From: Paenibacillus aceti | GTDB lineage: Bacteria > Bacillota > Bacilli > Paenibacillales > Paenibacillaceae | Direction: 5' to 3' | Length of the DNA stretch: 64,000 nucleotides | Assembly: GCF_003614185.1 (NCBI RefSeq) | Contig: NZ_KZ987724.1 | Location: forward strand, 2,485,150-2,549,149 | Shown here: positions 1-64,000 of the stretch, in pieces | Position numbering within the stretch: position 1 is the stretch's first letter | How the letters are laid out: the number at the start of each line of letters is the position of its first letter | Made by a program: the position numbers and the translations under genes | Notes under the pieces: generated by a model | Told to the model about the DNA's origin: nothing | Database searches by the model: none | Seen by the model: the letters and a program-made list of their open reading frames with translations, nothing else

Positions 1-211
1 GTTTGGTCTCGGGATGCAGCTGATCCCCCTGTCTATGAAGATCAATCGCGAACACAACATAATCATTATTGCCAATAAACTGTTTGGTAATGTCGACCAT
101 CGCCCGCTCAATCGCCTGTCCAGGCTTACCGCAGGTCAGCGCCCCATCATCAGCCACGAAATCATTCGTGTAATCAATATTGATTAATGCTCTTTTCTTC
201 ACATCTGTCAT
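1..211 (-). CDS. Cysteine hydrolase, isochorismatase/nicotinamidase-like (partial)
   Basis: Only the first 70 codons are in the window; the C-terminus lies beyond the left edge. The N-terminus reads ALINIDYTNDFVADDGAL, the first strand and catalytic-Asp region of the isochorismatase-like hydrolases (nicotinamidase PncA and relatives), followed by a FAIDLHRQGD stretch. Family knowledge: nicotinamidases convert nicotinamide to nicotinate for NAD salvage. The ATG at 211 has a GGAGG site just upstream (about 218-222). It starts 32 bp after the NUDIX regulator gene on the same strand, so the two are probably one operon. Nicotinamidase is the likeliest role because of the NrtR-like neighbour, but the catalytic Lys and Cys are outside the window. 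Confidence 0.8.
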   Translation of the reverse strand, partial: MTDVKKRALINIDYTNDFVADDGALTCGKPGQAIERAMVDITKQFIGNNDYVVFAIDLHRQGDQLHPETK

Positions 212-243
212 CCTGAAAACCTCCCTGATTTTAGCTTCGTAAT

Positions 244-1029
244 TTACTTTCTAACATGGTAAAGCGAATGATTCACATCGGCCGTCGTTTCAACGAAGTG
301 GTACAATTGCGTCGGCTTCTTGGAGGTACGGGTCGTCTTCTTGCCGGGAACCTCTTGAATGAATGGCAAGGATTTGATTTTGCGGGCAAAGGATGCATCG
401 AGTGCAATCGCTGAATCATCGGTAACAGTAAGCAGCACCGCTTGTAGCTCAGAGTATGTGAACTCTTCGGGCAGGAACTCCTTCGCCGCCGTCGTCTCCA
501 GCAATTTGCGACGGATCACATCGATCGCATCGCGGATAATCTGTTCATGGTCAAAGGCCAGCTCCAGCTTCAGCACCTCCTCCACCGGGAACAGCTCGAC
601 TTCACTGGCATCATCCCCGCTCTGACGCTGCTTCAGAAGATGCTCCGGTACGATGGCATAATGTGCGTTAGAGATGATCCAGCCTCGCGGATCACGCCCC
701 GGTGTGTCATACACGCCATAATGCTCCAGATGAATGCTATCTACTCCGGTCTCTTCCTTCAACTCCCGGGCAGCCGACTGGAACGCCGTCTCATCCGGAT
801 TCACGAAGCCACCGGGCAACGCCCACTTGCCTGCTTCCATATTCGGGCGACCCTCGCTATCCGTCATGCTCCGCTTGATGAGCATAATATACAGCTTCAT
901 AACCGGGGGCTTGAACGGTTCGGACTGACCCGACAGAATCGTAAACACCGCGATATCAGACGTATAACCATCCGGCGTCCGGTACTTCTTGACATCATAT
1001 TGCTCTAGTGCCTGTTCATTAGATCCCAC
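244..1029 (-). CDS. NrtR-like NUDIX-domain transcriptional regulator / NUDIX hydrolase
   Basis: The 261-residue protein has an N-terminal NUDIX domain with an intact Nudix box around residues 73-96 (GGFVNPDETA, then RELKEETG). The C-terminal third (from FTYSELQAV, about residue 190) matches the winged-helix part of NrtR regulators. In NrtR proteins the NUDIX domain binds ADP-ribose or related NAD metabolites and the C-terminal domain binds DNA upstream of NAD salvage genes. The adjoining nicotinamidase-like gene and the palindrome at the promoter support that role. Because the Nudix box is complete, hydrolase activity on ADP-ribose or NDP-sugars is possible. The start is a GTG with AAGGAGG about 7 nt upstream. 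Confidence 0.82.
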   Translation of the reverse strand: MGSNEQALEQYDVKKYRTPDGYTSDIAVFTILSGQSEPFKPPVMKLYIMLIKRSMTDSEGRPNMEAGKWALPGGFVNPDETAFQSAARELKEETGVDSIHLEHYGVYDTPGRDPRGWIISNAHYAIVPEHLLKQRQSGDDASEVELFPVEEVLKLELAFDHEQIIRDAIDVIRRKLLETTAAKEFLPEEFTYSELQAVLLTVTDDSAIALDASFARKIKSLPFIQEVPGKKTTRTSKKPTQLYHFVETTADVNHSLYHVRK

Positions 1030-1054
1030 ACAGCGGCCTCCTTCTTCTTAACAT

Positions 1055-1069
1055 TTAACATATTGTTAA
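1055..1069. promoter_or_regulatory. Operator-like palindrome TTAACA-N3-TGTTAA
   Basis: A perfect 6-3-6 inverted repeat sits immediately downstream of the -10 box, where the transcription start should be. A repressor bound here would block initiation. Being directly upstream of an NrtR-like gene, it is a candidate autoregulatory site. That function is inferred from position and symmetry only. Confidence 0.5.
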
Positions 1070-1074
1070 TTGTA

Positions 1075-1103
1075 ATTATACTGACCTTGTTCGCTAAAGT
1101 CAA
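1075..1103 (-). promoter_or_regulatory. Sigma-A type promoter for the NUDIX/nicotinamidase operon
   Basis: On the minus strand there is a -35 TTGACT (1098-1103) and a perfect -10 TATAAT (1075-1080) separated by 17 bp. It lies 46 bp upstream of the GTG start of the NUDIX gene. This is one of the clearest housekeeping promoters in the window. Confidence 0.75.
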
Positions 1104-1178
1104 CCATATTTATGCAATTTAGGCTCTCACGGCCATGAAAAAATCGCCAGGCAGAACTCCCCCCTGACGATTTTCCCG

Positions 1179-1202
1179 AAAATAAGTGTATTTCTGCAAC
1201 TA
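1179..1202. repeat. Intergenic palindromic repeat, family C (single copy)
   Basis: The AT-rich unit containing AATAAGTGTATTTCTGCAAC matches the units clustered at 59783-59968 and 62810-62948, and is closest to the copy at 59943-59968. It lies between the NUDIX gene and the AraC-type regulator gene. Confidence 0.5.
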
Positions 1203-1244
1203 ACGTATAACTTAATCCCCGGATTGTATGGATGATTCATCCTT

Positions 1245-3485
1245 TCACATCGCAATATCCACATATTCATCGGGCTTGATACCTTCGTATCGGATAAAGG
1301 CACGTTTGAAGGAATAGACATTCTCGTAGCCCACACGATGGGCGATATCATCGATGCCGCATTTCCGTTCTCGCAGCAGCTCCTTAGCTCTCTCCATACG
1401 GAGCCGACATAAGTAATCATAGAAATTGATTCCGGTCACCTCCTTGAAGATTTTCGATACCTTGGAGACCGACATTTGGTATATTTCAGCAAGCTGCTTC
1501 AACGAGACGTCGGCGCTGGTGTAATTCTCGTTGACATATTGCAGCAGCTGGCTGCCGGTTTCAATCGTCATCATCGAATTCGAGTACCGATTGCGTTCGC
1601 AGATCAGGGTTACAACTTCATACATATAGCTCCACATCTCCCCGGCATCCGCCCCTTCCGCTTTAGCAGCGAATTGCTTCACGTAAATGCCGGTATCCAG
1701 ATTCAACTCATGCAGCACCCGCAGTATCGTCTCCATCAGTAAGGAGACCAGCCGGATTGTACTCGCCTCCGACAAGCAGCGCTTTCCGTTCTCCGCACTG
1801 ATTTCATGCAGGATTTGTATCGATGTATCCAGGTTCCCGATCTTCAGGTTATTGATCAGCTGCACTTCCCAATCTGTCGGATAGTAATATTCCACGATGG
1901 TCTGAACGGCTTCCTCCTGCAAGTCGGGCAGATGGTCACGCGAGAACAAAATATACTGTAGACTTTCATTGGCCGCATAATACGATTTACTGATGCCGAC
2001 TAATCCCTTCTCAACTGTCCCGGACAAGACATAAGGATGAAAATCGCAGGCCTGCTCGATTTCCTCTGTGATACTAAGCACGATTTGCTCCATGATCCCC
2101 TCCTGCCCAAAGACATCTTCCGAGGATAAAATCAGCGCCTTATCCGCATGAGTCACTTCGAATAGCTCATAATCCAGCCCATAGCGCTCCATCACCTTCT
2201 CGACAATCACTAACGTCATCATTTCGATTTTGCGGATTTGGCAGAAATCCGAAACGTCGCGGAGGGCATGGAAGCTGATCAGCACTGTACAGTAATACAT
2301 CTCATCGGTATAGCCGATGCCCATTTTCTTCAATCCATTCATCTGCTGCTCATCCGTAAAATATCCTTTGAGCAGCCGTTGGAACAAGTTCGATTTGGCG
2401 GCCTTTTCGTAGTCCTGCATCGATCGCTGCAGCTTCTCATTTTCAAGCAGCAGCCGATCAAAGGATTGCTCAATGTAATTGTATTCGGAGCCGGAGCTGA
2501 GACTGCTCTTGACGTCATCATAACGGAGCGCGGCGGAAAGCTTGTTCAGCAAGGCCCCTAACGGGCGATAGCTGATCTTGGCCAGCAAGAAAGCCGTTAG
2601 CGCGCCAACCGCGGCGGAGATGAGTATCGCCAACAGCGAACTGAACAGATTGTTGATACCGATCACACTGTTATCGAGATAAGAAATTTTATATTTCAGA
2701 TCACTCTCTAGCGAAGGCACCACAAGCTCATAGCTGTGCTGTCCCCCCTGCTCCCCTCCGCTTAGCCCAGCCTGGGTCTGCCTGTAGATCGCCTGTCCTT
2801 GCGTCGTTATTAAAATATCCGTGGACTCAATACTACCGAACCGATGCATATAATCCTCGAAGTAAGCGCTATCAATAAATAATACAAGCACTCCGCGCGG
2901 CTGATTCACCACCTCCAGGCTTTGAAAGACCGGAATGACATGCTTGCTGTTCCCCCATAGCCTCATTGTTTCCGGCGGCAGCACCTTGAAATACTGTTGA
3001 TCGAGCATGGCGCTCTCAAGCTGTTGCCTCGTCTCATTATCGAATACCGCAACGTTAGAAAAAAAGTCATCCTCCGTAAAGGCTCCCCAGGAGGTAAAAA
3101 CCTGTCCTTTCTCCGGGAACACAATCATGCCAAAGGAGAGGATATTCAAAGAGTTAATGGAATTCTCGAAGTTTCGGCGAATCTCTAGCATTTTCAGAAA
3201 ATCAAATTCATTCTCATACACATCTGTATTCTGCATCATTTTCCGCACCCAAGACTCTTCGCTCAGCCGTTTGCCTAATTTTTTGAGCTCCTGTAATTTA
3301 TCATCGACGACGACCGCAATCCGATTGGCATCCGAGATATGCTTGTCATGCAGCCGCTGCCTCTCCTCCATAATGTTCCGCTGTACATTCAAGCTGCTGA
3401 ACACAATGATGGGAATGATCAGGATCACGGTATAAGATAAAAATATCTTTCGAAACGTGACACTTCCAAAGCTTCCATGCCGCAA
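1245..3485 (-). CDS. AraC-family transcriptional regulator with extracytoplasmic sensor
   Basis: About 746 residues. A membrane segment near the N-terminus (SYTVILIIPIIVF) is followed by an extracytoplasmic region of about 240 residues with Cache-like helices. A second membrane segment (LLAILISAAVGALTAFLL) and a HAMP-like linker come next, and the last 100 residues form an AraC-type double helix-turn-helix (LKQLAEIYQMSVSKVSKIFK ... DDIAHRVGYENVYSFKRAF). In Paenibacillus such proteins sense sugars or oligosaccharides outside the cell and control adjacent ABC importers, here the three genes that follow on the same strand. The open frame extends to 3524 without a good ribosome site; the TTG at 3485 has AGGAGGGG in front of it and is preferred. 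Confidence 0.85.
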   Translation of the reverse strand: MRHGSFGSVTFRKIFLSYTVILIIPIIVFSSLNVQRNIMEERQRLHDKHISDANRIAVVVDDKLQELKKLGKRLSEESWVRKMMQNTDVYENEFDFLKMLEIRRNFENSINSLNILSFGMIVFPEKGQVFTSWGAFTEDDFFSNVAVFDNETRQQLESAMLDQQYFKVLPPETMRLWGNSKHVIPVFQSLEVVNQPRGVLVLFIDSAYFEDYMHRFGSIESTDILITTQGQAIYRQTQAGLSGGEQGGQHSYELVVPSLESDLKYKISYLDNSVIGINNLFSSLLAILISAAVGALTAFLLAKISYRPLGALLNKLSAALRYDDVKSSLSSGSEYNYIEQSFDRLLLENEKLQRSMQDYEKAAKSNLFQRLLKGYFTDEQQMNGLKKMGIGYTDEMYYCTVLISFHALRDVSDFCQIRKIEMMTLVIVEKVMERYGLDYELFEVTHADKALILSSEDVFGQEGIMEQIVLSITEEIEQACDFHPYVLSGTVEKGLVGISKSYYAANESLQYILFSRDHLPDLQEEAVQTIVEYYYPTDWEVQLINNLKIGNLDTSIQILHEISAENGKRCLSEASTIRLVSLLMETILRVLHELNLDTGIYVKQFAAKAEGADAGEMWSYMYEVVTLICERNRYSNSMMTIETGSQLLQYVNENYTSADVSLKQLAEIYQMSVSKVSKIFKEVTGINFYDYLCRLRMERAKELLRERKCGIDDIAHRVGYENVYSFKRAFIRYEGIKPDEYVDIAM

Positions 3486-3598
3486 AAGCTGTCCCCTCCT
3501 CCAGTTATTGATCACTCGTATCATGTAGCAGAAGGAGGAAAATGGCGAACTCCCCTTAATGACCGGAGAGAACGCCTATTTTCCCAATAGTATAATCG

Positions 3599-5230
3599 TT
3601 ATTCGATGCTATTATATCTATCAAGCAACTGCTGGTCGATCTCCATCAATTGGTCCAGTCCCAGCTTCTTCAGCTCGGAAATATAATCATCCCAATCATC
3701 GAGTGATTTCTGACCCAGGGCCAGCTTGGTGGCCAGCTCTTCCGAATAGGTTCTGAGATTCGTTAAGATCTTCGTCTTGTTCTCAAGCTGCTGATCATCT
3801 GGAATCGCCAGGTAGTTAGCGTTCATGTTGACGAAATACGGCTTGTATTTCAGCATTTTCAGCTCATGATCCGCTTTCCCCTTGGACACGCCAGACAGCT
3901 CGAATTCCAGATTGGCGAATTGGACGCGAGGGAATACCGTATCTCCGAACAGCGGACGCCCGGTAACCTGGCCCGATTTAGCCAATTCTTCGTCCGATCC
4001 GTTGTTGATATATACTTTCGCCCCATTCTCATCTCTTTTGTAGGTCTGCCCCTCGATCCCCCAATATAGCAGGTCAGCATATTCCTCAGAGTAGATCATA
4101 TCGAAAAAGCGAATAGCTGCTTCTACATCCTTGCATTCTTTGGTGATCGCATATTTCTGCCAGACCAGAAATGGCGGTTCCAATTGTGCGGCCGGGGTAA
4201 TATGGTCAGCGGCTTGAAGCGGCATCAACGGGAGGAAGTCCCCGCCACCATTGATCGTCGGCTCCAGATAAGTCTCCAGATTGTAGTCGCTGATGGATGC
4301 AACCTGGTTTTCAGATATTTTCTGCTGCTTCTGCTCCCCGGTTGCCCCGATCAGGCTTGTATCGAGCACGCCTTCCTTGACAAGCTGCTGCAGATAGCGG
4401 AAGTAATCCTTGATGCCTTCTTGATACCAGGGGGATACGACTGTTTTATTCTCTACATCTACTGCCGTAATATCAGTCCCCAGTCCGAACCATTGAGCGA
4501 TAGCTCCTTCAAATTTACTAGTATCATAGATGAGAACCTCGTCCTGCTTGCCATTGCCGTTGGCATCCTGCTCTCTCAGCGCCTTTAATGTATCCAAATA
4601 TTCCTGGGCATTGGTCGGAACCGGGAGATTCAGCTTATCCAGCCAATCTTTGCGGATCAGCATGCTTAAGGCCACTGGTGCGGGATCCTTATCCTGATAG
4701 GTTTTTTTGTGCAGATCGCTGAACCAGTACATTTTGCCATCAGGGGAGGTCGTCGTTTTTTTGGCATAAGGGAATTCTTGATCATACATCTTCTTAATAT
4801 TGCCGTTGCTGTATTGCTCAATCAATGGATTCAAATCCAGCAGCACGCCCTGCTTCGCCAGATTCAGAACCGTCGTGTTATCCAGCGCTGAAATATTCAC
4901 AATGTCGGGAAGAGAGGAGCCTGAAGCCATTCGGGTCTGAATGACCACATTATATTGCTCGTTCGGCACCAGCTCATACTCCAGCTCCAGCCCAGCTTCC
5001 TGAATCATTTTATCGACTTCTGTCCATACCGGATATTTCTCTCTCTCCTCGAACTTAATGTACTTATTGGAGCCGGTTGGCCCAAGCAATTTCAGCTTGC
5101 TGACGGTCTTCTCCTCCGCCGAAGAACTGCCTTCTTCTTTTTTTACCTCGCCGCCACCACAGGCCGTGATGGTCCCAAACACAAGAACTGCCGCCATCAG
5201 AGACATCAATGATCTTTTCCAACGTTTCAT
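3599..5230 (-). CDS. Extracellular solute-binding lipoprotein (carbohydrate ABC importer)
   Basis: The 543-residue protein has a lipoprotein signal peptide with lipobox ITAC at about residue 24, followed by an acidic, Gly/Ser-rich linker. Length and motifs (LLGPTGSNKYIKF, LSMLIRKDWLDKLNLPVPTN, DANGNGKQDEV) are those of the large LplA/YtcQ-type binding proteins of Paenibacillus. It is expected to be lipid-anchored and to pass an oligosaccharide to the two permeases encoded just upstream in the transcript. No ATPase gene is present, which is usual for these systems because they share an MsmX-type ATPase. The DANGNGKQDE segment resembles a calcium-binding loop. Substrate unknown. Confidence 0.88.
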   Translation of the reverse strand: MKRWKRSLMSLMAAVLVFGTITACGGGEVKKEEGSSSAEEKTVSKLKLLGPTGSNKYIKFEEREKYPVWTEVDKMIQEAGLELEYELVPNEQYNVVIQTRMASGSSLPDIVNISALDNTTVLNLAKQGVLLDLNPLIEQYSNGNIKKMYDQEFPYAKKTTTSPDGKMYWFSDLHKKTYQDKDPAPVALSMLIRKDWLDKLNLPVPTNAQEYLDTLKALREQDANGNGKQDEVLIYDTSKFEGAIAQWFGLGTDITAVDVENKTVVSPWYQEGIKDYFRYLQQLVKEGVLDTSLIGATGEQKQQKISENQVASISDYNLETYLEPTINGGGDFLPLMPLQAADHITPAAQLEPPFLVWQKYAITKECKDVEAAIRFFDMIYSEEYADLLYWGIEGQTYKRDENGAKVYINNGSDEELAKSGQVTGRPLFGDTVFPRVQFANLEFELSGVSKGKADHELKMLKYKPYFVNMNANYLAIPDDQQLENKTKILTNLRTYSEELATKLALGQKSLDDWDDYISELKKLGLDQLMEIDQQLLDRYNSIE

Positions 5231-5286
5231 ATTTTTGATTCCCCCTAGAAATATTAATAACGCAAGAAATCGCTTACATATTCATG

Positions 5287-6195
5287 CTACTCTTTTAAGG
5301 AACCAAGCAGCGCTCCCTTGATAAAATACTTTTGGAAAAACGGGTACGTAAATATAACCGGTAAAGTCGTGAACACGATGATCGCATACTTCAATTGAAT
5401 ATTGGATAGCATGTTGGCCACTGCATTCTTGGCATCATCCAGCGACAGCATCTTCAAATCGACCGATTGCTGCACGACAACCCGATACAGATACATCTGC
5501 AGCGGATGAAGCTTCTCATTCGGCAAATACACCAGCGCATCAAACCAGCTGTTCCAGATACCGACAATTGAGTAAATAGCGATAACCGCCAGGATCGGTT
5601 TGGAAATCGGAATGATGATCTTGAACAGCAATTGCAGATGGGAAGCGCCGTCGATAAAGGCGGATTCCTTCAGCCCATCCGGAATGGTCGTGAAGAAGGT
5701 CCGCACCAGAATGATGTTCCAAATGCTGACCATGCCCGGGATAATGACCGCAAACATCGTATTGTACAATCCAAGCTTATTTACGAGCAGGTAAGAGGGA
5801 ATAAGTCCGCCCCCGAAATACATGGGGATCAGCAGATACGCGACCACCCATTTTCGCCCCTTCAGATTTCGTACCGTTAACGGGTAAGCTCCTAATACAG
5901 CCATTAAGCAATTTAATAAGGTACCGGCACTGACATAAATCAGAGTGTTGGAGTAAGCCCACCACATTTTCACATCTTTGACAATAAGCTCATACGAGCC
6001 GAGGTTGAAGCCCTTCGGATACCAGAAGACATTCATGGCCGCTACTTCTTGCGGTGAACTGATAGACATGATGATGACAAAATAAAATGGGTACAATGTG
6101 ATTAAGCAGATGATGAACGCGATCGTATAAAGGATAATGTCAACGACGATTGAGCCTTCTCTGATCTTGTTCGGATTTCTACGGATCGAGGCCAT
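5287..6195 (-). CDS. ABC transporter permease, YtcP/LplC type
   Basis: Inner-membrane permease of a carbohydrate importer with six predicted membrane helices, beginning with IILYTIAFIICLITLYPFYF. The cytoplasmic EAA loop reads ESAFIDGASHLQLLFKIIIP. The C-terminus, ending in FQKYFIKGALLGSLKE, is typical of YtcP/LplC. An in-frame GTG at 6213 exists, but TAAGGAGG precedes the ATG at 6195, which is the better start. The stop codon of the upstream permease gene lies only 11 bp away, so the pair is co-translated. It partners the 6207-7139 permease and the 3599-5230 binding protein. Confidence 0.88.
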   Translation of the reverse strand: MASIRRNPNKIREGSIVVDIILYTIAFIICLITLYPFYFVIIMSISSPQEVAAMNVFWYPKGFNLGSYELIVKDVKMWWAYSNTLIYVSAGTLLNCLMAVLGAYPLTVRNLKGRKWVVAYLLIPMYFGGGLIPSYLLVNKLGLYNTMFAVIIPGMVSIWNIILVRTFFTTIPDGLKESAFIDGASHLQLLFKIIIPISKPILAVIAIYSIVGIWNSWFDALVYLPNEKLHPLQMYLYRVVVQQSVDLKMLSLDDAKNAVANMLSNIQLKYAIIVFTTLPVIFTYPFFQKYFIKGALLGSLKE

Positions 6196-6206
6196 CGTAC
6201 TCCTCC

Positions 6207-7139
6207 TTACCACAAGGCATAGTCTGAAAATTTACGGCTAAGCGTGTTAGCGATATACAGCAGTGTAAAGTTAATTAATGATATGAATAATCCAACCGCC
6301 GTCCCCATGCTGAAATTGCCGCCAAGCAAGCCATCGCGGTAGAGATAGGTGCCAATGACATCTGCTGTTTCATACACCATCGGATTGTATATCAACAGAA
6401 TAAATTCACTGTTCGCCGAGAGCAGACTGCCAATCGCAAAAATAAGCAGGATAAAGATGGTCGGACGGATGGATGGCAGTGAAATATGAAGCATTTGCTT
6501 GAAGCGATTCGCTCCATCCATTTTGGCTGCTTCGTACAAATTCGGGTCGACTGAGGACATGGCTGCCAAGTACAAAATACTGCTCCAGCCAAATGACTTC
6601 CATATGCTCGTGATCGTATAAATCGCCGGAAAGTAGGCCGGCTCGGTATTTAAAGCAATTGGCGTTCCGCCGAACATCTGGATGATGACATTAATAATCC
6701 CGTCCACATTAATGAAGGACAAGACCATACCAGCCACGACAACGTTGGAAATAAAATGCGGTAGATAGCTGGCTGTCTGCACGAACTTTTTGAAGACGCC
6801 ATTCTTCAGTTCATTCAACAATAAAGAGAAGATTATAGGCACCCAAAAACCGAACACAAGATAATAGAAACTAAGCAGAAACGTATTACGTATCAATCTT
6901 CCGAAATAAGGTCCATTAAAAAAATTGATAAAATGCTTGAGTCCTACCCAGTTCGTATCTGCAAATGATAAGAAAGGTTTTCCCGGGTAATAATCCTGGA
7001 AAGCGATTACAATTCCATACATCGGAATATAGCTGAAAATAAAGAGATGTACTAGAACGGGAAGCATTATCAGGTAAAGCTGAACATTGTCACGGATGTG
7101 AAATGATCGACGCTTTCCCGGTTGACTGATAGCTCTCAT
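6207..7139 (-). CDS. ABC transporter permease, LplB type
   Basis: The 310-residue permease has six membrane helices. The LplB-like N-terminal region contains YLIMLPVLVHLFIFSYIPMY and the EAA loop reads LYEAAKMDGANRFKQMLHIS. It is the first structural gene of the importer operon, preceded by AAGGGGA before the ATG at 7139. Together with the YtcP-like permease it should form the heterodimeric channel. The regulator gene lies at the far end of the cluster, so the order is permease, permease, binding protein, AraC regulator. Confidence 0.88.
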   Translation of the reverse strand: MRAISQPGKRRSFHIRDNVQLYLIMLPVLVHLFIFSYIPMYGIVIAFQDYYPGKPFLSFADTNWVGLKHFINFFNGPYFGRLIRNTFLLSFYYLVFGFWVPIIFSLLLNELKNGVFKKFVQTASYLPHFISNVVVAGMVLSFINVDGIINVIIQMFGGTPIALNTEPAYFPAIYTITSIWKSFGWSSILYLAAMSSVDPNLYEAAKMDGANRFKQMLHISLPSIRPTIFILLIFAIGSLLSANSEFILLIYNPMVYETADVIGTYLYRDGLLGGNFSMGTAVGLFISLINFTLLYIANTLSRKFSDYALW

Positions 7140-7444
7140 GATCTTCCCCTTTCGTTGAAGCGATTGCGGTTAGTATTGGGCCCGTTCCGCACTTTCAATA
7201 TAGTCACGCCCTGATTTGAAAGGCAAGCAACATAATTTTCTCGGGCTCGCAATATTTTCACAGGTAAGCTCCCATTGTCTGTAAAGTTCGTAAATTAACT
7301 GAATTTCACAGCTATAAAAAGTGGAAAATCGATAATATTCACTCAAAATCCGAACAATAAGCTTGCAAACTCGTCGTTTTTTATGTATTATAATTCTTGC
7401 GTGAACTCCTCATCACCAAAATCATTTAAAGTTTGAGGTGACTC
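7140..7444. promoter_or_regulatory. Divergent intergenic region with promoters
   Basis: This 305-bp AT-rich spacer separates the leftward sugar importer from the rightward DUF2294 gene and must hold promoters for both. For the rightward gene I see TATAAT at 7389-7394 with only a weak, badly spaced TTGCAA at 7363-7368. I found no convincing leftward sigma-A promoter and no strong operator palindrome. Confidence 0.4.
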
Positions 7445-7792
7445 ATGGTTCATACTGATTCCAATGAATTTAAGCAGAAGCTGAGCCAGGTATATAATGA
7501 GGTGTCCAAGGAATTGTTCGGCTTCGGTACTTCATTATTGAAGACCAGCGTACATCCTGAAGGAATCGTATTATATGCCAGACATCGTCGTTCTCCCCGC
7601 TCCACTGCTCTGGAAGGCGAGATTCCGGCTTTGAAATATGAGGTCGACTTTTATATGTCGATGATTTACAAGAAGAAGCTAAAATCCCGGCTTGAGGATG
7701 AGCTTGGACTTCAGATCGAAGTGCTGCTCCGGGATTATGATCCTGCCACGCAGTGGGCTGTCACGAACATCCTTTTAAAGGATGAAGTTTAA
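7445..7792 (+). CDS. DUF2294 / MpsC-family protein
   Basis: This small 115-residue cytosolic protein has the DUF2294 pattern: an N-terminal YNEVSKELFGFGTSLLKT helix, a middle region where the family has its hydrophobic strand (GIVLYARHR), and the terminal DYDPATQWAVTNILL. The family has been linked in Staphylococcus to a membrane-potential/bicarbonate system (MpsC), but isolated copies like this one have no established role. A GAGGTG site precedes the ATG. No MpsA/B partners are nearby. A terminator follows at 7920-7969. Confidence 0.7.
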   Translation: MVHTDSNEFKQKLSQVYNEVSKELFGFGTSLLKTSVHPEGIVLYARHRRSPRSTALEGEIPALKYEVDFYMSMIYKKKLKSRLEDELGLQIEVLLRDYDPATQWAVTNILLKDEV

Positions 7793-7919
7793 AAAGACCG
7801 CTTTTGATCACGCAATATAAGTAGACTAAACTAGCGGCGCTTTCCTTCTGATTACATCTTAAGGATTGTCCGCACCCGATCCAAAAAGCAGATGCGGTTA
7901 TTCTTTGTTTACAATGAAT

Positions 7920-7969
7920 AAGTGCTCTAGTTAGAGATTTTCTTCTACCTAGAGTGCTTTTCTTTTTTT
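7920..7969 (+). terminator. Rho-independent terminator
   Basis: An 11-bp stem (7920-7930 with 7949-7959, two G-U wobbles) is followed by a T-rich run ending at 7969. It closes the DUF2294 transcript. Because it sits only 55 bp before the purine-operon start codon, it could also act as an attenuator if the operon promoter lies upstream of it. Confidence 0.6.
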
Positions 7970-8023
7970 CAATGCAAAATAGATTTATCAAAAACACTGA
8001 AAAAAACATTACAGGAGTGAATT

Positions 8024-9103
8024 ATGGTGAAAAAAACATGGATTAAAGGCCTTCTCGCTTGTAGTCTTGCCACGGTTGTACTGGCTGGATGCGGAAGCAA
8101 TAACAGTGACGGAAAGAGCGCGGAGGGAAATAATTCGGGAGGCAAACAACAGAAGCTGGTCATCTCCACCTGGGGCTTCGCAGAAGACTTCTATAATAAA
8201 GAGGTCTATGAACCGTTTGAAAAAGCACATAATGTCAAGATCGTACTGGAAACTGGCAATAACGCGGATCGTCTGAGCAAAATCATGCAAGGCAGCTCCG
8301 ATGTCGATGTCATCTATCTGTCTGACTACTATGCACAGCAGGGCATTGAAGCCGGCGTCTTCGAAAAGATCGACCGCAGTCATTTCAAGAACCTGGACCA
8401 TATTTATGATATCGCCAAGGCGCCTAACGGCGAGGACTACGGTCCCGCTTATACGGTTGGACAGCTCGGCATCGCTTATGATCCGCAAGCGACCGGAACG
8501 ACCATCGAATCCTGGAGCGACCTGTGGAAGCCTGAGCTAAAGGGCAAGCTGACGATGCCAAGCATCACCTCGACCAGCGGTCCGATGATGGTGGATGCCG
8601 CATCCAAAATCTCGGGAAGCGCAGACTTTAATGAGGATAAAGCATTCGAACAATTGACCGCGCTGAACCCGAGCGTCGTGAAATATTATAGTAAAACCTC
8701 TGAATTCGTGAACATGTTCACCCAAGGTGAAGCAGCAGCCGGGCCGATCATGCAAATGTATCTGAGCGATCTGCAGAAGGCGGTGCCTGGCATTGAATTC
8801 GTTACGCCTAAGGAAGGCGCCTATGCCATCATCAATACGCTTAATGTGGTGAAAGGAAGCAGGAACAAACAGCTGGCGGAAGAGTTTATCGATTGGCAGC
8901 TCAGCCAAGAGGTGCAAGAGAAAGCAGCTAAAGCCAAGGTGGATTCCCCGGCGAACAAAGATGTAAAACTGACAGATGAAGAAGCCGTCGGCGTTACTTA
9001 TGGAGCAGATGTCGTTGAGAATCTGCAGACGCTGGACATGGCGTTTGTGAACAGCCATCTGAAGGCTTGGACAGACCGTTTCAATCGTGAGGTTACTCGT
9101 TAA
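8024..9103 (+). CDS. PotD-like substrate-binding lipoprotein
   Basis: The 359-residue protein has a lipoprotein signal ending in LAGC (Cys about residue 22) and a Ser/Asn/Gly linker. The rest is a spermidine/putrescine-type (PotD, SBP_bac) fold with landmarks LVISTWGFAEDFYNKEVYEP, DVDVIYLSDYYAQQG and the C-terminal SHLKAWTDRFNREV. It is the first gene of the importer operon, with AGGAG before the ATG. Although PotD-like in sequence, the operon also codes for nucleoside hydrolase and adenine deaminase, so a purine nucleoside or base is a more likely ligand than a polyamine. That ligand assignment is inference. Confidence 0.85.
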   Translation: MVKKTWIKGLLACSLATVVLAGCGSNNSDGKSAEGNNSGGKQQKLVISTWGFAEDFYNKEVYEPFEKAHNVKIVLETGNNADRLSKIMQGSSDVDVIYLSDYYAQQGIEAGVFEKIDRSHFKNLDHIYDIAKAPNGEDYGPAYTVGQLGIAYDPQATGTTIESWSDLWKPELKGKLTMPSITSTSGPMMVDAASKISGSADFNEDKAFEQLTALNPSVVKYYSKTSEFVNMFTQGEAAAGPIMQMYLSDLQKAVPGIEFVTPKEGAYAIINTLNVVKGSRNKQLAEEFIDWQLSQEVQEKAAKAKVDSPANKDVKLTDEEAVGVTYGADVVENLQTLDMAFVNSHLKAWTDRFNREVTR

Positions 9104-9133
9104 TTAGTGTTATTTAGTGAAAGGGGAGTTAAC

Positions 9134-10072
9134 GTGAGGAAAGCCATATTAGATGTAGATACAGGCGTCGATGATGCGCTGGGCATCATGCTGGCGATCC
9201 GCAGCGGTGAGCTCGATGTACTCGGAATTACGACGGTTAACGGCAATGTATCGCTGGAGACAGCTACGAATAATACCTGCAAAATACTCGATTTGATCCA
9301 CGCCGATCCTGCTATTGCCGTATATCCGGGAGCAGCGCAACCGCTGCTGCGTCACCCCGTGTTCGAGCACCGGATTCATGGGCAGGACGGGCTCGGCGGA
9401 GCCTTGGCTAATATGCAGCCCGTAGACCGCGTCAAATCCGACGAGTTCGGTCCTGACTTTATGATTGAACAGGCCAGACGGTATCCGGGAGAAGTGACGC
9501 TGATCGCCACCGGGCCGCTGACCAATGTCGCACTGGCGCTGGCCAAACGCCCTTCGCTTGTCCATGAGCTGAAGGAGATCATCATCATGGGCGGCGCCGT
9601 GCAAACCTATGGCAATATCACGCCAGTGGCCGAATACAACATGTATGTTGATCCAGAGGCGGCGCGGCTTGTCCTGCAAGCTGGCTTCCCGAGGCTGACC
9701 ATGATCGGCCTCGACGTGACCCGCCATGCGCTGCTGACGAGCGAGCATATCGATGCGATCGGCCCATCGGAAATTGCCGATAACGTCCGTCAGAGCACAT
9801 CGGATTACATGCAGCGCTACTTCGAGCGTAACGGCGTGCAGGCCTGCGCCATGCATGATCCGCTCGCCGTCGCCACCGCCATCTGGCCTGAGCTGGTCGA
9901 GACCGCGCAGCACTATGTCGATGTCGAGACCCGAAGCGAGCTATGTGACGGACAGACGGTATGCGATTTTCAAAACCGCCTTCAACGCGAGCCTAATGTA
10001 AGTGTCGGCCTGAAGGTGGACTCGAAGCAGTTTATCAACCGATTTATCACCGTCCTGCGCGACACAGATTAA
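9134..10072 (+). CDS. Inosine/uridine-preferring nucleoside hydrolase
   Basis: The protein belongs to the IunH family, which cleaves the N-glycosidic bond of ribonucleosides to free base and ribose. The N-terminal calcium-binding signature is intact (LDVDTGVDDALGIMLAI), as is the ATGPLTNVALAL motif. The downstream MGGA (IIIMGGAVQ) and AEYNMYVDPEAA segments are typical of the active-site region. The start is taken at the GTG at 9134, with GGGGAG 6 nt upstream; an in-frame GTG at 9107 has no ribosome site. Lying between the binding protein and permease genes, it fits intracellular cleavage of an imported nucleoside whose adenine is then deaminated by the last gene. Confidence 0.9.
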   Translation: MRKAILDVDTGVDDALGIMLAIRSGELDVLGITTVNGNVSLETATNNTCKILDLIHADPAIAVYPGAAQPLLRHPVFEHRIHGQDGLGGALANMQPVDRVKSDEFGPDFMIEQARRYPGEVTLIATGPLTNVALALAKRPSLVHELKEIIIMGGAVQTYGNITPVAEYNMYVDPEAARLVLQAGFPRLTMIGLDVTRHALLTSEHIDAIGPSEIADNVRQSTSDYMQRYFERNGVQACAMHDPLAVATAIWPELVETAQHYVDVETRSELCDGQTVCDFQNRLQREPNVSVGLKVDSKQFINRFITVLRDTD

Positions 10073-10214
10073 AGGGTAACCGACTCTTTTTGAAAATTGC
10101 AATTAATTAAAAGGATATGAATTCAAGATTCGATGTCGAGTTACTTCTTGACTTGACTTCGTGATCAAAAGTGAACTTTTTTGAACTACCTCTAAAAACA
10201 GGAGATTGCCATTC
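10073..10214. other. Intra-operon spacer
   Basis: This 142-bp AT-rich gap interrupts an otherwise tight operon. It contains CGTGATCAAAAG (10160-10171), whose reverse complement occurs at 7801-7812 upstream of the operon. No clear promoter or terminator was recognised. Confidence 0.35.
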
Positions 10215-11036
10215 ATGAAAAAGCGATACTTATACCTGCTCCTTGCACCGGGTTTTCTATTCCTGACATTGTTCATGATCATCCCGCTGCTCCTGACGGT
10301 CGGCTCGACTGTATTCCGGGACGGCGGCTTCTCGATCGGGATTTACACGCAATTTTTCAAAGATGCGTATTTCCTTGATATTCTCGGCACGACCCTGCTC
10401 GTCAGTGTGATGACTACCCTGCTGTGCATTTTCATCGGTTTTCCGGTCGCTTATTATTTATCCAAGCAGCCGCCACGTAGAAAGGGGATTATGCTTGCAC
10501 TAGCCATATTCCCGTTATTAACTAGCTCGGTCGTCCGCTCCTTCAGCTGGATGATCATACTCGGCAAGAACGGCCTGGTCAACAATCTGCTGACCTCCTT
10601 CGGTCTCGTTAAGGAACCGATCAGCATTCTATATACGCCTACAGCTATGATTATCGGGCTTGTACACCTGTTCCTGCCTTTGATCCTGATTACGCTGGTC
10701 GGCGTGATGGAGTCCATCGATCATGATTTGGTGCAGGCAGCGCAAAGCCTGGGCGCTTCCAAGCTGACTGCGTTCCGTAAGATCATCTTCCCGCTCAGCA
10801 TACCGGGACTGATCGTCGGCAGTATCCTGGTCTTCGTCGGCAGCCTGACCGCCTATACAACACCAGCTCTGCTGGGTGGCAAGAAGCGTGTCGTGGCTAC
10901 ATTCCTGTATCAGAATGCCATTACGCTGAACGATTGGCAGGCGGCATCGGCCATCGCGACCATCATGATGATCATTACCTTTATCGTCATTGGACTGATG
11001 AATAAAGCTGCGGCCAAATTCAAACCGAAGGAGTAG
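10215..11036 (+). CDS. ABC transporter permease, PotB type
   Basis: Membrane permease of about 273 residues with six helices, starting YLLLAPGFLFLTLFMIIPLL. It carries the PotB-type EAA loop (LVQAAQSLGASKLTAFRKII) and ends in a cytosolic Lys-rich tail. The ATG at 10215 has AGGAG 10 nt upstream; a TTG at 10206 lies too close to that site. It partners the PotC-type permease that begins 4 bp after its stop codon and should form the translocation pore of the operon's importer. Confidence 0.88.
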   Translation: MKKRYLYLLLAPGFLFLTLFMIIPLLLTVGSTVFRDGGFSIGIYTQFFKDAYFLDILGTTLLVSVMTTLLCIFIGFPVAYYLSKQPPRRKGIMLALAIFPLLTSSVVRSFSWMIILGKNGLVNNLLTSFGLVKEPISILYTPTAMIIGLVHLFLPLILITLVGVMESIDHDLVQAAQSLGASKLTAFRKIIFPLSIPGLIVGSILVFVGSLTAYTTPALLGGKKRVVATFLYQNAITLNDWQAASAIATIMMIITFIVIGLMNKAAAKFKPKE

Positions 11037-11040
11037 AGCC

Positions 11041-11829
11041 ATGAAGAACAAAAATCCTGGGCTTGCCCTGTTTACCTTTCTCGTCTATGTATTCCTGCTC
11101 GGGCCGCTCGTGATTATCGCAGTGACCTCCTTTGAGCCTGGAACCGTGCTAAAATTTCCGCCGACTGGCTTTTCGTTGCGCTGGTATAAAAATATTTTTG
11201 AAGTCGATATGTTCATGAGCACGTTCAAAACTTCGATTCTCGTCTCGCTGCTGGGCAATCTGATCGCCATTCTGCTCGGCATCCCTGCGGCTTACGCGCT
11301 CAATCGCGCATCCTTCAAGGGCAAGGAGACACTGAACGCGCTATTCCTGTCTCCCCTGTTGATTCCGGGGATCGTGCTTGGTTTTACTTTGCTGAAATAC
11401 GTCGTGATCACATTCCATATTCCGGTTTATGCGGCGCTATTAATCGGACATACCGTCATTATGCTGCCATTTATTATTCGTGTCATCGGGTCCAGCCTGG
11501 CTGGCTTCGATTTCGCTATCGAGGAAGCGGCGCTCAGTCTCGGCTCCAGCCGCCTGTCCACCTTCTTCAAGGTCGTGCTGCCCAATATCAAATCCGGCAT
11601 TATCGCCTCAGTGCTGCTGGCCTTCCTGGAGTCGTTCAATAACGTGGACATTTCATTATTTATGACCGGCCCTGGCGTTAGTACGCTGCCGATTCAAATG
11701 CTGACTTATGTGGAGAATTATTTTGACCCGACCATCGCGGCCATCTCCGTGCTGTTGATGCTGATTACGGCAGGCTTTATGTTCTTGATCGAGAGACTGC
11801 TCGGACTCACCTACTTCACTAAACAATAA
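11041..11829 (+). CDS. ABC transporter permease, PotC type
   Basis: The 262-residue PotC-like permease has six membrane helices and the FPPTGFSLRWYKNIF segment typical of this subfamily after the first helix. The EAA loop reads FAIEEAALSLGSSRLSTFFK. Its start codon follows the PotB-type stop by 4 bp, so translation is probably coupled. It is expected to sit in the membrane as heterodimer partner of the previous permease and bind the ATPase encoded next. Confidence 0.88.
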   Translation: MKNKNPGLALFTFLVYVFLLGPLVIIAVTSFEPGTVLKFPPTGFSLRWYKNIFEVDMFMSTFKTSILVSLLGNLIAILLGIPAAYALNRASFKGKETLNALFLSPLLIPGIVLGFTLLKYVVITFHIPVYAALLIGHTVIMLPFIIRVIGSSLAGFDFAIEEAALSLGSSRLSTFFKVVLPNIKSGIIASVLLAFLESFNNVDISLFMTGPGVSTLPIQMLTYVENYFDPTIAAISVLLMLITAGFMFLIERLLGLTYFTKQ

Positions 11830-11845
11830 ATGGAGGCATACATTG

Positions 11846-12901
11846 ATGGATTTATTGCAACTGGACAACATATCGGTCGCCTATGATCAGCAATATATTT
11901 TGAAGGACTTCAACCTTTCCATCGAGAAAGGCCACCTTATTTCCCTGCTCGGTCCCAGCGGCTGCGGCAAGACGACAACACTGCGGTTAATCGCCGGTTT
12001 CCTTGAAGCCACGGACGGCAAGTTCAGCTTTGGCGGTCAAGACTATACCCGCGTTCCGATCAATAAACGCAACTTCGGCTTTGTATTCCAGAGCTACGCC
12101 TTGTTCCCGCATATGTCGGTATTCGATAATATTGCCTTTGGCTTGCGGCAGCGCAAGGTCAAGGAAGATGAGATCAAGAAACGGGTCATGAATATGCTGG
12201 ATGTCGTGAGTCTCAGCGGATTTGAGAAACGTTTCCCGCAGGCGCTCTCCGGCGGACAAAGACAGCGCGTTGCCATCGCGCGTGCACTAGTGATTGAACC
12301 CGATCTGCTGCTGTTCGACGAACCGCTATCCAATCTGGACGCTAATCTCAGAGTCAACATGCGCGTGGAGATTCGCCGCATTCAGCAGGAGCTGGGGATC
12401 ACAACCGTCTATGTATCGCATGACCAGGAAGAATGCTTCTCGATCTCCGACCGGGTTGCCGTTATGAACAAAGGCATCATCGAACAGCTCGACAAGCCCT
12501 CGGTCATCTTCCAATACCCGAAATCGGAGTTCGTGGCCCGCTTTATCGGCTTTAACAATTTCATTGATTTCCAGCAGCGTGAAGACGAAGGGGCATTCCA
12601 CAATCTGCGCAGCGGAGACTACCAATTCCATGCCGCTAAAGTACCGGGAATGCCAGTCTCCATGAAGGGAGCGATCCGTCCAGATGATATTATCGCCGGA
12701 ACGCTGCAGGAGATTCAGCCCGGCGATAATGTGCTGACAGGCAAGGTTAAAGTTAGCACTTATCTGGGGCGCAGCTATCAATATGTCGTCGTTACACCGC
12801 TTGGCGAATTTACCGTGAACAAGGAAATGCAGCAGCCCTATCTGAGCGGGCAAGAAATCCGTCTGTTGTTTCCATCGGAGAAACTCGTACTGGTCGAATA
12901 A
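11846..12901 (+). CDS. ABC transporter ATP-binding protein, PotA type
   Basis: About 351 residues. The nucleotide-binding domain has Walker A GPSGCGKTTT (about 36-45), Q-loop FVFQSYALFPHM, signature LSGGQRQRVAIARAL, Walker B LLLFDEPLSNLD and the switch His in VSHDQEE. A C-terminal TOBE-like domain (IRPDDI ... VLTGKVKVSTYLGRSYQY) places it in the PotA/UgpC group. It energises import through the two preceding permeases. An in-frame TTG at 11843 precedes the ATG, but GGAGG (11832-11836) is best placed for the ATG at 11846. Confidence 0.9.
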   Translation: MDLLQLDNISVAYDQQYILKDFNLSIEKGHLISLLGPSGCGKTTTLRLIAGFLEATDGKFSFGGQDYTRVPINKRNFGFVFQSYALFPHMSVFDNIAFGLRQRKVKEDEIKKRVMNMLDVVSLSGFEKRFPQALSGGQRQRVAIARALVIEPDLLLFDEPLSNLDANLRVNMRVEIRRIQQELGITTVYVSHDQEECFSISDRVAVMNKGIIEQLDKPSVIFQYPKSEFVARFIGFNNFIDFQQREDEGAFHNLRSGDYQFHAAKVPGMPVSMKGAIRPDDIIAGTLQEIQPGDNVLTGKVKVSTYLGRSYQYVVVTPLGEFTVNKEMQQPYLSGQEIRLLFPSEKLVLVE

Positions 12902-12918
12902 CAATAGGGGGAACAGAT

Positions 12919-14640
12919 ATGCAAGCAGACTTGCTCTTATTACAGCCTCATGTGTATAACAGCTATTTCAAGCAATGGAAGCAGCAGAATGTAGCGATTA
13001 AGGATGGAAGATTTCTATATGTTGGCCCGCGCGGTGAAGATACGTTTCAAGCAGAGAAAGTGATAGATGCACGCGGCCTGTACATGATTCCCGGCTTTGT
13101 CGATATCCATCTGCATATCGAGAGCACGATGATTACCCCGGAATCATTCTCGCAAGGCCTGCTTCGCAAGGGCATCACGACCATCGTGCCGGAGCCGCAT
13201 GAAATGGCCAATGTGTTCGGCATTGAAGGAGTTCTGGAGATGATTAATGCAAGCCGGAACTGTACTGTAGATATGTTCTACGCCATTCCAAGCTCCGTGC
13301 CGGCCACGTCACTGGAGACGACCGGCGGGGCGATTGAGATCGAGGATATGGATGCCCTGCTGGCTACCGGCGATGTGATCTGCTTAGGCGAAATCATGAA
13401 CTATGTAGACATCATTCGCGATCCGGAATGCAAGACCAATCAGATTCTAAAGCATATGCGAGAGCGTTATCCAGACCTGGTCATCGAAGGCCATGTGCCG
13501 AAGCTGCTCGATCTGGATCTGGCCCAGGTCATCTATGCCGGGGTCGATTCCGACCATACGCATCAGACAGTTGAAGGACTAGAAGCCCGGATCGGTGCGG
13601 GCATGTTCATTGAGATTCAAGAGAAATCGATGACCCCGGAAGTGATAGACTATCTGATTCAGCATGACGTATCCGAGCATTTCTGCTTCGTGACCGACGA
13701 TGTAATGGCCGATTCCTTCCGGGATCTCGGACACTTGAATCAGATCGTACGCAAGGCGATCCAGATGGGCATGGCCCCGGAGCAAGCGATCTATGCAGCC
13801 ACCTTCTCCCCTTCGCGCCGGATGCGGATGCATGACCGGGGAGCGATTGCGCCAGGTAAAATCGCCGACTTCCAGCTCGTATCCAATCTTGGCGAGCTAA
13901 CGCTAGAGTCGGTGTACAAGAAAGGCTCGGAAGCTTATTCGGCCTCTGATTCGGTTACCTCCTTGCAGGCAGCCGTAGCGTACCGCTTCCCGGATCACTT
14001 CTATCACAGTGTGAAGCTGCCTGAGCTTAGCGAAGCAGACTTCGCAGCTGCGGTTGACGTAGCGGATGGTACTTATCGCTGCCGGGTGATGACCGTGGCC
14101 GACGGTTCGACATTCACCCAGGAAACTCAGGTTGAATTGACAGTTGCAGGCGGACTACTCCAATGGGAGAACAGCGGCTGCGGAATGATCGCCACCTTCG
14201 AGCGCTATGGCAAAGATGGCGGAAGGGCGTACGGTCTCATTACCGGGGATACGATCAAAAGGGGTGCTGTCGCCACGACCTACTCGCATGACAATCACAA
14301 TCTGCTGGTGGTCGGCCATAACATACAGGATATGCTGCTGGCGGCAAATACGGCTATCAAGCAGCAGGGCGGCTTCTGCGTCGCTCTGGACGGGGAGATC
14401 AAAGCTAACATGCATCTGCCTGTCGGCGGCATTCTGACGGAAGAGCCGCTGGACATCGCTGCTGAGTCGGTGAAACAACTGCGCGAGGCGATGCAATCGC
14501 TGGGCTACGAGCACTATAACCCGATCATGTCCATCGCCACCCATTCACTGCCGGTCAGCCCTTACTTGAAAATCACCGACCACGGCCTGATCGACGTAAA
14601 CAGCGGCAAGGTCGTGCCGTTGATCGTGGAGCGGGTCTAA
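12919..14640 (+). CDS. ade: Adenine deaminase
   Basis: The 573-residue metal-dependent amidohydrolase converts adenine to hypoxanthine and ammonia. Landmarks are the metal-binding GFVDIHLHIEST (about 56-67), EPHEMANVFGIEGV, the GEIMNYVDIIRD segment and the C-terminal SHDNHNLLVVGHN region typical of the Ade family. Length matches B. subtilis AdeC (about 577 residues). It is the last gene of the operon and follows the ATPase by 17 bp with AGGGGGA as ribosome site. With the importer and nucleoside hydrolase it makes a route from external adenosine-type compounds to hypoxanthine for salvage, or as a nitrogen source. Confidence 0.93.
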   Translation: MQADLLLLQPHVYNSYFKQWKQQNVAIKDGRFLYVGPRGEDTFQAEKVIDARGLYMIPGFVDIHLHIESTMITPESFSQGLLRKGITTIVPEPHEMANVFGIEGVLEMINASRNCTVDMFYAIPSSVPATSLETTGGAIEIEDMDALLATGDVICLGEIMNYVDIIRDPECKTNQILKHMRERYPDLVIEGHVPKLLDLDLAQVIYAGVDSDHTHQTVEGLEARIGAGMFIEIQEKSMTPEVIDYLIQHDVSEHFCFVTDDVMADSFRDLGHLNQIVRKAIQMGMAPEQAIYAATFSPSRRMRMHDRGAIAPGKIADFQLVSNLGELTLESVYKKGSEAYSASDSVTSLQAAVAYRFPDHFYHSVKLPELSEADFAAAVDVADGTYRCRVMTVADGSTFTQETQVELTVAGGLLQWENSGCGMIATFERYGKDGGRAYGLITGDTIKRGAVATTYSHDNHNLLVVGHNIQDMLLAANTAIKQQGGFCVALDGEIKANMHLPVGGILTEEPLDIAAESVKQLREAMQSLGYEHYNPIMSIATHSLPVSPYLKITDHGLIDVNSGKVVPLIVERV

Positions 14641-14690
14641 ATGACGAAGAAGCCTAGCATAGTTTGAAAGCCCCTTCCCATAGAGATAGA

Positions 14691-14878
14691 AAAGCCTGCG
14701 ATTTTGCAGGAATTTCTTCAATATTTCTACCCGCGATGGTAAATTCCTGCGAAAATGCAGGCTTTTTCCTCTCAGCGGGTAGAATTCGCGGAAAAGAGTA
14801 CAAAAGCCTGCATATTTGCAGGCTTTTCCTATTTACAGTTGATTTTATATGCTAATTCCTGCATATTTGCAGGCTTTT
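14691..14878. repeat. Palindromic repeat family A, four units
   Basis: Units at 14691-14715, 14741-14767, 14802-14827 and 14854-14878 share AAAGCCTGCA-N5-TGCAGGAATT or its complement. Each can form a short hairpin around CCTGC/GCAGG. The unit at 14741 is identical over its core to the one at 33275-33300, in a different intergenic region. They fill the space after the adenine deaminase gene, which otherwise holds no gene. Confidence 0.75.
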
Positions 14879-14903
14879 GGTTGAGAACGGAGCAGTTCCG
14901 CAG

Positions 14904-15095
14904 CTCTAACGAAACTCCATATCGTTATTTCCACGAAATCAGCACCCACTCAAATCTAACGAATCACCATATCGTTATTGGAGTGAAAATCCGCCATTTC
15001 GCCCCTTTTCAGCCCCAATAGCGGTGCCCAGTTTCGTTAGATTTTGAAAGGGCCTCTTTTGGCGCAAATAGCGCTACATAGTTTCGTTGCAATTT
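14904..15095. repeat. Repeat family B, two direct and two inverted units
   Basis: Two direct units (14904-14931 and 14954-14981) share CTAACGAA..CCATATCGTTATT. Two inverted, more diverged units (15014-15045 and 15065-15095) carry AATAGCG..AGTTTCGTT. The arrangement suggests a large folded structure or successive insertion of a mobile palindromic element. Confidence 0.6.
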
Positions 15096-15114
15096 AAACG
15101 GGCTGGGTATAACT

Positions 15115-15144
15115 GGGGACACTTGGGCATACCCAAGTGTCCCC
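15115..15144. terminator. Perfect 13-bp hairpin in a convergent gap
   Basis: GGGGACACTTGGG (15115-15127) and its exact complement (15132-15144) are separated by CATA. It lies between adenine deaminase (rightward) and the sugar kinase gene (leftward), 20 bp from the latter's stop codon. No T-run follows on either strand, so classical termination is uncertain. Confidence 0.45.
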
Positions 15145-15163
15145 GAGATATGCATCAGGTTAC

Positions 15164-16126
15164 TTACCGCTCCACATGCGCCTTCCCGGCAAGCAGCCGC
15201 TCGATTTCAGCCGCGCTCGGCAGACCTTCCCAGTCCCCAATCGCCTGGATCACTTGAGAGCCGATCAGATTTCCGAGACGAACCGCTTCCTCAATCGTAT
15301 ATTCCTTCAACAGACCCGCTAGAAATCCGGCACAGAAGCCGTCACCCGCTCCAACCGTATCGATCACATGCTCCACCTTATAGTAAGGAATCGCCGTCAG
15401 CTTGCCGTTCTCCAGTATATAAGTCTCATCATCGCCGCCTTTAATGATGCTTACCGCGGACAATTCACCAAGTCTGGAGATGATCTCCTCCATCGACTCC
15501 GTCTCATAGAGCAGCTTCAATTCATCCAGTCCTGGCAGGAAATAATCCGCCTTCTCCGCCAGTGGCAGCAGCACCTTTCTCGCCTCTTCCACACTCCATA
15601 GCTTCAAGCGTAAATTCGGATCGAAGCTCACCTTCACGCCGTGGCGCTTCGCCATATCCATCGCCGCTGCAGCGGTCTCCGCACAGGATGCGCTTAACGC
15701 TGGCGTAATCCCGGTGATATGCAGAATTTTCGCTCCGGCGATATATTCTTCATTCAGATGCTCGGGAGTCATCTTACTCGCCGCCGACAGCTTGCGATAG
15801 TAATAGACAGAGCTTCTTCCGGCTACATTTTCCCGGATCATCAGCCCGGTTGGCGCTTCTTCTGTGAAGGAGGCACGCGACATATCCACACCCTCACCAC
15901 GCACCATTTTATAGATACGATGTCCGAACGGATCATCGCCAAGCTGGCCGCACCAGCCAGCGGAATGTCCAAGCCGCGACAAGCCGATGGCTACATTCGT
16001 CTCAGCTCCGCCAAAGGACGGTGTCAGATTTGAAGTATATTCAAGCCCCTTGCCCCCCTCAGCGATCAATAATGCCATGCTCTCCCCGAAAGTGACTACT
16101 TCCGGAGATGAATTGCGGTAATGCAT
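15164..16126 (-). CDS. PfkB-family sugar kinase, KdgK-like
   Basis: The 320-residue ribokinase-fold enzyme has the N-terminal FGESMALL segment, the GGAETNVAIGLSRLG motif and the PfkB signature 2 with catalytic Asp (DTVGAGDGFCAGFLAGLL). Overall it resembles 2-dehydro-3-deoxygluconate kinases, which phosphorylate KDG in hexuronate breakdown. However, no aldolase or uronate genes adjoin it, and fructokinase or another sugar kinase remains possible. It is a single-gene transcript read leftwards, with only a weak ribosome site before the ATG. Confidence 0.78.
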   Translation of the reverse strand: MHYRNSSPEVVTFGESMALLIAEGGKGLEYTSNLTPSFGGAETNVAIGLSRLGHSAGWCGQLGDDPFGHRIYKMVRGEGVDMSRASFTEEAPTGLMIRENVAGRSSVYYYRKLSAASKMTPEHLNEEYIAGAKILHITGITPALSASCAETAAAAMDMAKRHGVKVSFDPNLRLKLWSVEEARKVLLPLAEKADYFLPGLDELKLLYETESMEEIISRLGELSAVSIIKGGDDETYILENGKLTAIPYYKVEHVIDTVGAGDGFCAGFLAGLLKEYTIEEAVRLGNLIGSQVIQAIGDWEGLPSAAEIERLLAGKAHVER

Positions 16127-16265
16127 TCGTCTTCACCATCTCTTTCAATCTGTATCTGTCATAATATAAAACTTGTCTCCATTATCTCATTCCCAGACCG
16201 ATTAGACTATGTATATATTAACTTTTTTATGAAAAAAGAACCTAAATAAACCCCCAAACACACCT

Positions 16266-16311
16266 AAAGCGCCAAAGGGGAACTTAAAAGAACATTTCCC
16301 TCTGACGCTTT
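16266..16311 (-). terminator. Terminator-like hairpin after RNase J gene
   Basis: Arms at 16266-16282 and 16296-16311 pair as AAAGCGYCARAGGG-type sequences around a 13-nt loop, 7 bp beyond the RNase J stop codon on the minus strand. The T-run is short. Confidence 0.6.
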
Positions 16312-16317
16312 ATTAGC

Positions 16318-18024
16318 TTAAACCTCCAAAATCGAAGGCATAATATGCGGAGTCCGACCTACCTCTTTTATGAAAAATCTGCGCAGTACCCGGTTTGTCG
16401 TCTTCACCCAGGCATTGCTGTCATAAGGGCCGTGCTCTCCCTGCCTCTTCAAGCTTCGCCGCAGTGCCATCTCCGCCCGTCTGAGTAAAGGTCTGGCATC
16501 CTGCATGTATACAAAGCCCCGGGTTACAATATCCGGCCCGGCGAGAATTTGGCGGGTTTCAACATCTACCGTCATCACGACGATGACGATCCCCTCCTGA
16601 GCAAGCTCTTCCCTCTCTTCTACCAATTCTTCCTCGAAAGTCCTAATCTCTCCATTGCTGACGATCACTTCGCCCGCAGGAACGCTGCGACCGCGTTTGG
16701 CACGGTTGCGGTAAATCGATAATGTATCACCGATATTCATCAGGAACACTTGCTCCTCGTCCATCCCAGTCTGCATGGCTAATTTTTTATGTGCGAGCAG
16801 CATCCGGTATTCCCCGTGAATCGGTATAAAATATTTCGGCTGAATAAATCTCAGCATTAGCTTCAAATCCTCGCGGCAGCCATGCCCTGAAGCATGAATG
16901 GCGAATACAGGTCCATAAATCACATTCGCTCCAGCACGCATTAATAAATCGATACAACGATTGATATTAGTCCCATTGCCCGGAATAGGAGATGACGAGA
17001 ACACGACCGAATCCCCCGGATAAATGGAAACCGAACGGTGTGCCCCGGAGGCAATACGGCTTAACGCTGCATTCGGTTCACCTTGACTCCCCGTACAAAT
17101 AATCAAAATCCGACGATCCTCGTATTTATCAATATGCTTGATATCGATTAACATACCGTCCGGGACACGGATGTATCCCAAATCCTGACCGATCGCAAAT
17201 ACCCGCTCCATACTTCGACCGATAACGGCAATTTTCCGATTGCTCATAATCGCTGCATCCACAACCTGCTGCAGACGGTTCACATTGGAAGCGAACATGG
17301 CGAACAGAATTCGGCCATGACAGTTATGGAAGGTATCCAGAATAGCGTTGCCGACCCGATGCTCGGAAGGGGTGAAGCCCTCCTTCTCACTGTTCGTGCT
17401 ATCCGCTAGCAGGGCAAGCACACCTTCACTGCCAACACTAGCCATCTTCGCGATATTAGCCGGATGATCTTCCGGCGTGAAATCGAATTTGAAGTCGCCC
17501 GTGTGGACGACCGCTCCGTATGGAGTATCTACAACAATACCAAATGCATCGGGAATGCTATGCGTTGTGCGGAAGAAATGAACCGCCAAGTGCTTGTAGG
17601 CAAATCTGTCATTCTCCTGGAAAACATGCAATTCCGTTTGCTCCAGCATTCGGTACTCTTCAAGCTTCGCTCTTACCAGTCCAATCGTAAGTGGTCCCCC
17701 ATAGACCGGAACCTTGATCTGGCGGAGTACAAAAGGCAGGGCCCCAATATGGTCTTCATGTCCATGCGTCAGAAATAAACCTTTAATTTTATGCTGATTC
17801 TTAATTAAATAACTGACATCTGGAATAATGTAATCGATTCCCGACAGCTTGGAATCGGGAAATTTCAGCCCAGCGTCGATAATAATGATCTCATTCCTAA
17901 ACTCAATGCCATACATGTTCTTACCGATTTCCCCGAGACCACCCAGCGAATAGATCCGTACAGGCGGTTGGGAAGGCTTGGAACGCCGGTAATTCTTTAC
18001 CGGTTTTGAGACTTCTTCATTCAT
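16318..18024 (-). CDS. Ribonuclease J family protein
   Basis: The 568-residue metallo-beta-lactamase/beta-CASP ribonuclease carries the zinc motif THGHEDHIGALPFVL (about 85-99). Further landmarks are ADSTNSEKEGFTPSE, the beta-CASP region CTGSQGEPNAALSRIASG and HASGHGCREDLKLML near residue 385. RNase J has 5'-3' exonuclease and endonuclease activity in mRNA decay and rRNA maturation. Length and motifs fit RnjA or RnjB; I cannot tell which, although the basic N-terminal extension (PVKNYRRSKPSQPP) is not part of the usual RnjA core. It stands alone between the kinase and methyltransferase genes. Confidence 0.92.
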   Translation of the reverse strand: MNEEVSKPVKNYRRSKPSQPPVRIYSLGGLGEIGKNMYGIEFRNEIIIIDAGLKFPDSKLSGIDYIIPDVSYLIKNQHKIKGLFLTHGHEDHIGALPFVLRQIKVPVYGGPLTIGLVRAKLEEYRMLEQTELHVFQENDRFAYKHLAVHFFRTTHSIPDAFGIVVDTPYGAVVHTGDFKFDFTPEDHPANIAKMASVGSEGVLALLADSTNSEKEGFTPSEHRVGNAILDTFHNCHGRILFAMFASNVNRLQQVVDAAIMSNRKIAVIGRSMERVFAIGQDLGYIRVPDGMLIDIKHIDKYEDRRILIICTGSQGEPNAALSRIASGAHRSVSIYPGDSVVFSSSPIPGNGTNINRCIDLLMRAGANVIYGPVFAIHASGHGCREDLKLMLRFIQPKYFIPIHGEYRMLLAHKKLAMQTGMDEEQVFLMNIGDTLSIYRNRAKRGRSVPAGEVIVSNGEIRTFEEELVEEREELAQEGIVIVVMTVDVETRQILAGPDIVTRGFVYMQDARPLLRRAEMALRRSLKRQGEHGPYDSNAWVKTTNRVLRRFFIKEVGRTPHIMPSILEV

Positions 18025-18131
18025 TATGTGCTTAATCCTCTCTAGAAAAATGCAGACGGGGCTAGATTAATTATACTGAAATCTACAACTAATAACTATT
18101 TAATTTTTAGGAGAACTCCAGAATCACTGGA

Positions 18132-18179
18132 AAAAGACGCTCCCTTATGCCGCTCAAAGCAGCTAGACAGCGCCCTTTT
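18132..18179 (-). terminator. Possible terminator of the yqe cluster
   Basis: The outer arms AAAAGACGCT and AGCGCCCTTTT enclose an inner GCCGCT/AGCAGC stem just beyond the yqeM stop codon at 18194. Pairing is imperfect. Confidence 0.45.
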
Positions 18180-18193
18180 GAAAATATAATATA

Positions 18194-18991
18194 TTACTTC
18201 ACTGCTACATAGAAGAGTCGAGCCACATCCTCGCTCTCTTCTGCCTCGACCCACGTGAAGTCGGCATAGCAGTGAACCTCACGGAATCCGCATCGCAGCA
18301 GCTCCTGCTTCATCCAGGCCGGATCATAGGCCCGCTGAATGTGATACTCCTCAAAGCGGCGATAGAGATCCGCCCCCGGTTCAGCTTCCCTGGCGAAGAT
18401 CGTCAAGTGATGCTCAATCTCGCATTTCTCATCCTCGAACTCGCAGGTCCATATGTACGAGATCGCATCCTCATCCAATACAAATGGCTGCTCCTCATCG
18501 TACCGCCGCAGCGTATCCGGATGATGCACATCGAACAGGAAGGTCCCGCCCGGCTTCAGCCCTTGGTAAGTGCGCTGAAAGGTGCGGATCACCTCCTCCT
18601 CTTCGAGCAAGTAATTGATGCAATCGCAGAAGGAGATCACCGAATCCACCGGCTCAGGCAGCTCCCAGGCCGTCATATTCTGCTGCACCCAGTTCACTCG
18701 GCCATCATGGTAGAGACGAGCTCCCTGCGCGGTAGAATCCAGCCGCTGCCTCGCTACGGACAGCATGTCCGCCGACAGATCGATCCCGGTTACGGTCAAG
18801 CCTGAATCCAGCAGCGGGATCGTGATGCTTCCCGTCCCGCAACCCAGATCGACGACCGTCTCCGGCTGGCCATAACGCTCCCAAGCCTCATGAGCGAAGG
18901 AGAGCCAGTCCGAATAAGGCATATCCGCCATAAGCTCATCGTACACATACGCGAATTTTCGATATGAGGTCAAACTTTCCAATCCTTCCAC
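18194..18991 (-). CDS. yqeM: SAM-dependent methyltransferase, YqeM-like
   Basis: The 265-residue class I methyltransferase has motif I VVDLGCGTGSITIPLL (about 46-61), the acidic residue in GIDLSADML (motif II) and the motif IV region SVISFCDCINYLLEE. Its position at the end of the yqeG-to-rsfS cluster corresponds to B. subtilis yqeM. The methyl acceptor is not known. Translation appears to begin at a GTG (18991) 9 bp after the CvfB-like stop codon, with AGTAGGA as ribosome site. Confidence 0.85.
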   Translation of the reverse strand: MEGLESLTSYRKFAYVYDELMADMPYSDWLSFAHEAWERYGQPETVVDLGCGTGSITIPLLDSGLTVTGIDLSADMLSVARQRLDSTAQGARLYHDGRVNWVQQNMTAWELPEPVDSVISFCDCINYLLEEEEVIRTFQRTYQGLKPGGTFLFDVHHPDTLRRYDEEQPFVLDEDAISYIWTCEFEDEKCEIEHHLTIFAREAEPGADLYRRFEEYHIQRAYDPAWMKQELLRCGFREVHCYADFTWVEAEESEDVARLFYVAVK

Positions 18992-19000
18992 CTGACTTTC

Positions 19001-19906
19001 CTACTCTTGATCGGCTTGTTCCTGCTCCGCGGACTTCAGATAGGTCCAGCTCTCCTTCTGGATGATCTTGCCTTCCTTCATCAGCTTGCCGAGCGCCCGC
19101 TTGAAAGCCGCTTTGCTGATGCCGAATTTCTGCTTGATCAAATCAGGCGGCGTCGAATCGGAATAAGGCATCCCGCCGGTCGAACGGCTCTCCAGGAAGG
19201 ATAGAATCCGCTCCGCATCTTCATTGCGGCCAACCTCCTTGCGCTGGAACATGGACAGATTGACCCGTCCGTCCTCCTCACGCACATGTGTGACACGAAC
19301 CCGGACCCGTTCCCCTAGCCGGAGCAGACGGGACCGTTCAGAGGAATGGATCATGCCGATCGCTCCGAAGCCGAGCACTCCTCCATCCACGACCACAAAA
19401 GTACCCATTTGCAGCGGTTTATAGACGATTGCTTCCTGCCACTGATTATTCCAGCTTGTCGGGGCATGGAAGGCAAGAGGAGCCAATTCCTGCTCTCCAG
19501 CGAGCTTGGCCTTCAACCGGCCTTGCTTATCATGCTCCATAATGACATACACATGGTCCCCGACCTGCGGATGCAGCTCATGCATTTCTGGCAGCTCGCG
19601 AATGGGCAGCAGCAGCTGGCGTCCCAGTCCCATCTCCAGGAAGCAGCCGAGCCGTGGATGAACGTCAGCCACCTCCAGGAGCGCCAGCTCTCCCAACGTC
19701 AGCGACGGACGCTTCATCGTTGCCGCCAGCCGATCCTCCGTATCATAGAAGAGGAATACTTCCACTATGTCCCCTGGCTTAACTGGCTGTGTCAGCTCGG
19801 AATAATGAAGCAGTACATCCCGATCCCCATCCGTCAGAAAATAGCCATAAGGAGATACTTCCCGATCAACCGGAAGCGATACGATCGTACCTGCAATCAG
19901 ACTCAT
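19001..19906 (-). CDS. cvfB: S1 RNA-binding domain protein, CvfB/YitL-like
   Basis: About 301 residues in CvfB-like architecture: several OB/S1 domains, the third recognisable from VDGGVLGFGAIGMIHSSE to RVRVTHVREEDGRVNLSM, and a C-terminal winged helix (PPDLIKQKFGISKAAFKRAL). CvfB was described in Staphylococcus as a virulence-affecting RNA-binding protein; its cellular role is poorly defined. The frame is open upstream to 19936, but the ATG at 19906 overlaps the rsfS stop as ATGA and has GGAGA before it. The S1-protein gene is not part of this cluster in B. subtilis, so this is a lineage-specific insertion. Confidence 0.82.
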   Translation of the reverse strand: MSLIAGTIVSLPVDREVSPYGYFLTDGDRDVLLHYSELTQPVKPGDIVEVFLFYDTEDRLAATMKRPSLTLGELALLEVADVHPRLGCFLEMGLGRQLLLPIRELPEMHELHPQVGDHVYVIMEHDKQGRLKAKLAGEQELAPLAFHAPTSWNNQWQEAIVYKPLQMGTFVVVDGGVLGFGAIGMIHSSERSRLLRLGERVRVRVTHVREEDGRVNLSMFQRKEVGRNEDAERILSFLESRSTGGMPYSDSTPPDLIKQKFGISKAAFKRALGKLMKEGKIIQKESWTYLKSAEQEQADQE

Positions 19907-20250
19907 ACGTTCTCCACTACTTTGGCATCGGACCAAAGACGTTCGATATTGTAATACTCGCGTTCATCGCGATGGAAGACGTGAACGACGACATCGCCTA
20001 AATCCATCAGAACCCAACGCGCCGAGTCCATCCCTTCGATACCGCGAATATTGGCGCCAAGGTCCTGAGCCCGTTTGCGAACCTCCGTCGCGATTGCCTG
20101 TACCTGGGTATCCGAGTTACCGTGACAAATAATGAAATAGTCGGCGATCAATGAGATTTCTTTTAAATCCAAAACAACGATATTCATCGCTTTCTTATCA
20201 TCTGCCGCTTGATATGCTGCATTCATCAATTCCTTAGGTGATACTGCCAT
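19903..20250 (-). CDS. rsfS: Ribosomal silencing factor RsfS
   Basis: About 115 residues, the usual length for the family. Family marks are IVVLDLKEISLIADYFIICH, GNSDTQVQAIA and the C-terminal VVVHVFHRDEREYYNIERLW. RsfS binds ribosomal protein L14 and blocks joining of the subunits when nutrients are short. AGGAGG lies before the ATG at 20250; a TTG 18 bp upstream opens the same frame but lacks a ribosome site. The stop overlaps the next gene. Confidence 0.95.
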   Translation of the reverse strand: MAVSPKELMNAAYQAADDKKAMNIVVLDLKEISLIADYFIICHGNSDTQVQAIATEVRKRAQDLGANIRGIEGMDSARWVLMDLGDVVVHVFHRDEREYYNIERLWSDAKVVENV

Positions 20251-20310
20251 CCAATCTACCTCCTGCAAATATTTATATCCTAAACTAATGCTTATTACCG
20301 CTTGATGCCA

Positions 20311-20892
20311 CTACTTGCCTTCCCGGTCAAGCTGTCTGACCAGGTCATTGCGAGCCAGCAAGGTTAACGGAAAAATTATCTTCCCCTTCTCGATTAAGAA
20401 CGAAATGGTGGAATCGAATCCGGCCAACAGCGCCTGCTCTAGATTGTGCTCGGCCAGCTCACGGATGTGCTCTACACCGGGAAAATTACGCCCGGGCTCG
20501 ATATAATCCGCCAGGCAGACGATCTTATCAAGCAGGGTCATGCCTACCCTTCCAGAGGTGTGATAGCGGACAGCATCAAGCACTTCGGGATCATCGATCC
20601 CATACTCCTGTTCAGCCACGAATGCCGCTACCTCGGCATGCAGCAGCTGTTTGTCATAATCCAGCAACTCGGGATTCAATCCCTGCTCGCGGACTACCGC
20701 CTCCTGCCGCTCGACTGGCCAGAATTTGGCCAGATCATGCAGCAGCGCAGCCAAATCCGCCTTGATCGGATCCGCGCCATAGCGATGGGCCAGACGAACG
20801 GAGGTTTCTATTACGCCCTCCACATGCGTCCAGCGTCTGGCCGGCATTTGCGCGGACACTATGTCTAACAGCTCATTTCGAGTGTACCGCAT
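20311..20892 (-). CDS. yqeK: HD-domain hydrolase YqeK (diadenosine tetraphosphatase)
   Basis: The 193-residue HD-domain protein has the metal ligands in HVEGVIETSVRLAHRYGAD, LLHDLAKFWP and the distal YHTSGRVGMTLLDKIVCLAD. YqeK enzymes symmetrically cleave diadenosine tetraphosphate to ADP. The ATG at 20892 lies inside the 3' end of nadD (20-bp overlap) with AAGGAG before it, the standard arrangement in Bacillales. Confidence 0.92.
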   Translation of the reverse strand: MRYTRNELLDIVSAQMPARRWTHVEGVIETSVRLAHRYGADPIKADLAALLHDLAKFWPVERQEAVVREQGLNPELLDYDKQLLHAEVAAFVAEQEYGIDDPEVLDAVRYHTSGRVGMTLLDKIVCLADYIEPGRNFPGVEHIRELAEHNLEQALLAGFDSTISFLIEKGKIIFPLTLLARNDLVRQLDREGK

Positions 20893-21469
20893 ACAAATCG
20901 CTCCTTACGATATATTCATAGACCTCTTCTGTCACCATATAGCGGACCGAATGTCCGCTTGCCCTCCGCTTGCGGATCAGGCTGGACGAAATATCCACCA
21001 GCGGCATATCCGCCAGCAGCACCGCGTCCTGAATGAAGGAGGGGAGAAGATCAAGCTCAAGGAAGCTGCCCGGTCTTTGCAGGCCGATAAAGCGCAGCAT
21101 CGTTACCAGTTCCTCAATTCCTTCCCATTTTGGCAAATAATTAACCATATCCGCACCGATGATGAAATAGAATTCAAGATCGGGATGAAGCTGCTTCAGC
21201 TCCCGGATCGTATCGATCGTGTAGGATACACCGCCGCGCTTAAGCTCGACATCCAGCGTCCGAAAATCAGGATGACTCCGCACCGCGGCCGCGACCATTT
21301 CAAGACGTTCCTGTCCGCTGACACCGGATTTGCTCTTATGCGGCGGAATATGGGAAGGCATGAACCAGACCTCATCCAGCGCATACTGCTCACGCGCCGC
21401 TTCAGCCGCCAATAAATGGCCCAGGTGGATCGGATCAAACGCTCCCCCCATTATACCAACTTTTCTCAT
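20873..21469 (-). CDS. nadD: Nicotinate-nucleotide adenylyltransferase
   Basis: The 198-residue nucleotidyltransferase makes deamido-NAD from nicotinate mononucleotide and ATP. It has the N-terminal GGAFDPIHLGHLLAAE with the HxGH motif, the FIIGADM segment, and ISSSLIRKRRASG, the SSxxxR-type ATP-binding motif near the C-terminus. AGGAGG lies before the ATG. It overlaps yqeK. Its product feeds the same pathway as the nicotinamidase/NrtR pair at the left edge of the window. Confidence 0.95.
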   Translation of the reverse strand: MRKVGIMGGAFDPIHLGHLLAAEAAREQYALDEVWFMPSHIPPHKSKSGVSGQERLEMVAAAVRSHPDFRTLDVELKRGGVSYTIDTIRELKQLHPDLEFYFIIGADMVNYLPKWEGIEELVTMLRFIGLQRPGSFLELDLLPSFIQDAVLLADMPLVDISSSLIRKRRASGHSVRYMVTEEVYEYIVRSDLYAVHSK

Positions 21470-21536
21470 CAGGTCTTTCCTCCTGCTGCTCTCAAAGACG
21501 GTTCTGTTCCATAAGTCCGCTGTTAGAACCCGTACT

Positions 21537-21827
21537 CTAAGGCAGTTCGATCTGCTTGTACTCTTTGGATTCCTTATAGAGAATAATCGTCCGGCCGATC
21601 AATTGTACCAGCTCTGCCCCAGCACCAGCGGCCAATTCCTCGGCGATTTCCCGTGGGTCATCCAGGTTATTGTTCAACACCGACACCTTGATCAATTCGC
21701 GACGCTCCAGCGCCTCTGAAATATGACGGATCAGCTGATCATTCGTTCCTCCTTTGCCTACTTGAAAGATAGGCTGAAGCCCATGGGCCAGTCCACGCAA
21801 ATAACGCTTTTGTTTTCCACTTAACAT
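21537..21827 (-). CDS. yhbY: YhbY/YqeI RNA-binding protein (CRM domain)
   Basis: The 96-residue protein consists of a single CRS1-YhbY domain with the family start LSGKQKRYLRGLAHGLQPIF and the GKGG loop (QVGKGGTND). It is a presumed pre-50S ribosomal assembly factor. It sits between aroE and nadD as in other Bacillales. Confidence 0.95.
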   Translation of the reverse strand: MLSGKQKRYLRGLAHGLQPIFQVGKGGTNDQLIRHISEALERRELIKVSVLNNNLDDPREIAEELAAGAGAELVQLIGRTIILYKESKEYKQIELP

Positions 21828-21892
21828 CTACCATCAAAACCCCTTAAAGTTATTGAAAATCTTATCCTACCATAAAACTCAAGTACTTGGCT

Positions 21893-22756
21893 CTAGTCCA
21901 AGCTGGCCAATACGGCCGCCTTCATCGCCTCGATGGGCGCTGGCTGACCCGTCCAGTATTCAAAAGCATAGGCCCCTTGATACACAAACATGCCAACGCC
22001 GTTGTGAACGGTACAACCCCGCTGCTTCGCCTGCCGCAGTAGCTCCGTCTGCAACGGATTGTAGATTAAGTCGCTGACGACAATCCCTTCCGGGATGTAA
22101 TCAGGAGCGATCGGCATCTCTGCGGTACGCGGATACATTCCGACTGAAGTCGTATTAATGAGAACATCGATGCCCGGCAAATGCGATTCGATCTGCTCCA
22201 GCCCGCAGCCCTTGATATTTCCTAAATGCGCCCATTCGGCAGCCAGCTTCTGCGCTGTACTCTCAGTGCGGTTAGCGACGATCACCTGACCGGGCTGCTC
22301 CTGCAGAAGGGCATATATAATGCCTCGCGCCGCTCCACCCGCACCGATCACCAGTACCTTGCGTCCAGCCAGATCAGGAACCACCTCATCCTTCAGCGAA
22401 CGGATGTATCCCATACCATCGGTATTATAGCCCTTCAGCAGGCCTCCGTCATTGACGATCGTATTGACAGCTCCGATATAGCGAGCGCCCTCATCGATCT
22501 CATCGATATAATCCATTACCTCTACTTTATGTGGAACGGTCACATTAACACCGCGGAAGCCAAGCGCTCTGATTCCCAGGATCGCCTGGCGCAGATCACC
22601 GCGCTTCACATGAAAAGGCAAATAAGATCCTCGCAAGCCGGATGCCTGCAAGGCCGCCGTATGCATTGTCGGGGATTTGGACTGGATGATCGGATCACCC
22701 ATGACACCCAGCAATAGCGGTAAGTTATGATCCCGCTCAGGATTTGTCTTCCCCAT
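21893..22756 (-). CDS. aroE: Shikimate dehydrogenase
   Basis: About 287 residues; reduces 3-dehydroshikimate to shikimate with NADPH in the aromatic amino-acid pathway. Seen: shikimate-binding SKSPTMHTAAL, catalytic Lys in NVTVPHKVEVMDYID, GYNTDGMGYIRSL, the NADP-binding GAGGAARGIIYAL and NRT loop, and the C-terminal GMFVYQGAYAFEYWTG. The frame opens at 22777, but GGGGGAG precedes the ATG at 22756. Confidence 0.95.
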   Translation of the reverse strand: MGKTNPERDHNLPLLLGVMGDPIIQSKSPTMHTAALQASGLRGSYLPFHVKRGDLRQAILGIRALGFRGVNVTVPHKVEVMDYIDEIDEGARYIGAVNTIVNDGGLLKGYNTDGMGYIRSLKDEVVPDLAGRKVLVIGAGGAARGIIYALLQEQPGQVIVANRTESTAQKLAAEWAHLGNIKGCGLEQIESHLPGIDVLINTTSVGMYPRTAEMPIAPDYIPEGIVVSDLIYNPLQTELLRQAKQRGCTVHNGVGMFVYQGAYAFEYWTGQPAPIEAMKAAVLASLD

Positions 22757-22927
22757 GTCGTTCTCCCCCTTGATCATTAAAGCAGATATATCTTGAAATT
22801 GCCTACTGCATCTATATAAGTTGAGCTTGATTTATTAGAATCCAACAGGTAGAAATCCATTCGCAAAGGCGAGCGCTCCGCTTCTCCAGAATCATTTCAC
22901 CCTCTTGCCTATTCCTTGCAACCTTCC

Positions 22928-24055
22928 TTAAATTATCGAAGGGCGCAGCATAACCTTGATTCCCTTCGGAACATGTACCGCGACAACCGCTCCGATATCA
23001 TTGTTCACCTTGATCCAGCCCAGACCGGAAATGAAGATGTCCACCTTCTGGCCTCTGGGAATTTTGAATTCATGCCTGGTCCACTCCGGCAGCTTGTCCA
23101 GATTGTCACGGGTAGGCGGCGCCAGCAGCTCTCCAGCATGGTCCGCGAACAGCTCATCCGCCCGCTCCAGCTTCGTACGGTGCAGCTTGATCCGCGAGCT
23201 GCTGAAGCAGGTGAAGGATTGGCGCTCCCCATGAATGAAATCGAATCGGCCGAAGCCGCTGAAGAAGATGGTCTGGCCTTCATTCAATTGGTATACCGCC
23301 GGCTTAAGCGACTTGTCCGGCATAATCGTCGCCAGATCCTGCGGGCTGACAAGCTCGCTGTACCGCGAAGTATACACGATCCCCGGCGTATCAATGATCG
23401 CCCCGCCATCATCGAGCGGAATTTGTACCATATCTAAGGTCGTTCCGGGATAACGCGATACCGTCAGCTCCTGATCCAGATCGCTATAATCACGAATCAA
23501 GCGGTTGATCAGCGTTGATTTACCTACATTAGTGGCACCGACGACATATACATCACGATCACCCCGATGCTTCACTACCGCCTCCAGCAGTCTGTCAAAG
23601 CCGCTATTCTGCTTGGCGCTGCAAAGGATGACGTCCTCCACTTTCAGGCCCATCTCCTTGGCTTCCTTCTGTACCCAATTACGAATCTTGTTCCAATTCG
23701 ATACCTTGGGCAGCAGATCGGTCTTATTCACCGCGAGCAGTACCGGGTTATTCCCGATAAAACGCTGCAGACCGGAAATGATGCTACCTTGAAAATCAAA
23801 TAAATCGACGATATGAACAACGAGTGCCTTTTTCTCGGCGATTTGACCAAGCAGTCTTAGGAATTCACTCTGTTCCACTGCAATGCTAGATGCTTCATTA
23901 TAGTTCTTAATGCGGAAGCAACGCTGGCATATCAACGGCTCCCTCTCCAGCGCCTGTGCCGGAGTATATCCCGGTTTGGATGGGTCCTCCGTCTGCAGCT
24001 TCACGCCACATCCACTGCAATGAAGGGCTTGTTCTTGTACCTGGGCTTCTGTCAT
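22928..24055 (-). CDS. yqeH: Ribosome biogenesis GTPase YqeH
   Basis: The 375-residue circularly permuted GTPase is needed for 30S subunit assembly. An N-terminal zinc finger (CSGCGVKL ... CQRCFRI) is followed by the G4 motif NKTDLL, then G1 GATNVGKSTLIN and G3 DTPGI, so the G motifs are in permuted order as expected. The C-terminal NOA36/YqeH domain covers the last 150 residues. The start overlaps the yqeG stop by 4 bp with GGAGG upstream. Confidence 0.95.
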   Translation of the reverse strand: MTEAQVQEQALHCSGCGVKLQTEDPSKPGYTPAQALEREPLICQRCFRIKNYNEASSIAVEQSEFLRLLGQIAEKKALVVHIVDLFDFQGSIISGLQRFIGNNPVLLAVNKTDLLPKVSNWNKIRNWVQKEAKEMGLKVEDVILCSAKQNSGFDRLLEAVVKHRGDRDVYVVGATNVGKSTLINRLIRDYSDLDQELTVSRYPGTTLDMVQIPLDDGGAIIDTPGIVYTSRYSELVSPQDLATIMPDKSLKPAVYQLNEGQTIFFSGFGRFDFIHGERQSFTCFSSSRIKLHRTKLERADELFADHAGELLAPPTRDNLDKLPEWTRHEFKIPRGQKVDIFISGLGWIKVNNDIGAVVAVHVPKGIKVMLRPSII

Positions 24056-24579
24056 TTTGTCTTATCCTCCTCAAGCCATAATCCCGTCTTACCCAGACGT
24101 CGTTTCACGATGCGCTCCAGCCTGCGGTTAATCCGGGTACCGAAACCTTCATCGGTTATAGAAATCGGCAGTACCAGAACCGTATATAAACCTTGCCGAT
24201 TACCCCCGAATACATCCGTCATCAGTTGGTCTCCAACGACGATCGTTTGCTCCGGACTGAGCTCCATCATCTGCATCGCTCTTCGGAACGGGGCTCCGAC
24301 CGGCTTTCTTGCCTTATGCACGAATTCAATATTTAAAGGGGATGCGAATACAGACACCCTATGAAAATTGTTGTTCGACACAATCACCAGCTTCATCCCA
24401 GCTTGCTTCACCTTCTCGAACCAATGGGTTAACTCTGGTGTAGCCGATGGTGCTTTGGCTCCTACGAGGGTATTATCCAGATCGGTAATAATCCCGCGGT
24501 ACCCCTCGGCATATAGCTTATCCAAATCGATGTCAAACACGCTATCTACACGCAAATCAGGCAAAAACTTCTCAAACAA
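24052..24579 (-). CDS. yqeG: YqeG family HAD IIIA-type phosphatase
   Basis: About 175 residues. HAD motif I is TDLDNTLVG, motif II is VIVSNNNFHRV, and motif III/IV is IVVGDQLMTDVFGG. The physiological substrate is not known. The open frame runs up to a GTG at 24606 without a ribosome site. The TTG at 24579 (protein starting LFEKFLPDLRV) is preceded by GAGGTGA and gives the family's usual length, so it is preferred. First gene of the yqe cluster. Confidence 0.9.
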   Translation of the reverse strand: MFEKFLPDLRVDSVFDIDLDKLYAEGYRGIITDLDNTLVGAKAPSATPELTHWFEKVKQAGMKLVIVSNNNFHRVSVFASPLNIEFVHKARKPVGAPFRRAMQMMELSPEQTIVVGDQLMTDVFGGNRQGLYTVLVLPISITDEGFGTRINRRLERIVKRRLGKTGLWLEEDKTK

Positions 24580-24641
24580 TTCGTTCACCTCGGTTTCATA
24601 CGACACACTATACCATAATCTTTCCCCGACTTCCTTATATT

Positions 24642-24680
24642 TTAAAAAAGAAAATGCCCCCGGCGCAAGCGCTCAGGGAC
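24642..24680 (-). terminator. Terminator of the moxR-DUF58-transglutaminase operon
   Basis: On the minus strand a G/C-rich stem (24656-24666 with 24669-24680, one bulge, G-U wobbles) is followed by a T-rich tract. It lies between the transglutaminase stop codon (24751) and yqeG. Confidence 0.55.
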
Positions 24681-24750
24681 AAGCCTGTTACATTTGTTGA
24701 GCCTATGGGTTGAACTGAGGATTGTACGGCTTGAAGCAGCCTAGTCCTTG

Positions 24751-27003
24751 CTAATTCTTTAGCTCAACGCCTTTAGATTGTTCCTTCCTATGACCGATGC
24801 GAGACAGACTGTCACAGAGCTGCTGTACGCTCAGCCAATCATCCTCTGTCGCCGATTCGGGACTGTAGAGCGCTCCTTCATACTTCTGTAACAAATGCTC
24901 AAGGGTGACCGACAGCTCCGGCTGCTTCGCGCTGATTTGCTCGAATATTTCGCGGACCGTCTCATGTTCCTTCCGCTCGAAGCCCTGCCGCTGCCATTTT
25001 TTCACGGTGCGTAAGGTCGCATAGACCATTTTATCTCCGTAAGTCAAAGGTCTGCCCAAGCGCCAACGAAGCAGCCCGTAATAGATCCGTTGCCGATACT
25101 TGAACAACAGCCAGCAGAGCATGACCAAGAGAATTCCCAGCGATATATATCGAATCTTCTTATAATGTACGGTCATGAAGGAAGGGGTCATGTCTTCTGT
25201 TTCCTCTGGCAAGATCTCTTCTTGGTTCAATTCATCCGGGGCGATCTCTTCTTCCTTCTCGCCCTCATATAATAACGGAGCCATGAAACCCGGCGTTGCT
25301 TCGAATGGAATCCAGCCATACTCCCCGAAATATAATTCAGCCCAGGAGTGTGCATCGGAATTTTTCACCTGATAAGCCGTATTGCCTGGTCTAGCCCTCA
25401 AATCCTCGGGGTCTGCCTGAATCCCCGGACCATACCCCTTCACCCAGCGCGCCGGAATGCCTTGTGACCTTGCCATCATCACCATCGCTGTCGAGAAATA
25501 ATCGCAATAGCCCTCCTTCACTTCAAACAGGAAGCTGTCGACGAAATCCTTGCTCTTGCGCAGAGATACGTTTGGATTATTTGTATATTGGAAGCTAGTA
25601 CGCAGATACTCCTGCAGCAGCTCCATTTTCTTGAAGGGGGTATCCGCCGTAGCCGTAATCTCCGCTGCCAGATCTTTAACCCGCTGTGTTAAAAAGGACG
25701 GAACCTGCAGATACTGCTCATCGATCGCAGCTGAATATAACTGTTCATAACTGGCACTGCGCAGCTTCTCTAATGGAATAACAGGTATTCTCGAGGTCAC
25801 CTTATATTTAACCGGGTAGTCCGGCTGATCGTCGCGGAAGCCTCCTCCCCAGCGAAGCTCCGCCTCCTCCCTAGCCCAGGACAGCTTAGGTCTGCCTTGT
25901 CGCCGCTCATCCAGCAGAGTGATCTCTGTCATGAAATAACCACCGAACAGAACGGGATAGACTTCCTCCGAGTCCATCGTAATGATCTGCTCCACTTGTC
26001 TCATTTCCATATTTCCAGTCTGTTTCTCAGTAAGAGCGATGGTGTCATTTAAACCTCTAAGCACTTCATAATCTCGATTTTCCTTGTCAAAATCAGCCCA
26101 GCCGTTCCCGGTATAGATGCGCCTGGTCTCTCCGCGCCAATAAGAAGGCAGTGAGGATTCGATCGACATGACCGGATCATAGCTGAATTCGAAGCCGCCA
26201 CCAAGCTCGGTATCATCCCGGCTATAGCCGGAAGTAACCGCCTCTTGTCTGGATTGATCCTTTTCCTTGACCGCACTCGATATAGCCGTCTGTGCCTCTA
26301 CGCTGCCAACTTGTCCGCCGCTGCGTCCCTTCCAAGCTGTGTATGGATCAGTCAATATCGGAGCCACCGGGGGTACACTCGTACCGATGAATAGTATGCC
26401 GGCAAAAAGGAGCAGAATATTGGAGATGATCTTGAACGGATGCTTGCGCAGCTTAAGCCAGCCATAGGGATAAGATAGTTGGTAATTCCGTAAGTGAAGG
26501 CAGACTAGCCAGCCTAGTCCGGCGAACACCGTCCAGGCTACATTTTTCCATAAACGATAGGGAGAAAATGAATCTAATATAGCAAATGCAATCAAATCTG
26601 CAGCCAGAAATAACAACACGGTCCTGTGTGTTCTCAGCAGTCTGAATATTAATTCGAACAGAAGCCAAGCCCCTAATGCGAACCAGATATAGGGAACGAA
26701 CTCCGTGAATATTTGCCAGATCTGATCTGGATAAAGCTCTCCATACGGCATATAGATCCCGTACCTGATTAGCATCATTCGACAAATGAGAATAATGGAA
26801 ATTAATTTAGCGATATTCCGCCATACAACATGCAGAGGCAAAAGATCGATAATCGCAATGACGATCAGCGTCCAGGCCACGATATCGGTCGTCTGCTGGA
26901 ACCAGATCGGCTCCGTAAAGGAAACCCACTGCATGACCAAAATGACAACCCATACCGTCATTAAGATGCGGTACCAATACACCGGCTCATCCGGATGCTT
27001 CAA
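24751..27003 (-). CDS. Membrane transglutaminase-like protein (DUF3488/TgpA type)
   Basis: The 750-residue protein has a block of N-terminal membrane helices within residues 1-220 and an extracytoplasmic region with a transglutaminase-like core. The catalytic triad is visible as Cys in EGYCDYFSTAMVMMARSQG, His in NSDAHSWAELYFG and Asp/Glu in YGWIPFEATPG. One more membrane helix (YISLGILLVMLCWLLF) and a cytosolic DUF4129-like tail follow. The family is thought to act on cell-surface or protein substrates, but the bacterial function is not settled. It overlaps the DUF58 gene by 4 bp, the classic moxR-DUF58-tgpA arrangement. Confidence 0.88.
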   Translation of the reverse strand: MKHPDEPVYWYRILMTVWVVILVMQWVSFTEPIWFQQTTDIVAWTLIVIAIIDLLPLHVVWRNIAKLISIILICRMMLIRYGIYMPYGELYPDQIWQIFTEFVPYIWFALGAWLLFELIFRLLRTHRTVLLFLAADLIAFAILDSFSPYRLWKNVAWTVFAGLGWLVCLHLRNYQLSYPYGWLKLRKHPFKIISNILLLFAGILFIGTSVPPVAPILTDPYTAWKGRSGGQVGSVEAQTAISSAVKEKDQSRQEAVTSGYSRDDTELGGGFEFSYDPVMSIESSLPSYWRGETRRIYTGNGWADFDKENRDYEVLRGLNDTIALTEKQTGNMEMRQVEQIITMDSEEVYPVLFGGYFMTEITLLDERRQGRPKLSWAREEAELRWGGGFRDDQPDYPVKYKVTSRIPVIPLEKLRSASYEQLYSAAIDEQYLQVPSFLTQRVKDLAAEITATADTPFKKMELLQEYLRTSFQYTNNPNVSLRKSKDFVDSFLFEVKEGYCDYFSTAMVMMARSQGIPARWVKGYGPGIQADPEDLRARPGNTAYQVKNSDAHSWAELYFGEYGWIPFEATPGFMAPLLYEGEKEEEIAPDELNQEEILPEETEDMTPSFMTVHYKKIRYISLGILLVMLCWLLFKYRQRIYYGLLRWRLGRPLTYGDKMVYATLRTVKKWQRQGFERKEHETVREIFEQISAKQPELSVTLEHLLQKYEGALYSPESATEDDWLSVQQLCDSLSRIGHRKEQSKGVELKN

Positions 27004-28265
27004 TGATAGCCACCTCCTAACTGAACAGGCAGCTCTTGCAGCGCCGATATGGCGATCCCCTCGATCCCATAACGACCATGACCATGCATGGATTCAGAAC
27101 GAATAGGCGAGTCTATCTCCCTTGAAGGACACGCCGTATGAATATGGTAGGGAATCAACTGACGGCCTTTCGCCCAGCGCACCATATTGAATAAATTCTC
27201 ATCGGCCAGAGGGGTGACAATAATAACAAATGCTCCTGCCGGGAATAGTTCATGTCTTTCCTCCAGTTGGGTAGTATAATCCCCGGTACCATCCGCATTA
27301 ACATCTATTAATCGCTGCAGCATCTGATGGCGGTCAAATGGACTGTCTGTAGGCGCGTTGCCCCATAACTCTCTGCCGAGAATACAGAGCCCCATACTGA
27401 TCTTTTCCCGGCCGCCATATTCCAATAGAGAAGCCGCTGTCGACACGGCCAGCTCAAATTGCTCCCGCTGGGTATAATGGATCGTATGAGCATCCAGGAC
27501 AATCATCGTCTTGGGAATCGACTCCCGTTCGAACTCCTTGGATTTCCACTCACCGGTCTTGGCAGTTGCATTCCAATGAATTCTTGAGATTCTGTCGCCG
27601 TAGATATAATCTCTGACTCCGTTAATCTGTGTCGTCTCCCGGCAAGACTGTAGCAACGTCGTCTCAGGCCCTGAATATCTTGAATGATGACCAAGCAGCT
27701 GCCAGCGCGGGATAAAGACCCTCTGGGGCAGCACGTAAAACTCTCCTTCCGTCTGGAATTTCCCTTCATGCTCCAGCAGCCCAAAAATATCTTGGGAACG
27801 GCATTCCGTCGCCTTAAAGTTGTAGCGTCCTCTTTCCAGTGGCGGCGTCTGATATATTAGCTCTGAATGACTGCCCAACCTGGGTACAACACTGTCTTCA
27901 TATTTCCATGAATCTCCGTTATGCTTCTGCAGTTTCTCTCTGACAATCAGATAAGGCAGCGGCACAAATGTAGGCAACTGTAATCTCAGCCGCACTTCAA
28001 CCTGAGTGCCTGCTTGCAGCGCTATTTTGGCTATGGGCTCACCCTTTACGGTCAGAATTCGCTGTCCCTTCACCCGCTCAACGCCTGCTATACTGCAGAT
28101 GAACCAATAGATCATGAGCACATTCACCATTGCAAACAGCATGATCGATGTTTTGCCGCCCTGAAATAATACGTACAGCAGGCATACCAGCCATAATGAA
28201 GCCGCTTTCCAGAAATTGCGGGATACGAGTCCTGTTCTTACAGTATTCCACATTACACGCATCAT
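27000..28265 (-). CDS. DUF58 domain-containing membrane protein
   Basis: The 421-residue protein has two N-terminal membrane helices (LWLVCLLYVLF, IMLFAMVNVLMIYWFI). The DUF58 core contains the family signature YGDRISRIHWNATAKTGEW. The C-terminal part resembles a degenerate vWA fold (TMIVLDAHT ... FVIIVTPLADENLF). DUF58 proteins partner MoxR AAA ATPases, possibly in complex assembly at the membrane. It begins directly after the moxR stop codon and overlaps the next gene. Confidence 0.88.
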   Translation of the reverse strand: MMRVMWNTVRTGLVSRNFWKAASLWLVCLLYVLFQGGKTSIMLFAMVNVLMIYWFICSIAGVERVKGQRILTVKGEPIAKIALQAGTQVEVRLRLQLPTFVPLPYLIVREKLQKHNGDSWKYEDSVVPRLGSHSELIYQTPPLERGRYNFKATECRSQDIFGLLEHEGKFQTEGEFYVLPQRVFIPRWQLLGHHSRYSGPETTLLQSCRETTQINGVRDYIYGDRISRIHWNATAKTGEWKSKEFERESIPKTMIVLDAHTIHYTQREQFELAVSTAASLLEYGGREKISMGLCILGRELWGNAPTDSPFDRHQMLQRLIDVNADGTGDYTTQLEERHELFPAGAFVIIVTPLADENLFNMVRWAKGRQLIPYHIHTACPSREIDSPIRSESMHGHGRYGIEGIAISALQELPVQLGGGYH

Positions 28266-29225
28266 TTATCTCCCTACGGCCACGGGTACATGAGTCTGCC
28301 GTAAAATCTGTAAGAGCACATGATCTCCGCTCATATTATTATTCATTCTGGACTCCGGACGCAGCAAGATCCGATGCCCTAGCACATAAGGACCCAGGAT
28401 TTTGACATCATCCGGGAGCACGTACTCACGGCCTTGCAGAAAAGCGAATGCCTTGACCGCGCTCAGGAAAGCGATCGAAGCCCGGGGCGAAGCACCGAGC
28501 AGAACATCTGGATGCTCTCTCGTTCTCCGCACAACCTCAAGCAAGTAATCCATCACCATTTCACTAATATGAACAGTTCTGATTTGCTGCTGGATCTGCG
28601 CAATCTTCTCCATGGTCGTAACGGATCTTAATTGCTCAACCGGCTGTCCCTGCATATGAGAGAGCAGCATGCTCTTCTCCGTGGCCGCATCGGGGTACCC
28701 GATCTGAATCTTCATCATAAACCGGTCCAGTTGGGCTTCGGGGAGATGATACGTACCTTCAAAGTCAATCGGATTCTGCGTCGCGCAGAGCATGAAGGGA
28801 TGCGGCAGTTCATAGGTCACTCCGTCAGCGGTCACACAGCGTTCCTCCATGACTTCCAGCAAGGCGGATTGGGTCTTCGTCGTCGCCCGGTTGATCTCAT
28901 CGACAAGCAGGATATTCGTCATCACCGGACCCGGCCGGAACACAAAGCGCTCTTCATGCGGATGGAACACCGAGACGCCTGTAATATCGCTAGGGAGAAT
29001 ATCGGGATTACACTGTATTCTCCGATACTCGCCATTGATCGATTTGCTCAGAGCCTTGATCAACTGTGTCTTCCCGGTGCCAGGGACATCTTCTATTAAA
29101 ACATGCCCTCCAGCCAGCAATGTCGTCAACAGAAGCTCAATTTCAAATGATTTGCCAAGTATACAAGCTTGCAGGTTATCTCTGATGGCAGATAATGCTC
29201 TCATCAATGGTTCATTTTTTGGCAT
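28266..29225 (-). CDS. MoxR-family AAA+ ATPase
   Basis: About 319 residues. Walker A lies in EDVPGTGKTQLIKAL, Walker B in ILLVDEINRATTKTQSALLE, sensor 1 at CATQNPIDFEGTYHLPEAQ, and the lid ends in ALGASPRASIAF-type sequence (here LLGASPRASIAFL). MoxR ATPases act as chaperones for vWA/DUF58 partners. The ATG at 29225 has GGAGGGG 8 nt upstream; the open frame runs back to 29243. Confidence 0.9.
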   Translation of the reverse strand: MPKNEPLMRALSAIRDNLQACILGKSFEIELLLTTLLAGGHVLIEDVPGTGKTQLIKALSKSINGEYRRIQCNPDILPSDITGVSVFHPHEERFVFRPGPVMTNILLVDEINRATTKTQSALLEVMEERCVTADGVTYELPHPFMLCATQNPIDFEGTYHLPEAQLDRFMMKIQIGYPDAATEKSMLLSHMQGQPVEQLRSVTTMEKIAQIQQQIRTVHISEMVMDYLLEVVRRTREHPDVLLGASPRASIAFLSAVKAFAFLQGREYVLPDDVKILGPYVLGHRILLRPESRMNNNMSGDHVLLQILRQTHVPVAVGR

Positions 29226-29464
29226 GAACTCGTTCCCCTCCAATCAATGCATATCCTATATCTACCTATTTTACATGATTCAGCTAGACAAAGTACACCA
29301 AGGTTCTCCATCGAACGGTAACGAAATGTTAGAAGAAGTCGATGGATTGGTGTGCAGGATGAAAAGAGGCTAGGGGCTGTCTCAAAAGTCGATCCTCCGA
29401 CTTGGGGCCTCTTTTGCGTGCCCAGAAATGTGAACATCCCCTTGTTCTGGCCGGGTCACTCGGA

Positions 29465-29645
29465 CACGGACATTATTGTCCGTTAGCGTTGATCCTGTGA
29501 TACTCCCGCCCTGTAACGGACAATAATGTCCATTACAAGAGAAATTGCCGCGAAAAATTGCATTTTGCGCTTCTAAGGGTCAAAAGTGTCCGTTGGAGGA
29601 ACATAGTTGTTGTTTTCATGCCCTAACGGTCATTTCTGACCGCTT
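29465..29645. repeat. Palindromic repeat family D, four units
   Basis: Units near 29465-29487, 29513-29535, 29576-29596 and 29622-29645 are variants of AACGGACATTATTGTCCGTTA. The first is a near-perfect palindrome; the later ones are diverged. They occupy the 511-bp space between moxR and spoVAE, which holds no gene. Confidence 0.65.
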
Positions 29646-29693
29646 GATCCGTGCGATCACATCACTCCTCTGATTAACGTTATTTCTCGCCAA

Positions 29694-29722
29694 AAGGGGC
29701 TGCCCTTATTGGACAGCCCCTT
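29694..29722 (-). terminator. Terminator of the spoVA operon
   Basis: AAGGGGCTG and CAGCCCCTT (29694-29722) form a 9-bp stem, extended by TCC/GGG, followed on the minus strand by TTTT. It lies 14 bp beyond the spoVAE stop codon. Confidence 0.75.
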
Positions 29723-29736
29723 GATTAGTTATGGAA

Positions 29737-30087
29737 TTATCCCTTTGGCCTTACGACTAGCGCGGCGAGGAAGGAGAATATTATCGCCGCCGAGATCCCG
29801 GCGCTGGTCACTTCAAAGATCCCGGTGATTACCCCGATCCAGCCATCCCGCTGCAGCTCTGACAGGGCTCCATGAACGAGGGAATTGCCAAAGCTGGTGA
29901 TCGGAACGGACGCTCCGGCCCCGGCGAATTTGACGAGCGGATCATATAATCCGAACGCATCCATCACTGCGCCGAGCACAACCAGCGTACTCATCGTATG
30001 TGCAGGGGTTAATTTGAAGATATCGAACATAATTTGCCCGACAACACAGAACAGCCCGCCAACCACAAAAGCCCACAGAAAAATCAT
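29737..30087 (-). CDS. spoVAE: Stage V sporulation protein AE
   Basis: About 116 residues with four hydrophobic helices and the family segment GAGASVPITSFGNSLVHGAL. SpoVA proteins form the inner-membrane channel for dipicolinate uptake into the forespore and its release in germination. The frame opens at 30132, but GGGAGG precedes the ATG at 30087, which overlaps the spoVAD stop. Expected to be transcribed in the forespore (sigma-G); I did not identify that promoter with confidence. Confidence 0.93.
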   Translation of the reverse strand: MIFLWAFVVGGLFCVVGQIMFDIFKLTPAHTMSTLVVLGAVMDAFGLYDPLVKFAGAGASVPITSFGNSLVHGALSELQRDGWIGVITGIFEVTSAGISAAIIFSFLAALVVRPKG

Positions 30088-31106
30088 GATGAGCTCGCCT
30101 CCCTTTCCAGAGCAACCGCATGGGCGATACAAGGAATGCTCTCCCCTTGCTGATAAGACAGCGGAGATAGCAAGGCCCCCGTCGCAATGACTAAAACGCG
30201 GTTCAGCTCACCTTTTTTCATTTTTTTCAGAATATGTCCATAAGTAACTACTGCTGAGCAACCACAGCCGCTCCCCCCGGCCAAGACAAAATTCTGCCTG
30301 TCCCGGTCGAAGATCATCAGGCCGCAATCATTGAATTCCGTCTTATCGATGGATAAGCCATCCTTGCTTAGAATATCCTTAACGATAGCATGTCCAACGG
30401 ATGCCAGATCACCCGTTACGATTAAATCATAGTCCTCCGGCTTCCGACCCGTATCGCGAAAATGAGCTACGATCGTATCCGCTGCAGCCGGGGCCATCGC
30501 GGCTCCCATATTGAAGGGGTCCTTGACTCCCATATCCTGAATTCGCCCAATCGTCGCATGGGTAACACGCGGGCCCGAGCCTGCCGAGGCAACCACGGCA
30601 CAGCCCGAACCCGTAATGGTGTACTGAGCGGTCGGCGGCTTCTGAGAACCATATTCAGTCGGGTAGCGAAACTGCTTCTCCACCGTGCAATTATGGCTCG
30701 CTGTCCCGGCCATAGCGTACTTGGCTCCCCCGGCATCAACGATCATCGCAGCGAGCGCCAGGCTCTCCATGGAAGTTGAACAGGCGCCGAATACTCCAAG
30801 ATATGGAGCGCCAACATCACGGGCGGCGAAGGTGGCGCTAATGATCTGATTCATTAGATCTCCGCAGACGAAGAATTGGAGCTGTTCCTTACTGATGCCA
30901 GCATGTACAAGCGCTAATGAGGAAGCATGCTGAAGCAGCTTGCGCTCCGCCTTCTCCCAGGTCTTCTCATCGATCTCCAAATTGTCGTAAATATGATCGA
31001 AGGTTGAGGATAGCGGTCCATCCCCTTCTTCAGGCCCTACTACAGTCGCGGCCCCGATAATCGTCGGTTTACTGCGAAATTCCCAGGTCTGTGAGCCGAT
31101 CAGCAT
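30084..31106 (-). CDS. spoVAD: Stage V sporulation protein AD
   Basis: About 340 residues, thiolase-like fold. Family landmarks are GSQTWEFRSKPTIIGAATVV, the FGACSTSMESLAL segment, DMGVKDPFNMGAAMAPAA and the Gly-rich GGSGCGCSAVV. SpoVAD binds dipicolinic acid and is the cytosolic subunit of the SpoVA complex. GGGAGGAG precedes the ATG at 31106, which overlaps the spoVAC stop. Confidence 0.95.
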   Translation of the reverse strand: MLIGSQTWEFRSKPTIIGAATVVGPEEGDGPLSSTFDHIYDNLEIDEKTWEKAERKLLQHASSLALVHAGISKEQLQFFVCGDLMNQIISATFAARDVGAPYLGVFGACSTSMESLALAAMIVDAGGAKYAMAGTASHNCTVEKQFRYPTEYGSQKPPTAQYTITGSGCAVVASAGSGPRVTHATIGRIQDMGVKDPFNMGAAMAPAAADTIVAHFRDTGRKPEDYDLIVTGDLASVGHAIVKDILSKDGLSIDKTEFNDCGLMIFDRDRQNFVLAGGSGCGCSAVVTYGHILKKMKKGELNRVLVIATGALLSPLSYQQGESIPCIAHAVALEREASSS

Positions 31107-31107
31107 G

Positions 31108-31608
31108 CTAATGCACTCCTCCCAGACCAAAGATCACATGTACCAGCCCGACGATAAAAGCCGCTACCACACCGAAGACAATGACGGAGCCTGCTAATTT
31201 AAACATGTTGGCACCTACGCCTAGCACCAGTCCCTCTGCCTTGGATTCAATCGCTGAGGAGCACATGGAATTGGCAAATCCAGTGACTGGAACGGCCGAG
31301 CCTGCGCCTGCCCACTGGGCGATCTTATCATATACTCCAAGGGAGGTCAGAATCACGGATATGATAATCAATACGGCGACGGTCGGGCTGCTCGCCTCCT
31401 TGGCTGACATTCCGGCAAAGGTCATAAATAACTGCTGAATGCACTGGCCAATGAAGCAAATGAAGCCCCCAACCAGAAAGGCCTTCAGGCAGTTCCAGAA
31501 AATATTCGTCTTCGGCTTATGAGAATCGGCGATCTGCTTATAGTCCTGTTCGGTCAAGGATATGGAGTTCAGCCTGAACCGGGTGCCTGATTTTGATTTG
31601 GTTGGCAC
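31108..31608 (-). CDS. spoVAC: Stage V sporulation protein AC
   Basis: The 166-residue protein has a hydrophilic N-terminal segment and four membrane helices, with NCLKAFLVGGFICFIGQ and the GAGSAVPVTGFANSMCSSAI stretch shared with SpoVAE. SpoVAC is a mechanosensitive-type channel subunit of the dipicolinate channel. Starts with GTG at 31608 after GGAGGG. Confidence 0.95.
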   Translation of the reverse strand: MPTKSKSGTRFRLNSISLTEQDYKQIADSHKPKTNIFWNCLKAFLVGGFICFIGQCIQQLFMTFAGMSAKEASSPTVAVLIIISVILTSLGVYDKIAQWAGAGSAVPVTGFANSMCSSAIESKAEGLVLGVGANMFKLAGSVIVFGVVAAFIVGLVHVIFGLGGVH

Positions 31609-31728
31609 GATTGTCCCTCCTTCTTACAACTTAATTCCTCTCCTGACGGTGTATATTCATTATTTGCCACATCGCCGCTTGTTATGTTTGGAAAATCATC
31701 CATATCGATTGTTCGAGCTGTCTTTAAA

Positions 31729-31768
31729 GCAAAAAACAGTGTCTCCCAGTCGCCTGAGAAACACTGTT
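31729..31768 (-). terminator. Strong terminator after the micropeptide gene
   Basis: Arms 31735-31749 and 31754-31768 form a near-perfect 15-bp stem with a TCGC loop, followed on the minus strand by six Ts. It isolates the small gene upstream from spoVAC. Confidence 0.85.
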
Positions 31769-31791
31769 CATCTAATTGCTGTATGAGCAAT

Positions 31792-31869
31792 CTACAGATA
31801 CTGCAAGATAAGAATAAGTAAAATAAATAGCAGAAAGATGACGATCCAATCCTTGGAATAGCGCTCCAT
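31792..31869 (-). CDS. 25-residue hydrophobic membrane micropeptide
   Basis: An ATG at 31869 is preceded by GGGAGG at 8-nt spacing. The product begins MERYSKDWIV, continues with a run of Ile/Leu/Phe long enough for one membrane helix, and ends LQYL. The stop at 31792 is followed 24 bp later by the strong terminator, so the unit has all parts of a real monocistronic gene. Bacillales have many such single-helix peptides, often expressed in sporulation. I do not recognise this one. Confidence 0.65.
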   Translation of the reverse strand: MERYSKDWIVIFLLFILLILILQYL

Positions 31870-32053
31870 CTTCGTTGCCTCCCAATAATATCCTTCACTT
31901 AATCGCAGTATATGCTCCAGTCATGGTCGATGTGCGGTATTCGCCTAGCTTGGGCTTATCCGGGTTAATAAATAGACAATACGAGCAAGATGGCGCATAC
32001 TTAAAGAGGTTGTTCAACTCGCAATTTATTTAACGCAAGGAGAGATACGAATC

Positions 32054-33127
32054 ATGGACAAAAAAACGCTGGAATTATTCAAGCAATTAACCGAATTTCC
32101 TGCGGCACCGGGCTTTGAACGTGAACTGCGTGCCTTTGTAAAGGATAAGATGTCCGCCTATACGCCGGAATTCCTGCAGGATCGCCTAGGCAGCTTATTC
32201 GGGGTACTGCGCGGAGACGATAACGGCCCCAAAGTCATGGTAGCCGGACATCTGGACGAGGTCGGCTTCATGACGACGGGAATCAGCGATCATGGCATGA
32301 TTTCCTTCCAACCGCTCGGCGGCTGGTGGAGTCAGGCTGTACTGGCGCAGCGCCTGCAAATTATTACACCACAAGGCAGAATCATCGGTGTAGTCGGCTC
32401 AACCCCGACTCATTTGCTGAGTGAAGCGGATCGCAGCAAGCCCGTCGATTTGAAGACGATGTATCTGGATATCGGTGCGGATAGCCGCGAACAGGCTGAA
32501 GCAGCAGGCGTCCGTCCAGGTCAGCAAATCGTGCCGATCTGTGAATTTACCCCTATGGTCAACCCGAAGAAAATCATGGCCAAGGCATGGGATAACCGCT
32601 ACGGAGTCGGCTTGGCTATCGAGCTTATGGAAGCACTCCACAAGGAAAAATTGCCGAATACGCTCTACTGTGGCACAACGGTTCAGGAGGAGCTGGGATT
32701 GCGCGGAGCTCGCACTTCCGCTAATATGATCCAGCCTGATATTTTCTTCGGCCTGGATGCCAGCGCAGCCAACGACACGACCGGAGACAAGAAAGCATTC
32801 GGACAGCTGGGCGGAGGCGCTTTGCTGCGGATCTTCGACCCTACGATGCTGACCCATCGCGGCATGGTCGAATATATCCAGGACACAGCGGATACACATA
32901 AGATCAAGTATCAATACTTCGTATCCCCTGGCGGTACGGATGCCGGCCAAGTTCATCTAAGCGGCAGCGGCGTACCTTCCACCGTCATCGGCATTTGCTC
33001 CCGCTACATCCACACCTCGTCATCCATCATCCACACCGATGATTACGATGCCGCCAAGGAACTGCTGATCAAGCTCGTTAAGGGCCTTGACCGCACAACC
33101 TTGAATACGATTCTGGAGAATAGTTAA
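32054..33127 (+). CDS. M42-family aminopeptidase
   Basis: The 357-residue cytosolic metallo-aminopeptidase is of the YsdC/FrvX/PepA (tetrahedral TET) type. Metal and catalytic residues are recognisable in [47 protein letters not shown] and the C-terminal [16 protein letters not shown]. These enzymes trim short peptides. AAGGAG lies before the ATG. It is monocistronic with its own terminator. Confidence 0.93.
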
Positions 33128-33137
33128 TTAGATGAGA

Positions 33138-33178
33138 GGCGAGTCCCCCGTTCAGCGGAAGCTGGGTGGGGGACTTTT
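33138..33178 (+). terminator. Terminator of the M42 peptidase gene
   Basis: GAGTCCCCC pairs with GGGGGAC around a 17-18 nt loop and is followed by TTTTTT. Confidence 0.8.
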
Positions 33179-33224
33179 TTGCTTTTTTGGGAAAGGTCAT
33201 CGCGCATAAACGGCGCTTGGTGAT

Positions 33225-33410
33225 AAAGCCTGCAAATATGCAGGAATTTAGTAAAAATTCCAACTCAAGAGAGTAAATTCCTGCGAAAATGCAGGCTTTT
33301 TCTTCAAATCAGCTCGATTTCAATCAGAACGGCCTAAAAGCCTGCACATTTGCAGGAATTTCTTAAAAATAGGAGGTTTCGGGTTAAAAACCTGCATTTT
33401 TGCAGCTTTC
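33225..33410. repeat. Palindromic repeat family A, four units
   Basis: Units at 33225-33249, 33275-33300, 33336-33362 and 33386-33410 have the same CCTGCA-N5-TGCAGG core as those at 14691-14878. They alternate in orientation and fill the 350-bp gap between the M42 gene terminator and the leftward accessory genes. Confidence 0.75.
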
Positions 33411-33477
33411 GATTTTGCATGGAGAGTTTGTACGCGGTATATTGCATCAACTTAACTGAACACAGCTAAATTCGGAT

Positions 33478-33888
33478 TCAATTGAGAAGGCGAGTTAAAA
33501 TATAGCCTGCCATCCCACAGAAAAATAACAGGTAAGCCCAAACTTCATAACCCGTGTAGGTACCAAAGGCCAGAGCAAGGAGATGTTGGCAAATGGTTAA
33601 AAGTAGAAACACTAGAACACCTAATAGAATGAAGAGAGGTTTATCTAAAACTGCTGCAAACACAAACAACACTAATGTCGATACATTCAAAATCGTATAA
33701 ATCCAATTGACTGGAATGATAAAAAGAACTCCCATTCCATATTCATATTTCATTTGATGCTTATCCATAATCTCAACCATAATTACAGTGTTCAAACAGA
33801 CCAAATAAACGACTAATAAAACTGTCCAAATTATCGCGTGCACTCTAGCACTACCTAGAAATTCCGGGATTATATTATTCAGAGCCAT
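33478..33888 (-). CDS. Hypothetical membrane protein, four helices
   Basis: The 136-residue protein is almost entirely hydrophobic, with four predicted membrane helices (IIWTVLLVVYLVCLNTVIMV; VLFIIPVNWIYTILNV; FAAVLDKPLFILLGVLVFLL; VWAYLLFFCGMAGYILTRLL). No family recognised. It begins the AT-rich accessory island at its left end. Codon use is AT-rich compared with the M42 gene. No ribosome site of AGGAGG quality was seen, though GGGAGG lies before the ATG. Confidence 0.6.
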   Translation of the reverse strand: MALNNIIPEFLGSARVHAIIWTVLLVVYLVCLNTVIMVEIMDKHQMKYEYGMGVLFIIPVNWIYTILNVSTLVLFVFAAVLDKPLFILLGVLVFLLLTICQHLLALAFGTYTGYEVWAYLLFFCGMAGYILTRLLN

Positions 33889-33959
33889 CCCTCCCTTTTA
33901 TCAGCTGGAATTTGTAATTTTGGGCATACCAATTTCATGTAATATTACTCATTCCAGAA

Positions 33960-34438
33960 CTACAATACCAATTTATTGTATAAATATACACCATAGTTGC
34001 AGCATCGTTTGTTCAGTTTAGGCTGCTTATCACTTTTCACAATCTGATACAGCCTTTTAGCCTTTTTCTTGATAGTATCTTCATGTTTGCGAATGAACAA
34101 GGCTTGCTGCATTAGTAGTTGTCTATATTTCTCGTCCGATACTGCGGCAATATCCATCGGAATAATAACCTCAGGAATTGTAGGAATCATGTTGTTAAGA
34201 TTGATAATTCCTAATTTCCCCTGTTTTATTTTTATGACATCAGGTGCTGACTCTGCTATGTACTCATGTTTTGGTTTAGGGGACGATAGTGGAGCGAAAT
34301 AGGAAAGGCCGTTAATTTCCAATACAACGCCAATAAATTTCCTGTTTTGAGAGGGTCCTTAGATACTAGATGGTCAAACTGTCGAAGATAATCCAGATAA
34401 ACTTTTTCGATTCCGCAGATTTTGAGTGTTTTACTCAT
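33960..34438 (-). pseudogene. ToxN/AbiQ-type type III toxin, frameshifted
   Basis: Two overlapping frames together rebuild a ToxN/AbiQ endoribonuclease. The first (from 34438, KVYLDYLRQFDHLVSKDP) matches the N-terminus. After a frame change near 34345-34350, the second continues with KFIGVVLEINGLSYFAPLSS, the hallmark PLSSPK segment, INLNNMIP and the C-terminal AKRLYQIVKSDKQ. About 155 residues in all, close to family length. The break is in a CTCAAAACAGG stretch. ToxN enzymes cut mRNA and are held inactive by repeats of the toxI RNA. The damage suggests a dead toxin unless the frame change is a sequencing error. Confidence 0.75.
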
Positions 34439-34455
34439 CAGATCCTTCCTCTTTT

Positions 34456-34492
34456 AAAAATAAGGAGAGTAGCAATAAACGCCACCCTCCTT
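34456..34492 (-). terminator. Terminator between putative toxI region and toxin
   Basis: Arms 34462-34473 and 34481-34492 form a 12-bp stem (with G-U pairs) followed by TTATTTTT on the minus strand, 18 bp upstream of the ToxN-like start. Type III systems have exactly such a terminator between toxI and toxN to set the RNA:protein ratio. Confidence 0.7.
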
Positions 34493-34640
34493 TTGCTTTT
34501 TCCGTACCTCACTTATACGGCAGAGGATATCCTACTTTTTTCCAAAACTCTCTTTAGAGAAAGCTTAACCAATGGATTGGTTCTTGTCAAGAAGCTTAAG
34601 GTTCTTTCCGTCCCGCAGAAAAGTAGAAAGTGAGCCTGAA
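34493..34640 (-). other. Possible toxI antitoxin RNA region
   Basis: This stretch lies upstream of the terminator, where the toxI repeats should be. A TTGACA-17 bp-TAAGCT promoter-like pair lies at about 34562-34591. I see only a weak repeat of GGAAAAA(A)G spaced 40 nt, not the clear tandem 34-40 nt repeats of known toxI genes, so the antitoxin may be eroded. Confidence 0.25.
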
Positions 34641-34835
34641 TCTCATGCCTGCACCACGCATCCAATCCTTGAAGATCGTTACTGATCGTTCGCTCATTTA
34701 TATCGAACGAACAGGCTAGAAAAGAAACCGTCGATGGGTGTCGGCTTTCCTACAACTTCTGAAGCACCAAATATTCGCGTATAGTAAGCATCGCCAGCTC
34801 TGTTCTGTCCCTGCATACTGTCTTTTGAATGCCAA

Positions 34836-35117
34836 TTATCTAAAGAGTACTAAGCAAGATAAACTCACTATACTTCCGCTAGCAGAAAAGCCTCCGCTCC
34901 CCAATTTGTAGGCGGGACGACGATCTTTGTAGCTTTTGGATATTGCAAAAGTTGAATAATAAGTAAGGTCAATTAAATAACCCACTTGCTGGGAATAGAT
35001 GCTTCCCTGAGGATCCTCTTTATAGAAGTTTTTAGTAATCAACTTGATAATGTCCGCTGTAAGTAGCAGCAGGCTCTTTAGGCAATTAACAACCGAAATT
35101 GGATATCGATATTTCAC
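34836..35117 (-). pseudogene. Unrecognised reading frame, possibly frameshifted
   Basis: This 93-codon frame has plausible protein composition (IIKLITKNFYKEDPQGSIYS, YKLGSGGFSASGSIVSLS). It is followed in another frame by about 50 codons (DNWHSKDSMQGQNRAGDAYY ... FFSSLFVRYK) with no start of their own. The two may be halves of a broken gene that followed the membrane protein at 35139. There is no ribosome site at the GTG start and no family match that I recognise. Confidence 0.25.
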
Positions 35118-35138
35118 TTAAGATAGTTTGGCCGAGAT

Positions 35139-35963
35139 TTATACCACTGGTTTCCCCATACATTTTTTTGCAGCATAATGGCCATAAATGAATATCACTC
35201 CCAAAGCGATTATTCCTCTGAACCATGCTTCTGTAAAAATCACAGCTACAGGCAATCCGGGTACAAACATAAAAAATAAGATCCAATTTTTAAAGGAATG
35301 TTTAAATCGTTTTTTGACAAAGCCTTCAGTAATAATCAAGTACAGCAAAACAATATAAAAGAGTGCCGCGAATACCACGGAAAATATCCAGACTTGCTCC
35401 TTAATCGATGTGGCACTTAGTAGAGATATAGCAAACAGTACTAACAACATAAGGAAAATTATATTCACGTAAGTATGAATAAAAGGGACTCCGAATGGGG
35501 CTAATTTTGTTTTTATGTAATGATCAACAGCCATAAATATGTCTTTATTTTCTTTTAATGTAACGGAGTCAAGTTGTTTTAATTTTAGCCTCAAGATTTC
35601 TTCCTTTATCTCTTTATGAAACTCATTTAATAGATCCTTTTTCACAGCTTCATCTGTTATCTCTTTAAATTTGTTGTATTTTTTTATAAATTCATAAGGA
35701 AGAATAGATGTAGCTTTAGAAATTTGTTCGGTAACCGTAAACAAATCAGACTCTTCATTAAAGTATTTATATATCTCTAATTCTACATCCGAATAGATGT
35801 CGAGTGCTTTTTCTATCCGTAGTTGAATTGATTTAGTATCTTCGAGGTAGTTGCTTCTGAGCTCCTTATACATCCAGAAAACTAATACTAATAGAACTAT
35901 AGCCACAGCAGCGGTTATAGTATCTGGAAATAGTGATTTGACAAGATCAATTATATAACTCAA
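35139..35963 (-). CDS. Membrane protein with N-terminal anchor and C-terminal helices, third gene of mazG/DUF2075 operon
   Basis: About 274 residues. One N-terminal membrane helix (AAVAIVLLVLVFWMY) is followed by a charged alpha-helical cytosolic region of about 130 residues. Four closely spaced hydrophobic segments (LLVLFAISLL, IFSVVFAALFYIVLLYLII, WILFFMFVPGLPVAVIF, IIALGVIFIYGHYAA) make up the rest. It starts with TTG at 35963 after AAGGGGTGA, 38 bp beyond the DUF2075 stop, so it is probably co-transcribed. No family recognised. A membrane protein beside a nuclease/helicase is a common shape for defence effectors, but that role is inference. Confidence 0.65.
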   Translation of the reverse strand: MSYIIDLVKSLFPDTITAAVAIVLLVLVFWMYKELRSNYLEDTKSIQLRIEKALDIYSDVELEIYKYFNEESDLFTVTEQISKATSILPYEFIKKYNKFKEITDEAVKKDLLNEFHKEIKEEILRLKLKQLDSVTLKENKDIFMAVDHYIKTKLAPFGVPFIHTYVNIIFLMLLVLFAISLLSATSIKEQVWIFSVVFAALFYIVLLYLIITEGFVKKRFKHSFKNWILFFMFVPGLPVAVIFTEAWFRGIIALGVIFIYGHYAAKKCMGKPVV

Positions 35964-36001
35964 TCTATCACCCCTTAATGAACGCTGCTCTATCGATTGA
36001 A

Positions 36002-37915
36002 CTATTGTTTAATATAAGATGACTCAATGGCTTTAAACTCCTTAGTTGTTTCTACCAATATTACCTTACCTAACTGCCCAATTATATAGTTCCGCAGCTC
36101 CGGGTTTCGGCAATACAGGAAACAACCTTTCATTCCTCTAGAGATTAACACTTTGTATATATTTTTAATTAGCTTTGTCAGTTGGTCATTGTCCTTTTTA
36201 AGTCCCTTTTTCCCTTGTTTGTCCTTATACTCTTCATAGTCAGCATAAATACGCATCGATTGCGGATCATATTTCAAATCATTACCGATGATGACGCCAA
36301 CATAATCAAATTCCAACCCCTGCGAGGTGTGAACACAACCAATTTGTTCTAATCCTCTTTCGTCAATCGCCCAAGTGGAAAGGGCACGTCCATTCCAAGG
36401 CATCTTAAAATCATGTTCTGGAATATCAACATCCTCGATTTCTCCATTTGGATTACCAGCTTTGGCATTCGTCCATTCCCAAGCGTACCCCGCTAGCATT
36501 CTAGCTTTGTAGCCTTCACTTACTTTCTCTTTAATTAGTTCATAAACAGAATTAGGATTATCCATCAATAAGAACTGAAACGCATCTTGATCCCATCCAT
36601 CAAAGTTTCCTGTCTCTCTAATCTGGAAAATATGATCAATCCAATTCAGAAATCCTTCTGCTCCCGAACATCTAAATTGTGCAGACAAGGTGTACTCAAA
36701 GACTTGTGAATGATTCATTTCTGCGATTCGCTTAATTTCTTCAACTGTACCAATGTCATCAGGCCTAATACGTTGATTATCATCAATAAAAAATACATTC
36801 ACTTTGGATGCTTTAATAATATCCTCAATTTGATTCACGCCTTGATACATATATGCACCCTTCCCCTTAAGACGATGAGCCTCATCAACGATTAGTACAT
36901 CAAAGAAATCGGCAGGAGCATTGTAAAATTGACCTGAGCCAGCGAATAGTCCTCTAGCTCTTGATTTATTTTTTGTCTGTTGTTTAACTAAGGTCTCAAC
37001 CATAGCTGTCCTGAATGAGGCATTGGGAGCAACGAACTTTACATTCAGCTTTTTCTTTAGAAGGCCGCCTAATGCATTCATCGAAATGACAGACTTCCCT
37101 GTCCCTGGCCCACCTTTTACGATCAATGTCTTCTTACTCGTTATTTCCTTAGCCTCACTCATAATTGATTCATATGCAATTTTCTGCTCATCTAGCAAAA
37201 TGAATTCAGAATTTCCTTTAAATAACCCATCAATATGTTCAATTAGCTTCTTGGAAGGACGAATTCTCCCATTTTCAATTAAATAGAGCAGGTTTATCCC
37301 GTTTCCTTTGCCGGTATGCTTGTGGATAAACTCCTGCAGCTTAATGGTATCTTCAGACAGAAATAAAGGTGATTGCTTGATGATCGAATGATATTGTTGG
37401 CTTTGAAGTGGATCTGGTTGTGGAGTTCTATAATTATGTAGGTATGAGCACGAATAACTATGAATATTTTGACTTTGAATCGCCTCATTCATATCCTCTA
37501 ATTGCTGTCGATATGACCATGCCTGATAGGAAGGATGTGTCATTTCTCTTTCTTTTCCTCCAACATAAGCAAGTACCACATCCTCACGGTCGGTTGCTTT
37601 TGCTGAATCCCATTGCTTCAACTCTACGATTATAAAATTATTATATCCGGCATCGTCCTGCCCGGTTACAATAAAATCAACTCGCTTGCTCGTAGCTGGA
37701 ATATTATATTCAATCATAATTCCACAATCATCTGCTATCCTTGAGTTACGAATGACACGCTCCATAAATTGCATGGAATTATTCCATGCTCTAATTTCAC
37801 CACGACTCGGTCGCATTCCCATCTTTTTGATGAATGCCTCTTCTATCGATATAGTCAATAAATTACTGTCAACTTTCTCACGAAATTCAAGAGCACTGCT
37901 GCTATAAATAATCAT
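36002..37915 (-). CDS. DUF2075 nuclease-helicase fusion protein
   Basis: About 637 residues. The N-terminal 200 residues look like a PD-(D/E)xK nuclease: Asp in RVDFIVTGQDD (about 80-87) and the ELKQW motif (about 98-102), with an upstream helix containing Glu. The C-terminal two thirds form a DUF2075/Schlafen-like DNA/RNA helicase ATPase with Walker A GGPGTGKSV (about 268-276), Walker B VLIVDEAHRL (about 342-351), FFIDDNQRI, and motif VI-like HTSQGLEFDYVGVIIG. The GTG at 37924 is in frame, but AGAGGTG fits the ATG at 37915. The start follows the MazG-like stop by 11 bp. Likely a nucleic-acid sensing or degrading enzyme in defence; exact function unknown. Confidence 0.8.
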   Translation of the reverse strand: MIIYSSSALEFREKVDSNLLTISIEEAFIKKMGMRPSRGEIRAWNNSMQFMERVIRNSRIADDCGIMIEYNIPATSKRVDFIVTGQDDAGYNNFIIVELKQWDSAKATDREDVVLAYVGGKEREMTHPSYQAWSYRQQLEDMNEAIQSQNIHSYSCSYLHNYRTPQPDPLQSQQYHSIIKQSPLFLSEDTIKLQEFIHKHTGKGNGINLLYLIENGRIRPSKKLIEHIDGLFKGNSEFILLDEQKIAYESIMSEAKEITSKKTLIVKGGPGTGKSVISMNALGGLLKKKLNVKFVAPNASFRTAMVETLVKQQTKNKSRARGLFAGSGQFYNAPADFFDVLIVDEAHRLKGKGAYMYQGVNQIEDIIKASKVNVFFIDDNQRIRPDDIGTVEEIKRIAEMNHSQVFEYTLSAQFRCSGAEGFLNWIDHIFQIRETGNFDGWDQDAFQFLLMDNPNSVYELIKEKVSEGYKARMLAGYAWEWTNAKAGNPNGEIEDVDIPEHDFKMPWNGRALSTWAIDERGLEQIGCVHTSQGLEFDYVGVIIGNDLKYDPQSMRIYADYEEYKDKQGKKGLKKDNDQLTKLIKNIYKVLISRGMKGCFLYCRNPELRNYIIGQLGKVILVETTKEFKAIESSYIKQ

Positions 37916-37926
37916 TAGATGCACCT

Positions 37927-38259
37927 CTACAAGTCAGTATACTTATCCTTCTTACCATACGCCTTTTCTACGGGATATTTTACTTCATTCTTTTTCAGCT
38001 TGTTTAGAATCAACTCTTCAATGCTTATATTTAAAGTCTCCGCCATATAGATCGAATAAATGAGTACATCTGCTAACTCGTCTGCAATATTATCTTTCTT
38101 CAAATCTAGAGCTTCCTCCGGTGATTTCCATTGGAAATTCTCTAGGAGTTCAGATGACTCTATGCTTATTGATATAGCCAAATCTTTTGGATTATGAAAT
38201 TGCTCCCAATTACGGTTTTGACGAAAGGCAAGGACCTTTCTTATGAGTTCTTCATTCAT
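37927..38259 (-). CDS. MazG-like nucleotide pyrophosphohydrolase
   Basis: The 110-residue all-alpha NTP pyrophosphatase is of the MazG/RS21-C6 type. The metal-binding pattern is visible as Glu residues in ISIESSELLENFQW and the second motif NIADELADVLIYSIYMAETL. Such enzymes cleave (d)NTPs or modified nucleotides to monophosphates. AAGGAG lies before the ATG. It is the first gene of a three-gene unit with the DUF2075 protein. In a defence setting it might alter nucleotide pools during infection, which is inference. Confidence 0.85.
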   Translation of the reverse strand: MNEELIRKVLAFRQNRNWEQFHNPKDLAISISIESSELLENFQWKSPEEALDLKKDNIADELADVLIYSIYMAETLNISIEELILNKLKKNEVKYPVEKAYGKKDKYTDL

Positions 38260-38316
38260 GATTTAACTCCTTTCGATAAAATATCTTAACAGTAGATTGT
38301 TGTAGTGGCGTATATA

Positions 38317-38716
38317 TTATTTGTATCTAATGGAATTTATTAGCACAAAAAAACCAACATCATCAACAACATTCCCAGAATCCCCAAACATAATACCGCA
38401 TTCATCATCGATATCCAGTTGTAACAAAAGGAAATTATCATCATCAAAACCCATATATTCATTCTGAATAAAATAGGGATAACCACCAATTCTACTATCA
38501 CTACTATAACAATCATCACTCAGTTTCTCATATTCTACTTCTGAAAGCTCATTCATAAAAGTTCATGAAATAAATCTAATGAAGAAGACATAGGCATTTC
38601 CCTTGTTTAAAAATACATTTTTCATTTTCATAAGGATTTTTCTTTAATAACTGTTCTTCATTTTCTTCATGATCTTCTATATATTTTACCAGGATAGGGC
38701 TTTCTAAACCAAACAT
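38317..38716 (-). pseudogene. DUF1963 (YwqG-like) protein remnant
   Basis: Frame pieces at 38576-38716 (SPILVKYIEDHEENEEQLL) and 38317-38556 (SEVEYEKLSDD, IGGYPYFIQNEYMGFDDDNF, LLLQLDIDDECGIMFGDSGN) together match the C-terminal half of DUF1963 proteins, often found as immunity-type genes in toxin loci. The N-terminal half is missing, and a frameshift separates the pieces around 38557-38575. Confidence 0.55.
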
Positions 38717-39016
38717 GTTTACTTAAATCTATAGCATCATCAGAACCCAAATCGCTAGCGAAGTTATTTATATCAAAGTTCTTAGTAATACTTCTAACTT
38801 CATCATATGTTCGTTGAGAAGGACTCCTTTTTCAATCTGTAAACGAGCTAGAGTAACATAAAATATAGTCTTCTCAGTTTCCCCTTCCTCAATAACATTG
38901 GCAAATTCATACAAGCATCGTCCTCCTGCCTGAAGAGCATTTAGCCCATCTGTCATATAATTTTCGAAGACTTCATTGATATATTCTGTTAGTTCTTTAT
39001 AATCCCACTCCTGCAT
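38667..39016 (-). pseudogene. Imm3-like immunity protein, frameshifted
   Basis: It starts well (AAGGAG before the ATG at 39016) with QEWDYKELTEYINEVFENYM, AGGRCLYEFANVIEEGE and TIFYVTLARLQIEKG, resembling Imm3-family immunity proteins. Near 38825 the homologous-looking frame shifts (SQRTYDEVRSITKNFDINNF). As read, the protein ends after 82 residues, shorter than the family's usual length. It directly follows the deaminase remnant, so toxin and immunity appear to have decayed together. Confidence 0.5.
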
Positions 39017-39046
39017 TCGTTTCTCCTTCCCTGCTGTCCTATTTAA

Positions 39047-39225
39047 CTACTTTACCACCGTTTGTAAAAACGTTTCTGTAATATTCGGGTATTCTCTTCT
39101 AAAGTCGAATATTACATCAGTACAACTTTGGCAAGTAAGTCGCTCTGTAAACAGATTTATTGTCCCTTCCTCATCGTTCAAGTTGGAATAAGCCTTTAAA
39201 AGTTTATCAAGTGTTTGTTAATTGT
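39047..39225 (-). pseudogene. Deaminase-type toxin C-terminal remnant
   Basis: A frame without start codon encodes LKAYSNLNDEEGTINLFTER, then LTCQSCTDVIFDFRREYPNI and a stop at 39047. The TExxxCxSC pattern followed by a PNI strand is the zinc-binding half of polymorphic-toxin deaminases. The upstream half, with the His/Glu motif, is absent. It has no secretion domain and lies immediately before the Imm3-like gene. Confidence 0.5.
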
Positions 39226-39239
39226 TTAGTGTTTGGTTG

Positions 39240-39260
39240 GTTGTATTGCACGATCTTGTT
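39240..39260. repeat. Cassette-boundary repeat, copy 1
   Basis: 21 bp (GTTGTATTGCACGATCTTGT plus T) lie 30 bp beyond the stop of the immunity gene at 39291. Matches copy 2 at 40784-40804 with one mismatch. Confidence 0.55.
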
Positions 39261-39290
39261 GTTGCTCTGTAAACCCGCAAGTTTTAATCT

Positions 39291-39668
39291 TTAACGATGA
39301 TCAAAATTATAACCGCCTTTTCTTGGTAGCAAGTCTTCAAAATCGCACGATGCTATTGCTTTAAAATCAGCGTCCCATAACCCTGTCAGCAAATTAGATA
39401 TTTCAAATACATAGTTACGGTCAATCACATTTTCAGTTGGTTCAATTTCAAGGTAGTACTTGTAATATAGAAAGCCATCATTCCCTTGATTTCTTTTGTC
39501 TTTATCGAAATCACCGTTATTGAAAATAAATATTCCTGCTTGCTTCGTCAATATGCTCGAACCGCTAATAGTACCCATAACAATGTTTGAGACTGTATCT
39601 AGTAACATCTCTTTATCAACATCGCTATCTACAAAAATTTTAGTAAATAAATCATATTCTTCTTCCAA
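39291..39668 (-). CDS. Presumed immunity protein of the nucleotidyltransferase toxin
   Basis: About 125 residues, acidic, soluble. No family recognised. Its start overlaps or abuts the toxin stop codon (GTG at 39677 overlaps it; the TTG at 39668 has GAGGTGA at better spacing). Toxin and partner are therefore translationally coupled, the usual arrangement for polymorphic toxin/immunity pairs. Visible segments: TVSNIVMGTISGSSILTKQA, DGFLYYKYYLEIEPTENV and NLLTGLWDADFKA. Confidence 0.6.
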   Translation of the reverse strand: MEEEYDLFTKIFVDSDVDKEMLLDTVSNIVMGTISGSSILTKQAGIFIFNNGDFDKDKRNQGNDGFLYYKYYLEIEPTENVIDRNYVFEISNLLTGLWDADFKAIASCDFEDLLPRKGGYNFDHR

Positions 39669-39673
39669 CGAAA

Positions 39674-40129
39674 TCACCTCAGATCATTTGATTGGTGTAA
39701 ACGGGGGATTGTCAAAAGGTCCACTGTTTTAATAATTGAAATATCGACATCCATACCTAGCTCTTGTTGGAGTTGTTCCCTAAACTTGCTCAATTTCGCT
39801 TCTCCTGATTGAATTTTCCCTGTTTCAATAGCATGAAGCATTGTTTTCTCCTTAGCAGACCCTGGATTAGGTGGTTTAACTTTACTAAAAGAGCTTTGTA
39901 TTAATTCATCAAATTTCTCAGATAGAACCCTTATAGATATATCAATATCAGAAGTTGGTTTTGCAGTTCCCTTTTCCCGACTGCCTTGAACAAATATATC
40001 ATCACTTATATACCCTACTTTTTCTCGTATCATTGATGATACTTTATCAAATTGTGCCTGTGTAAGTCCTTGAGGTACTTTAAGAGCTTGTCCCGTCCTC
40101 TCAATCCCCTCTTCAATCCCTCTTCCGAT
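39674..40129 (-). pseudogene. Orphan nucleotidyltransferase toxin C-terminal domain
   Basis: The frame is open from about 40129 and encodes a segment beginning RTGQALKVPQGLTQ. A nucleotidyltransferase-fold domain follows with GSREKGTAKPTSDIDIS (GS...DxD motif) and a third Asp in GMDVDISIIKT. Such domains occur as the toxic tips of polymorphic toxins. It has no secretion region of its own; the seam to the pre-toxin fragment at 40115-40462 is broken by a frameshift in the RKRG coding stretch near 40117. The ATG at 40033 could allow internal translation, but the tip would stay in the cytosol. Confidence 0.6.
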
Positions 40130-40462
40130 CTACTTCATATTGCTTCCTCTGAATATTCCGATTCTCCGGAGTCTCGATGCGATACGTATCTGGAACCTTG
40201 ACTTTCATTCCACCTTCAGTAACCACCACGGCTCCGCCGTTCAGCTTAGGCAGTAGCTCGGAGAGCTGCTTGCTCAGTTTGCCGGATATCTTAACTCCCG
40301 ACTTTACTGCTCCTTCCACTAGTGTCAGAGCCAGAAAGGCTTTTACCAAGGCGCGCCCATATCGCTTGCTCTCTTCATAGCTGGCCTTTTCGCTCAATAT
40401 TTTCTCCTGTAAATCATAGACATCCTGGAACGGAACCACGAACTGCAGTCCCTTCTTTTAAC
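40115..40462 (-). pseudogene. Duplicated pre-toxin (PT-TG-like) fragment
   Basis: Encodes VPFQDVYDLQEKILSEKASY through VDRKR. It differs at only nine positions in about 105 residues from the corresponding part of the full-length toxin at 43190-45559. Homology continues upstream to about 40462, but a 5-nt deletion near 40445 breaks the frame. The copy therefore starts and ends out of frame and is a recombination remnant that carries the region just before the toxic tip. Confidence 0.75.
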
Positions 40463-40588
40463 GTGACTTTTGTATGGTTGCTCCTCGTGGTTTCGTATCT
40501 GCTCTGGAAAGTGACCGTGGTTGTAAGTTTGAATCGGTGGGCTGCTAAAGCGCCTTGATACATATATTATTATTCGAATTGATGTGCC

Positions 40589-40708
40589 TTACGCTGTTAG
40601 TATCTGCGCTCGTACTCCTTCGATTTCAAACGATTCTCCGACTTCTGTCGCCATTTGCGACTGTACTTCTTTTACTATTCGTTTCGTACTCCCTCTGATT
40701 TCGGACAT
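40589..40708 (-). CDS. Small reading frame, 39 residues, unknown
   Basis: Encodes MSEIRGSTKRIVKEVQSQMA followed by a mixed-charge tail ending QILTA. Composition is protein-like and helical, which is unusual for this AT-rich spacer. There is no ribosome site before the ATG, so it may be a leftover of a larger toxin-locus gene. The rest of the 40463-40848 spacer contains the boundary repeat at 40784 and nothing else that I recognise. Confidence 0.25.
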   Translation of the reverse strand: MSEIRGSTKRIVKEVQSQMATEVGESFEIEGVRAQILTA

Positions 40709-40783
40709 AAAAAAAGCTCATTCTTACTCATAAAACAAGTTGGAAGGAGTCTTTGAAGGTTTATTAAGTTGGCTGGTTTATTC

Positions 40784-40804
40784 GTTGTATTGTACGATCT
40801 TGTT
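40784..40804. repeat. Cassette-boundary repeat, copy 2
   Basis: 21 bp matching 39240-39260 except for one C/T difference. It lies 44 bp beyond the stop of the Imm6-like gene at 40849, so both copies follow immunity genes. Confidence 0.55.
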
Positions 40805-40848
40805 ATTAAAGTTATAAATACTCTATTTATTAGAGAAAATAGTTAATT

Positions 40849-41130
40849 CTATATTTGTAATTTTTTTAAAACTTCTGCCTGTATATCACTCGTAATATTC
40901 CCATTCTTACAGTCTTCCAATAAAAAAACTATTCTCTGAATATAACTATCTGATTCCTCTACACATCTTTCAAAGCAGTCCATAAAATGGTCTACTAATG
41001 TATCATCGACTAAAGCAATTGGTTCTGGATAATATTTGACGCCTTCTTTTTCAAATGCTTTCCTACTAGTATAAGCAACTGCATCAATAATACAGTTCCA
41101 AGCTGCGACATCCGTTTCATTATCTGACAT
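40849..41130 (-). CDS. Imm6-like immunity protein
   Basis: About 93 residues (106 if a TTG at 41169 is used). The segment AWNCIIDAVAYTSRKAFEKE followed by YYPEPIALVDDTLVDHF resembles the Imm6 family. It follows and, in the longer form, overlaps the pentapeptide-repeat gene by 25 bp. Neither start has a good ribosome site. It may be a second immunity gene of the same cassette or of a lost toxin. Confidence 0.5.
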   Translation of the reverse strand: MSDNETDVAAWNCIIDAVAYTSRKAFEKEGVKYYPEPIALVDDTLVDHFMDCFERCVEESDSYIQRIVFLLEDCKNGNITSDIQAEVLKKLQI

Positions 41131-41144
41131 ATCTTGAATTATTG

Positions 41145-41750
41145 TTATACTATTTTCCTCATTATCCAAAGGGGCTGCTTATTATCTTGTAACCATTTTC
41201 TAGCTTCTTCACCTACTAGAATATTTGGTTGTTCTGGCGTCCCAATATTGATGCTTTTTATAAAAGCCTCTTCTAGCCCCCGAACCCCAGTTAATTTAGC
41301 TCCTTTTAGCAATACTCTTTCAATCGTAGCTAACCACACATCAGCATTAAACAATATTGCATTGCGAAAATCCGTCTCATCAAAAAGACCAGCCACTAAA
41401 TTAGCATCTGATAAATCTGCTTGAACAAACACCGTCTCAATACATTCACTATCAGCAAGTCTAGCAGCTTTAACATTGGCTTTTGTGAAGTCCACATACG
41501 AGACATTAGATTTACAAAAGTCCGCCCCTTCTAAATTTGTAGATATAAAAGTTGATGAACTTAGTAAAGATGAAGAGAAATCTTTGTGATTTAAGTTCAT
41601 GCCATCAAAGATACAAGCTGTTATATATGCTTGGTCTAATGGGTATTGTGACAAATCTAAATTTCGCAAATCAATTTCATCTATACCTAGTTTTTCTCCT
41701 TGTTCTCCAATAGTTTCAATCCAAAGGCGTTGAGATTCTAATCGAGTCAT
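41145..41750 (-). CDS. Pentapeptide-repeat protein, presumed immunity protein
   Basis: The 201-residue protein has tandem A(D/N)LxX pentapeptides across about residues 25-150 (for example LNHKDFSSSLLSSSTFISTN and ADLSDANLVAGLFDETDFRN), which fold into a right-handed quadrilateral helix. Pentapeptide proteins are known as immunity partners of polymorphic toxins. It lies 34 bp beyond the PD-(D/E)xK-like tip. An eight-codon frame starting at ATG 41773 with a perfect AGGAGG overlaps its start as ATGA. Either this is a coupling leader or the true start was cut off by a frameshift. Confidence 0.75.
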   Translation of the reverse strand: MTRLESQRLWIETIGEQGEKLGIDEIDLRNLDLSQYPLDQAYITACIFDGMNLNHKDFSSSLLSSSTFISTNLEGADFCKSNVSYVDFTKANVKAARLADSECIETVFVQADLSDANLVAGLFDETDFRNAILFNADVWLATIERVLLKGAKLTGVRGLEEAFIKSINIGTPEQPNILVGEEARKWLQDNKQPLWIMRKIV

Positions 41751-41784
41751 AATTCTTTGATATCAGTTGTCATACCTAATCCTC

Positions 41785-42189
41785 CTATTGATACCAAATA
41801 ATCCCACCTGATATCCCAGCTTTTTCCATTGCCTCTCTTAACTGTTCAACATGCTCAGGAATCATGTCTCTTTTATCCACAATTACATTGTAAGTTTCAT
41901 CTAGTTCTTTATAAATTGCCTTCATCCCGTTATTTACTGTAAATGCGCCTTTTTTGGGTGAAGTATGACCATTTGGATAAGATACGAAACTTTTAACGTC
42001 CCATTTAACTTTATTTGTTGTATCAATAAATTCTACTCCTCCGTTTCCTTGCGGGTCACGTACTATCTTCCCTAGTTTTCCTTGTTGTTCCAAATCTAGT
42101 CCTAATTTTACCGCCATGTGAAGGATCGCCTGCTAAATCATCCAATTCTTTTTGCGTCCTACCACTCCTTCACCCCTCTTCCGATCTAC
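41785..42189 (-). pseudogene. Orphan PD-(D/E)xK-like toxin C-terminal domain
   Basis: Begins with the seam VDRKRGE (42171-42189), identical for 19 bp to the seam of the full-length toxin. One frame then gives TQKELDDLAGDPSHGGKI. After a frame change the 41785-42117 frame continues LGLDLEQQGKLGKIVRDP, VEFIDTTNKVKWDVKSF and GISGGIIWYQ. The spaced Glu/Asp with DVK resembles a restriction-endonuclease-fold nuclease toxin. The frame breaks and the lack of a secretion region make it an inactive orphan as it stands. A pentapeptide immunity gene follows. Confidence 0.6.
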
Positions 42190-42239
42190 AATATTATATG
42201 AGGATTAAGCGGAGTTATATTATATTCTAGAATTCTCGC

Positions 42240-42617
42240 CTATATAAAAGACATATACCGCCTACCTAGGATATCAAAACGTGACGTATGGCCTTTTTTG
42301 ATTGAAAAATCATCGACACTGTAGCGCTGCTTGTGTCCGACGGATTCGTACGCCCATACAAACCCGATTTTGCAACAAGTACAATACATCCGAATGGACG
42401 GTACGTGCAGATAGGTTTTCATCTCAAACACAGGAAGATGCCGAACAGTCCGCATATTATTGCTTCCTTTACGAATGACATCTTGATCCGACCTACAGCA
42501 GAGGCAACATTGTCTGACGCTGACTGGTAAAGCTTCTATGTGAAGTTCATCGGCATCAATTGGTGAATTTTTAGTTCTGGTAAATCCAGCATTTCGTTGA
42601 TATATTTGTTTCGTCAA
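42240..42617 (-). mobile_element. ISL3-family transposase N-terminal fragment
   Basis: 125 codons with the ISL3-type zinc-binding N-terminus: CCLCCRSDQDVIRKG, then VRHLPVFEMKTYLHVPSIRM and YCTCCKIGFVW. The DDE catalytic domain (about 300 residues) is missing, so only the first quarter of the transposase remains. No clear terminal inverted repeats were found on either side. The insertion lies between the EndoU-type toxin/immunity pair and the first orphan cassette. Confidence 0.65.
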
Positions 42618-42811
42618 GCACTGATTTCAGTTTTGAGCCACAAAAAACAGGTCAATCATGGTGGTATCTGACCATAATAAACTGCTTGATTTATCGGAAT
42701 AGCGTTATTTAGGGTATAAAATTAAAGCATTTGATGTGCGTACAACCGAAATGAAGAAATCTTTATACGGTTGTGTGTTGGGCTCATTGGGTTCTGGGTA
42801 GCCCCCACTTA

Positions 42812-43177
42812 TTAAAGTAATGTAGTTTTTATTTGGTTTAAAAGAAGTTCAACTTTAGATTGCTCCATAGGATATGAAACAAGGTACTGATGTGTTAATT
42901 TATCAAGAAAATCAATGAAGTCTGTATTCGATACTATTTCATATTTAATTTCATCGACTGCTGGCGGTTCAACTTCAAATTTCACGCCCGTATCTCCAAA
43001 ATACCCCTCTTCCCATGATTCATATTCAGATGGAAACGCACAACAGATAAACTCTGAAATACCATATCCTACCGTGTTTGAAAAATCTTCAAGGGCATCT
43101 ACAAATTTATCCTCATCAAGATAGAGGAAGTAAAGCTCCATTGCAGTTAATTCATCAAAATTCTTATCTATTTTCAT
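42812..43177 (-). CDS. Immunity protein of the EndoU-like toxin (CdiI-like)
   Basis: The 121-residue acidic protein starts 12 bp after the toxin stop with AAGGAG before its ATG. The segments ALEDFSNTVGYGISEFICCA, FPSEYESWEEGYFGDTGVKF and the Pro-rich PPAVDEIKYEIV match the immunity proteins paired with EndoU-type CDI toxins. It should bind and neutralise the C-terminal nuclease of the preceding gene in the cytosol. Confidence 0.75.
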   Translation of the reverse strand: MKIDKNFDELTAMELYFLYLDEDKFVDALEDFSNTVGYGISEFICCAFPSEYESWEEGYFGDTGVKFEVEPPAVDEIKYEIVSNTDFIDFLDKLTHQYLVSYPMEQSKVELLLNQIKTTLL

Positions 43178-43189
43178 AGTTTATCTCCT

Positions 43190-45559
43190 TCAGTCTAGTT
43201 TTGGATAAAATTTTGTAATAATACCATTTGCATCCATATACCCTTCGAATTTCAATCCATTTGGAGCAATACCAGTTATTTTTCTTCCGACAATACTACC
43301 AGAATCAATTCCTTGTTGCATAGCGGCTTTACCCCATTCGATTATTGTTGCCTCAGAAATTTTGGATGAGTCATACACAGTTTTTGGATTTTTGAAGTAC
43401 TTATACTCTCCAGTCAAGTTGCCCTTATTATCAAGTTTGGGTATCTTGTAATTAATTTGAATAATTCCATCAATTGTTGGGTGGGGTGTTACCTTGTTAA
43501 TAAAATCCACATCATCTAACTTCAAAACATTTCTGAAATAATTGTAGAACTCACCCATATTGTGACCGCCTGTAATACCTTTGGATGGATCTCGGTCAAA
43601 TTTCTTAACGTTTATTAAATGGTCATCATAATCTGATTTGAAGATTAGATTACCCGTCCCCTTAGTACCCTCTTCACCCCTCTTCCGATCTACCTCATAT
43701 TGTTTCCTCTGAATATCGGGACTCTCTGGAGTCTCGATACGATATGTGTCTGGAACCTTGACCTTCATTCCACCTTCAGCAACCACCACAGCTCCGCCAT
43801 TCAGCTTAGGCAGTAGCTCGGAGAGCTGCCTGCTCAGTCTACCAGATATCTTAACACCTGACTTAACTGCACCTTCTACTAGTGTCAGCGCAAGAAAAGC
43901 TTTCACCAAGGCTCGTCCATACCGCTGGCTCTCTTCATAGCTGGCTTTTCCACTAAGTATTTTCTCCTGTAAATCATAGATATCCTGGAACGGGACTACG
44001 AACTCTTCTGCAGCCCCTTCTTTCAACGCTTCCTTGATATCCTCCAGGGTAATATCTCCATTTGCGATGGCCTTGGCTAGATCATAATATCCCGGCATCG
44101 TCTCTGTCCAGAACTTCGGATTCGTTGGATTGACGGACCAGACCTGCTTCACTAGCCCGCTGCCTTCATCCCAAACCTGACTCACGATTCCATCCCCGAC
44201 TCCTACCGTGGTCATCGCTACCCCAACCCCACTGGCTTTCACACCAGGATCATTCCAATAACCTAGTTCTCTCTCCGCATCTGCCACCTCTATTAGCTCT
44301 TTCGTAATCAGCCCATCTACTTCAAATTCCTTACCCTCATGATAACCACTTAATTCACGCCATACGGCAAACAGGGTACTATGATTATTGGCGATATACT
44401 GATAACCCGCTACAGCAATTAGCAGCTCTTGATTATACTCACCGGTGACTTCTCCATGATACAGATTCATATCTTTAAGAAGCTGCTGCATCTTCCGGAT
44501 GTCTTCCTCAGCGACTAATTGATTATACTCCTCCAACTGCTGCTCTAGCTGCTGACGTTGAAGTACCTTTACCTCCAGTTCGTCATATCTCTGACGAAGC
44601 ACATCCAGTTCAACTTCTCCCAACATCCCCTGCTCCAGCAGGGCTCTGATCTCTTCATCATCTAACAGCAGCGATCGGTCATTCTTTAACGGATTGTATC
44701 TACAGGCTTCCAGTAACCCGCCTTGATAAAAATCACTCAGATCGATGCCTTCTTTATACCATTCCCCCGACACGCCCATCTCTTCGAGCTTCTTCCGCTG
44801 GGCTTCGGCATATTGATGAGCTGACTCCATGTATTCACGATGACCATAGGCCTGATAGACAACATAGGCTTTCTGACTGCGGGCGATTTCCGTAAAGGCC
44901 TCAGCGATTTTTTCTAACTCCAGCTGGGCCAATCTCTGTGCCATGGAATCCCCATTTTGCATCGTTTGCAAAAGGCTGGCAATTCGCGGATCTTCTTTGA
45001 CGGGAGATAGACGAACCAGGAGTCCTTGTCGCTGGATCGCTTGAAGCTGTTCGAATAGATTGGAGAACGCGATGGAATCTGGAGAAGAAGAATTGGTGGG
45101 ACTGAACAAACGGTTTCCTGTCAAATCCTGCAACGGAGCAAAAGGAGATCTCTGATCGAAGTGTGATGTGGATATCTGTGATTGGGACAATTTCTCGGCT
45201 TGTCTATCGGTATCTGCATAATGATTGGTGGCATACTTCAGGCCGCTTACCTTTTCTCTGAGCTGCTCATCGATATGCCTCGCAAGCATTTCAATCTCGC
45301 GAAGCAGGCTTGCGGTCTCTTGGGTAACTGTACGTACGTAATACTCCGAGTAATTCGCTTCTGTATCGTGGAGCAGACGATTCACATCCCTGGACATGCC
45401 GGTAATCTCCTGTTCCATCGTTTGGCGCAGATGCTCCACGACACTAGCCAAGTGGTCGAGCCGGTCAAGATCTATCTTTTGAATGGAAGGGCACCTCCTG
45501 TACACGGTATTTAATTCATAATTTTGGGAATTCATATGTTGTAAGGAAGGTAGATTCAA
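43190..45559 (-). CDS. Polymorphic toxin: helical N-terminus, PG-binding-like and pre-toxin domains, EndoU-like tip
   Basis: About 760-790 residues. Residues 26-110 are alpha-helical (LDRLDHLASVVEHLRQTMEQ), like the N-termini of type VII-exported toxins. The middle has a coiled-coil stretch and a PG-binding-like repeat (MQQLLKDMNLYHGEVTGEYN ... EVDGLITKELIEVA). About residues 530-640 are a PT-TG-like pre-toxin module (VKAFLALTLVEGAVKSG). After the seam VDRKRGE the last 150 residues look like an EndoU ribonuclease (GGHNMGEFYNYF; IIEWGKAAMQQGI; LKFEGYMDANGIITKFYP). The start is uncertain: TTG 45559 and ATG 45535 lack ribosome sites, while an in-frame ATT at 45484 has a perfect AGGAGGTG. No secretion genes are in the window. 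Confidence 0.8.
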   Translation of the reverse strand: MNLPSLQHMNSQNYELNTVYRRCPSIQKIDLDRLDHLASVVEHLRQTMEQEITGMSRDVNRLLHDTEANYSEYYVRTVTQETASLLREIEMLARHIDEQLREKVSGLKYATNHYADTDRQAEKLSQSQISTSHFDQRSPFAPLQDLTGNRLFSPTNSSSPDSIAFSNLFEQLQAIQRQGLLVRLSPVKEDPRIASLLQTMQNGDSMAQRLAQLELEKIAEAFTEIARSQKAYVVYQAYGHREYMESAHQYAEAQRKKLEEMGVSGEWYKEGIDLSDFYQGGLLEACRYNPLKNDRSLLLDDEEIRALLEQGMLGEVELDVLRQRYDELEVKVLQRQQLEQQLEEYNQLVAEEDIRKMQQLLKDMNLYHGEVTGEYNQELLIAVAGYQYIANNHSTLFAVWRELSGYHEGKEFEVDGLITKELIEVADAERELGYWNDPGVKASGVGVAMTTVGVGDGIVSQVWDEGSGLVKQVWSVNPTNPKFWTETMPGYYDLAKAIANGDITLEDIKEALKEGAAEEFVVPFQDIYDLQEKILSGKASYEESQRYGRALVKAFLALTLVEGAVKSGVKISGRLSRQLSELLPKLNGGAVVVAEGGMKVKVPDTYRIETPESPDIQRKQYEVDRKRGEEGTKGTGNLIFKSDYDDHLINVKKFDRDPSKGITGGHNMGEFYNYFRNVLKLDDVDFINKVTPHPTIDGIIQINYKIPKLDNKGNLTGEYKYFKNPKTVYDSSKISEATIIEWGKAAMQQGIDSGSIVGRKITGIAPNGLKFEGYMDANGIITKFYPKLD

Positions 45560-45736
45560 GAGGATTATACATAGATGAAAAGAGTAAATATTATATATAT
45601 TTTATCTATTGATAATACAAAATACAATATTTCCCTTTGTTTAGCTGTAAAAGACAATCACAGCATAACGTCCGTCCGACCAGCCACTTACATGATACGC
45701 ATAAGAACTCGGAAATGTCGTAGTCCATAGGGGATT

Positions 45737-45764
45737 GGGGTGCCAAATGGATATCTGGCACCCC
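45737..45764 (-). terminator. Hairpin downstream of the SLH glycosidase gene
   Basis: GGGGTGCCA and TGGCACCCC form a perfect 9-bp stem 10 bp beyond the stop codon at 45774. No T-run follows, so termination strength is unclear. The rest of 45560-45773 is AT-rich with no gene seen. Confidence 0.5.
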
Positions 45765-45773
45765 GTGAATTCA

Positions 45774-48700
45774 TTAGGAATTGATAAAGCCTAAATATTG
45801 CAGCATCCGCTTCACAGCCACGGCTGCTTGTGCACGTGTTGTATCACTATCCGGTTCAAACGTCGTACTCGTTACCCCTTTCAAAATACCTGCATCACGT
45901 GTCTCCGCGACTGCTGCTTGCGCCCAAGCACTAATCAATCCCTCATCATGATAGACGGTCGCGTCAAGCGGAGTAGGAGCCTGCACTGATTTGCCGACAA
46001 AAGATAGTGCTCTGCTAATCATGATTGCCATCTGCTCTCTTGTAATGGAATCATGAGGTCTGAAGGAACCATCCTCATTGCCTTTCGCGATGCCCGCATC
46101 TACCGCAGCACCTACGGCACCAGCGAACCAATCGGAGGTAGACACATCATGAAACGTCGTTTGGCTTGTGTCCGAGTTTAAGTCTAATGAACGAACCAAT
46201 AGGCTCACAAATTGGGCACGTGTAACCTTTTGATCCGGAGCAAATTGATCTGCGCTCATCCCTTCGATCAGACGCTTGGATGCAAGCAGCTCAATATCCG
46301 CTTTTGCCCAATGATTCTCCAAATCCTTAAATGTTCGGAAGGATTGAATTACGGCGTATTGACCGGTACCATTACGCTTTATCATCACGACCGTCTGACC
46401 GCCTTGTGTCGTAAATATAGAAGGTACGAAAGAGAACCTGCCTGTATTCGGATCAATATAGACCGCTGTTGCCGTATCTGATGATATCGGTTGATCTAGA
46501 ATGATACTGCGCTTCATATGCTTATTTCCTAAATTCGAGAAGGTCTTCGTTTTCCCATTCGCCTCGACTCGAACAGAGAAGTCCATCACCCGATCATCTA
46601 TTAGTGTGGTGTTTTCCCGTTCGGTTTGACTCCGAACCTGCTCTAAATCTTTTCCTTTCACTTGTTCGATCGTGACATAAAGAATCGCATCCTTGGCATC
46701 CGCCCCAAGCTCCTTGATGTACGTGGACAAATCAGGTAATGATACCGGCACTTCAAAGACAGCGTGATTTCCTTGGATTACGATGGTTGCGTTCGGTACG
46801 ATCGCCAACGCATCAATGAGCGATTGTGCCGGAATACCGACTTGTTGGATATCATCTTCACCCATCAATTCAATCGTGACAGAACCGGGCGACTCTTTAC
46901 TCTCCTTCAACTTTTGGAAAGCTTTATTCAATTCATCTACGCTCACTATAGCAGTTAGCATCGTTTGTCCGTTGGGTTTCTTTTCCGACTTAAGCGATAG
47001 TGCACTGCTGTCGAGCTTCCCATTTGTCGAAGGTTCCTCTTTATCTTGAGGTGGTGTTGAGATATTACCACCGCCACCGCCTCCATTGCCACTGCTACTA
47101 CCCGAATCTCCCTTAGAGGCACGGTATATCGACAGATTATAATTTATTGTCAAACCGTCTTCAGACATCACTTGAAGGATCACCGAATTCAATCCAACTT
47201 GGAGCTGCACAGGAATCGCCGAGTCATTCGCGTAGCTCTTCCCGTCCACAAAAATCTGAGCTGTCTTGTTGCTTGCACTCGCCGTAATGTCCAATGCAGT
47301 AACCGCATTATCTACATCAACCTGATAGGCATAGATCGACGGGTCGAAGGAAGGGCTCAGCTTCCCCTTACTTACCGTCAGTGTGCTCAATTGCGCTTTC
47401 GATGCGGCTTTGGAGAAGTAGATACTGACCATTTTGAGTCCGTAATCCAAATCATGTGTCATTCGGTTCTTCACTTCGGGATTAATCGAGCTGTTGGCCT
47501 CAAGTTCGCTTCTCAGGGCTTCGATCTGTTGTTTAGCGATCATTGCTGTGTCGGCTCTCATATCCGCATTCGTATTCAACGCTTGAATTGCCGGTTGAAT
47601 TTTGTGGATAAGGGTATCCCCTTCTTGTCTGCTCATCCCTTCGAAAGGCACGTAAATCTCATTGATTTTACGGATCATTTCTTCCATCACAGTTGCTAGC
47701 GGCTTGGTCTTATCATATTCAGGCAAAATGGCTTGATTACGATACACCCCAATCTTCAGTACCTTGTCATACTTATAATTTAAAAATAGTCCTTCAAATT
47801 CAAATAATGCGGCTCCAGCTCCACCATTCTTTGTCGCTTCGGTAATTTGATCCACTACAGCCGATGTAGGATTGCCTTGGAACGTGTCTAGACCTGATGA
47901 GACGAATGCATTGTCCCCTGCTAATGCCATCGAGTTTCTCAAGTCTGTTACCGTTAATTCCGAACCCGGCGCATAAGACATATGGAACAAGTGATCGATC
48001 AAATGATGATCTAACCAGTATTTCGCTTCTTGTGAGTGTGATTTCGGTGCTTCTTCATAATTCGGCCATACCGCAGTTGTAATTTGTAGCTTTGGTTTGA
48101 TCTGATGCGCCTCGTTAACTACCCGAACGACCCAGGTATTGATCATGTCCGCACGGAATTGTAGCCATTCATCCCAGTAACGATCTCCTGCATGAAGGTC
48201 GAGCGGATCAACGCCATATTTCTCGCTGAACAAATTTCGGGTATACGTGTCGTAACCAAAATCATTCGTGTAATCTCCGGAATCGGGATACCTCAAATAA
48301 TCCAAATGCAGTGAAGCAATATCATATTTCGTGACGAGTTCATTATATACAGAAGCAACGAAATCTCTAGCTTGCGGTAGCGCTGGATTAAGCCAATACC
48401 ACTTGGCATTGTTCATGCCCACTTCATAATCAATACCTTGTCTGCTGACCAAACGCCAATCGGGATGGTTCTCCACAACCGGTCCGCCGACAAAAAAATT
48501 CTCCACCCAGGCATGAATTTCAATCCCCTGTTTCTTGCCTTCCTCAATAAATGCCCCAAGTACATCAAAGCCTTCATACAAAGGATTTAATTCGGTATCG
48601 GGCAAAGACGTTGGCCAAGTCGTATATCCATTCCACCACGTTTCCAGATAGATGGCATTGATACCGGTCTCCTTGATTTTCTTCACATGATCTCTGACCT

Positions 48701-50420
48701 GCTCCAGATTCTTTTCCTTCGGCCTCATCCAGAGACCTCGAGTCTGTACTCTCGGAGACTCAAAATTCATGTAACTTGCATCCGTCACTTTCTGATCCAA
48801 GTCATTCAGTAAATCCAACAATCCATTGGTACCGCTTTCATTTAAACGCTGTTTGACCAGCTCATAAACATCCTTCGCTTCTACAATCTTCTGTTCAATA
48901 TCGGCATAAGGCACATCCATAAATTGATGCTTGGATAACTGAAGCGCCTTCTCTGCGCTGTCGATACTAATCGATGCTCTATCTAAGTAAGATTCCGGAG
49001 TGAAAATAGCCAACACTTCTTTTTTAGTAAAATCCAGACTTAATTTAGCTCCGACCAGGGCGTTATTCTTTAGCCATGTGTTTTTAACACCATGACCGGA
49101 TAATACATAGCCGCCTTCAGGAATTTTACTGTTGTTCCCACCGTTGCTCGTCACATATCCATTCGCATTAACAATCACTTCATTGCCCCATGAGTTTGTG
49201 CCAGTCTCCTCGCCATAATTACGATCATAGACGATCAACTGATCCGATCCACGAAATCCTGGATAAGGCACATTGCCATCATTGTCCCAGCCTGCGGGAT
49301 TATCTTCTTTTACTTTCGGATTAAATGCGTCAAACGAGGTTCTAGCTGCTTGGTAAATTAAACTATCCGTTACTAGCTCAACCTCTGCACCAATATGCAC
49401 TTGGCCCGCTAATTGGTTATAGAGTGGACTTGCCGCTTGAATAGACAGTACATATCCATCCGCTGGAATGGAGGAGTTGTTATCAAGATACCCCCCTGTG
49501 TTAGGGTCGTATGCAATCTCCACAACATTGGTTACCTTATTGCCAACCACTGTAATCTCCATTCCCCAAGCATTCTGATTGGTGGTTGCGCCATAAGTAG
49601 GCTGGTACAACACTACTTCTCCCGATCCACGCGGTCCATTTATTTTATCAATGCCTACCGCAATACCATTCACTTTCAAATATTTGCTAGGCAGAATAGG
49701 AATATCTACATTAATCGCTTGTACGGACTGCCCCACCACCAAATTCAAGGATGACGCAGCGTTGCCAGAAGCCGAAATGACATAACCGTTCGCAGGAATG
49801 TAGGTTCCATTCTGACCATGAACATCATATGTGCTTTTTACAACTACCACATCATTGGTAATGATATATTGAACGGTATCTTCAGAGAACGGTCTTGTCA
49901 TCTCCCCAAAATGACGTGTATAGACCGCGATGGTATTGGTCGGTTGATCCTGATCTACAACGTCGATCGGTATGGAGCCCTGCTCTGTGATGAGCTGTGG
50001 ACCTCCGACTACTGGATCAGGCAGCGTATAGCCAACAATCTCAACCGGATCTCCCGGACTCATATTGTCTTTAATCCACTGTTCACTCGATCCGTGACCA
50101 AACAGTACAAAGCCATTCGTCGGTATTTGTACAGCGCCTTCACGATAAGTGACGTCCGTAACGCTGTAAGTACCTTCATGGTAGTCCACGACGGCGGCAG
50201 CCGCGTAAGGGTTCGAATCTGTGAGCTTACTACTGTTTTCCCTTGTAAACAAAATCATTTCATCCGAAGCTCCGATGGCTCGATTCACTGCTGTAATACT
50301 GATAGTGTTGCCATTTAAAGCTTTCGCCGTGATGGCTTCATCGGCCGACACACTCAACGTCATACCTGAAAAAATGAGAACAAAACATAAGATGAAAGAT
50401 AGCGTATTCTTTAATCTCAT
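45774..50420 (-). CDS. SLH-anchored GHL10-family glycoside hydrolase-like exoprotein
   Basis: The 1548-residue secreted protein has a signal peptide (ends near VSADEA, about residue 29). Four related N-terminal modules of about 100 residues follow, each with an IPxxGYVLS/FVLFGHG-type motif. A GHL10 barrel comes next (about 555-900; TRGLWMRPKEKNLEQVRDHV, AIYLETWWNG, ASLHLDYLRYPD). After it come a helical region, a cadherin-like beta-sandwich (LSTLTVSKGKLSPSFDPSIY), a Gly/Ser linker and three C-terminal SLH domains (HWAKADIELLASKRLIEGMS and two more) that bind cell-wall polymers. The first N-terminal modules may bind sugar. GGGGAGGT lies before the ATG. Likely acts on cell-wall or extracellular polysaccharide. 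Confidence 0.88.
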   Translation of the reverse strand: MRLKNTLSFILCFVLIFSGMTLSVSADEAITAKALNGNTISITAVNRAIGASDEMILFTRENSSKLTDSNPYAAAAVVDYHEGTYSVTDVTYREGAVQIPTNGFVLFGHGSSEQWIKDNMSPGDPVEIVGYTLPDPVVGGPQLITEQGSIPIDVVDQDQPTNTIAVYTRHFGEMTRPFSEDTVQYIITNDVVVVKSTYDVHGQNGTYIPANGYVISASGNAASSLNLVVGQSVQAINVDIPILPSKYLKVNGIAVGIDKINGPRGSGEVVLYQPTYGATTNQNAWGMEITVVGNKVTNVVEIAYDPNTGGYLDNNSSIPADGYVLSIQAASPLYNQLAGQVHIGAEVELVTDSLIYQAARTSFDAFNPKVKEDNPAGWDNDGNVPYPGFRGSDQLIVYDRNYGEETGTNSWGNEVIVNANGYVTSNGGNNSKIPEGGYVLSGHGVKNTWLKNNALVGAKLSLDFTKKEVLAIFTPESYLDRASISIDSAEKALQLSKHQFMDVPYADIEQKIVEAKDVYELVKQRLNESGTNGLLDLLNDLDQKVTDASYMNFESPRVQTRGLWMRPKEKNLEQVRDHVKKIKETGINAIYLETWWNGYTTWPTSLPDTELNPLYEGFDVLGAFIEEGKKQGIEIHAWVENFFVGGPVVENHPDWRLVSRQGIDYEVGMNNAKWYWLNPALPQARDFVASVYNELVTKYDIASLHLDYLRYPDSGDYTNDFGYDTYTRNLFSEKYGVDPLDLHAGDRYWDEWLQFRADMINTWVVRVVNEAHQIKPKLQITTAVWPNYEEAPKSHSQEAKYWLDHHLIDHLFHMSYAPGSELTVTDLRNSMALAGDNAFVSSGLDTFQGNPTSAVVDQITEATKNGGAGAALFEFEGLFLNYKYDKVLKIGVYRNQAILPEYDKTKPLATVMEEMIRKINEIYVPFEGMSRQEGDTLIHKIQPAIQALNTNADMRADTAMIAKQQIEALRSELEANSSINPEVKNRMTHDLDYGLKMVSIYFSKAASKAQLSTLTVSKGKLSPSFDPSIYAYQVDVDNAVTALDITASASNKTAQIFVDGKSYANDSAIPVQLQVGLNSVILQVMSEDGLTINYNLSIYRASKGDSGSSSGNGGGGGGNISTPPQDKEEPSTNGKLDSSALSLKSEKKPNGQTMLTAIVSVDELNKAFQKLKESKESPGSVTIELMGEDDIQQVGIPAQSLIDALAIVPNATIVIQGNHAVFEVPVSLPDLSTYIKELGADAKDAILYVTIEQVKGKDLEQVRSQTERENTTLIDDRVMDFSVRVEANGKTKTFSNLGNKHMKRSIILDQPISSDTATAVYIDPNTGRFSFVPSIFTTQGGQTVVMIKRNGTGQYAVIQSFRTFKDLENHWAKADIELLASKRLIEGMSADQFAPDQKVTRAQFVSLLVRSLDLNSDTSQTTFHDVSTSDWFAGAVGAAVDAGIAKGNEDGSFRPHDSITREQMAIMISRALSFVGKSVQAPTPLDATVYHDEGLISAWAQAAVAETRDAGILKGVTSTTFEPDSDTTRAQAAVAVKRMLQYLGFINS

Positions 50421-50940
50421 TACCGTACCTCCCCATATGATTCATGAAAAGAACAGCTTCCCCAGCACTCCCTCTTTATCTACAACTTATCTCGTCTACA
50501 ACCCTATTTCTTTGCTAAATATTTCTTACAAGCATCACCTCCTATATGATTATGGAATTTTCCTCCTTATAATATATTTTCGGAGGAATATTCCCCTTTT
50601 ATGAGATATCATAAATCATATGCCCTAATCTAACAAGGTTTTTTAGACATAGAAAAAGGGGGACCTTTCCAAACCTCGACGAATAGGTCAAGTGAATCGC
50701 AACAGCTGTACTTCCAGCCAAGCCCTGCACAAGTTCACCAGCGCTGTCTTTGCATCTTCAAGTTATAGCAAATTAAAACCCGAAACTATATGAACAAACA
50801 ACGGTATGTAAGTCGCGTGCTGATGAGAAATGTCGCTAGAGGGCTTACGATGAATCTCTCGTTTTCCGTAACGAACTCATCCGTGTTAAGATACGAATAG
50901 ATTGGATTTCTGTTTTATGCTTTATAAGGGGGACGTAGAA
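50421..50940. other. Divergent intergenic region
   Basis: 520 bp between the leftward SLH glycosidase gene and rightward lipL. A TCCTCC/GGAGGA inverted repeat with an AT-rich loop lies near 50560-50590. I recognise no gene, RNA or clear promoter pair; TAAGAT near 50887 is a possible -10 for lipL. Confidence 0.3.
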
Positions 50941-51807
50941 TTGGCGGAATGTAAGACTTCATTTCATTCGGATGGACTAGACAATATCCTAGTGCTAGAT
51001 CGCACGCAACACCTGGATGAGCCTGACATTCTGTATCCTTTTGCATTAGATGAACTGCTGTGCAGACATGCAGGCAAGGGAGGTCCCGCTGTATGCCATC
51101 TATGGCGCCATCCGAGAGGCTTCGTGATGGGACTTCGTGACAGCAGACTGCCGCATGCAGCAGAGGCGCAGAAATGGCTGGAATCGCTTGGCTACTCGAC
51201 GGCTGTCCGCAGCACGGGCGGGGCTGCCGTACCACTCGATTTGGGTGTTGTGAATATATCCTTAATCCTTCCGAAAGAAGGTTTTGGCGACAAATACTTC
51301 CGCTCGGACTATGAGCGTATGTATCAGCTAATCAAACTTGCCCTGCAGAATACGGGCTACATGGTCGACAAAGGTGAAATTGATGGCGCATACTGCCCTG
51401 GCGATTATGATCTCAGCATAGGCGGCATCAAATTTTGCGGCATTGCGCAGCGTCGTCAAGCTCATGCTTTTGTCGTACAGGCATTCGTCATATGCGAAGG
51501 TTCTGGCAAGGAGAGTGCAGGGCTCGTCCGCTCCTTCTATGAGTGTGCTGCATTAGGCGTGGCGCATGCGGATCATCCTGTCGTCACCGAAGATAAGATG
51601 GGCAGTCTGGAAGAACTAGCTTCGCTCGGCAGCAGTGTTGGAAGCGATGCCGCGCAGGTATTCATAGAATCTATTAAACAAGTGATCCGGGGACGCCAAT
51701 CTGAACTTTCTCTCGAGCAGACTGCCTCAGGATTATGGCTTCCAGAACCAGAACAAGTGCATGCCGTCATCCATACACTGCGTGAACGTTACGGAATCAA
51801 AGCGTAA
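50941..51807 (+). CDS. lipL: Octanoyl-[GcvH]:protein N-octanoyltransferase (LipL-like)
   Basis: About 288 residues of the biotin/lipoate ligase fold. Seen: the STGGAAVPLDLGVVNISLIL segment, the catalytic Cys in DGAYCPGDYDLSIGG and Lys in IGGIKFCGIAQRRQA. The Cys motif distinguishes LipL amidotransferases, which move octanoyl groups from GcvH to lipoyl domains of E2 subunits in Bacillus-type lipoate synthesis. The frame opens at 50902 (ATG at 50917), but only the TTG at 50941 has a ribosome site (AAGGGGGA), and it gives the family length (about 281 in B. subtilis). Confidence 0.85.
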   Translation: MAECKTSFHSDGLDNILVLDRTQHLDEPDILYPFALDELLCRHAGKGGPAVCHLWRHPRGFVMGLRDSRLPHAAEAQKWLESLGYSTAVRSTGGAAVPLDLGVVNISLILPKEGFGDKYFRSDYERMYQLIKLALQNTGYMVDKGEIDGAYCPGDYDLSIGGIKFCGIAQRRQAHAFVVQAFVICEGSGKESAGLVRSFYECAALGVAHADHPVVTEDKMGSLEELASLGSSVGSDAAQVFIESIKQVIRGRQSELSLEQTASGLWLPEPEQVHAVIHTLRERYGIKA

Positions 51808-51870
51808 AAGTGAATAGGTGAGAATGGTCCCCCTCTCCTATTCCTTATACTGTACAAGAGATCCGATTAA

Positions 51871-51910
51871 AAAAGCACACTCCTACTATCAAAATAAGTA
51901 GAAGTGCGCC
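51871..51910 (-). terminator. Terminator of the Wadjet operon
   Basis: A 13-bp imperfect stem (51875-51887 with 51897-51909), followed on the minus strand by six Ts, lies 19 bp beyond the jetC stop codon. It may also end lipL from the other side, though no good T-run exists there. Confidence 0.75.
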
Positions 51911-51928
51911 TCTCCGCTTCAAAAACAC

Positions 51929-54900
51929 TTAAAACAGCTCCATCTGATCCACTCGCGAATCGATCCGCTCTAATGTATCTGGGGCATTGTCTCTGAAATA
52001 GGCGTGTCGTATCTGCCTTATCGGTTCAATGATTTGCTTGGAAGCATCCGTTGTGCTACGAAGCCGGCAGCTATAGACAATCGGGAAATAATCCTGCAGG
52101 AATTTTCCTTCTGCATGAGCAGTTAAGGCAATGATCTGGAATCCCAGTTGCTCAGCGATAAAGAATACGGGGCTCAGCACATGATCACTGGATGCCTTGC
52201 CGAAGGGATTGTCCAAAATGACTGTGCGGTGCAGCTTCATATTGGCTTTAATATACTGCCGCCGCTCTGCGACATAATTGAGAAGTCCAAGGAACAGCGT
52301 CATATTTTTGCTCCATTTCTCCCCACCAGACCAGCGATTGGACTGCTCCCAAGAGTATGCCGCTCTCGTCACTTGATAATCATTCATCACCTTGCGGCAG
52401 GTGACCTTCATCACTTCACCTTTCAACACGACTTGAAGCAATTGTCTTGAGTCGAGCCACTTCTCTAGACTTTTGCGCACATCAGCTTCCTTCGTCTTGC
52501 CCTGCTCATCCGTATACTGGCTCCGTTCTAATTGTGCTACAATCCATTCAACATGGCTGCGAATCCGATCTTTGCCGTCTTGATCTTCCCATTCCGGGAT
52601 AGAGAAGCTATACACTTCTCGCCATCCGTCCGCTGTCTTGATCCGGGTCTTCTTAGGCAGTTCTTTCAATTCCTGCACAATATGCTTCAAATGAGTATGA
52701 ATTCGATGTATGAACTCCTGCAGAGTACGATCTTCATCACGGATTGATTCCTCCATAATGTGAATCGCCTTCTGTATTCTCGTCTCCATCGCCTGTCTGA
52801 ATTCGATGACTTCTCCATAGGACTCCTTCAGCTCAATCCCCTGGATCGCCATCTGTCTGAGCTTGACATCCTGAACTTGGGAAATGCAATAATTTTTGAA
52901 GCTGTCTCGGCCTCTACTGACCAAGCCCTGCTCTCTTTCCATCTGGCGAAGACTCTCTTGCAGCCCGCTGATCGAACGTTCACTAAAGTCCGTACGTGCA
53001 TAGGTGAAATCCATCAAATGAGCTTCCTCAAAATGAACAGGACGCAGCCGCTCGTCATCGAGACGGTGCAGCAAAGTATGCCTATCCCACAGCTGCAGCA
53101 CAGCTTCAAGCTCATGGAGCTGACGCTCTACCGCGTCATTACGCCGCTGCCATTCCCGCTGCTCTTGCTGTAACTTTGAGGTCTCCCGCTCCAGCAGGAG
53201 CCGGGCTTCATTCAAATCACCATCGAAAGAGGATGGCTGACTCTCCGGAAACCGACCATTAAATTGCTGCAGTAAAGTCGCAACTCGGCCCTCACTCTTC
53301 TGCAGCTCTGCCCTTTGCTGCTGCAAATGTTCTTCCATCTGCTCCAGCTTGGCACGGAACACTTCAATCTGCTGCCATAGCGTATGCTTTTCCCCTTCTA
53401 GTTCAACGGGTAATATCCACTGTGGATCCAGATGTGGATGCTCTCGAAGCAGTTCGCGCATCCCCTTCTCCGCCAGCCCTTTCTTATCCTGTTCATGCTT
53501 CTGTTCTATTTCCAGCTGATTACGTTCTTTCAATATACCAGCACGTTCCCGTTCCAGCACTTTATACTCTTCCTTCAGCTCAGCCAAGGAACGGCTAGAC
53601 TCAACATACGCGAAGCTCTGAACTGGACTATAAAATTCATCATTACGAAGCAACTGTAGCTGCATATTCGCATTGTTATATTCCTGCTGGACATTCCTCT
53701 GCTCTTCTTCTGTCCTATCCAGGCTGTATTGCTTCATCCTAAGCTGTCTCTGTAGACCGGAGAGCTGTTCCTTAATCGGGCCGAGTTCTTGCTCCAGCGT
53801 TTTCTTCTCCACACCGAGCGTTATATACAGATGACTATCTTTAAGCCAAACGTCTAGTTGATGAATCAGGTCCTGCATTTCACTAAGCTCAGTCCGATAT
53901 TTATCAATCGTCTCTTCAAGCTGCTTCAAGCGCCGCTCATTCTTCTCTTGCTCCAGCGTAAATCCGATTAATTGTTCCCTGCCGGCCTGCAGCTGTTTCT
54001 CCAGCTCTTGAGAACCCGACAACGGATATTTATGCAAAAATTGATAGAAGCGTTGCTGTGTCTTTTGCCATAGCCCTAAGTCCGCTTCCTTGCTCTCCCG
54101 TTCCTGCTTCATCAGCTCAGCTTGCTCTAGCAGTCCTTGTTTCCATTGCTGGAATGAGACATCATCCTTATTTTGCAACCAATGCTGAGGAACGACCCAC
54201 TGCTCTCCCGAATTAAGCATCTCGTTCCCTTGTACAATCGCTGCTGCCTCCATCGTGCTAAGCACGCGGATCGGGTAAGCAAATTCATGTCCTGAAGCAG
54301 CCAGCTTCTCCAGCAATAACTTCTTTTCCGCATCGGTCGTCACCAACGTCACTGACCAAAGAGGATCTCCTACCCGGCTAAGAGCCTCATCGCCTAGATT
54401 TAACGCACGGACATATTCAACACCCGTCTGGAGTAAATGGAGCTGTCTGGCCCAGGTTTGGATCAGCCGTTCGATGACAGGATCAGCAAAAAATACATCC
54501 TGATCGTAATAGTCATCCACATATCTATAGGCGAGTCGTTCTTTTTGCAGGTAGGCTGTTTTCTGGTCCTGTCGCTTCATAATTCCCTCTTCCAGCTGCT
54601 CCGATATGGATACCTCCTTATCATATAGGGAAGTCAATCGTTCCCAATTCGGTCTCAGCAGAGCCAGGTCTCGAATGATCGAATCATGCTCTTCATGAAG
54701 CTGCTCTTGCCGCTGCTCCAATCTCACTTGCTCTCGTTCCGTTCTGCGAATCGCTTCCTCTACCACTCGCCGACGTTCGCGTATCGACCCTTGTTCTTCT
54801 GTCATTTGCTTGATCTGGCCAATGTACTCGATCCGCCTCTCCTCCAGCTTCTGCTGTCGTGCGGACCATACTGGAATTTGTTCCTCCACTTTCTCTAGTG

Positions 54901-56365
54901 CGGGGTTAGCCAGAATGGTACGGGCGATTTTGAGCTGCTGCTCTTGTTTCTCAAGTAGTCTGGTCTGTTTCTCCTGCAGTTTCAACTCCCAAGTCCGCAG
55001 CTCTGCATGAAGACTCTCAATGATCTTCCCCGTTTCTACCTGTTCTGTCTTTAGACTGTCTAGCTCGGACTTATGTCCCTGAAGCGTCTCCGACAAAACC
55101 TGCTCACTCTGAGCAAATACCGTCCGCAATTCCCCGCATGTCCGCTCCCATCGCTCCTGAAGCTGCTGTTCGTCCTCACTTTGGTCCAATCTGGCAAGCT
55201 GCATCTCTAATTGAGATAGACGCGCCTCGGTCTGCTCCTGACTCACGCGATATTCGGCATATTTCAATGAATAGAAGGCCCGCTCGGCCTGCTTAAGCCG
55301 CTGCTGCAAGAGATCCGCCTCTTCCTGAAGCTCCTTCAGGCGTTCCATCAGCTTAGACTGACCGTGCTCAGCTTCGGCAATCTCCAAAGATTTCAACTTC
55401 AGTTGCAATGCTTCATTCTGTTCCGTCCATCGCTGCCATCGCTCCGCAAGTCCAGCCTGTTCACCCTTCTGCTCCTCATGCTGCTGCAAGATTAATCTCT
55501 TATAGGTCGCTGCCTCGGCGCGCGCCTCGTTATATCGTTCCTCGGCCTGATGCAAGCCTTCATACAATCGCACGTACTGGCTAAGCTCCTGCAGAATCAG
55601 TTTATTTTCCTCAATTTGCTCCTTCAATTCCTTATAACGCTTGAACCCCTCTTGACGAGATTCAAACAAATTCGCAAAGCTTTCCTGCTCAAAGCCTTCC
55701 ATCGCCTGTTCAACGGTTGGGATGAGTAGCCTGTCAAATAACTGTGAGGTTGATCGGCATTCATCGAAGAAGTTCTCAATCCCTCCTTCAGTCCCATTGA
55801 TCTTGGCGACAGCAATCCACTCGGATTCTATGATATGGAAATGCTCCTCCAGATGAGCTTTGTACTCTTTAATCGTGCTAAAGGTTCGAGCCGTAAGGGA
55901 GTAGCGCTGTACCATTGAAGCATAATACTCCTGAATTTCTCCCTTATCTGCTGGACGAGTCCTACCCATGTATTCTTTTGCGAAGGGAATCTGGTCAAGG
56001 CCATGGGGATCATTCTCACCGTATTCATACACATAACGATAAGAATCAACTCCGCTTGCGGTCAGAAAAAGACTAACACAGGTCACTGCATATCTGCGGC
56101 GCGGCTTATCATTCAAAATCCATTCAATCGCGATATGTGCAGGACCATTCTCCAGTAGCAGCGTGTCCCTCAGCTTACGTCCGGCCAAATCCGTATGCGG
56201 CAGCATCGCCTGCAACGCCGTCTGAATAAACACCGTCTTACCGCCGCCATTCTCCAGCACGATCGCCCCATTATGACCGTCGAACAGAAATGTTTCGTCA
56301 TTATATCTTTTGTTGCCACCTTCATACAGCACGTGGGTAAACCTAATTTTCGAGATCGACGGCAT
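51929..56365 (-). CDS. jetC: Wadjet system SMC-like ATPase JetC
   Basis: About 1478 residues, MukB/SMC-like. An N-terminal ATPase half has Walker A LENGGGKTV (about 38-46). It is followed by very long Gln/Glu/Leu-rich coiled coils with a central hinge-like region (residues 580-720, LAASGHEFAYPIRVLSTMEA). The C-terminal half has the ABC signature WSGGEKWSKNMTLFLGLLNY and Walker B TVILDNPFGKASSDH. JetC loop-extrudes DNA with JetA/JetB so that JetD can cut small circular plasmids. GGAGG precedes the ATG at 56365; the gene overlaps jetB by 23 bp. Confidence 0.88.
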   Translation of the reverse strand: MPSISKIRFTHVLYEGGNKRYNDETFLFDGHNGAIVLENGGGKTVFIQTALQAMLPHTDLAGRKLRDTLLLENGPAHIAIEWILNDKPRRRYAVTCVSLFLTASGVDSYRYVYEYGENDPHGLDQIPFAKEYMGRTRPADKGEIQEYYASMVQRYSLTARTFSTIKEYKAHLEEHFHIIESEWIAVAKINGTEGGIENFFDECRSTSQLFDRLLIPTVEQAMEGFEQESFANLFESRQEGFKRYKELKEQIEENKLILQELSQYVRLYEGLHQAEERYNEARAEAATYKRLILQQHEEQKGEQAGLAERWQRWTEQNEALQLKLKSLEIAEAEHGQSKLMERLKELQEEADLLQQRLKQAERAFYSLKYAEYRVSQEQTEARLSQLEMQLARLDQSEDEQQLQERWERTCGELRTVFAQSEQVLSETLQGHKSELDSLKTEQVETGKIIESLHAELRTWELKLQEKQTRLLEKQEQQLKIARTILANPALEKVEEQIPVWSARQQKLEERRIEYIGQIKQMTEEQGSIRERRRVVEEAIRRTEREQVRLEQRQEQLHEEHDSIIRDLALLRPNWERLTSLYDKEVSISEQLEEGIMKRQDQKTAYLQKERLAYRYVDDYYDQDVFFADPVIERLIQTWARQLHLLQTGVEYVRALNLGDEALSRVGDPLWSVTLVTTDAEKKLLLEKLAASGHEFAYPIRVLSTMEAAAIVQGNEMLNSGEQWVVPQHWLQNKDDVSFQQWKQGLLEQAELMKQERESKEADLGLWQKTQQRFYQFLHKYPLSGSQELEKQLQAGREQLIGFTLEQEKNERRLKQLEETIDKYRTELSEMQDLIHQLDVWLKDSHLYITLGVEKKTLEQELGPIKEQLSGLQRQLRMKQYSLDRTEEEQRNVQQEYNNANMQLQLLRNDEFYSPVQSFAYVESSRSLAELKEEYKVLERERAGILKERNQLEIEQKHEQDKKGLAEKGMRELLREHPHLDPQWILPVELEGEKHTLWQQIEVFRAKLEQMEEHLQQQRAELQKSEGRVATLLQQFNGRFPESQPSSFDGDLNEARLLLERETSKLQQEQREWQRRNDAVERQLHELEAVLQLWDRHTLLHRLDDERLRPVHFEEAHLMDFTYARTDFSERSISGLQESLRQMEREQGLVSRGRDSFKNYCISQVQDVKLRQMAIQGIELKESYGEVIEFRQAMETRIQKAIHIMEESIRDEDRTLQEFIHRIHTHLKHIVQELKELPKKTRIKTADGWREVYSFSIPEWEDQDGKDRIRSHVEWIVAQLERSQYTDEQGKTKEADVRKSLEKWLDSRQLLQVVLKGEVMKVTCRKVMNDYQVTRAAYSWEQSNRWSGGEKWSKNMTLFLGLLNYVAERRQYIKANMKLHRTVILDNPFGKASSDHVLSPVFFIAEQLGFQIIALTAHAEGKFLQDYFPIVYSCRLRSTTDASKQIIEPIRQIRHAYFRDNAPDTLERIDSRVDQMELF

Positions 56366-57119
56366 GGCGCGCCTCCTCCTCAGATCTATTTTCTCGTTCA
56401 TCAAGGCTATAAAGGAAATTCAGAATCCCCCGATTGTACTCCAGCTCCATAAAATATCGCTGCACGATCACCTTGGTCTTCTCCGTTAAACCCAGCTCTC
56501 CTGTGCCAACCTCTTCCGCCAAACGCTGCTCCAATAGAAATCGCCTGACCGTATCGAGGAAGCTGAGCCGACTGATCGTGTTTCCCGTCTGCCGCTTCGC
56601 TGTCTCTTTAATGTCGTCCATCGTATCCCACTTCTCAATGATGGCCGACCAATTATAGGAGAACTCGCTCTCATAGCGCTTCAATTCTTCCTCATCATGC
56701 TCCTTGAGAGATTCGATCCTCTCCTGTACAAGAACCGCCCACTCATCCAGTGGTAAGAAATTCCGAGTCGGTTCCAGACTCTGATAGCTGTCATAGAAAG
56801 CGCCAATAAATACAATCATCGCCAGATACATGAGATATAAATCGGCATTGACCGCCGAAGCACGCAAATAGGTCTTCTTCATATGCTCATTACTCACGTG
56901 AAATGGGGATAGACGAACTAGCGGGATCAGATGCAGCTCATCTCCAGCTGCAATGACTGCGCAATCAACCTCAGACGCAAACTGGTCGACAAGCCCTCTG
57001 ACCTCATCATCCGCCATATATTCCTGCAAGCGTTCCTTCTCTGCCATTCCGTTCATAGCAAGCTGTGAGTATAGCCGGAACGCCTGCATCACTGTTTCAT
57101 TACTATAGGTAAAGGCCAT
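56343..57119 (-). CDS. jetB: Wadjet system protein JetB
   Basis: About 258 residues; MukE/KITE-like winged-helix subunit by position and size. Segments: AFRLYSQLAMNGMAEKERLQ, EVDCAVIAAGDELHLIPLVR, NTISRLSFLDTVRRFLLEQR. It should bridge the kleisin JetA and the ATPase JetC. Two ATGs are possible (57128, 57119); the GGGGGG run is better spaced for 57119. The start overlaps the jetA stop region, and the stop lies inside jetC. Confidence 0.8.
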   Translation of the reverse strand: MAFTYSNETVMQAFRLYSQLAMNGMAEKERLQEYMADDEVRGLVDQFASEVDCAVIAAGDELHLIPLVRLSPFHVSNEHMKKTYLRASAVNADLYLMYLAMIVFIGAFYDSYQSLEPTRNFLPLDEWAVLVQERIESLKEHDEEELKRYESEFSYNWSAIIEKWDTMDDIKETAKRQTGNTISRLSFLDTVRRFLLEQRLAEEVGTGELGLTEKTKVIVQRYFMELEYNRGILNFLYSLDERENRSEEEARHAVDLEN

Positions 57120-57120
57120 G

Positions 57121-58647
57121 CTATTCATCCCCCCACTTCAGCTTCATATTCTGGATCTGATAACGTGTACCCGTCTCGATAATACCCGGAGCTTCTTGAA
57201 CAAGAAGGCTTCTACTTCCAAGCAAGCTGAATACCTGATCCAGCCCGGCGTTATCGTCATTTGCTTGCACAGCCGACGCTTGCACAGCCGACGCTTGCAC
57301 GGGACTTCGCTGATGCAGAATCAGCCAGAAGTCATAGAAGCTGCGCCGATCCAGCCACTCACGATGTCCTTGTGCAGCAAGCTTTTCGACAAATTGACGG
57401 AGTTCCATCTCCCTGACCTGATCTAATTCCAGAATGAATAATTCCATAATTTCTATAAAAAAAGCAGCTCGCCGTATTGTAAACTGATGACCATATGCTT
57501 CATCTGCTGCTTCCAGGAACCCCTCATCACGCGGCTCTTGTTCACCAGTACCGGTAATATTCTGTTCGGCAAACAGGGTCAGCAGCGACCAGCTTCGTGC
57601 CTGCTCCAGACCCATGAATGGGGATACAATTCCTCTCATGGACTCTAGCGGAAGCGGCAGGCCGAATATAACGCCGGCGACATCCTGTTCAAAATTGAAT
57701 GAACTGAGTCCTGTATAATATAGGGATTCCTTGGCGGAGTGCAGCGCCTGATTTTTGAGTTCTATACTCTGCTGCAATAAGCCCGAATGCTCAGCATGTA
57801 CCTTCTCCAGTTCACTGGCAATCCGCAAAATATATTCATAAGCGCGTTCCTGCTTATCCGGATTAATGTCGGCATACAGGCGCGTCCTGGTCTCTTTTAC
57901 AAATTGTCTTAACTCGTCAAATTCTTCATTTTCACGCTGAAGTCTTGTATATATATCCTCCAGCAATCCGCTATATCTCTTCAGTGTGTCCTCCGACACG
58001 ATGCTGCGTTTGATCTCATGTTCAAGCTTCACCATGCGCTCCTGTAGAGACTCCACATCTACACGCATTTCATTGATCTGGCGCAGCGCTCCCTGGAACT
58101 CACCTTTTTCCAGTTGCTTACGCAGCACGAGCTGATGAATCGACAGCTGAAACTCCGAATAAAACTCCTTCGTTGCGAACACGAGCTCCAGTCCATCTTC
58201 ATCCAATGCATAATATTGAGTACTGGTCTTGGAGTCAAAGGCATTCGCCCGCAGAATGGACGTGTATACGGTCTGCTGTTCACGCGCCTCCCAATTGAAG
58301 AATGTGAAGCCGCGTTTTTTGCCTGAAGCAGGACGAAATACCTGAATGATATCCCTTGCCAGATCCTCGCATTGTGGGAGTTCTATCTGCAATTTTCCGT
58401 TCATGATACGATGCAAATACTGAGCCAGATCCTTGACGCTTACCTTCGTATTCCTGATCAGCTTCTGCTCGAAGAAGAATAGCAAAGTTAGCAAACCCAA
58501 TTCCATCATATCAATCGGTTGCCCGTTCAGATCCGACTGCTTTTTCCGCTGCAATTCAAATAAAGGATCGAATAATGCAACCTTTGACATTCTCTCCTGA
58601 AAGCCGGACAAGGTGCCTGCTATTTCAAATTGATCCATCGCTTCCAT
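57121..58647 (-). CDS. jetA: Wadjet system kleisin-like protein JetA
   Basis: About 508 residues. An N-terminal winged-helix-like region (DMMELGLLTLLFFFEQKLIR), a long helical middle with coiled-coil character (MVKLEHEIKRSIVSEDTLKR) and a C-terminal globular part fit the MukF-like kleisin of Wadjet condensins. Of three in-frame ATGs (58662, 58647, 58638), the one at 58647 has GGAGG 8 nt upstream. The gene begins inside the last 28 bp of jetD. Near its C-terminus a 15-bp DNA repeat gives VQASA repeated (57263-57300). Confidence 0.82.
   Translation of the reverse strand: MEAMDQFEIAGTLSGFQERMSKVALFDPLFELQRKKQSDLNGQPIDMMELGLLTLLFFFEQKLIRNTKVSVKDLAQYLHRIMNGKLQIELPQCEDLARDIIQVFRPASGKKRGFTFFNWEAREQQTVYTSILRANAFDSKTSTQYYALDEDGLELVFATKEFYSEFQLSIHQLVLRKQLEKGEFQGALRQINEMRVDVESLQERMVKLEHEIKRSIVSEDTLKRYSGLLEDIYTRLQRENEEFDELRQFVKETRTRLYADINPDKQERAYEYILRIASELEKVHAEHSGLLQQSIELKNQALHSAKESLYYTGLSSFNFEQDVAGVIFGLPLPLESMRGIVSPFMGLEQARSWSLLTLFAEQNITGTGEQEPRDEGFLEAADEAYGHQFTIRRAAFFIEIMELFILELDQVREMELRQFVEKLAAQGHREWLDRRSFYDFWLILHQRSPVQASAVQASAVQANDDNAGLDQVFSLLGSRSLLVQEAPGIIETGTRYQIQNMKLKWGDE
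57263..57300. repeat. 15-bp in-frame tandem repeat inside jetA
   Basis: GCTTGCACAGCCGAC occurs at 57263-57277 and 57278-57292, and the first 8 bases occur again at 57293-57300. It encodes VQASA units without breaking the frame, so copy number could vary. Confidence 0.85.
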
Positions 58648-59681
58648 TCTTCGTTCCTCCATATTTGCTGCAATTGCTGCGTGGTTAATTTTTCTTGCGG
58701 ATAGTAGCCGCCTGATCTCAGACAATTCTCGATCTGAGCTTGCTGATCCGATGCAAAATACTGAATAAACGCCTCCACCGCGTCATCATGTCTGCGTTGG
58801 TTCGTCTTTCCCAATACATAAGGCTCGACCAGACACGCTGCATAGAACGGAAGTGCCGGAATCAATGGCCACAGCTTATTACCCTCATACCAGATACGGA
58901 TTCCTTCGTAGTCAAGATCGCCGAAATAAAGAAAATAATGCTCCCGATCAGCCACAGGATATTGCAACGGGAACATATCCAGGTTGCCCGTAATTTTATT
59001 GCCGCAACCGTAAATTAAAGTGCTAAATGAGCTGGACGGAAGAACAGGAAGCAAGGCTTGAAATGTCGTCTTATTCTCCACAATCAGATGGATGCATTGG
59101 GAATGAGATTGAGATTGTTCCATAAGAGAGGAAGGATTGACAGCCAGCATTAAAGGGTCAGATACAGGATGAATGCGCAGTAGCTCCCACAGACCAAGTC
59201 TCCTAAGTAATGCATATCCACCAAGGTCGGTAATCCACTTCTCATTGCCAGTCAGTTGGAAGCTGCGTTCCGGTGCAGGGACGGTAGATGAAGGAATTCC
59301 CTTCATTTTCAAATAGTGATCAATCTGATCGATCCACGGTCTATCCTGCACGAATTGCTGCTCAGGCAGTGCAAAATAACTATCCAGTTGAATCGCCGGA
59401 TGAAGCTCCAGCCGATACTGCTGCAGCCTAATCGTATGCTTCTCGGTTAAATATTGTTTATTCACGCGATAGCGATAGGCCAGTGTAGGTGGTTTCATCG
59501 TCCGACCAGCGGATTTAACAGCTTCCAGTACGCCAATTCGTTCTAGATCAAGCACTGCCTCGGCAAATTCGCGCGAATCCACTTCCACGCCGACAAACAG
59601 CGACTCAAGTTCCTCTAGCTCAATCGTCATTTTTTTAATGCAGTCAAGGTGCTCCTCTATCATTTGTTTAATCTTCATCAT
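58620..59681 (-). CDS. jetD: Wadjet system nuclease JetD (Toprim)
   Basis: About 353 residues. Helical N-terminal arm, then the Toprim-type C-terminal domain with IHLIVENKTTFQAL, STLIYGCGNKI and the acidic YFGDLDYEGIRIWY motif typical of JetD/topoisomerase VI A-like folds. JetD is the subunit that cleaves plasmid DNA brought in by the JetABC condensin. The open frame extends to 59867, but GGGGGGA precedes the ATG pair at 59681/59678. First gene of the operon, order D-A-B-C. Confidence 0.85.
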   Translation of the reverse strand: MMKIKQMIEEHLDCIKKMTIELEELESLFVGVEVDSREFAEAVLDLERIGVLEAVKSAGRTMKPPTLAYRYRVNKQYLTEKHTIRLQQYRLELHPAIQLDSYFALPEQQFVQDRPWIDQIDHYLKMKGIPSSTVPAPERSFQLTGNEKWITDLGGYALLRRLGLWELLRIHPVSDPLMLAVNPSSLMEQSQSHSQCIHLIVENKTTFQALLPVLPSSSFSTLIYGCGNKITGNLDMFPLQYPVADREHYFLYFGDLDYEGIRIWYEGNKLWPLIPALPFYAACLVEPYVLGKTNQRRHDDAVEAFIQYFASDQQAQIENCLRSGGYYPQEKLTTQQLQQIWRNEEWKRWINLK

Positions 59682-59782
59682 GATGGTCCCCCCATCCCAT
59701 AACTCCTGCGTAATTCCATTTACATTCATTCTAGCAAAAATATAATGCTTACGCAGTGGGACTTTCCAGGTTTCTAGTGAGG

Positions 59783-59968
59783 GAATAAATGCAAAAATAC
59801 ATCTATTTAACCCCTTGCTGCCCGAGACAGAGAATATAAGTGCAATTATGCAATTATTCACCTTCATTCTCTTGCGATCCGTCCTAAAATCAGGAAATAG
59901 ATGTATAAACGCATTTATTTTCAGATTTCAAGCGGGATCCCCAGAAATAAGTGTATTTTTACAACTAC
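59783..59968. repeat. Palindromic repeat family C, four units
   Basis: AT-rich units at 59783-59810, 59832-59860, 59892-59921 and 59943-59968 follow the pattern AAATA-N2-TG-N-A...TGCA/ACA...TATTT. They lie upstream of jetD. The remaining 59969-60274 stretch holds the promoter region of the M13 peptidase gene, with no further gene seen. Confidence 0.6.
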
Positions 59969-60274
59969 TTTACGAAATCACAGCCTTTCGCCCAGATAAA
60001 TATCCCCCGATGGGTTATGTACATATATTTTAGTCATTTCGCACCATTATTACTGCCCTAGAACGAAAAGGAGAAGATACAGGAATAGTCTTTACGATGG
60101 GTCATGAGGTGGCCCGTCAGATTACGCTGATTGTGCTGCCTTTTCTGTAATTTTCAGATTTTTTCCGAAACCATCTTCCCCATTATCCCGTATACTTAAA
60201 GGAGAATAATACCAAGCTGGGACTAGGAGCTCAAATTGCGTATTCATTCTTAATACATAACAGGAGGAAACAAC

Positions 60275-62629
60275 GTGAAAAAGATTATTGCTCTACTACT
60301 ATCTTCATCATTGTTGTTGACTATGCTGCCGACAGCCGGACTAGCTCAAGCAGCACAGCCGAACGTAACGCGGGGAGAAGTAGTGAATTATCTGTTGAAT
60401 GCGGCAGATGATTACAACCCTGGCATTAAGAAAGAGGATATTCTGAAAGGCTACGGCAAGGGGGATGCCAAGGAAGATCAGTATGTATCCAGAATTGAAG
60501 CATTGATCATGCTGAGCCGGGCTTTCTCGGACCTGCCTGAACCTAAAGGCAACGACCTGAGGATTTCCAACACCTCTGCAGAATTCACAGACGTACCTAA
60601 ATGGGCACAGGACGAAATCGACAAGCTCGCAGCCACAGGCATTATCAATGGTTATCCGGATGGTAAGCTCGGTGCTTCCGATCATATCACGTTAGAGCAA
60701 TTAAACACTCTGGCTAACAGAATCATGGCTCTCAAAGGCTCAAATCCACGTGACGACTATTATGAATTCGTGAACAAAGAATGGCTCAATGCATCCACCA
60801 TCCCGGCTGGGGAAATGACCAACGGTGTGTTTAATGAGCTAGCTAAAGTCAACGAAGAACGGGTTAAAGCTATCATTGATGAAATTGTGAAGAAACCTCA
60901 GCAAGCCGGCTCCATGGAACAGAAAATTGCCGATTTCTATAAGAACACACTCGATGTAGAACACCGCAACGCTCAAGGCATCAAGCCTATCGCTCCTTAT
61001 TTGGCCGCTATTGATAAAGCCACTTCGATTCAACAGTTGTTTGACGCAACGATTGAAATTGAAAACGCCATGTCCAACGGCTCAATTCTTTCTTTTTCTA
61101 TCTCGGGAGACGCCAAGAACAGTAATGTGAACGCCTTGTATTTCTCAGGTCTTGGCACAACACTCGATAAGAACAGCTATGTTTCCGGTGATGAGAAGAC
61201 GAAGAAGGTCTATACCAACTATTTAACCAATTTGTTCAAGCTGTCCGGCGCCGATGAGAAGTCAGCAAAGGCTCAAGCTGAAGCGATGTACTCCTTCGAA
61301 AAAGAACTGGCCGCAGCGACCATGGACATTCAGGATCAAGGGAATGTGAATAATTTCTACAATCCTTATGCTAAGGACAAATTTATCGCGCTGTTCAAGT
61401 CCTTCGATATGGCAAAAATGATGAAAGAGCTTCATGTCGACAAAGCGGATAAAGTGATTGTGACGGATGTCGGGTTAGTAAAAAAATCAGCTGAACTGCT
61501 GACTGATGAAAATATCGATACCCTCAAAACTTATACGAAAGCCCTATTGTTAATGTCTGTGGGCGGCTTGCTCTCTGAAGATTTCAGTAAAGCCGGACAG
61601 GAATTCCAAGCGGAAATGTTCGGAGTTGAAGGTGAAAAGACAAATGAAGAGATCGCACTGATGACGACGAAAGCCATCATGAGCGACTATCTCAGCCAGG
61701 AGTTCGCTGAGCGCTACTTCACGAAGGAAGCCAAAGCAGACGTCGAGCAAATGGTTAAAGAATTCATTGAGGTTTATAAGGAACGGATTAAGAACCTGGA
61801 CTGGATGTCCGAGGCAACCAAAGCCAAAGCCATTAAAAAGCTGGATAAAATGACGATCAAGATCGGCTATCCGGATCAATGGAATGATCCACTCAGCAAG
61901 GTTACTATTAAATCTTACGAGGATGGCGGGTCATTATTTGATAATATCATTGCCATCGTCAAAGCCAATAAGGCCAATTCAGTGGCTTCATTAGGCAAAC
62001 CTGTTGATAAGAACAGCTGGATGATGAGTGTATATGACGTAAATGCTTACTATAATCCGCTGAATAACGAAATCGTATTCCCGGCAGGAATTTTGCAGGC
62101 TCCATTCTATGATCTCAATGCGAAGCATGAGACGAATTTGGGAGCCATCGGTATGGTCATTGCGCATGAGATCAGCCATGCTTTCGATAATCTAGGCTCC
62201 GCCTATGATGAGAACGGAAATGCAGTAGATTGGTGGACTCCAGAAGACTATAAGAAATTCCAGGAAAAATGCGAGCAAGTCATCGCTTACTACGACGGAG
62301 TCGAAGTCATTCCAGGCGTATACAATAACGGCAAACTGACCGTAAGTGAGAACATCGCCGATCTTGGCGGTATGGCGGCTTCGCTGCAAGTATTGTCCAA
62401 AACGAAAAATCCAGATTACAAAGCCTACTTTGAAGGCTATGCAACCATCTGGCGCACCACAATGAACAAAGAAATCGCGGCGTACATGTCAACCGTTGAC
62501 ACCCATTCCGCGAACAAGGTACGTGTCAACCGCACCGTCTCGAGCTTCCCAGAATTCTACAAAGCCTACGAAGTAACCGAGAAAGACGCCATGTACGTCG
62601 CCCCGGAAGACCGCGTAAGCATCTGGTAA
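60275..62629 (+). CDS. SLH-domain M13-family zinc metallopeptidase
   Basis: The 784-residue exported protein has a Sec signal peptide (cut near AQAAQP, residue 27). An N-terminal SLH-type region of about 130 residues (VTRGEVVNYLL, WAQDEIDKLAATGIINGYPD) precedes a full M13 (neprilysin/PepO) peptidase. The peptidase has NPRDDYYEFVNKEWL at its start, zinc motif VIAHEISHAFDN, and the third ligand in ENIADLGGMA. M13 enzymes cut small peptides outside the cell. The SLH region should tether it to the wall. Start is GTG at 60275, with AGGAGG upstream. Confidence 0.92.
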   Translation: MKKIIALLLSSSLLLTMLPTAGLAQAAQPNVTRGEVVNYLLNAADDYNPGIKKEDILKGYGKGDAKEDQYVSRIEALIMLSRAFSDLPEPKGNDLRISNTSAEFTDVPKWAQDEIDKLAATGIINGYPDGKLGASDHITLEQLNTLANRIMALKGSNPRDDYYEFVNKEWLNASTIPAGEMTNGVFNELAKVNEERVKAIIDEIVKKPQQAGSMEQKIADFYKNTLDVEHRNAQGIKPIAPYLAAIDKATSIQQLFDATIEIENAMSNGSILSFSISGDAKNSNVNALYFSGLGTTLDKNSYVSGDEKTKKVYTNYLTNLFKLSGADEKSAKAQAEAMYSFEKELAAATMDIQDQGNVNNFYNPYAKDKFIALFKSFDMAKMMKELHVDKADKVIVTDVGLVKKSAELLTDENIDTLKTYTKALLLMSVGGLLSEDFSKAGQEFQAEMFGVEGEKTNEEIALMTTKAIMSDYLSQEFAERYFTKEAKADVEQMVKEFIEVYKERIKNLDWMSEATKAKAIKKLDKMTIKIGYPDQWNDPLSKVTIKSYEDGGSLFDNIIAIVKANKANSVASLGKPVDKNSWMMSVYDVNAYYNPLNNEIVFPAGILQAPFYDLNAKHETNLGAIGMVIAHEISHAFDNLGSAYDENGNAVDWWTPEDYKKFQEKCEQVIAYYDGVEVIPGVYNNGKLTVSENIADLGGMAASLQVLSKTKNPDYKAYFEGYATIWRTTMNKEIAAYMSTVDTHSANKVRVNRTVSSFPEFYKAYEVTEKDAMYVAPEDRVSIW

Positions 62630-62672
62630 TCCTGCACGGACTTAACCTAAACGAAACAGTATTTGTAAATAC

Positions 62673-62708
62673 AAAGCTGGCGTCGATATATTTACTGACG
62701 CCAGCTTT
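62673..62708 (+). terminator. Terminator of the M13 peptidase gene
   Basis: AAAGCTGGCGTC and its exact complement (62697-62708) form a perfect 12-bp stem with a 12-nt loop, followed by GTTATGTTT. Confidence 0.85.
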
Positions 62709-62809
62709 GTTATGTTTCGGCTTCTCAATATGGAGGGTACGATTACCGCACTTTCGGCGCACTATTAGCGCGCTTATTGCACACTATTAGCCACTTTCCA
62801 CATATTTCA

Positions 62810-62948
62810 AAAACAGCTGCTAAAATGCAACTATTCTCGGAGATTCCCCCTGAAATCAGGAAATAACTGCGCATATACAACTATTCCCTGATTTAAGCCC
62901 CAACCGAAGCTAATTTCATCCAAATAGTTGTAGAAAAGCAGTTATATC
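62810..62948. repeat. Palindromic repeat family C, three units
   Basis: Units at about 62810-62836, 62859-62888 and 62922-62948 share ACAACTATT/AATAGTTGT and TGCA/GCAGTTAT elements with the 59.8-kb cluster. A related unit begins each copy of the 423-bp duplication (near 62974 and 63397). Confidence 0.55.
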
Positions 62949-62953
62949 TACTA

Positions 62954-63799
62954 GGGAGAGCATAATGCACCAATATAGTTGTATATTTGCACTTATGATC
63001 TGCACCACGGTACCAATTGGATGATACTGGAGCGCTATCGCAATAATGTTGCGTGATGTCAATAAAGTAACTTGCCGATTGGGCGGCCTGACCAAGCGAG
63101 GCTCTTCCCCGCTAACGTGACCTCTAACTGCATAAAGCACAGCTAAAATATCACATATCCGCTCCAGCCTCACCTTAATTGCAAAAAGTACACTTAGAAT
63201 AGCAATTTTCCTAACTAAATCAAGAATCGGCTATTTTAAGTGTACAAAATACACTTGCAAGACGAGATTCCCAGTAATCCTGCAAAATAAATGTACCAAC
63301 TACAACTAGACTAGGATAGAAACTTCCGACATTTGCACATTTATCCCTTCAACCACGCATCCGCGTAGGATGCGACGGGAGAGCATAATGCACCAATATA
63401 GTTGTATATTTGCACTTATGATCTGCACCACGGTACCAATTGGATGATACTGGAGCGCTATCGCAATAATGTTGCGTGATGTCAATAAAGTAACTTGCCG
63501 ATTGGGCGGCCTGACCAAGCGAGGCTCTTCCCCGCTGACGTGACCTCTAACTGCATAAAGCACAGCTAAAATATCACATATCCGCTCCAGCCTCACCTTA
63601 ATTGCAAAAAGTACACTTAGAATAGCAATTTTCCTAACTAAATCAAGAATCGGCTATTTTAAGTGTACAAAATACACTTGCAAGACGAGATTCCCAGTAA
63701 TCCTGCAAAATAAATGTACCAACTACAACTAGACTAGGATAGAAACTTCCGACATTTGCACATTTATCCCTTCAACCACGCATCCGCGTAGGATGCGAC
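62954..63799. repeat. 423-bp tandem duplication
   Basis: 62954-63376 and 63377-63799 are direct, adjacent copies that I compared by eye and found to differ only at 63114 (A) versus 63537 (G). Each copy begins GGGAGAGCATAATG and ends with a decayed CRISPR repeat (63347-63376 and 63770-63799). There is no convincing gene inside. Each copy contains a hairpin with 16-nt arms (63188-63203 with 63230-63245; second copy +423) and family C-like sequences. Confidence 0.93.
63188..63245. repeat. Long hairpin inside the duplicated unit
   Basis: GTACACTTAGAATAGC (63188-63203) pairs 15 of 16 with 63230-63245 around a 26-nt loop. It is present again at 63611-63668 in the second copy. Confidence 0.7.
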
Positions 63800-64000
63800 T
63801 CTTAATACGCAATTATCGACAGCAATCGACAATACTTTCAATCCACGCATCCACATAGAACGCGACGATAGCCGACGCCATGGAGTCCGTGGAGATGCAA
63901 ATCTTTCAATCCACGCATCCACATAGAATGCGACACTGGTGAAGGCGTCCTTAAACAAGTCGAGCGAGCTTTCAATCCACGCATCCACATAGAATGCGAC
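63770..64000 (-). CRISPR. Type I-C-like CRISPR array, trailer end (continues past window)
   Basis: Three 32-nt repeats lie at 63835-63866, 63903-63934 and 63969-64000. Read on the minus strand they begin GTCGCATTCTATGTGG and end GCGTGGATTGAAAG, the pattern of subtype I-C repeats; the copy at 63835 has one substitution. Spacers are 35 nt (63800-63834), 36 nt (63867-63902) and 34 nt (63935-63968). A decayed repeat (one deletion and several A-to-G type changes) sits at 63770-63799, with an identical one at 63347-63376. Decay at the left and the repeat orientation put the leader and probably the cas genes to the right of the window, with transcription leftwards. No cas gene is in view. Confidence 0.93.

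What the first reader, a model, noticed from the sequence alone, without database searches (positions are those of the whole stretch)
38317..45559. Row of orphan toxin-tip/immunity cassettes downstream of one full-length polymorphic toxin
One complete toxin with EndoU-like tip and immunity gene is followed on the same strand by at least three further tips without secretion regions: PD-(D/E)xK-like with a pentapeptide protein, nucleotidyltransferase with its partner, and a deaminase remnant with an Imm3-like remnant. Two of them still carry part of the sequence found just before the tip of the full-length toxin. Orphan tips of this kind are known for CdiA and Rhs loci; here they hang on a Gram-positive toxin with pre-toxin and PG-binding-like modules. 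The array may be a reservoir for switching the active tip by recombination, with the immunity genes kept for protection.
Basis: partly seen in the sequence, partly recalled or inferred. Interest (0 to 1): 0.8.

Follow-up and report, generated by a model that had tools for sequence, protein, structure and literature searches.

The report
Fossil row of swapped toxin tips
A Paenibacillus-group bacterium carries one intact-looking weapon against rival bacteria followed by a trail of worn-out former warheads and antidotes, and the swapped pieces end in shared stop signals that recur in many related species.

Summary
Each of the three orphan tips occurs fused to a body of this toxin family in another genome of the genus. 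The active EndoU tip is 96% identical in DNA to a tip on a body only 35% identical in protein, the match beginning at the tip boundary. Tip exchange is therefore well supported. A reservoir for switching back is not: all three orphan tips are damaged, and the Imm6 and deaminase remnants are cut where other cassettes join them. It reads as a layered record of past tips more than a spare set. Orphan rows behind Gram-positive type VII toxins are already described (Enterococcus faecalis). What I did not find described is that many cassettes end in one of two sequence-conserved terminator-like elements, seen in about half of the genus genomes behind unrelated toxin/immunity pairs on type VII-type and Rhs-like bodies. 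They may mark the 3' end of the exchange unit; that role is inferred.

The parts
43652..45484 (-). constant body of the full-length toxin; likely start codon ATT at 45484 behind AGGAGGTG; linker just before the tip at about 43678-44028
   Evidence: body family in 17 of 41 genus genomes, this one included; ATT at the same codon in 10 of 10 subfamily copies listed
43190..43651 (-). active EndoU nuclease tip
   Evidence: PF14436 E 1e-10; 96% nt over 399 nt to a tip on a different body in G010
42812..43177 (-). cognate immunity gene, CdiI_4
   Evidence: PF18624 E 3e-15; 5hkq CdiI
42632..42783 (-). conserved terminator-like element T2, 3' end of the active cassette
   Evidence: R2 match E 5e-26, the only one in this genome at E<=1e-6
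42240..42617 (-). ISL3-type transposase remnant (zinc ribbon)
   Evidence: PF14690 E 2e-5, 25.2 bits against cut-off 25.5
42162..42189 (-). 28-nt scrap of the pre-tip linker
   Evidence: direct repeat family D2
41785..42163 (-). orphan PD-(D/E)xK-like tip; first part missing from its ORF
   Evidence: 41168-42163 is 93.8% nt to G011 over 1026 aligned columns, net gap 30 nt; ORF against relatives; fused in G011, G031, G028
41145..41750 (-). pentapeptide-repeat immunity gene of that cassette
   Evidence: PF00805 E 1e-12; same pair in G011, G031, G077, G088 and G028
40849..41169 (-). Imm6 3' fragment of another cassette
   Evidence: PF14434 E 2e-11, profile 53-118 of 121
40709..40827 (-). conserved terminator-like element T1, first copy
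   Evidence: R1 match E 6e-17; folds weakly itself
40118..40463 (-). displaced copy of the pre-tip linker, its frame stopping before the tip
   Evidence: 86.9-90% nt to linkers of three bodies in this genome; stop noted
39674..40104 (-). orphan nucleotidyltransferase tip, C-terminus altered
   Evidence: PF01909 E 3e-8; 39170-40104 (tip, partner, T1) is 92.5% nt over 941 columns to a fused toxin locus in G025
39291..39677 (-). partner (presumed immunity) gene
   Evidence: no Pfam match; a like gene follows the tip in G025, G010 and G030
39148..39283 (-). T1 element, second copy, its end running into the deaminase remnant
   Evidence: R1 match E 1.5e-12; junction read
39039..39168 (-). C-terminal remnant of a BURPS668_1122-type deaminase tip
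   Evidence: aligned with Imm3 at 74% nt to G031 L039 5614-6052; there PF14424 E 8e-41
38768..39016 (-). Imm3 5' fragment
   Evidence: PF14425 E 2e-6, profile 2-62 of 119
38317..38556 (-). DUF1963 3' fragment, possibly a further immunity remnant (that role is recalled, not tested)
   Evidence: PF09234 E 2e-9, profile 135-192 of 216
45665..45736 (.). 72-nt scar of a GHL10-like gene that occupies this place in three relatives
   Evidence: 87.7-91.7% to the 402-aa gene in G011, G031, G032

Best explanation
A polymorphic toxin with a type VII-type body changes its tip when an incoming tip+immunity(+terminator) cassette recombines at the pre-tip linker. The older cassette is pushed downstream, often losing part where the newcomer's 3' end joins it, and then decays. 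The row 42.8-38.3 kb is thus a layered record of former tips (EndoU active; PD-(D/E)xK with pentapeptide; an Imm6-bearing cassette; nucleotidyltransferase; deaminase/Imm3; perhaps a DUF1963 one), possibly with some immunity genes still protective. Many cassettes end in one of two sequence-conserved terminator-like elements (T1, T2) that travel with them and may serve as the 3' homology. Shown: same tips on different bodies, a sharp 5' boundary, a shared 3' element, lesions. Inferred: order of arrival, recombination route, protection by the remaining immunity genes, export by type VII, termination by T1/T2 and their role in exchange.
For: Tips fused to bodies elsewhere: PD-(D/E)xK in G011, G031, G028, nucleotidyltransferase in G025 and on a 2793-aa Rhs-like protein in G030, deaminase in G031. 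Active EndoU tip 96% nt over 399 nt to G010, whose body is 35% identical over the 219 aa aligned. Other bodies in this genome carry HNH, RNase A, Ntox30 and an unidentified tip. G077 and G011 (different genera) share 1248 nt at 96.4%, from just before the tip to about 46 nt past T1; G088, on a protein with a baseplate-hub domain, shares 1264 nt at 89.7% with G011. T1: 69 matches in 19 of 41 genus genomes, 4 in this genome, all 4 at toxin loci; 16 of 17 body-bearing genomes have T1 against 3 of 24 others, Fisher 1.4e-7. T2: 86 matches in 26 of 40 genomes. Within 10 kb of a body hit: 26 of 69 T1 and 20 of 86 T2, against about 0.5% of bases. On the window branch the two orphan tips have 12N:10S unique changes against 7N:29S on other branches, p 0.009.
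Against: Only one genome per species was available, so no switch was seen within a species. The displaced linker is closer to another body in the genome (90%) than to its neighbour (86.9%), so its source may be another locus or a decayed tandem toxin. T1/T2 are not exclusive to toxins: T1 follows a Mutator transposase (L128), a FlxA-like gene (L141) and a gene by eye glycosidase-like beside the SLH gene in G011 (L099); T2 ends the GHL10-like gene (L187). The window's T1 and T2 fold only modestly better than shuffles (z -1.45, -1.72) and a simple terminator scan missed both. Each tip alone is not significant (p 0.09, 0.08), and the nucleotidyltransferase tip still looks constrained while its partner less so. 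The secretion route is not proven.
Confidence: 0.8

Rival explanations
1. Decayed tandem array: several full-length toxins once stood head to tail and lost their bodies by deletion, with no displacement of tips.
For: G011 has three body copies within about 16 kb, one of them frame-broken; the displaced linker is not closest to its neighbour.
Against: The PD-(D/E)xK, Imm6 and deaminase pieces keep no more than a scrap of body; cassette ends join the interior of other genes; tips are shared between different bodies. It could still explain the nucleotidyltransferase piece.
Confidence: 0.3
2. Functional reservoir: orphans are kept to be switched in.
For: One orphan keeps a 346-nt linker at 86.9%; recombination between main and orphan was proposed from evolved Salmonella Rhs lines with 522 bp at 95% (PMC3967940, passages read).
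Against: All three orphan tips are damaged; the two scored tips show more non-synonymous change together.
Confidence: 0.1
3. Retained antidotes: the row is kept by selection on the immunity genes against rival strains, the tips being debris.
For: Pentapeptide and nucleotidyltransferase-partner ORFs look full length while their tips are damaged.
Against: Two or three other immunity genes are fragments; substitution counts for immunity are not significant (13N:7S against 19N:20S, p 0.28) and the partner's pairwise ratio against G025 is 0.51.
Confidence: 0.35
4. T1 and T2 are ordinary repeat terminators of the genus that happen to sit behind toxin genes.
For: Both occur behind some non-toxin genes; most ORFs before them got no toxin or immunity Pfam name.
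Against: In this genome all five copies found lie at toxin loci; conservation runs 80-100 nt beyond the hairpin; 26 of 69 and 20 of 86 lie within 10 kb of a body hit.
Confidence: 0.35

Closest known systems
Orphan toxins behind LXG toxins of the type VII locus of Enterococcus faecalis OG1RF (PMC7790226, passages read)
   Same: Gram-positive, orphan tips downstream with over 75% nt similarity to part of the full toxin, full-length counterparts in other strains and species
   Different: there LXG toxins; here no LXG match, orphan tips damaged, and a conserved terminator-like element at cassette ends
rhs-CT/rhsI orphans of Salmonella (PMC3967940, passages read)
   Same: displaced tips with immunity and shared pre-tip DNA
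   Different: there 522 bp at 95% and rearrangement in evolved lines; here 346 nt at 86.9% and no switching seen
mafB-CT/mafI cassettes of Neisseria (PMC4287609, passages read)
   Same: alternative tips with immunity behind a full-length toxin, same tips fused in other strains
   Different: different body and export; no shared terminator in the passages read
Polymorphic toxin cassettes in general (PMC3482391, passages read)
   Same: tip+immunity replaced by one recombination event; strings of immunity genes as remnants
   Different: the T1/T2 3' elements, not mentioned in the passages read

Membership tests
Polymorphic-toxin orphan cassettes (CDI/Rhs/type VII kind) | full-length toxin with tip and cognate immunity upstream | tested here: met
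   EndoU with CdiI_4
Polymorphic-toxin orphan cassettes (CDI/Rhs/type VII kind) | downstream tips lacking the secretion region, with immunity genes | tested here: met
Polymorphic-toxin orphan cassettes (CDI/Rhs/type VII kind) | orphans retain pre-tip homology to the body | tested here: met
   346 nt at 86.9% for one, about 28 nt for a second, none found for the third
Polymorphic-toxin orphan cassettes (CDI/Rhs/type VII kind) | same tips found fused elsewhere | tested here: met
   3 of 3 tips
Polymorphic-toxin orphan cassettes (CDI/Rhs/type VII kind) | tip switching within a strain or species | not testable with these tools
   one genome per species held
LXG effectors of type VIIb secretion | Pfam LXG N-terminal domain | tested here: not met
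   no LXG among matches up to E 1 for the full toxin
LXG effectors of type VIIb secretion | type VIIb machinery in the genome | tested here: inconclusive
   EssC 1283 bits with WXG100 genes beside it, but no YukC/EssB match
LXG effectors of type VIIb secretion | WXG-like helical N-terminus | tested here: inconclusive
EndoU/CdiI toxin-immunity pair | EndoU domain with a CdiI_4 partner | tested here: met
   catalysis and neutralisation not tested

The most novel reading that the evidence does not exclude
T1 and T2 are cassette-end modules of the genus: a conserved terminator that both insulates each toxin/immunity pair and gives a common 3' recombination end, so that tips move as cassettes between type VII, Rhs and VgrG-type bodies.
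Probability: 0.3. Interest if true: 0.75.

Novelty: new variant of a known kind. Interest (0 to 1): 0.5.

Why it matters
It turns a known idea (tips swap at the 3' end of polymorphic toxin genes) into a readable sequence record with both boundaries visible, and proposes a concrete, searchable mark for the 3' end of the exchange unit. If T1/T2 act in exchange, they would help explain how different delivery systems share warheads and would let cassettes be found without knowing the toxin.

Tried and rejected
Considered and rejected: integron-type attC sites for T1/T2 (no such boxes seen by eye, not tested by a tool); a known RNA family (Rfam: 0 matches up to E 1 in 37900-46000). T1 as a covarying RNA: the pairing is conserved (97.2% of cells) but hardly covaries, so only a hairpin is claimed; T2 shows modest covariation. 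The window's own T1 and T2 fold only modestly (z -1.45 and -1.72) unlike the G025 T1 copy (z -4.06), and the simple scan listed neither among its 3 terminator-like sites (shuffle mean 5.0). A PDB search with the body alignment gave 6 chains, best a designed protein at E 0.004, nothing useful. Literature on a conserved terminator at toxin cassettes: one search found 0 papers, one search found 2 and neither fits by title and abstract, one search found 150 with two of three terms of which 8 were listed and none fits; the library lacks most subscription journals. One search was an empty script.

Limits of the counts. In one search the HNH row of the boundary alignment was read out of frame and is not used. 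The dN/dS pairs are small samples. The distant G010 immunity gene was left out of the p values, as was the deaminase/Imm3 pair. The body list was typed with several second pieces of the same copy left out, and the 0.5% is an estimate from 41 genomes of 5.5 Mb. Pfam tallies covered 46 of 56 ORFs listed, 45 of 58 and 53 of 60; the window's own were left out of the last two; one search shows 25 of 36 families; each toxin or immunity family matched only 1 to 3 members, so most ORFs have no toxin name. Both models were built from toxin-linked copies.
Full report
What is there. The window lies at C1:2485150-2549149 of a 5.6-Mb genome. One genus member, G031, has a contig of the same length (5,748,347) as Paenibacillus sp. 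D2_2, the one record that a named search returned for this body; so I take the genus to be Paenibacillus or a GTDB split of it. On the minus strand from 45.5 to 38.3 kb stand a full-length toxin with EndoU tip and CdiI_4 immunity gene, a conserved element (T2), an ISL3 transposase remnant, a PD-(D/E)xK-like tip with pentapeptide gene, an Imm6 fragment, a T1 element, a displaced linker with a nucleotidyltransferase tip and partner, a second T1, a deaminase remnant with an Imm3 fragment, and a DUF1963 fragment.

Where it sits. The stretch 33-44 kb has 32-40% G+C, against mostly 46-55% before it. The gene upstream (45774-50420, S-layer-homology repeats by eye) has strong orthologues in G011, G032 and G031 (split in two frames there); a weaker 42% match in G025 was not examined. 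In those three it is followed by a 402-aa GHL10-like gene; here that gene is gone but for a 72-nt scar at 45665-45736. G032 has no match to the toxin body at E<=1e-10. In G031 a deaminase-tipped toxin lies on the other side of the same gene. So the row sits in a replaced, variable island.

Tips are exchanged. The body family is present in 17 of 41 genus genomes at E<=1e-10, this one included. In this genome other bodies, some of them incomplete, carry HNH with a SUKH gene, RNase A with CdiI_2, Ntox30 with a partner of weak HEAT-type matches, and an unidentified tip. Of 196 relatives searched, 18 match the PD-(D/E)xK tip at E<=1e-5, 7 the nucleotidyltransferase tip at E<=1e-5 and 14 the EndoU tip at E<=1e-8; each count includes this genome and distant matches. 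The active EndoU tip is 96% identical in DNA over 399 nt to one in G010 whose body is 35% identical over 219 aa; the match starts at the tip boundary and the G010 copy lacks the last part. The PD-(D/E)xK cassette is shared at 96.4% over 1248 nt between G077 and G011, placed in different genera, and at 89.7% over 1264 nt between G088 and G011; in G088 the protein has a phage baseplate hub domain. The nucleotidyltransferase tip ends a 2793-aa protein in G030 that I call Rhs-like from its size, its translation and its similarity to other repeat ORFs, with no Pfam scan of it.

Why a record rather than a reserve. The PD-(D/E)xK ORF lacks the first part of the tip and is preceded by only a 28-nt linker scrap; the nucleotidyltransferase tip has a changed C-terminus and its linker frame stops before it; the deaminase tip keeps about its last 40 residues. 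The pentapeptide gene runs straight into the interior of an Imm6 gene, and the second T1 runs into the interior of the deaminase tip: cassette 3' ends join the middle of other genes. Unique changes on the window branch are 12 non-synonymous to 10 synonymous in the two scored orphan tips against 7 to 29 on the other branches (p 0.009; each tip alone p 0.09 and 0.08); the two immunity genes show no significant difference (13:7 against 19:20, p 0.28). Pairwise, the PD-(D/E)xK tip has ratios of 0.31-0.46 against relatives (0.07-0.28 among them), the pentapeptide gene 0.17-0.23 (0.18-0.23 among them); but the nucleotidyltransferase tip still looks constrained (0.05-0.10) and its partner less so against G025 (0.51), which goes against a simple story of kept immunity.

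The conserved cassette ends. T1 (about 134 nt) is a hairpin with a T run preceded by an A/C-rich conserved stretch; T2 (about 153 nt) is a different one. Both models were built from toxin-linked copies and then run on whole genomes. T1: 69 matches at E<=0.001 in 19 of 41 genomes (stricter filters used by the tool), 4 in this genome, all at toxin loci. T2: 86 at E<=1e-6 in 26 of 40, one in this genome, behind the active cassette. Thirty loci of each were looked at: an ORF ends within 60 nt of the T1 start in 25 of 30, five of the 30 being farther away, and within 115 nt of the T2 start in 27 of 30. By blastp against the toxins of alignment A4 and the G030 Rhs-like protein, 7 of 27 T1 loci have an upstream ORF like a type VII-type toxin (in L139 and L149 mainly in the tip); of 28 T2 loci, 5 do (in L170 mainly in the tip) and 10 match the Rhs-like protein; these counts include loci that supplied the queries. 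Pfam names among these ORFs include EndoU, Ntox30, Ntox50, CdiA_C, Colicin E5, an HNH toxin, deaminases, pretoxin HINT, Imm3, SUKH and CdiI_4, each in 1 to 3 ORFs, so most ORFs are unnamed. Exceptions seen are a Mutator transposase, a FlxA-like gene, a glycosidase-like gene by eye, integrase-core ORFs and the GHL10-like gene. T2 of the window and of G001 are 94% identical over 132 nt. I infer, without proof, that these ends travel with cassettes and may offer 3' homology.

Delivery. The genome has EssC (1283 bits) with WXG100 genes beside it and further body hits within 35 kb; in G025 the nucleotidyltransferase toxin stands directly before a cluster that by eye matches the one beside EssC here. 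YukC was not found and the toxin has no LXG match. So it may work like a type VII effector; membership in the LXG family is not claimed.

Known and new. Orphan rows behind Gram-positive type VII toxins (PMC7790226), remnant strings (PMC3482391), Rhs rearrangement in evolved lines (PMC3967940), mafB cassettes (PMC4287609) and orphan immunity genes in Listeria (PMC10327511) are in print; I read passages only. For conserved terminators at cassette ends three searches gave no fitting paper among those listed. Verdict: ordinary in kind, unusually legible, with one possibly new feature.

Noticed in passing
45484 (-), and L033, L034, L035, L037 (two), L084, L004, L021, L041: In 10 of 10 listed copies of this body subfamily (this genome, G011, G031) the likely start codon is ATT behind an AGGAGG-type site in most; related bodies often have TTG at that codon.
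   Followed up: partly
33963-34322, 36005-37924, 51932-57128: Defence-type genes flank the row: AbiQ-like, an AbiO/Nhi-like protein with a Schlafen-group helicase domain, and JetC/JetB (Wadjet-like).
   Followed up: no
L037 18066-18160 and just after several T1 copies: After T1 there is in several loci a ribosome-binding-like site and a short similar reading-frame start that soon differs between loci; it may give a start to following orphan tips.
   Followed up: partly
L032 (C1:4544000-4563500): A repeat of about 6.5 kb holding a 930-aa protein, a small protein and a body without its N-terminal region; the stretch has runs of N.
   Followed up: no
L120 1-2700 (G077): Two PD-(D/E)xK/pentapeptide cassettes in a row at a contig start, the first followed by T1 and the second by T2.
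   Followed up: partly
L121 8425-11274 (G088): The PD-(D/E)xK tip on a protein with a phage baseplate hub domain, in a cluster that looks baseplate-like by eye.
   Followed up: partly
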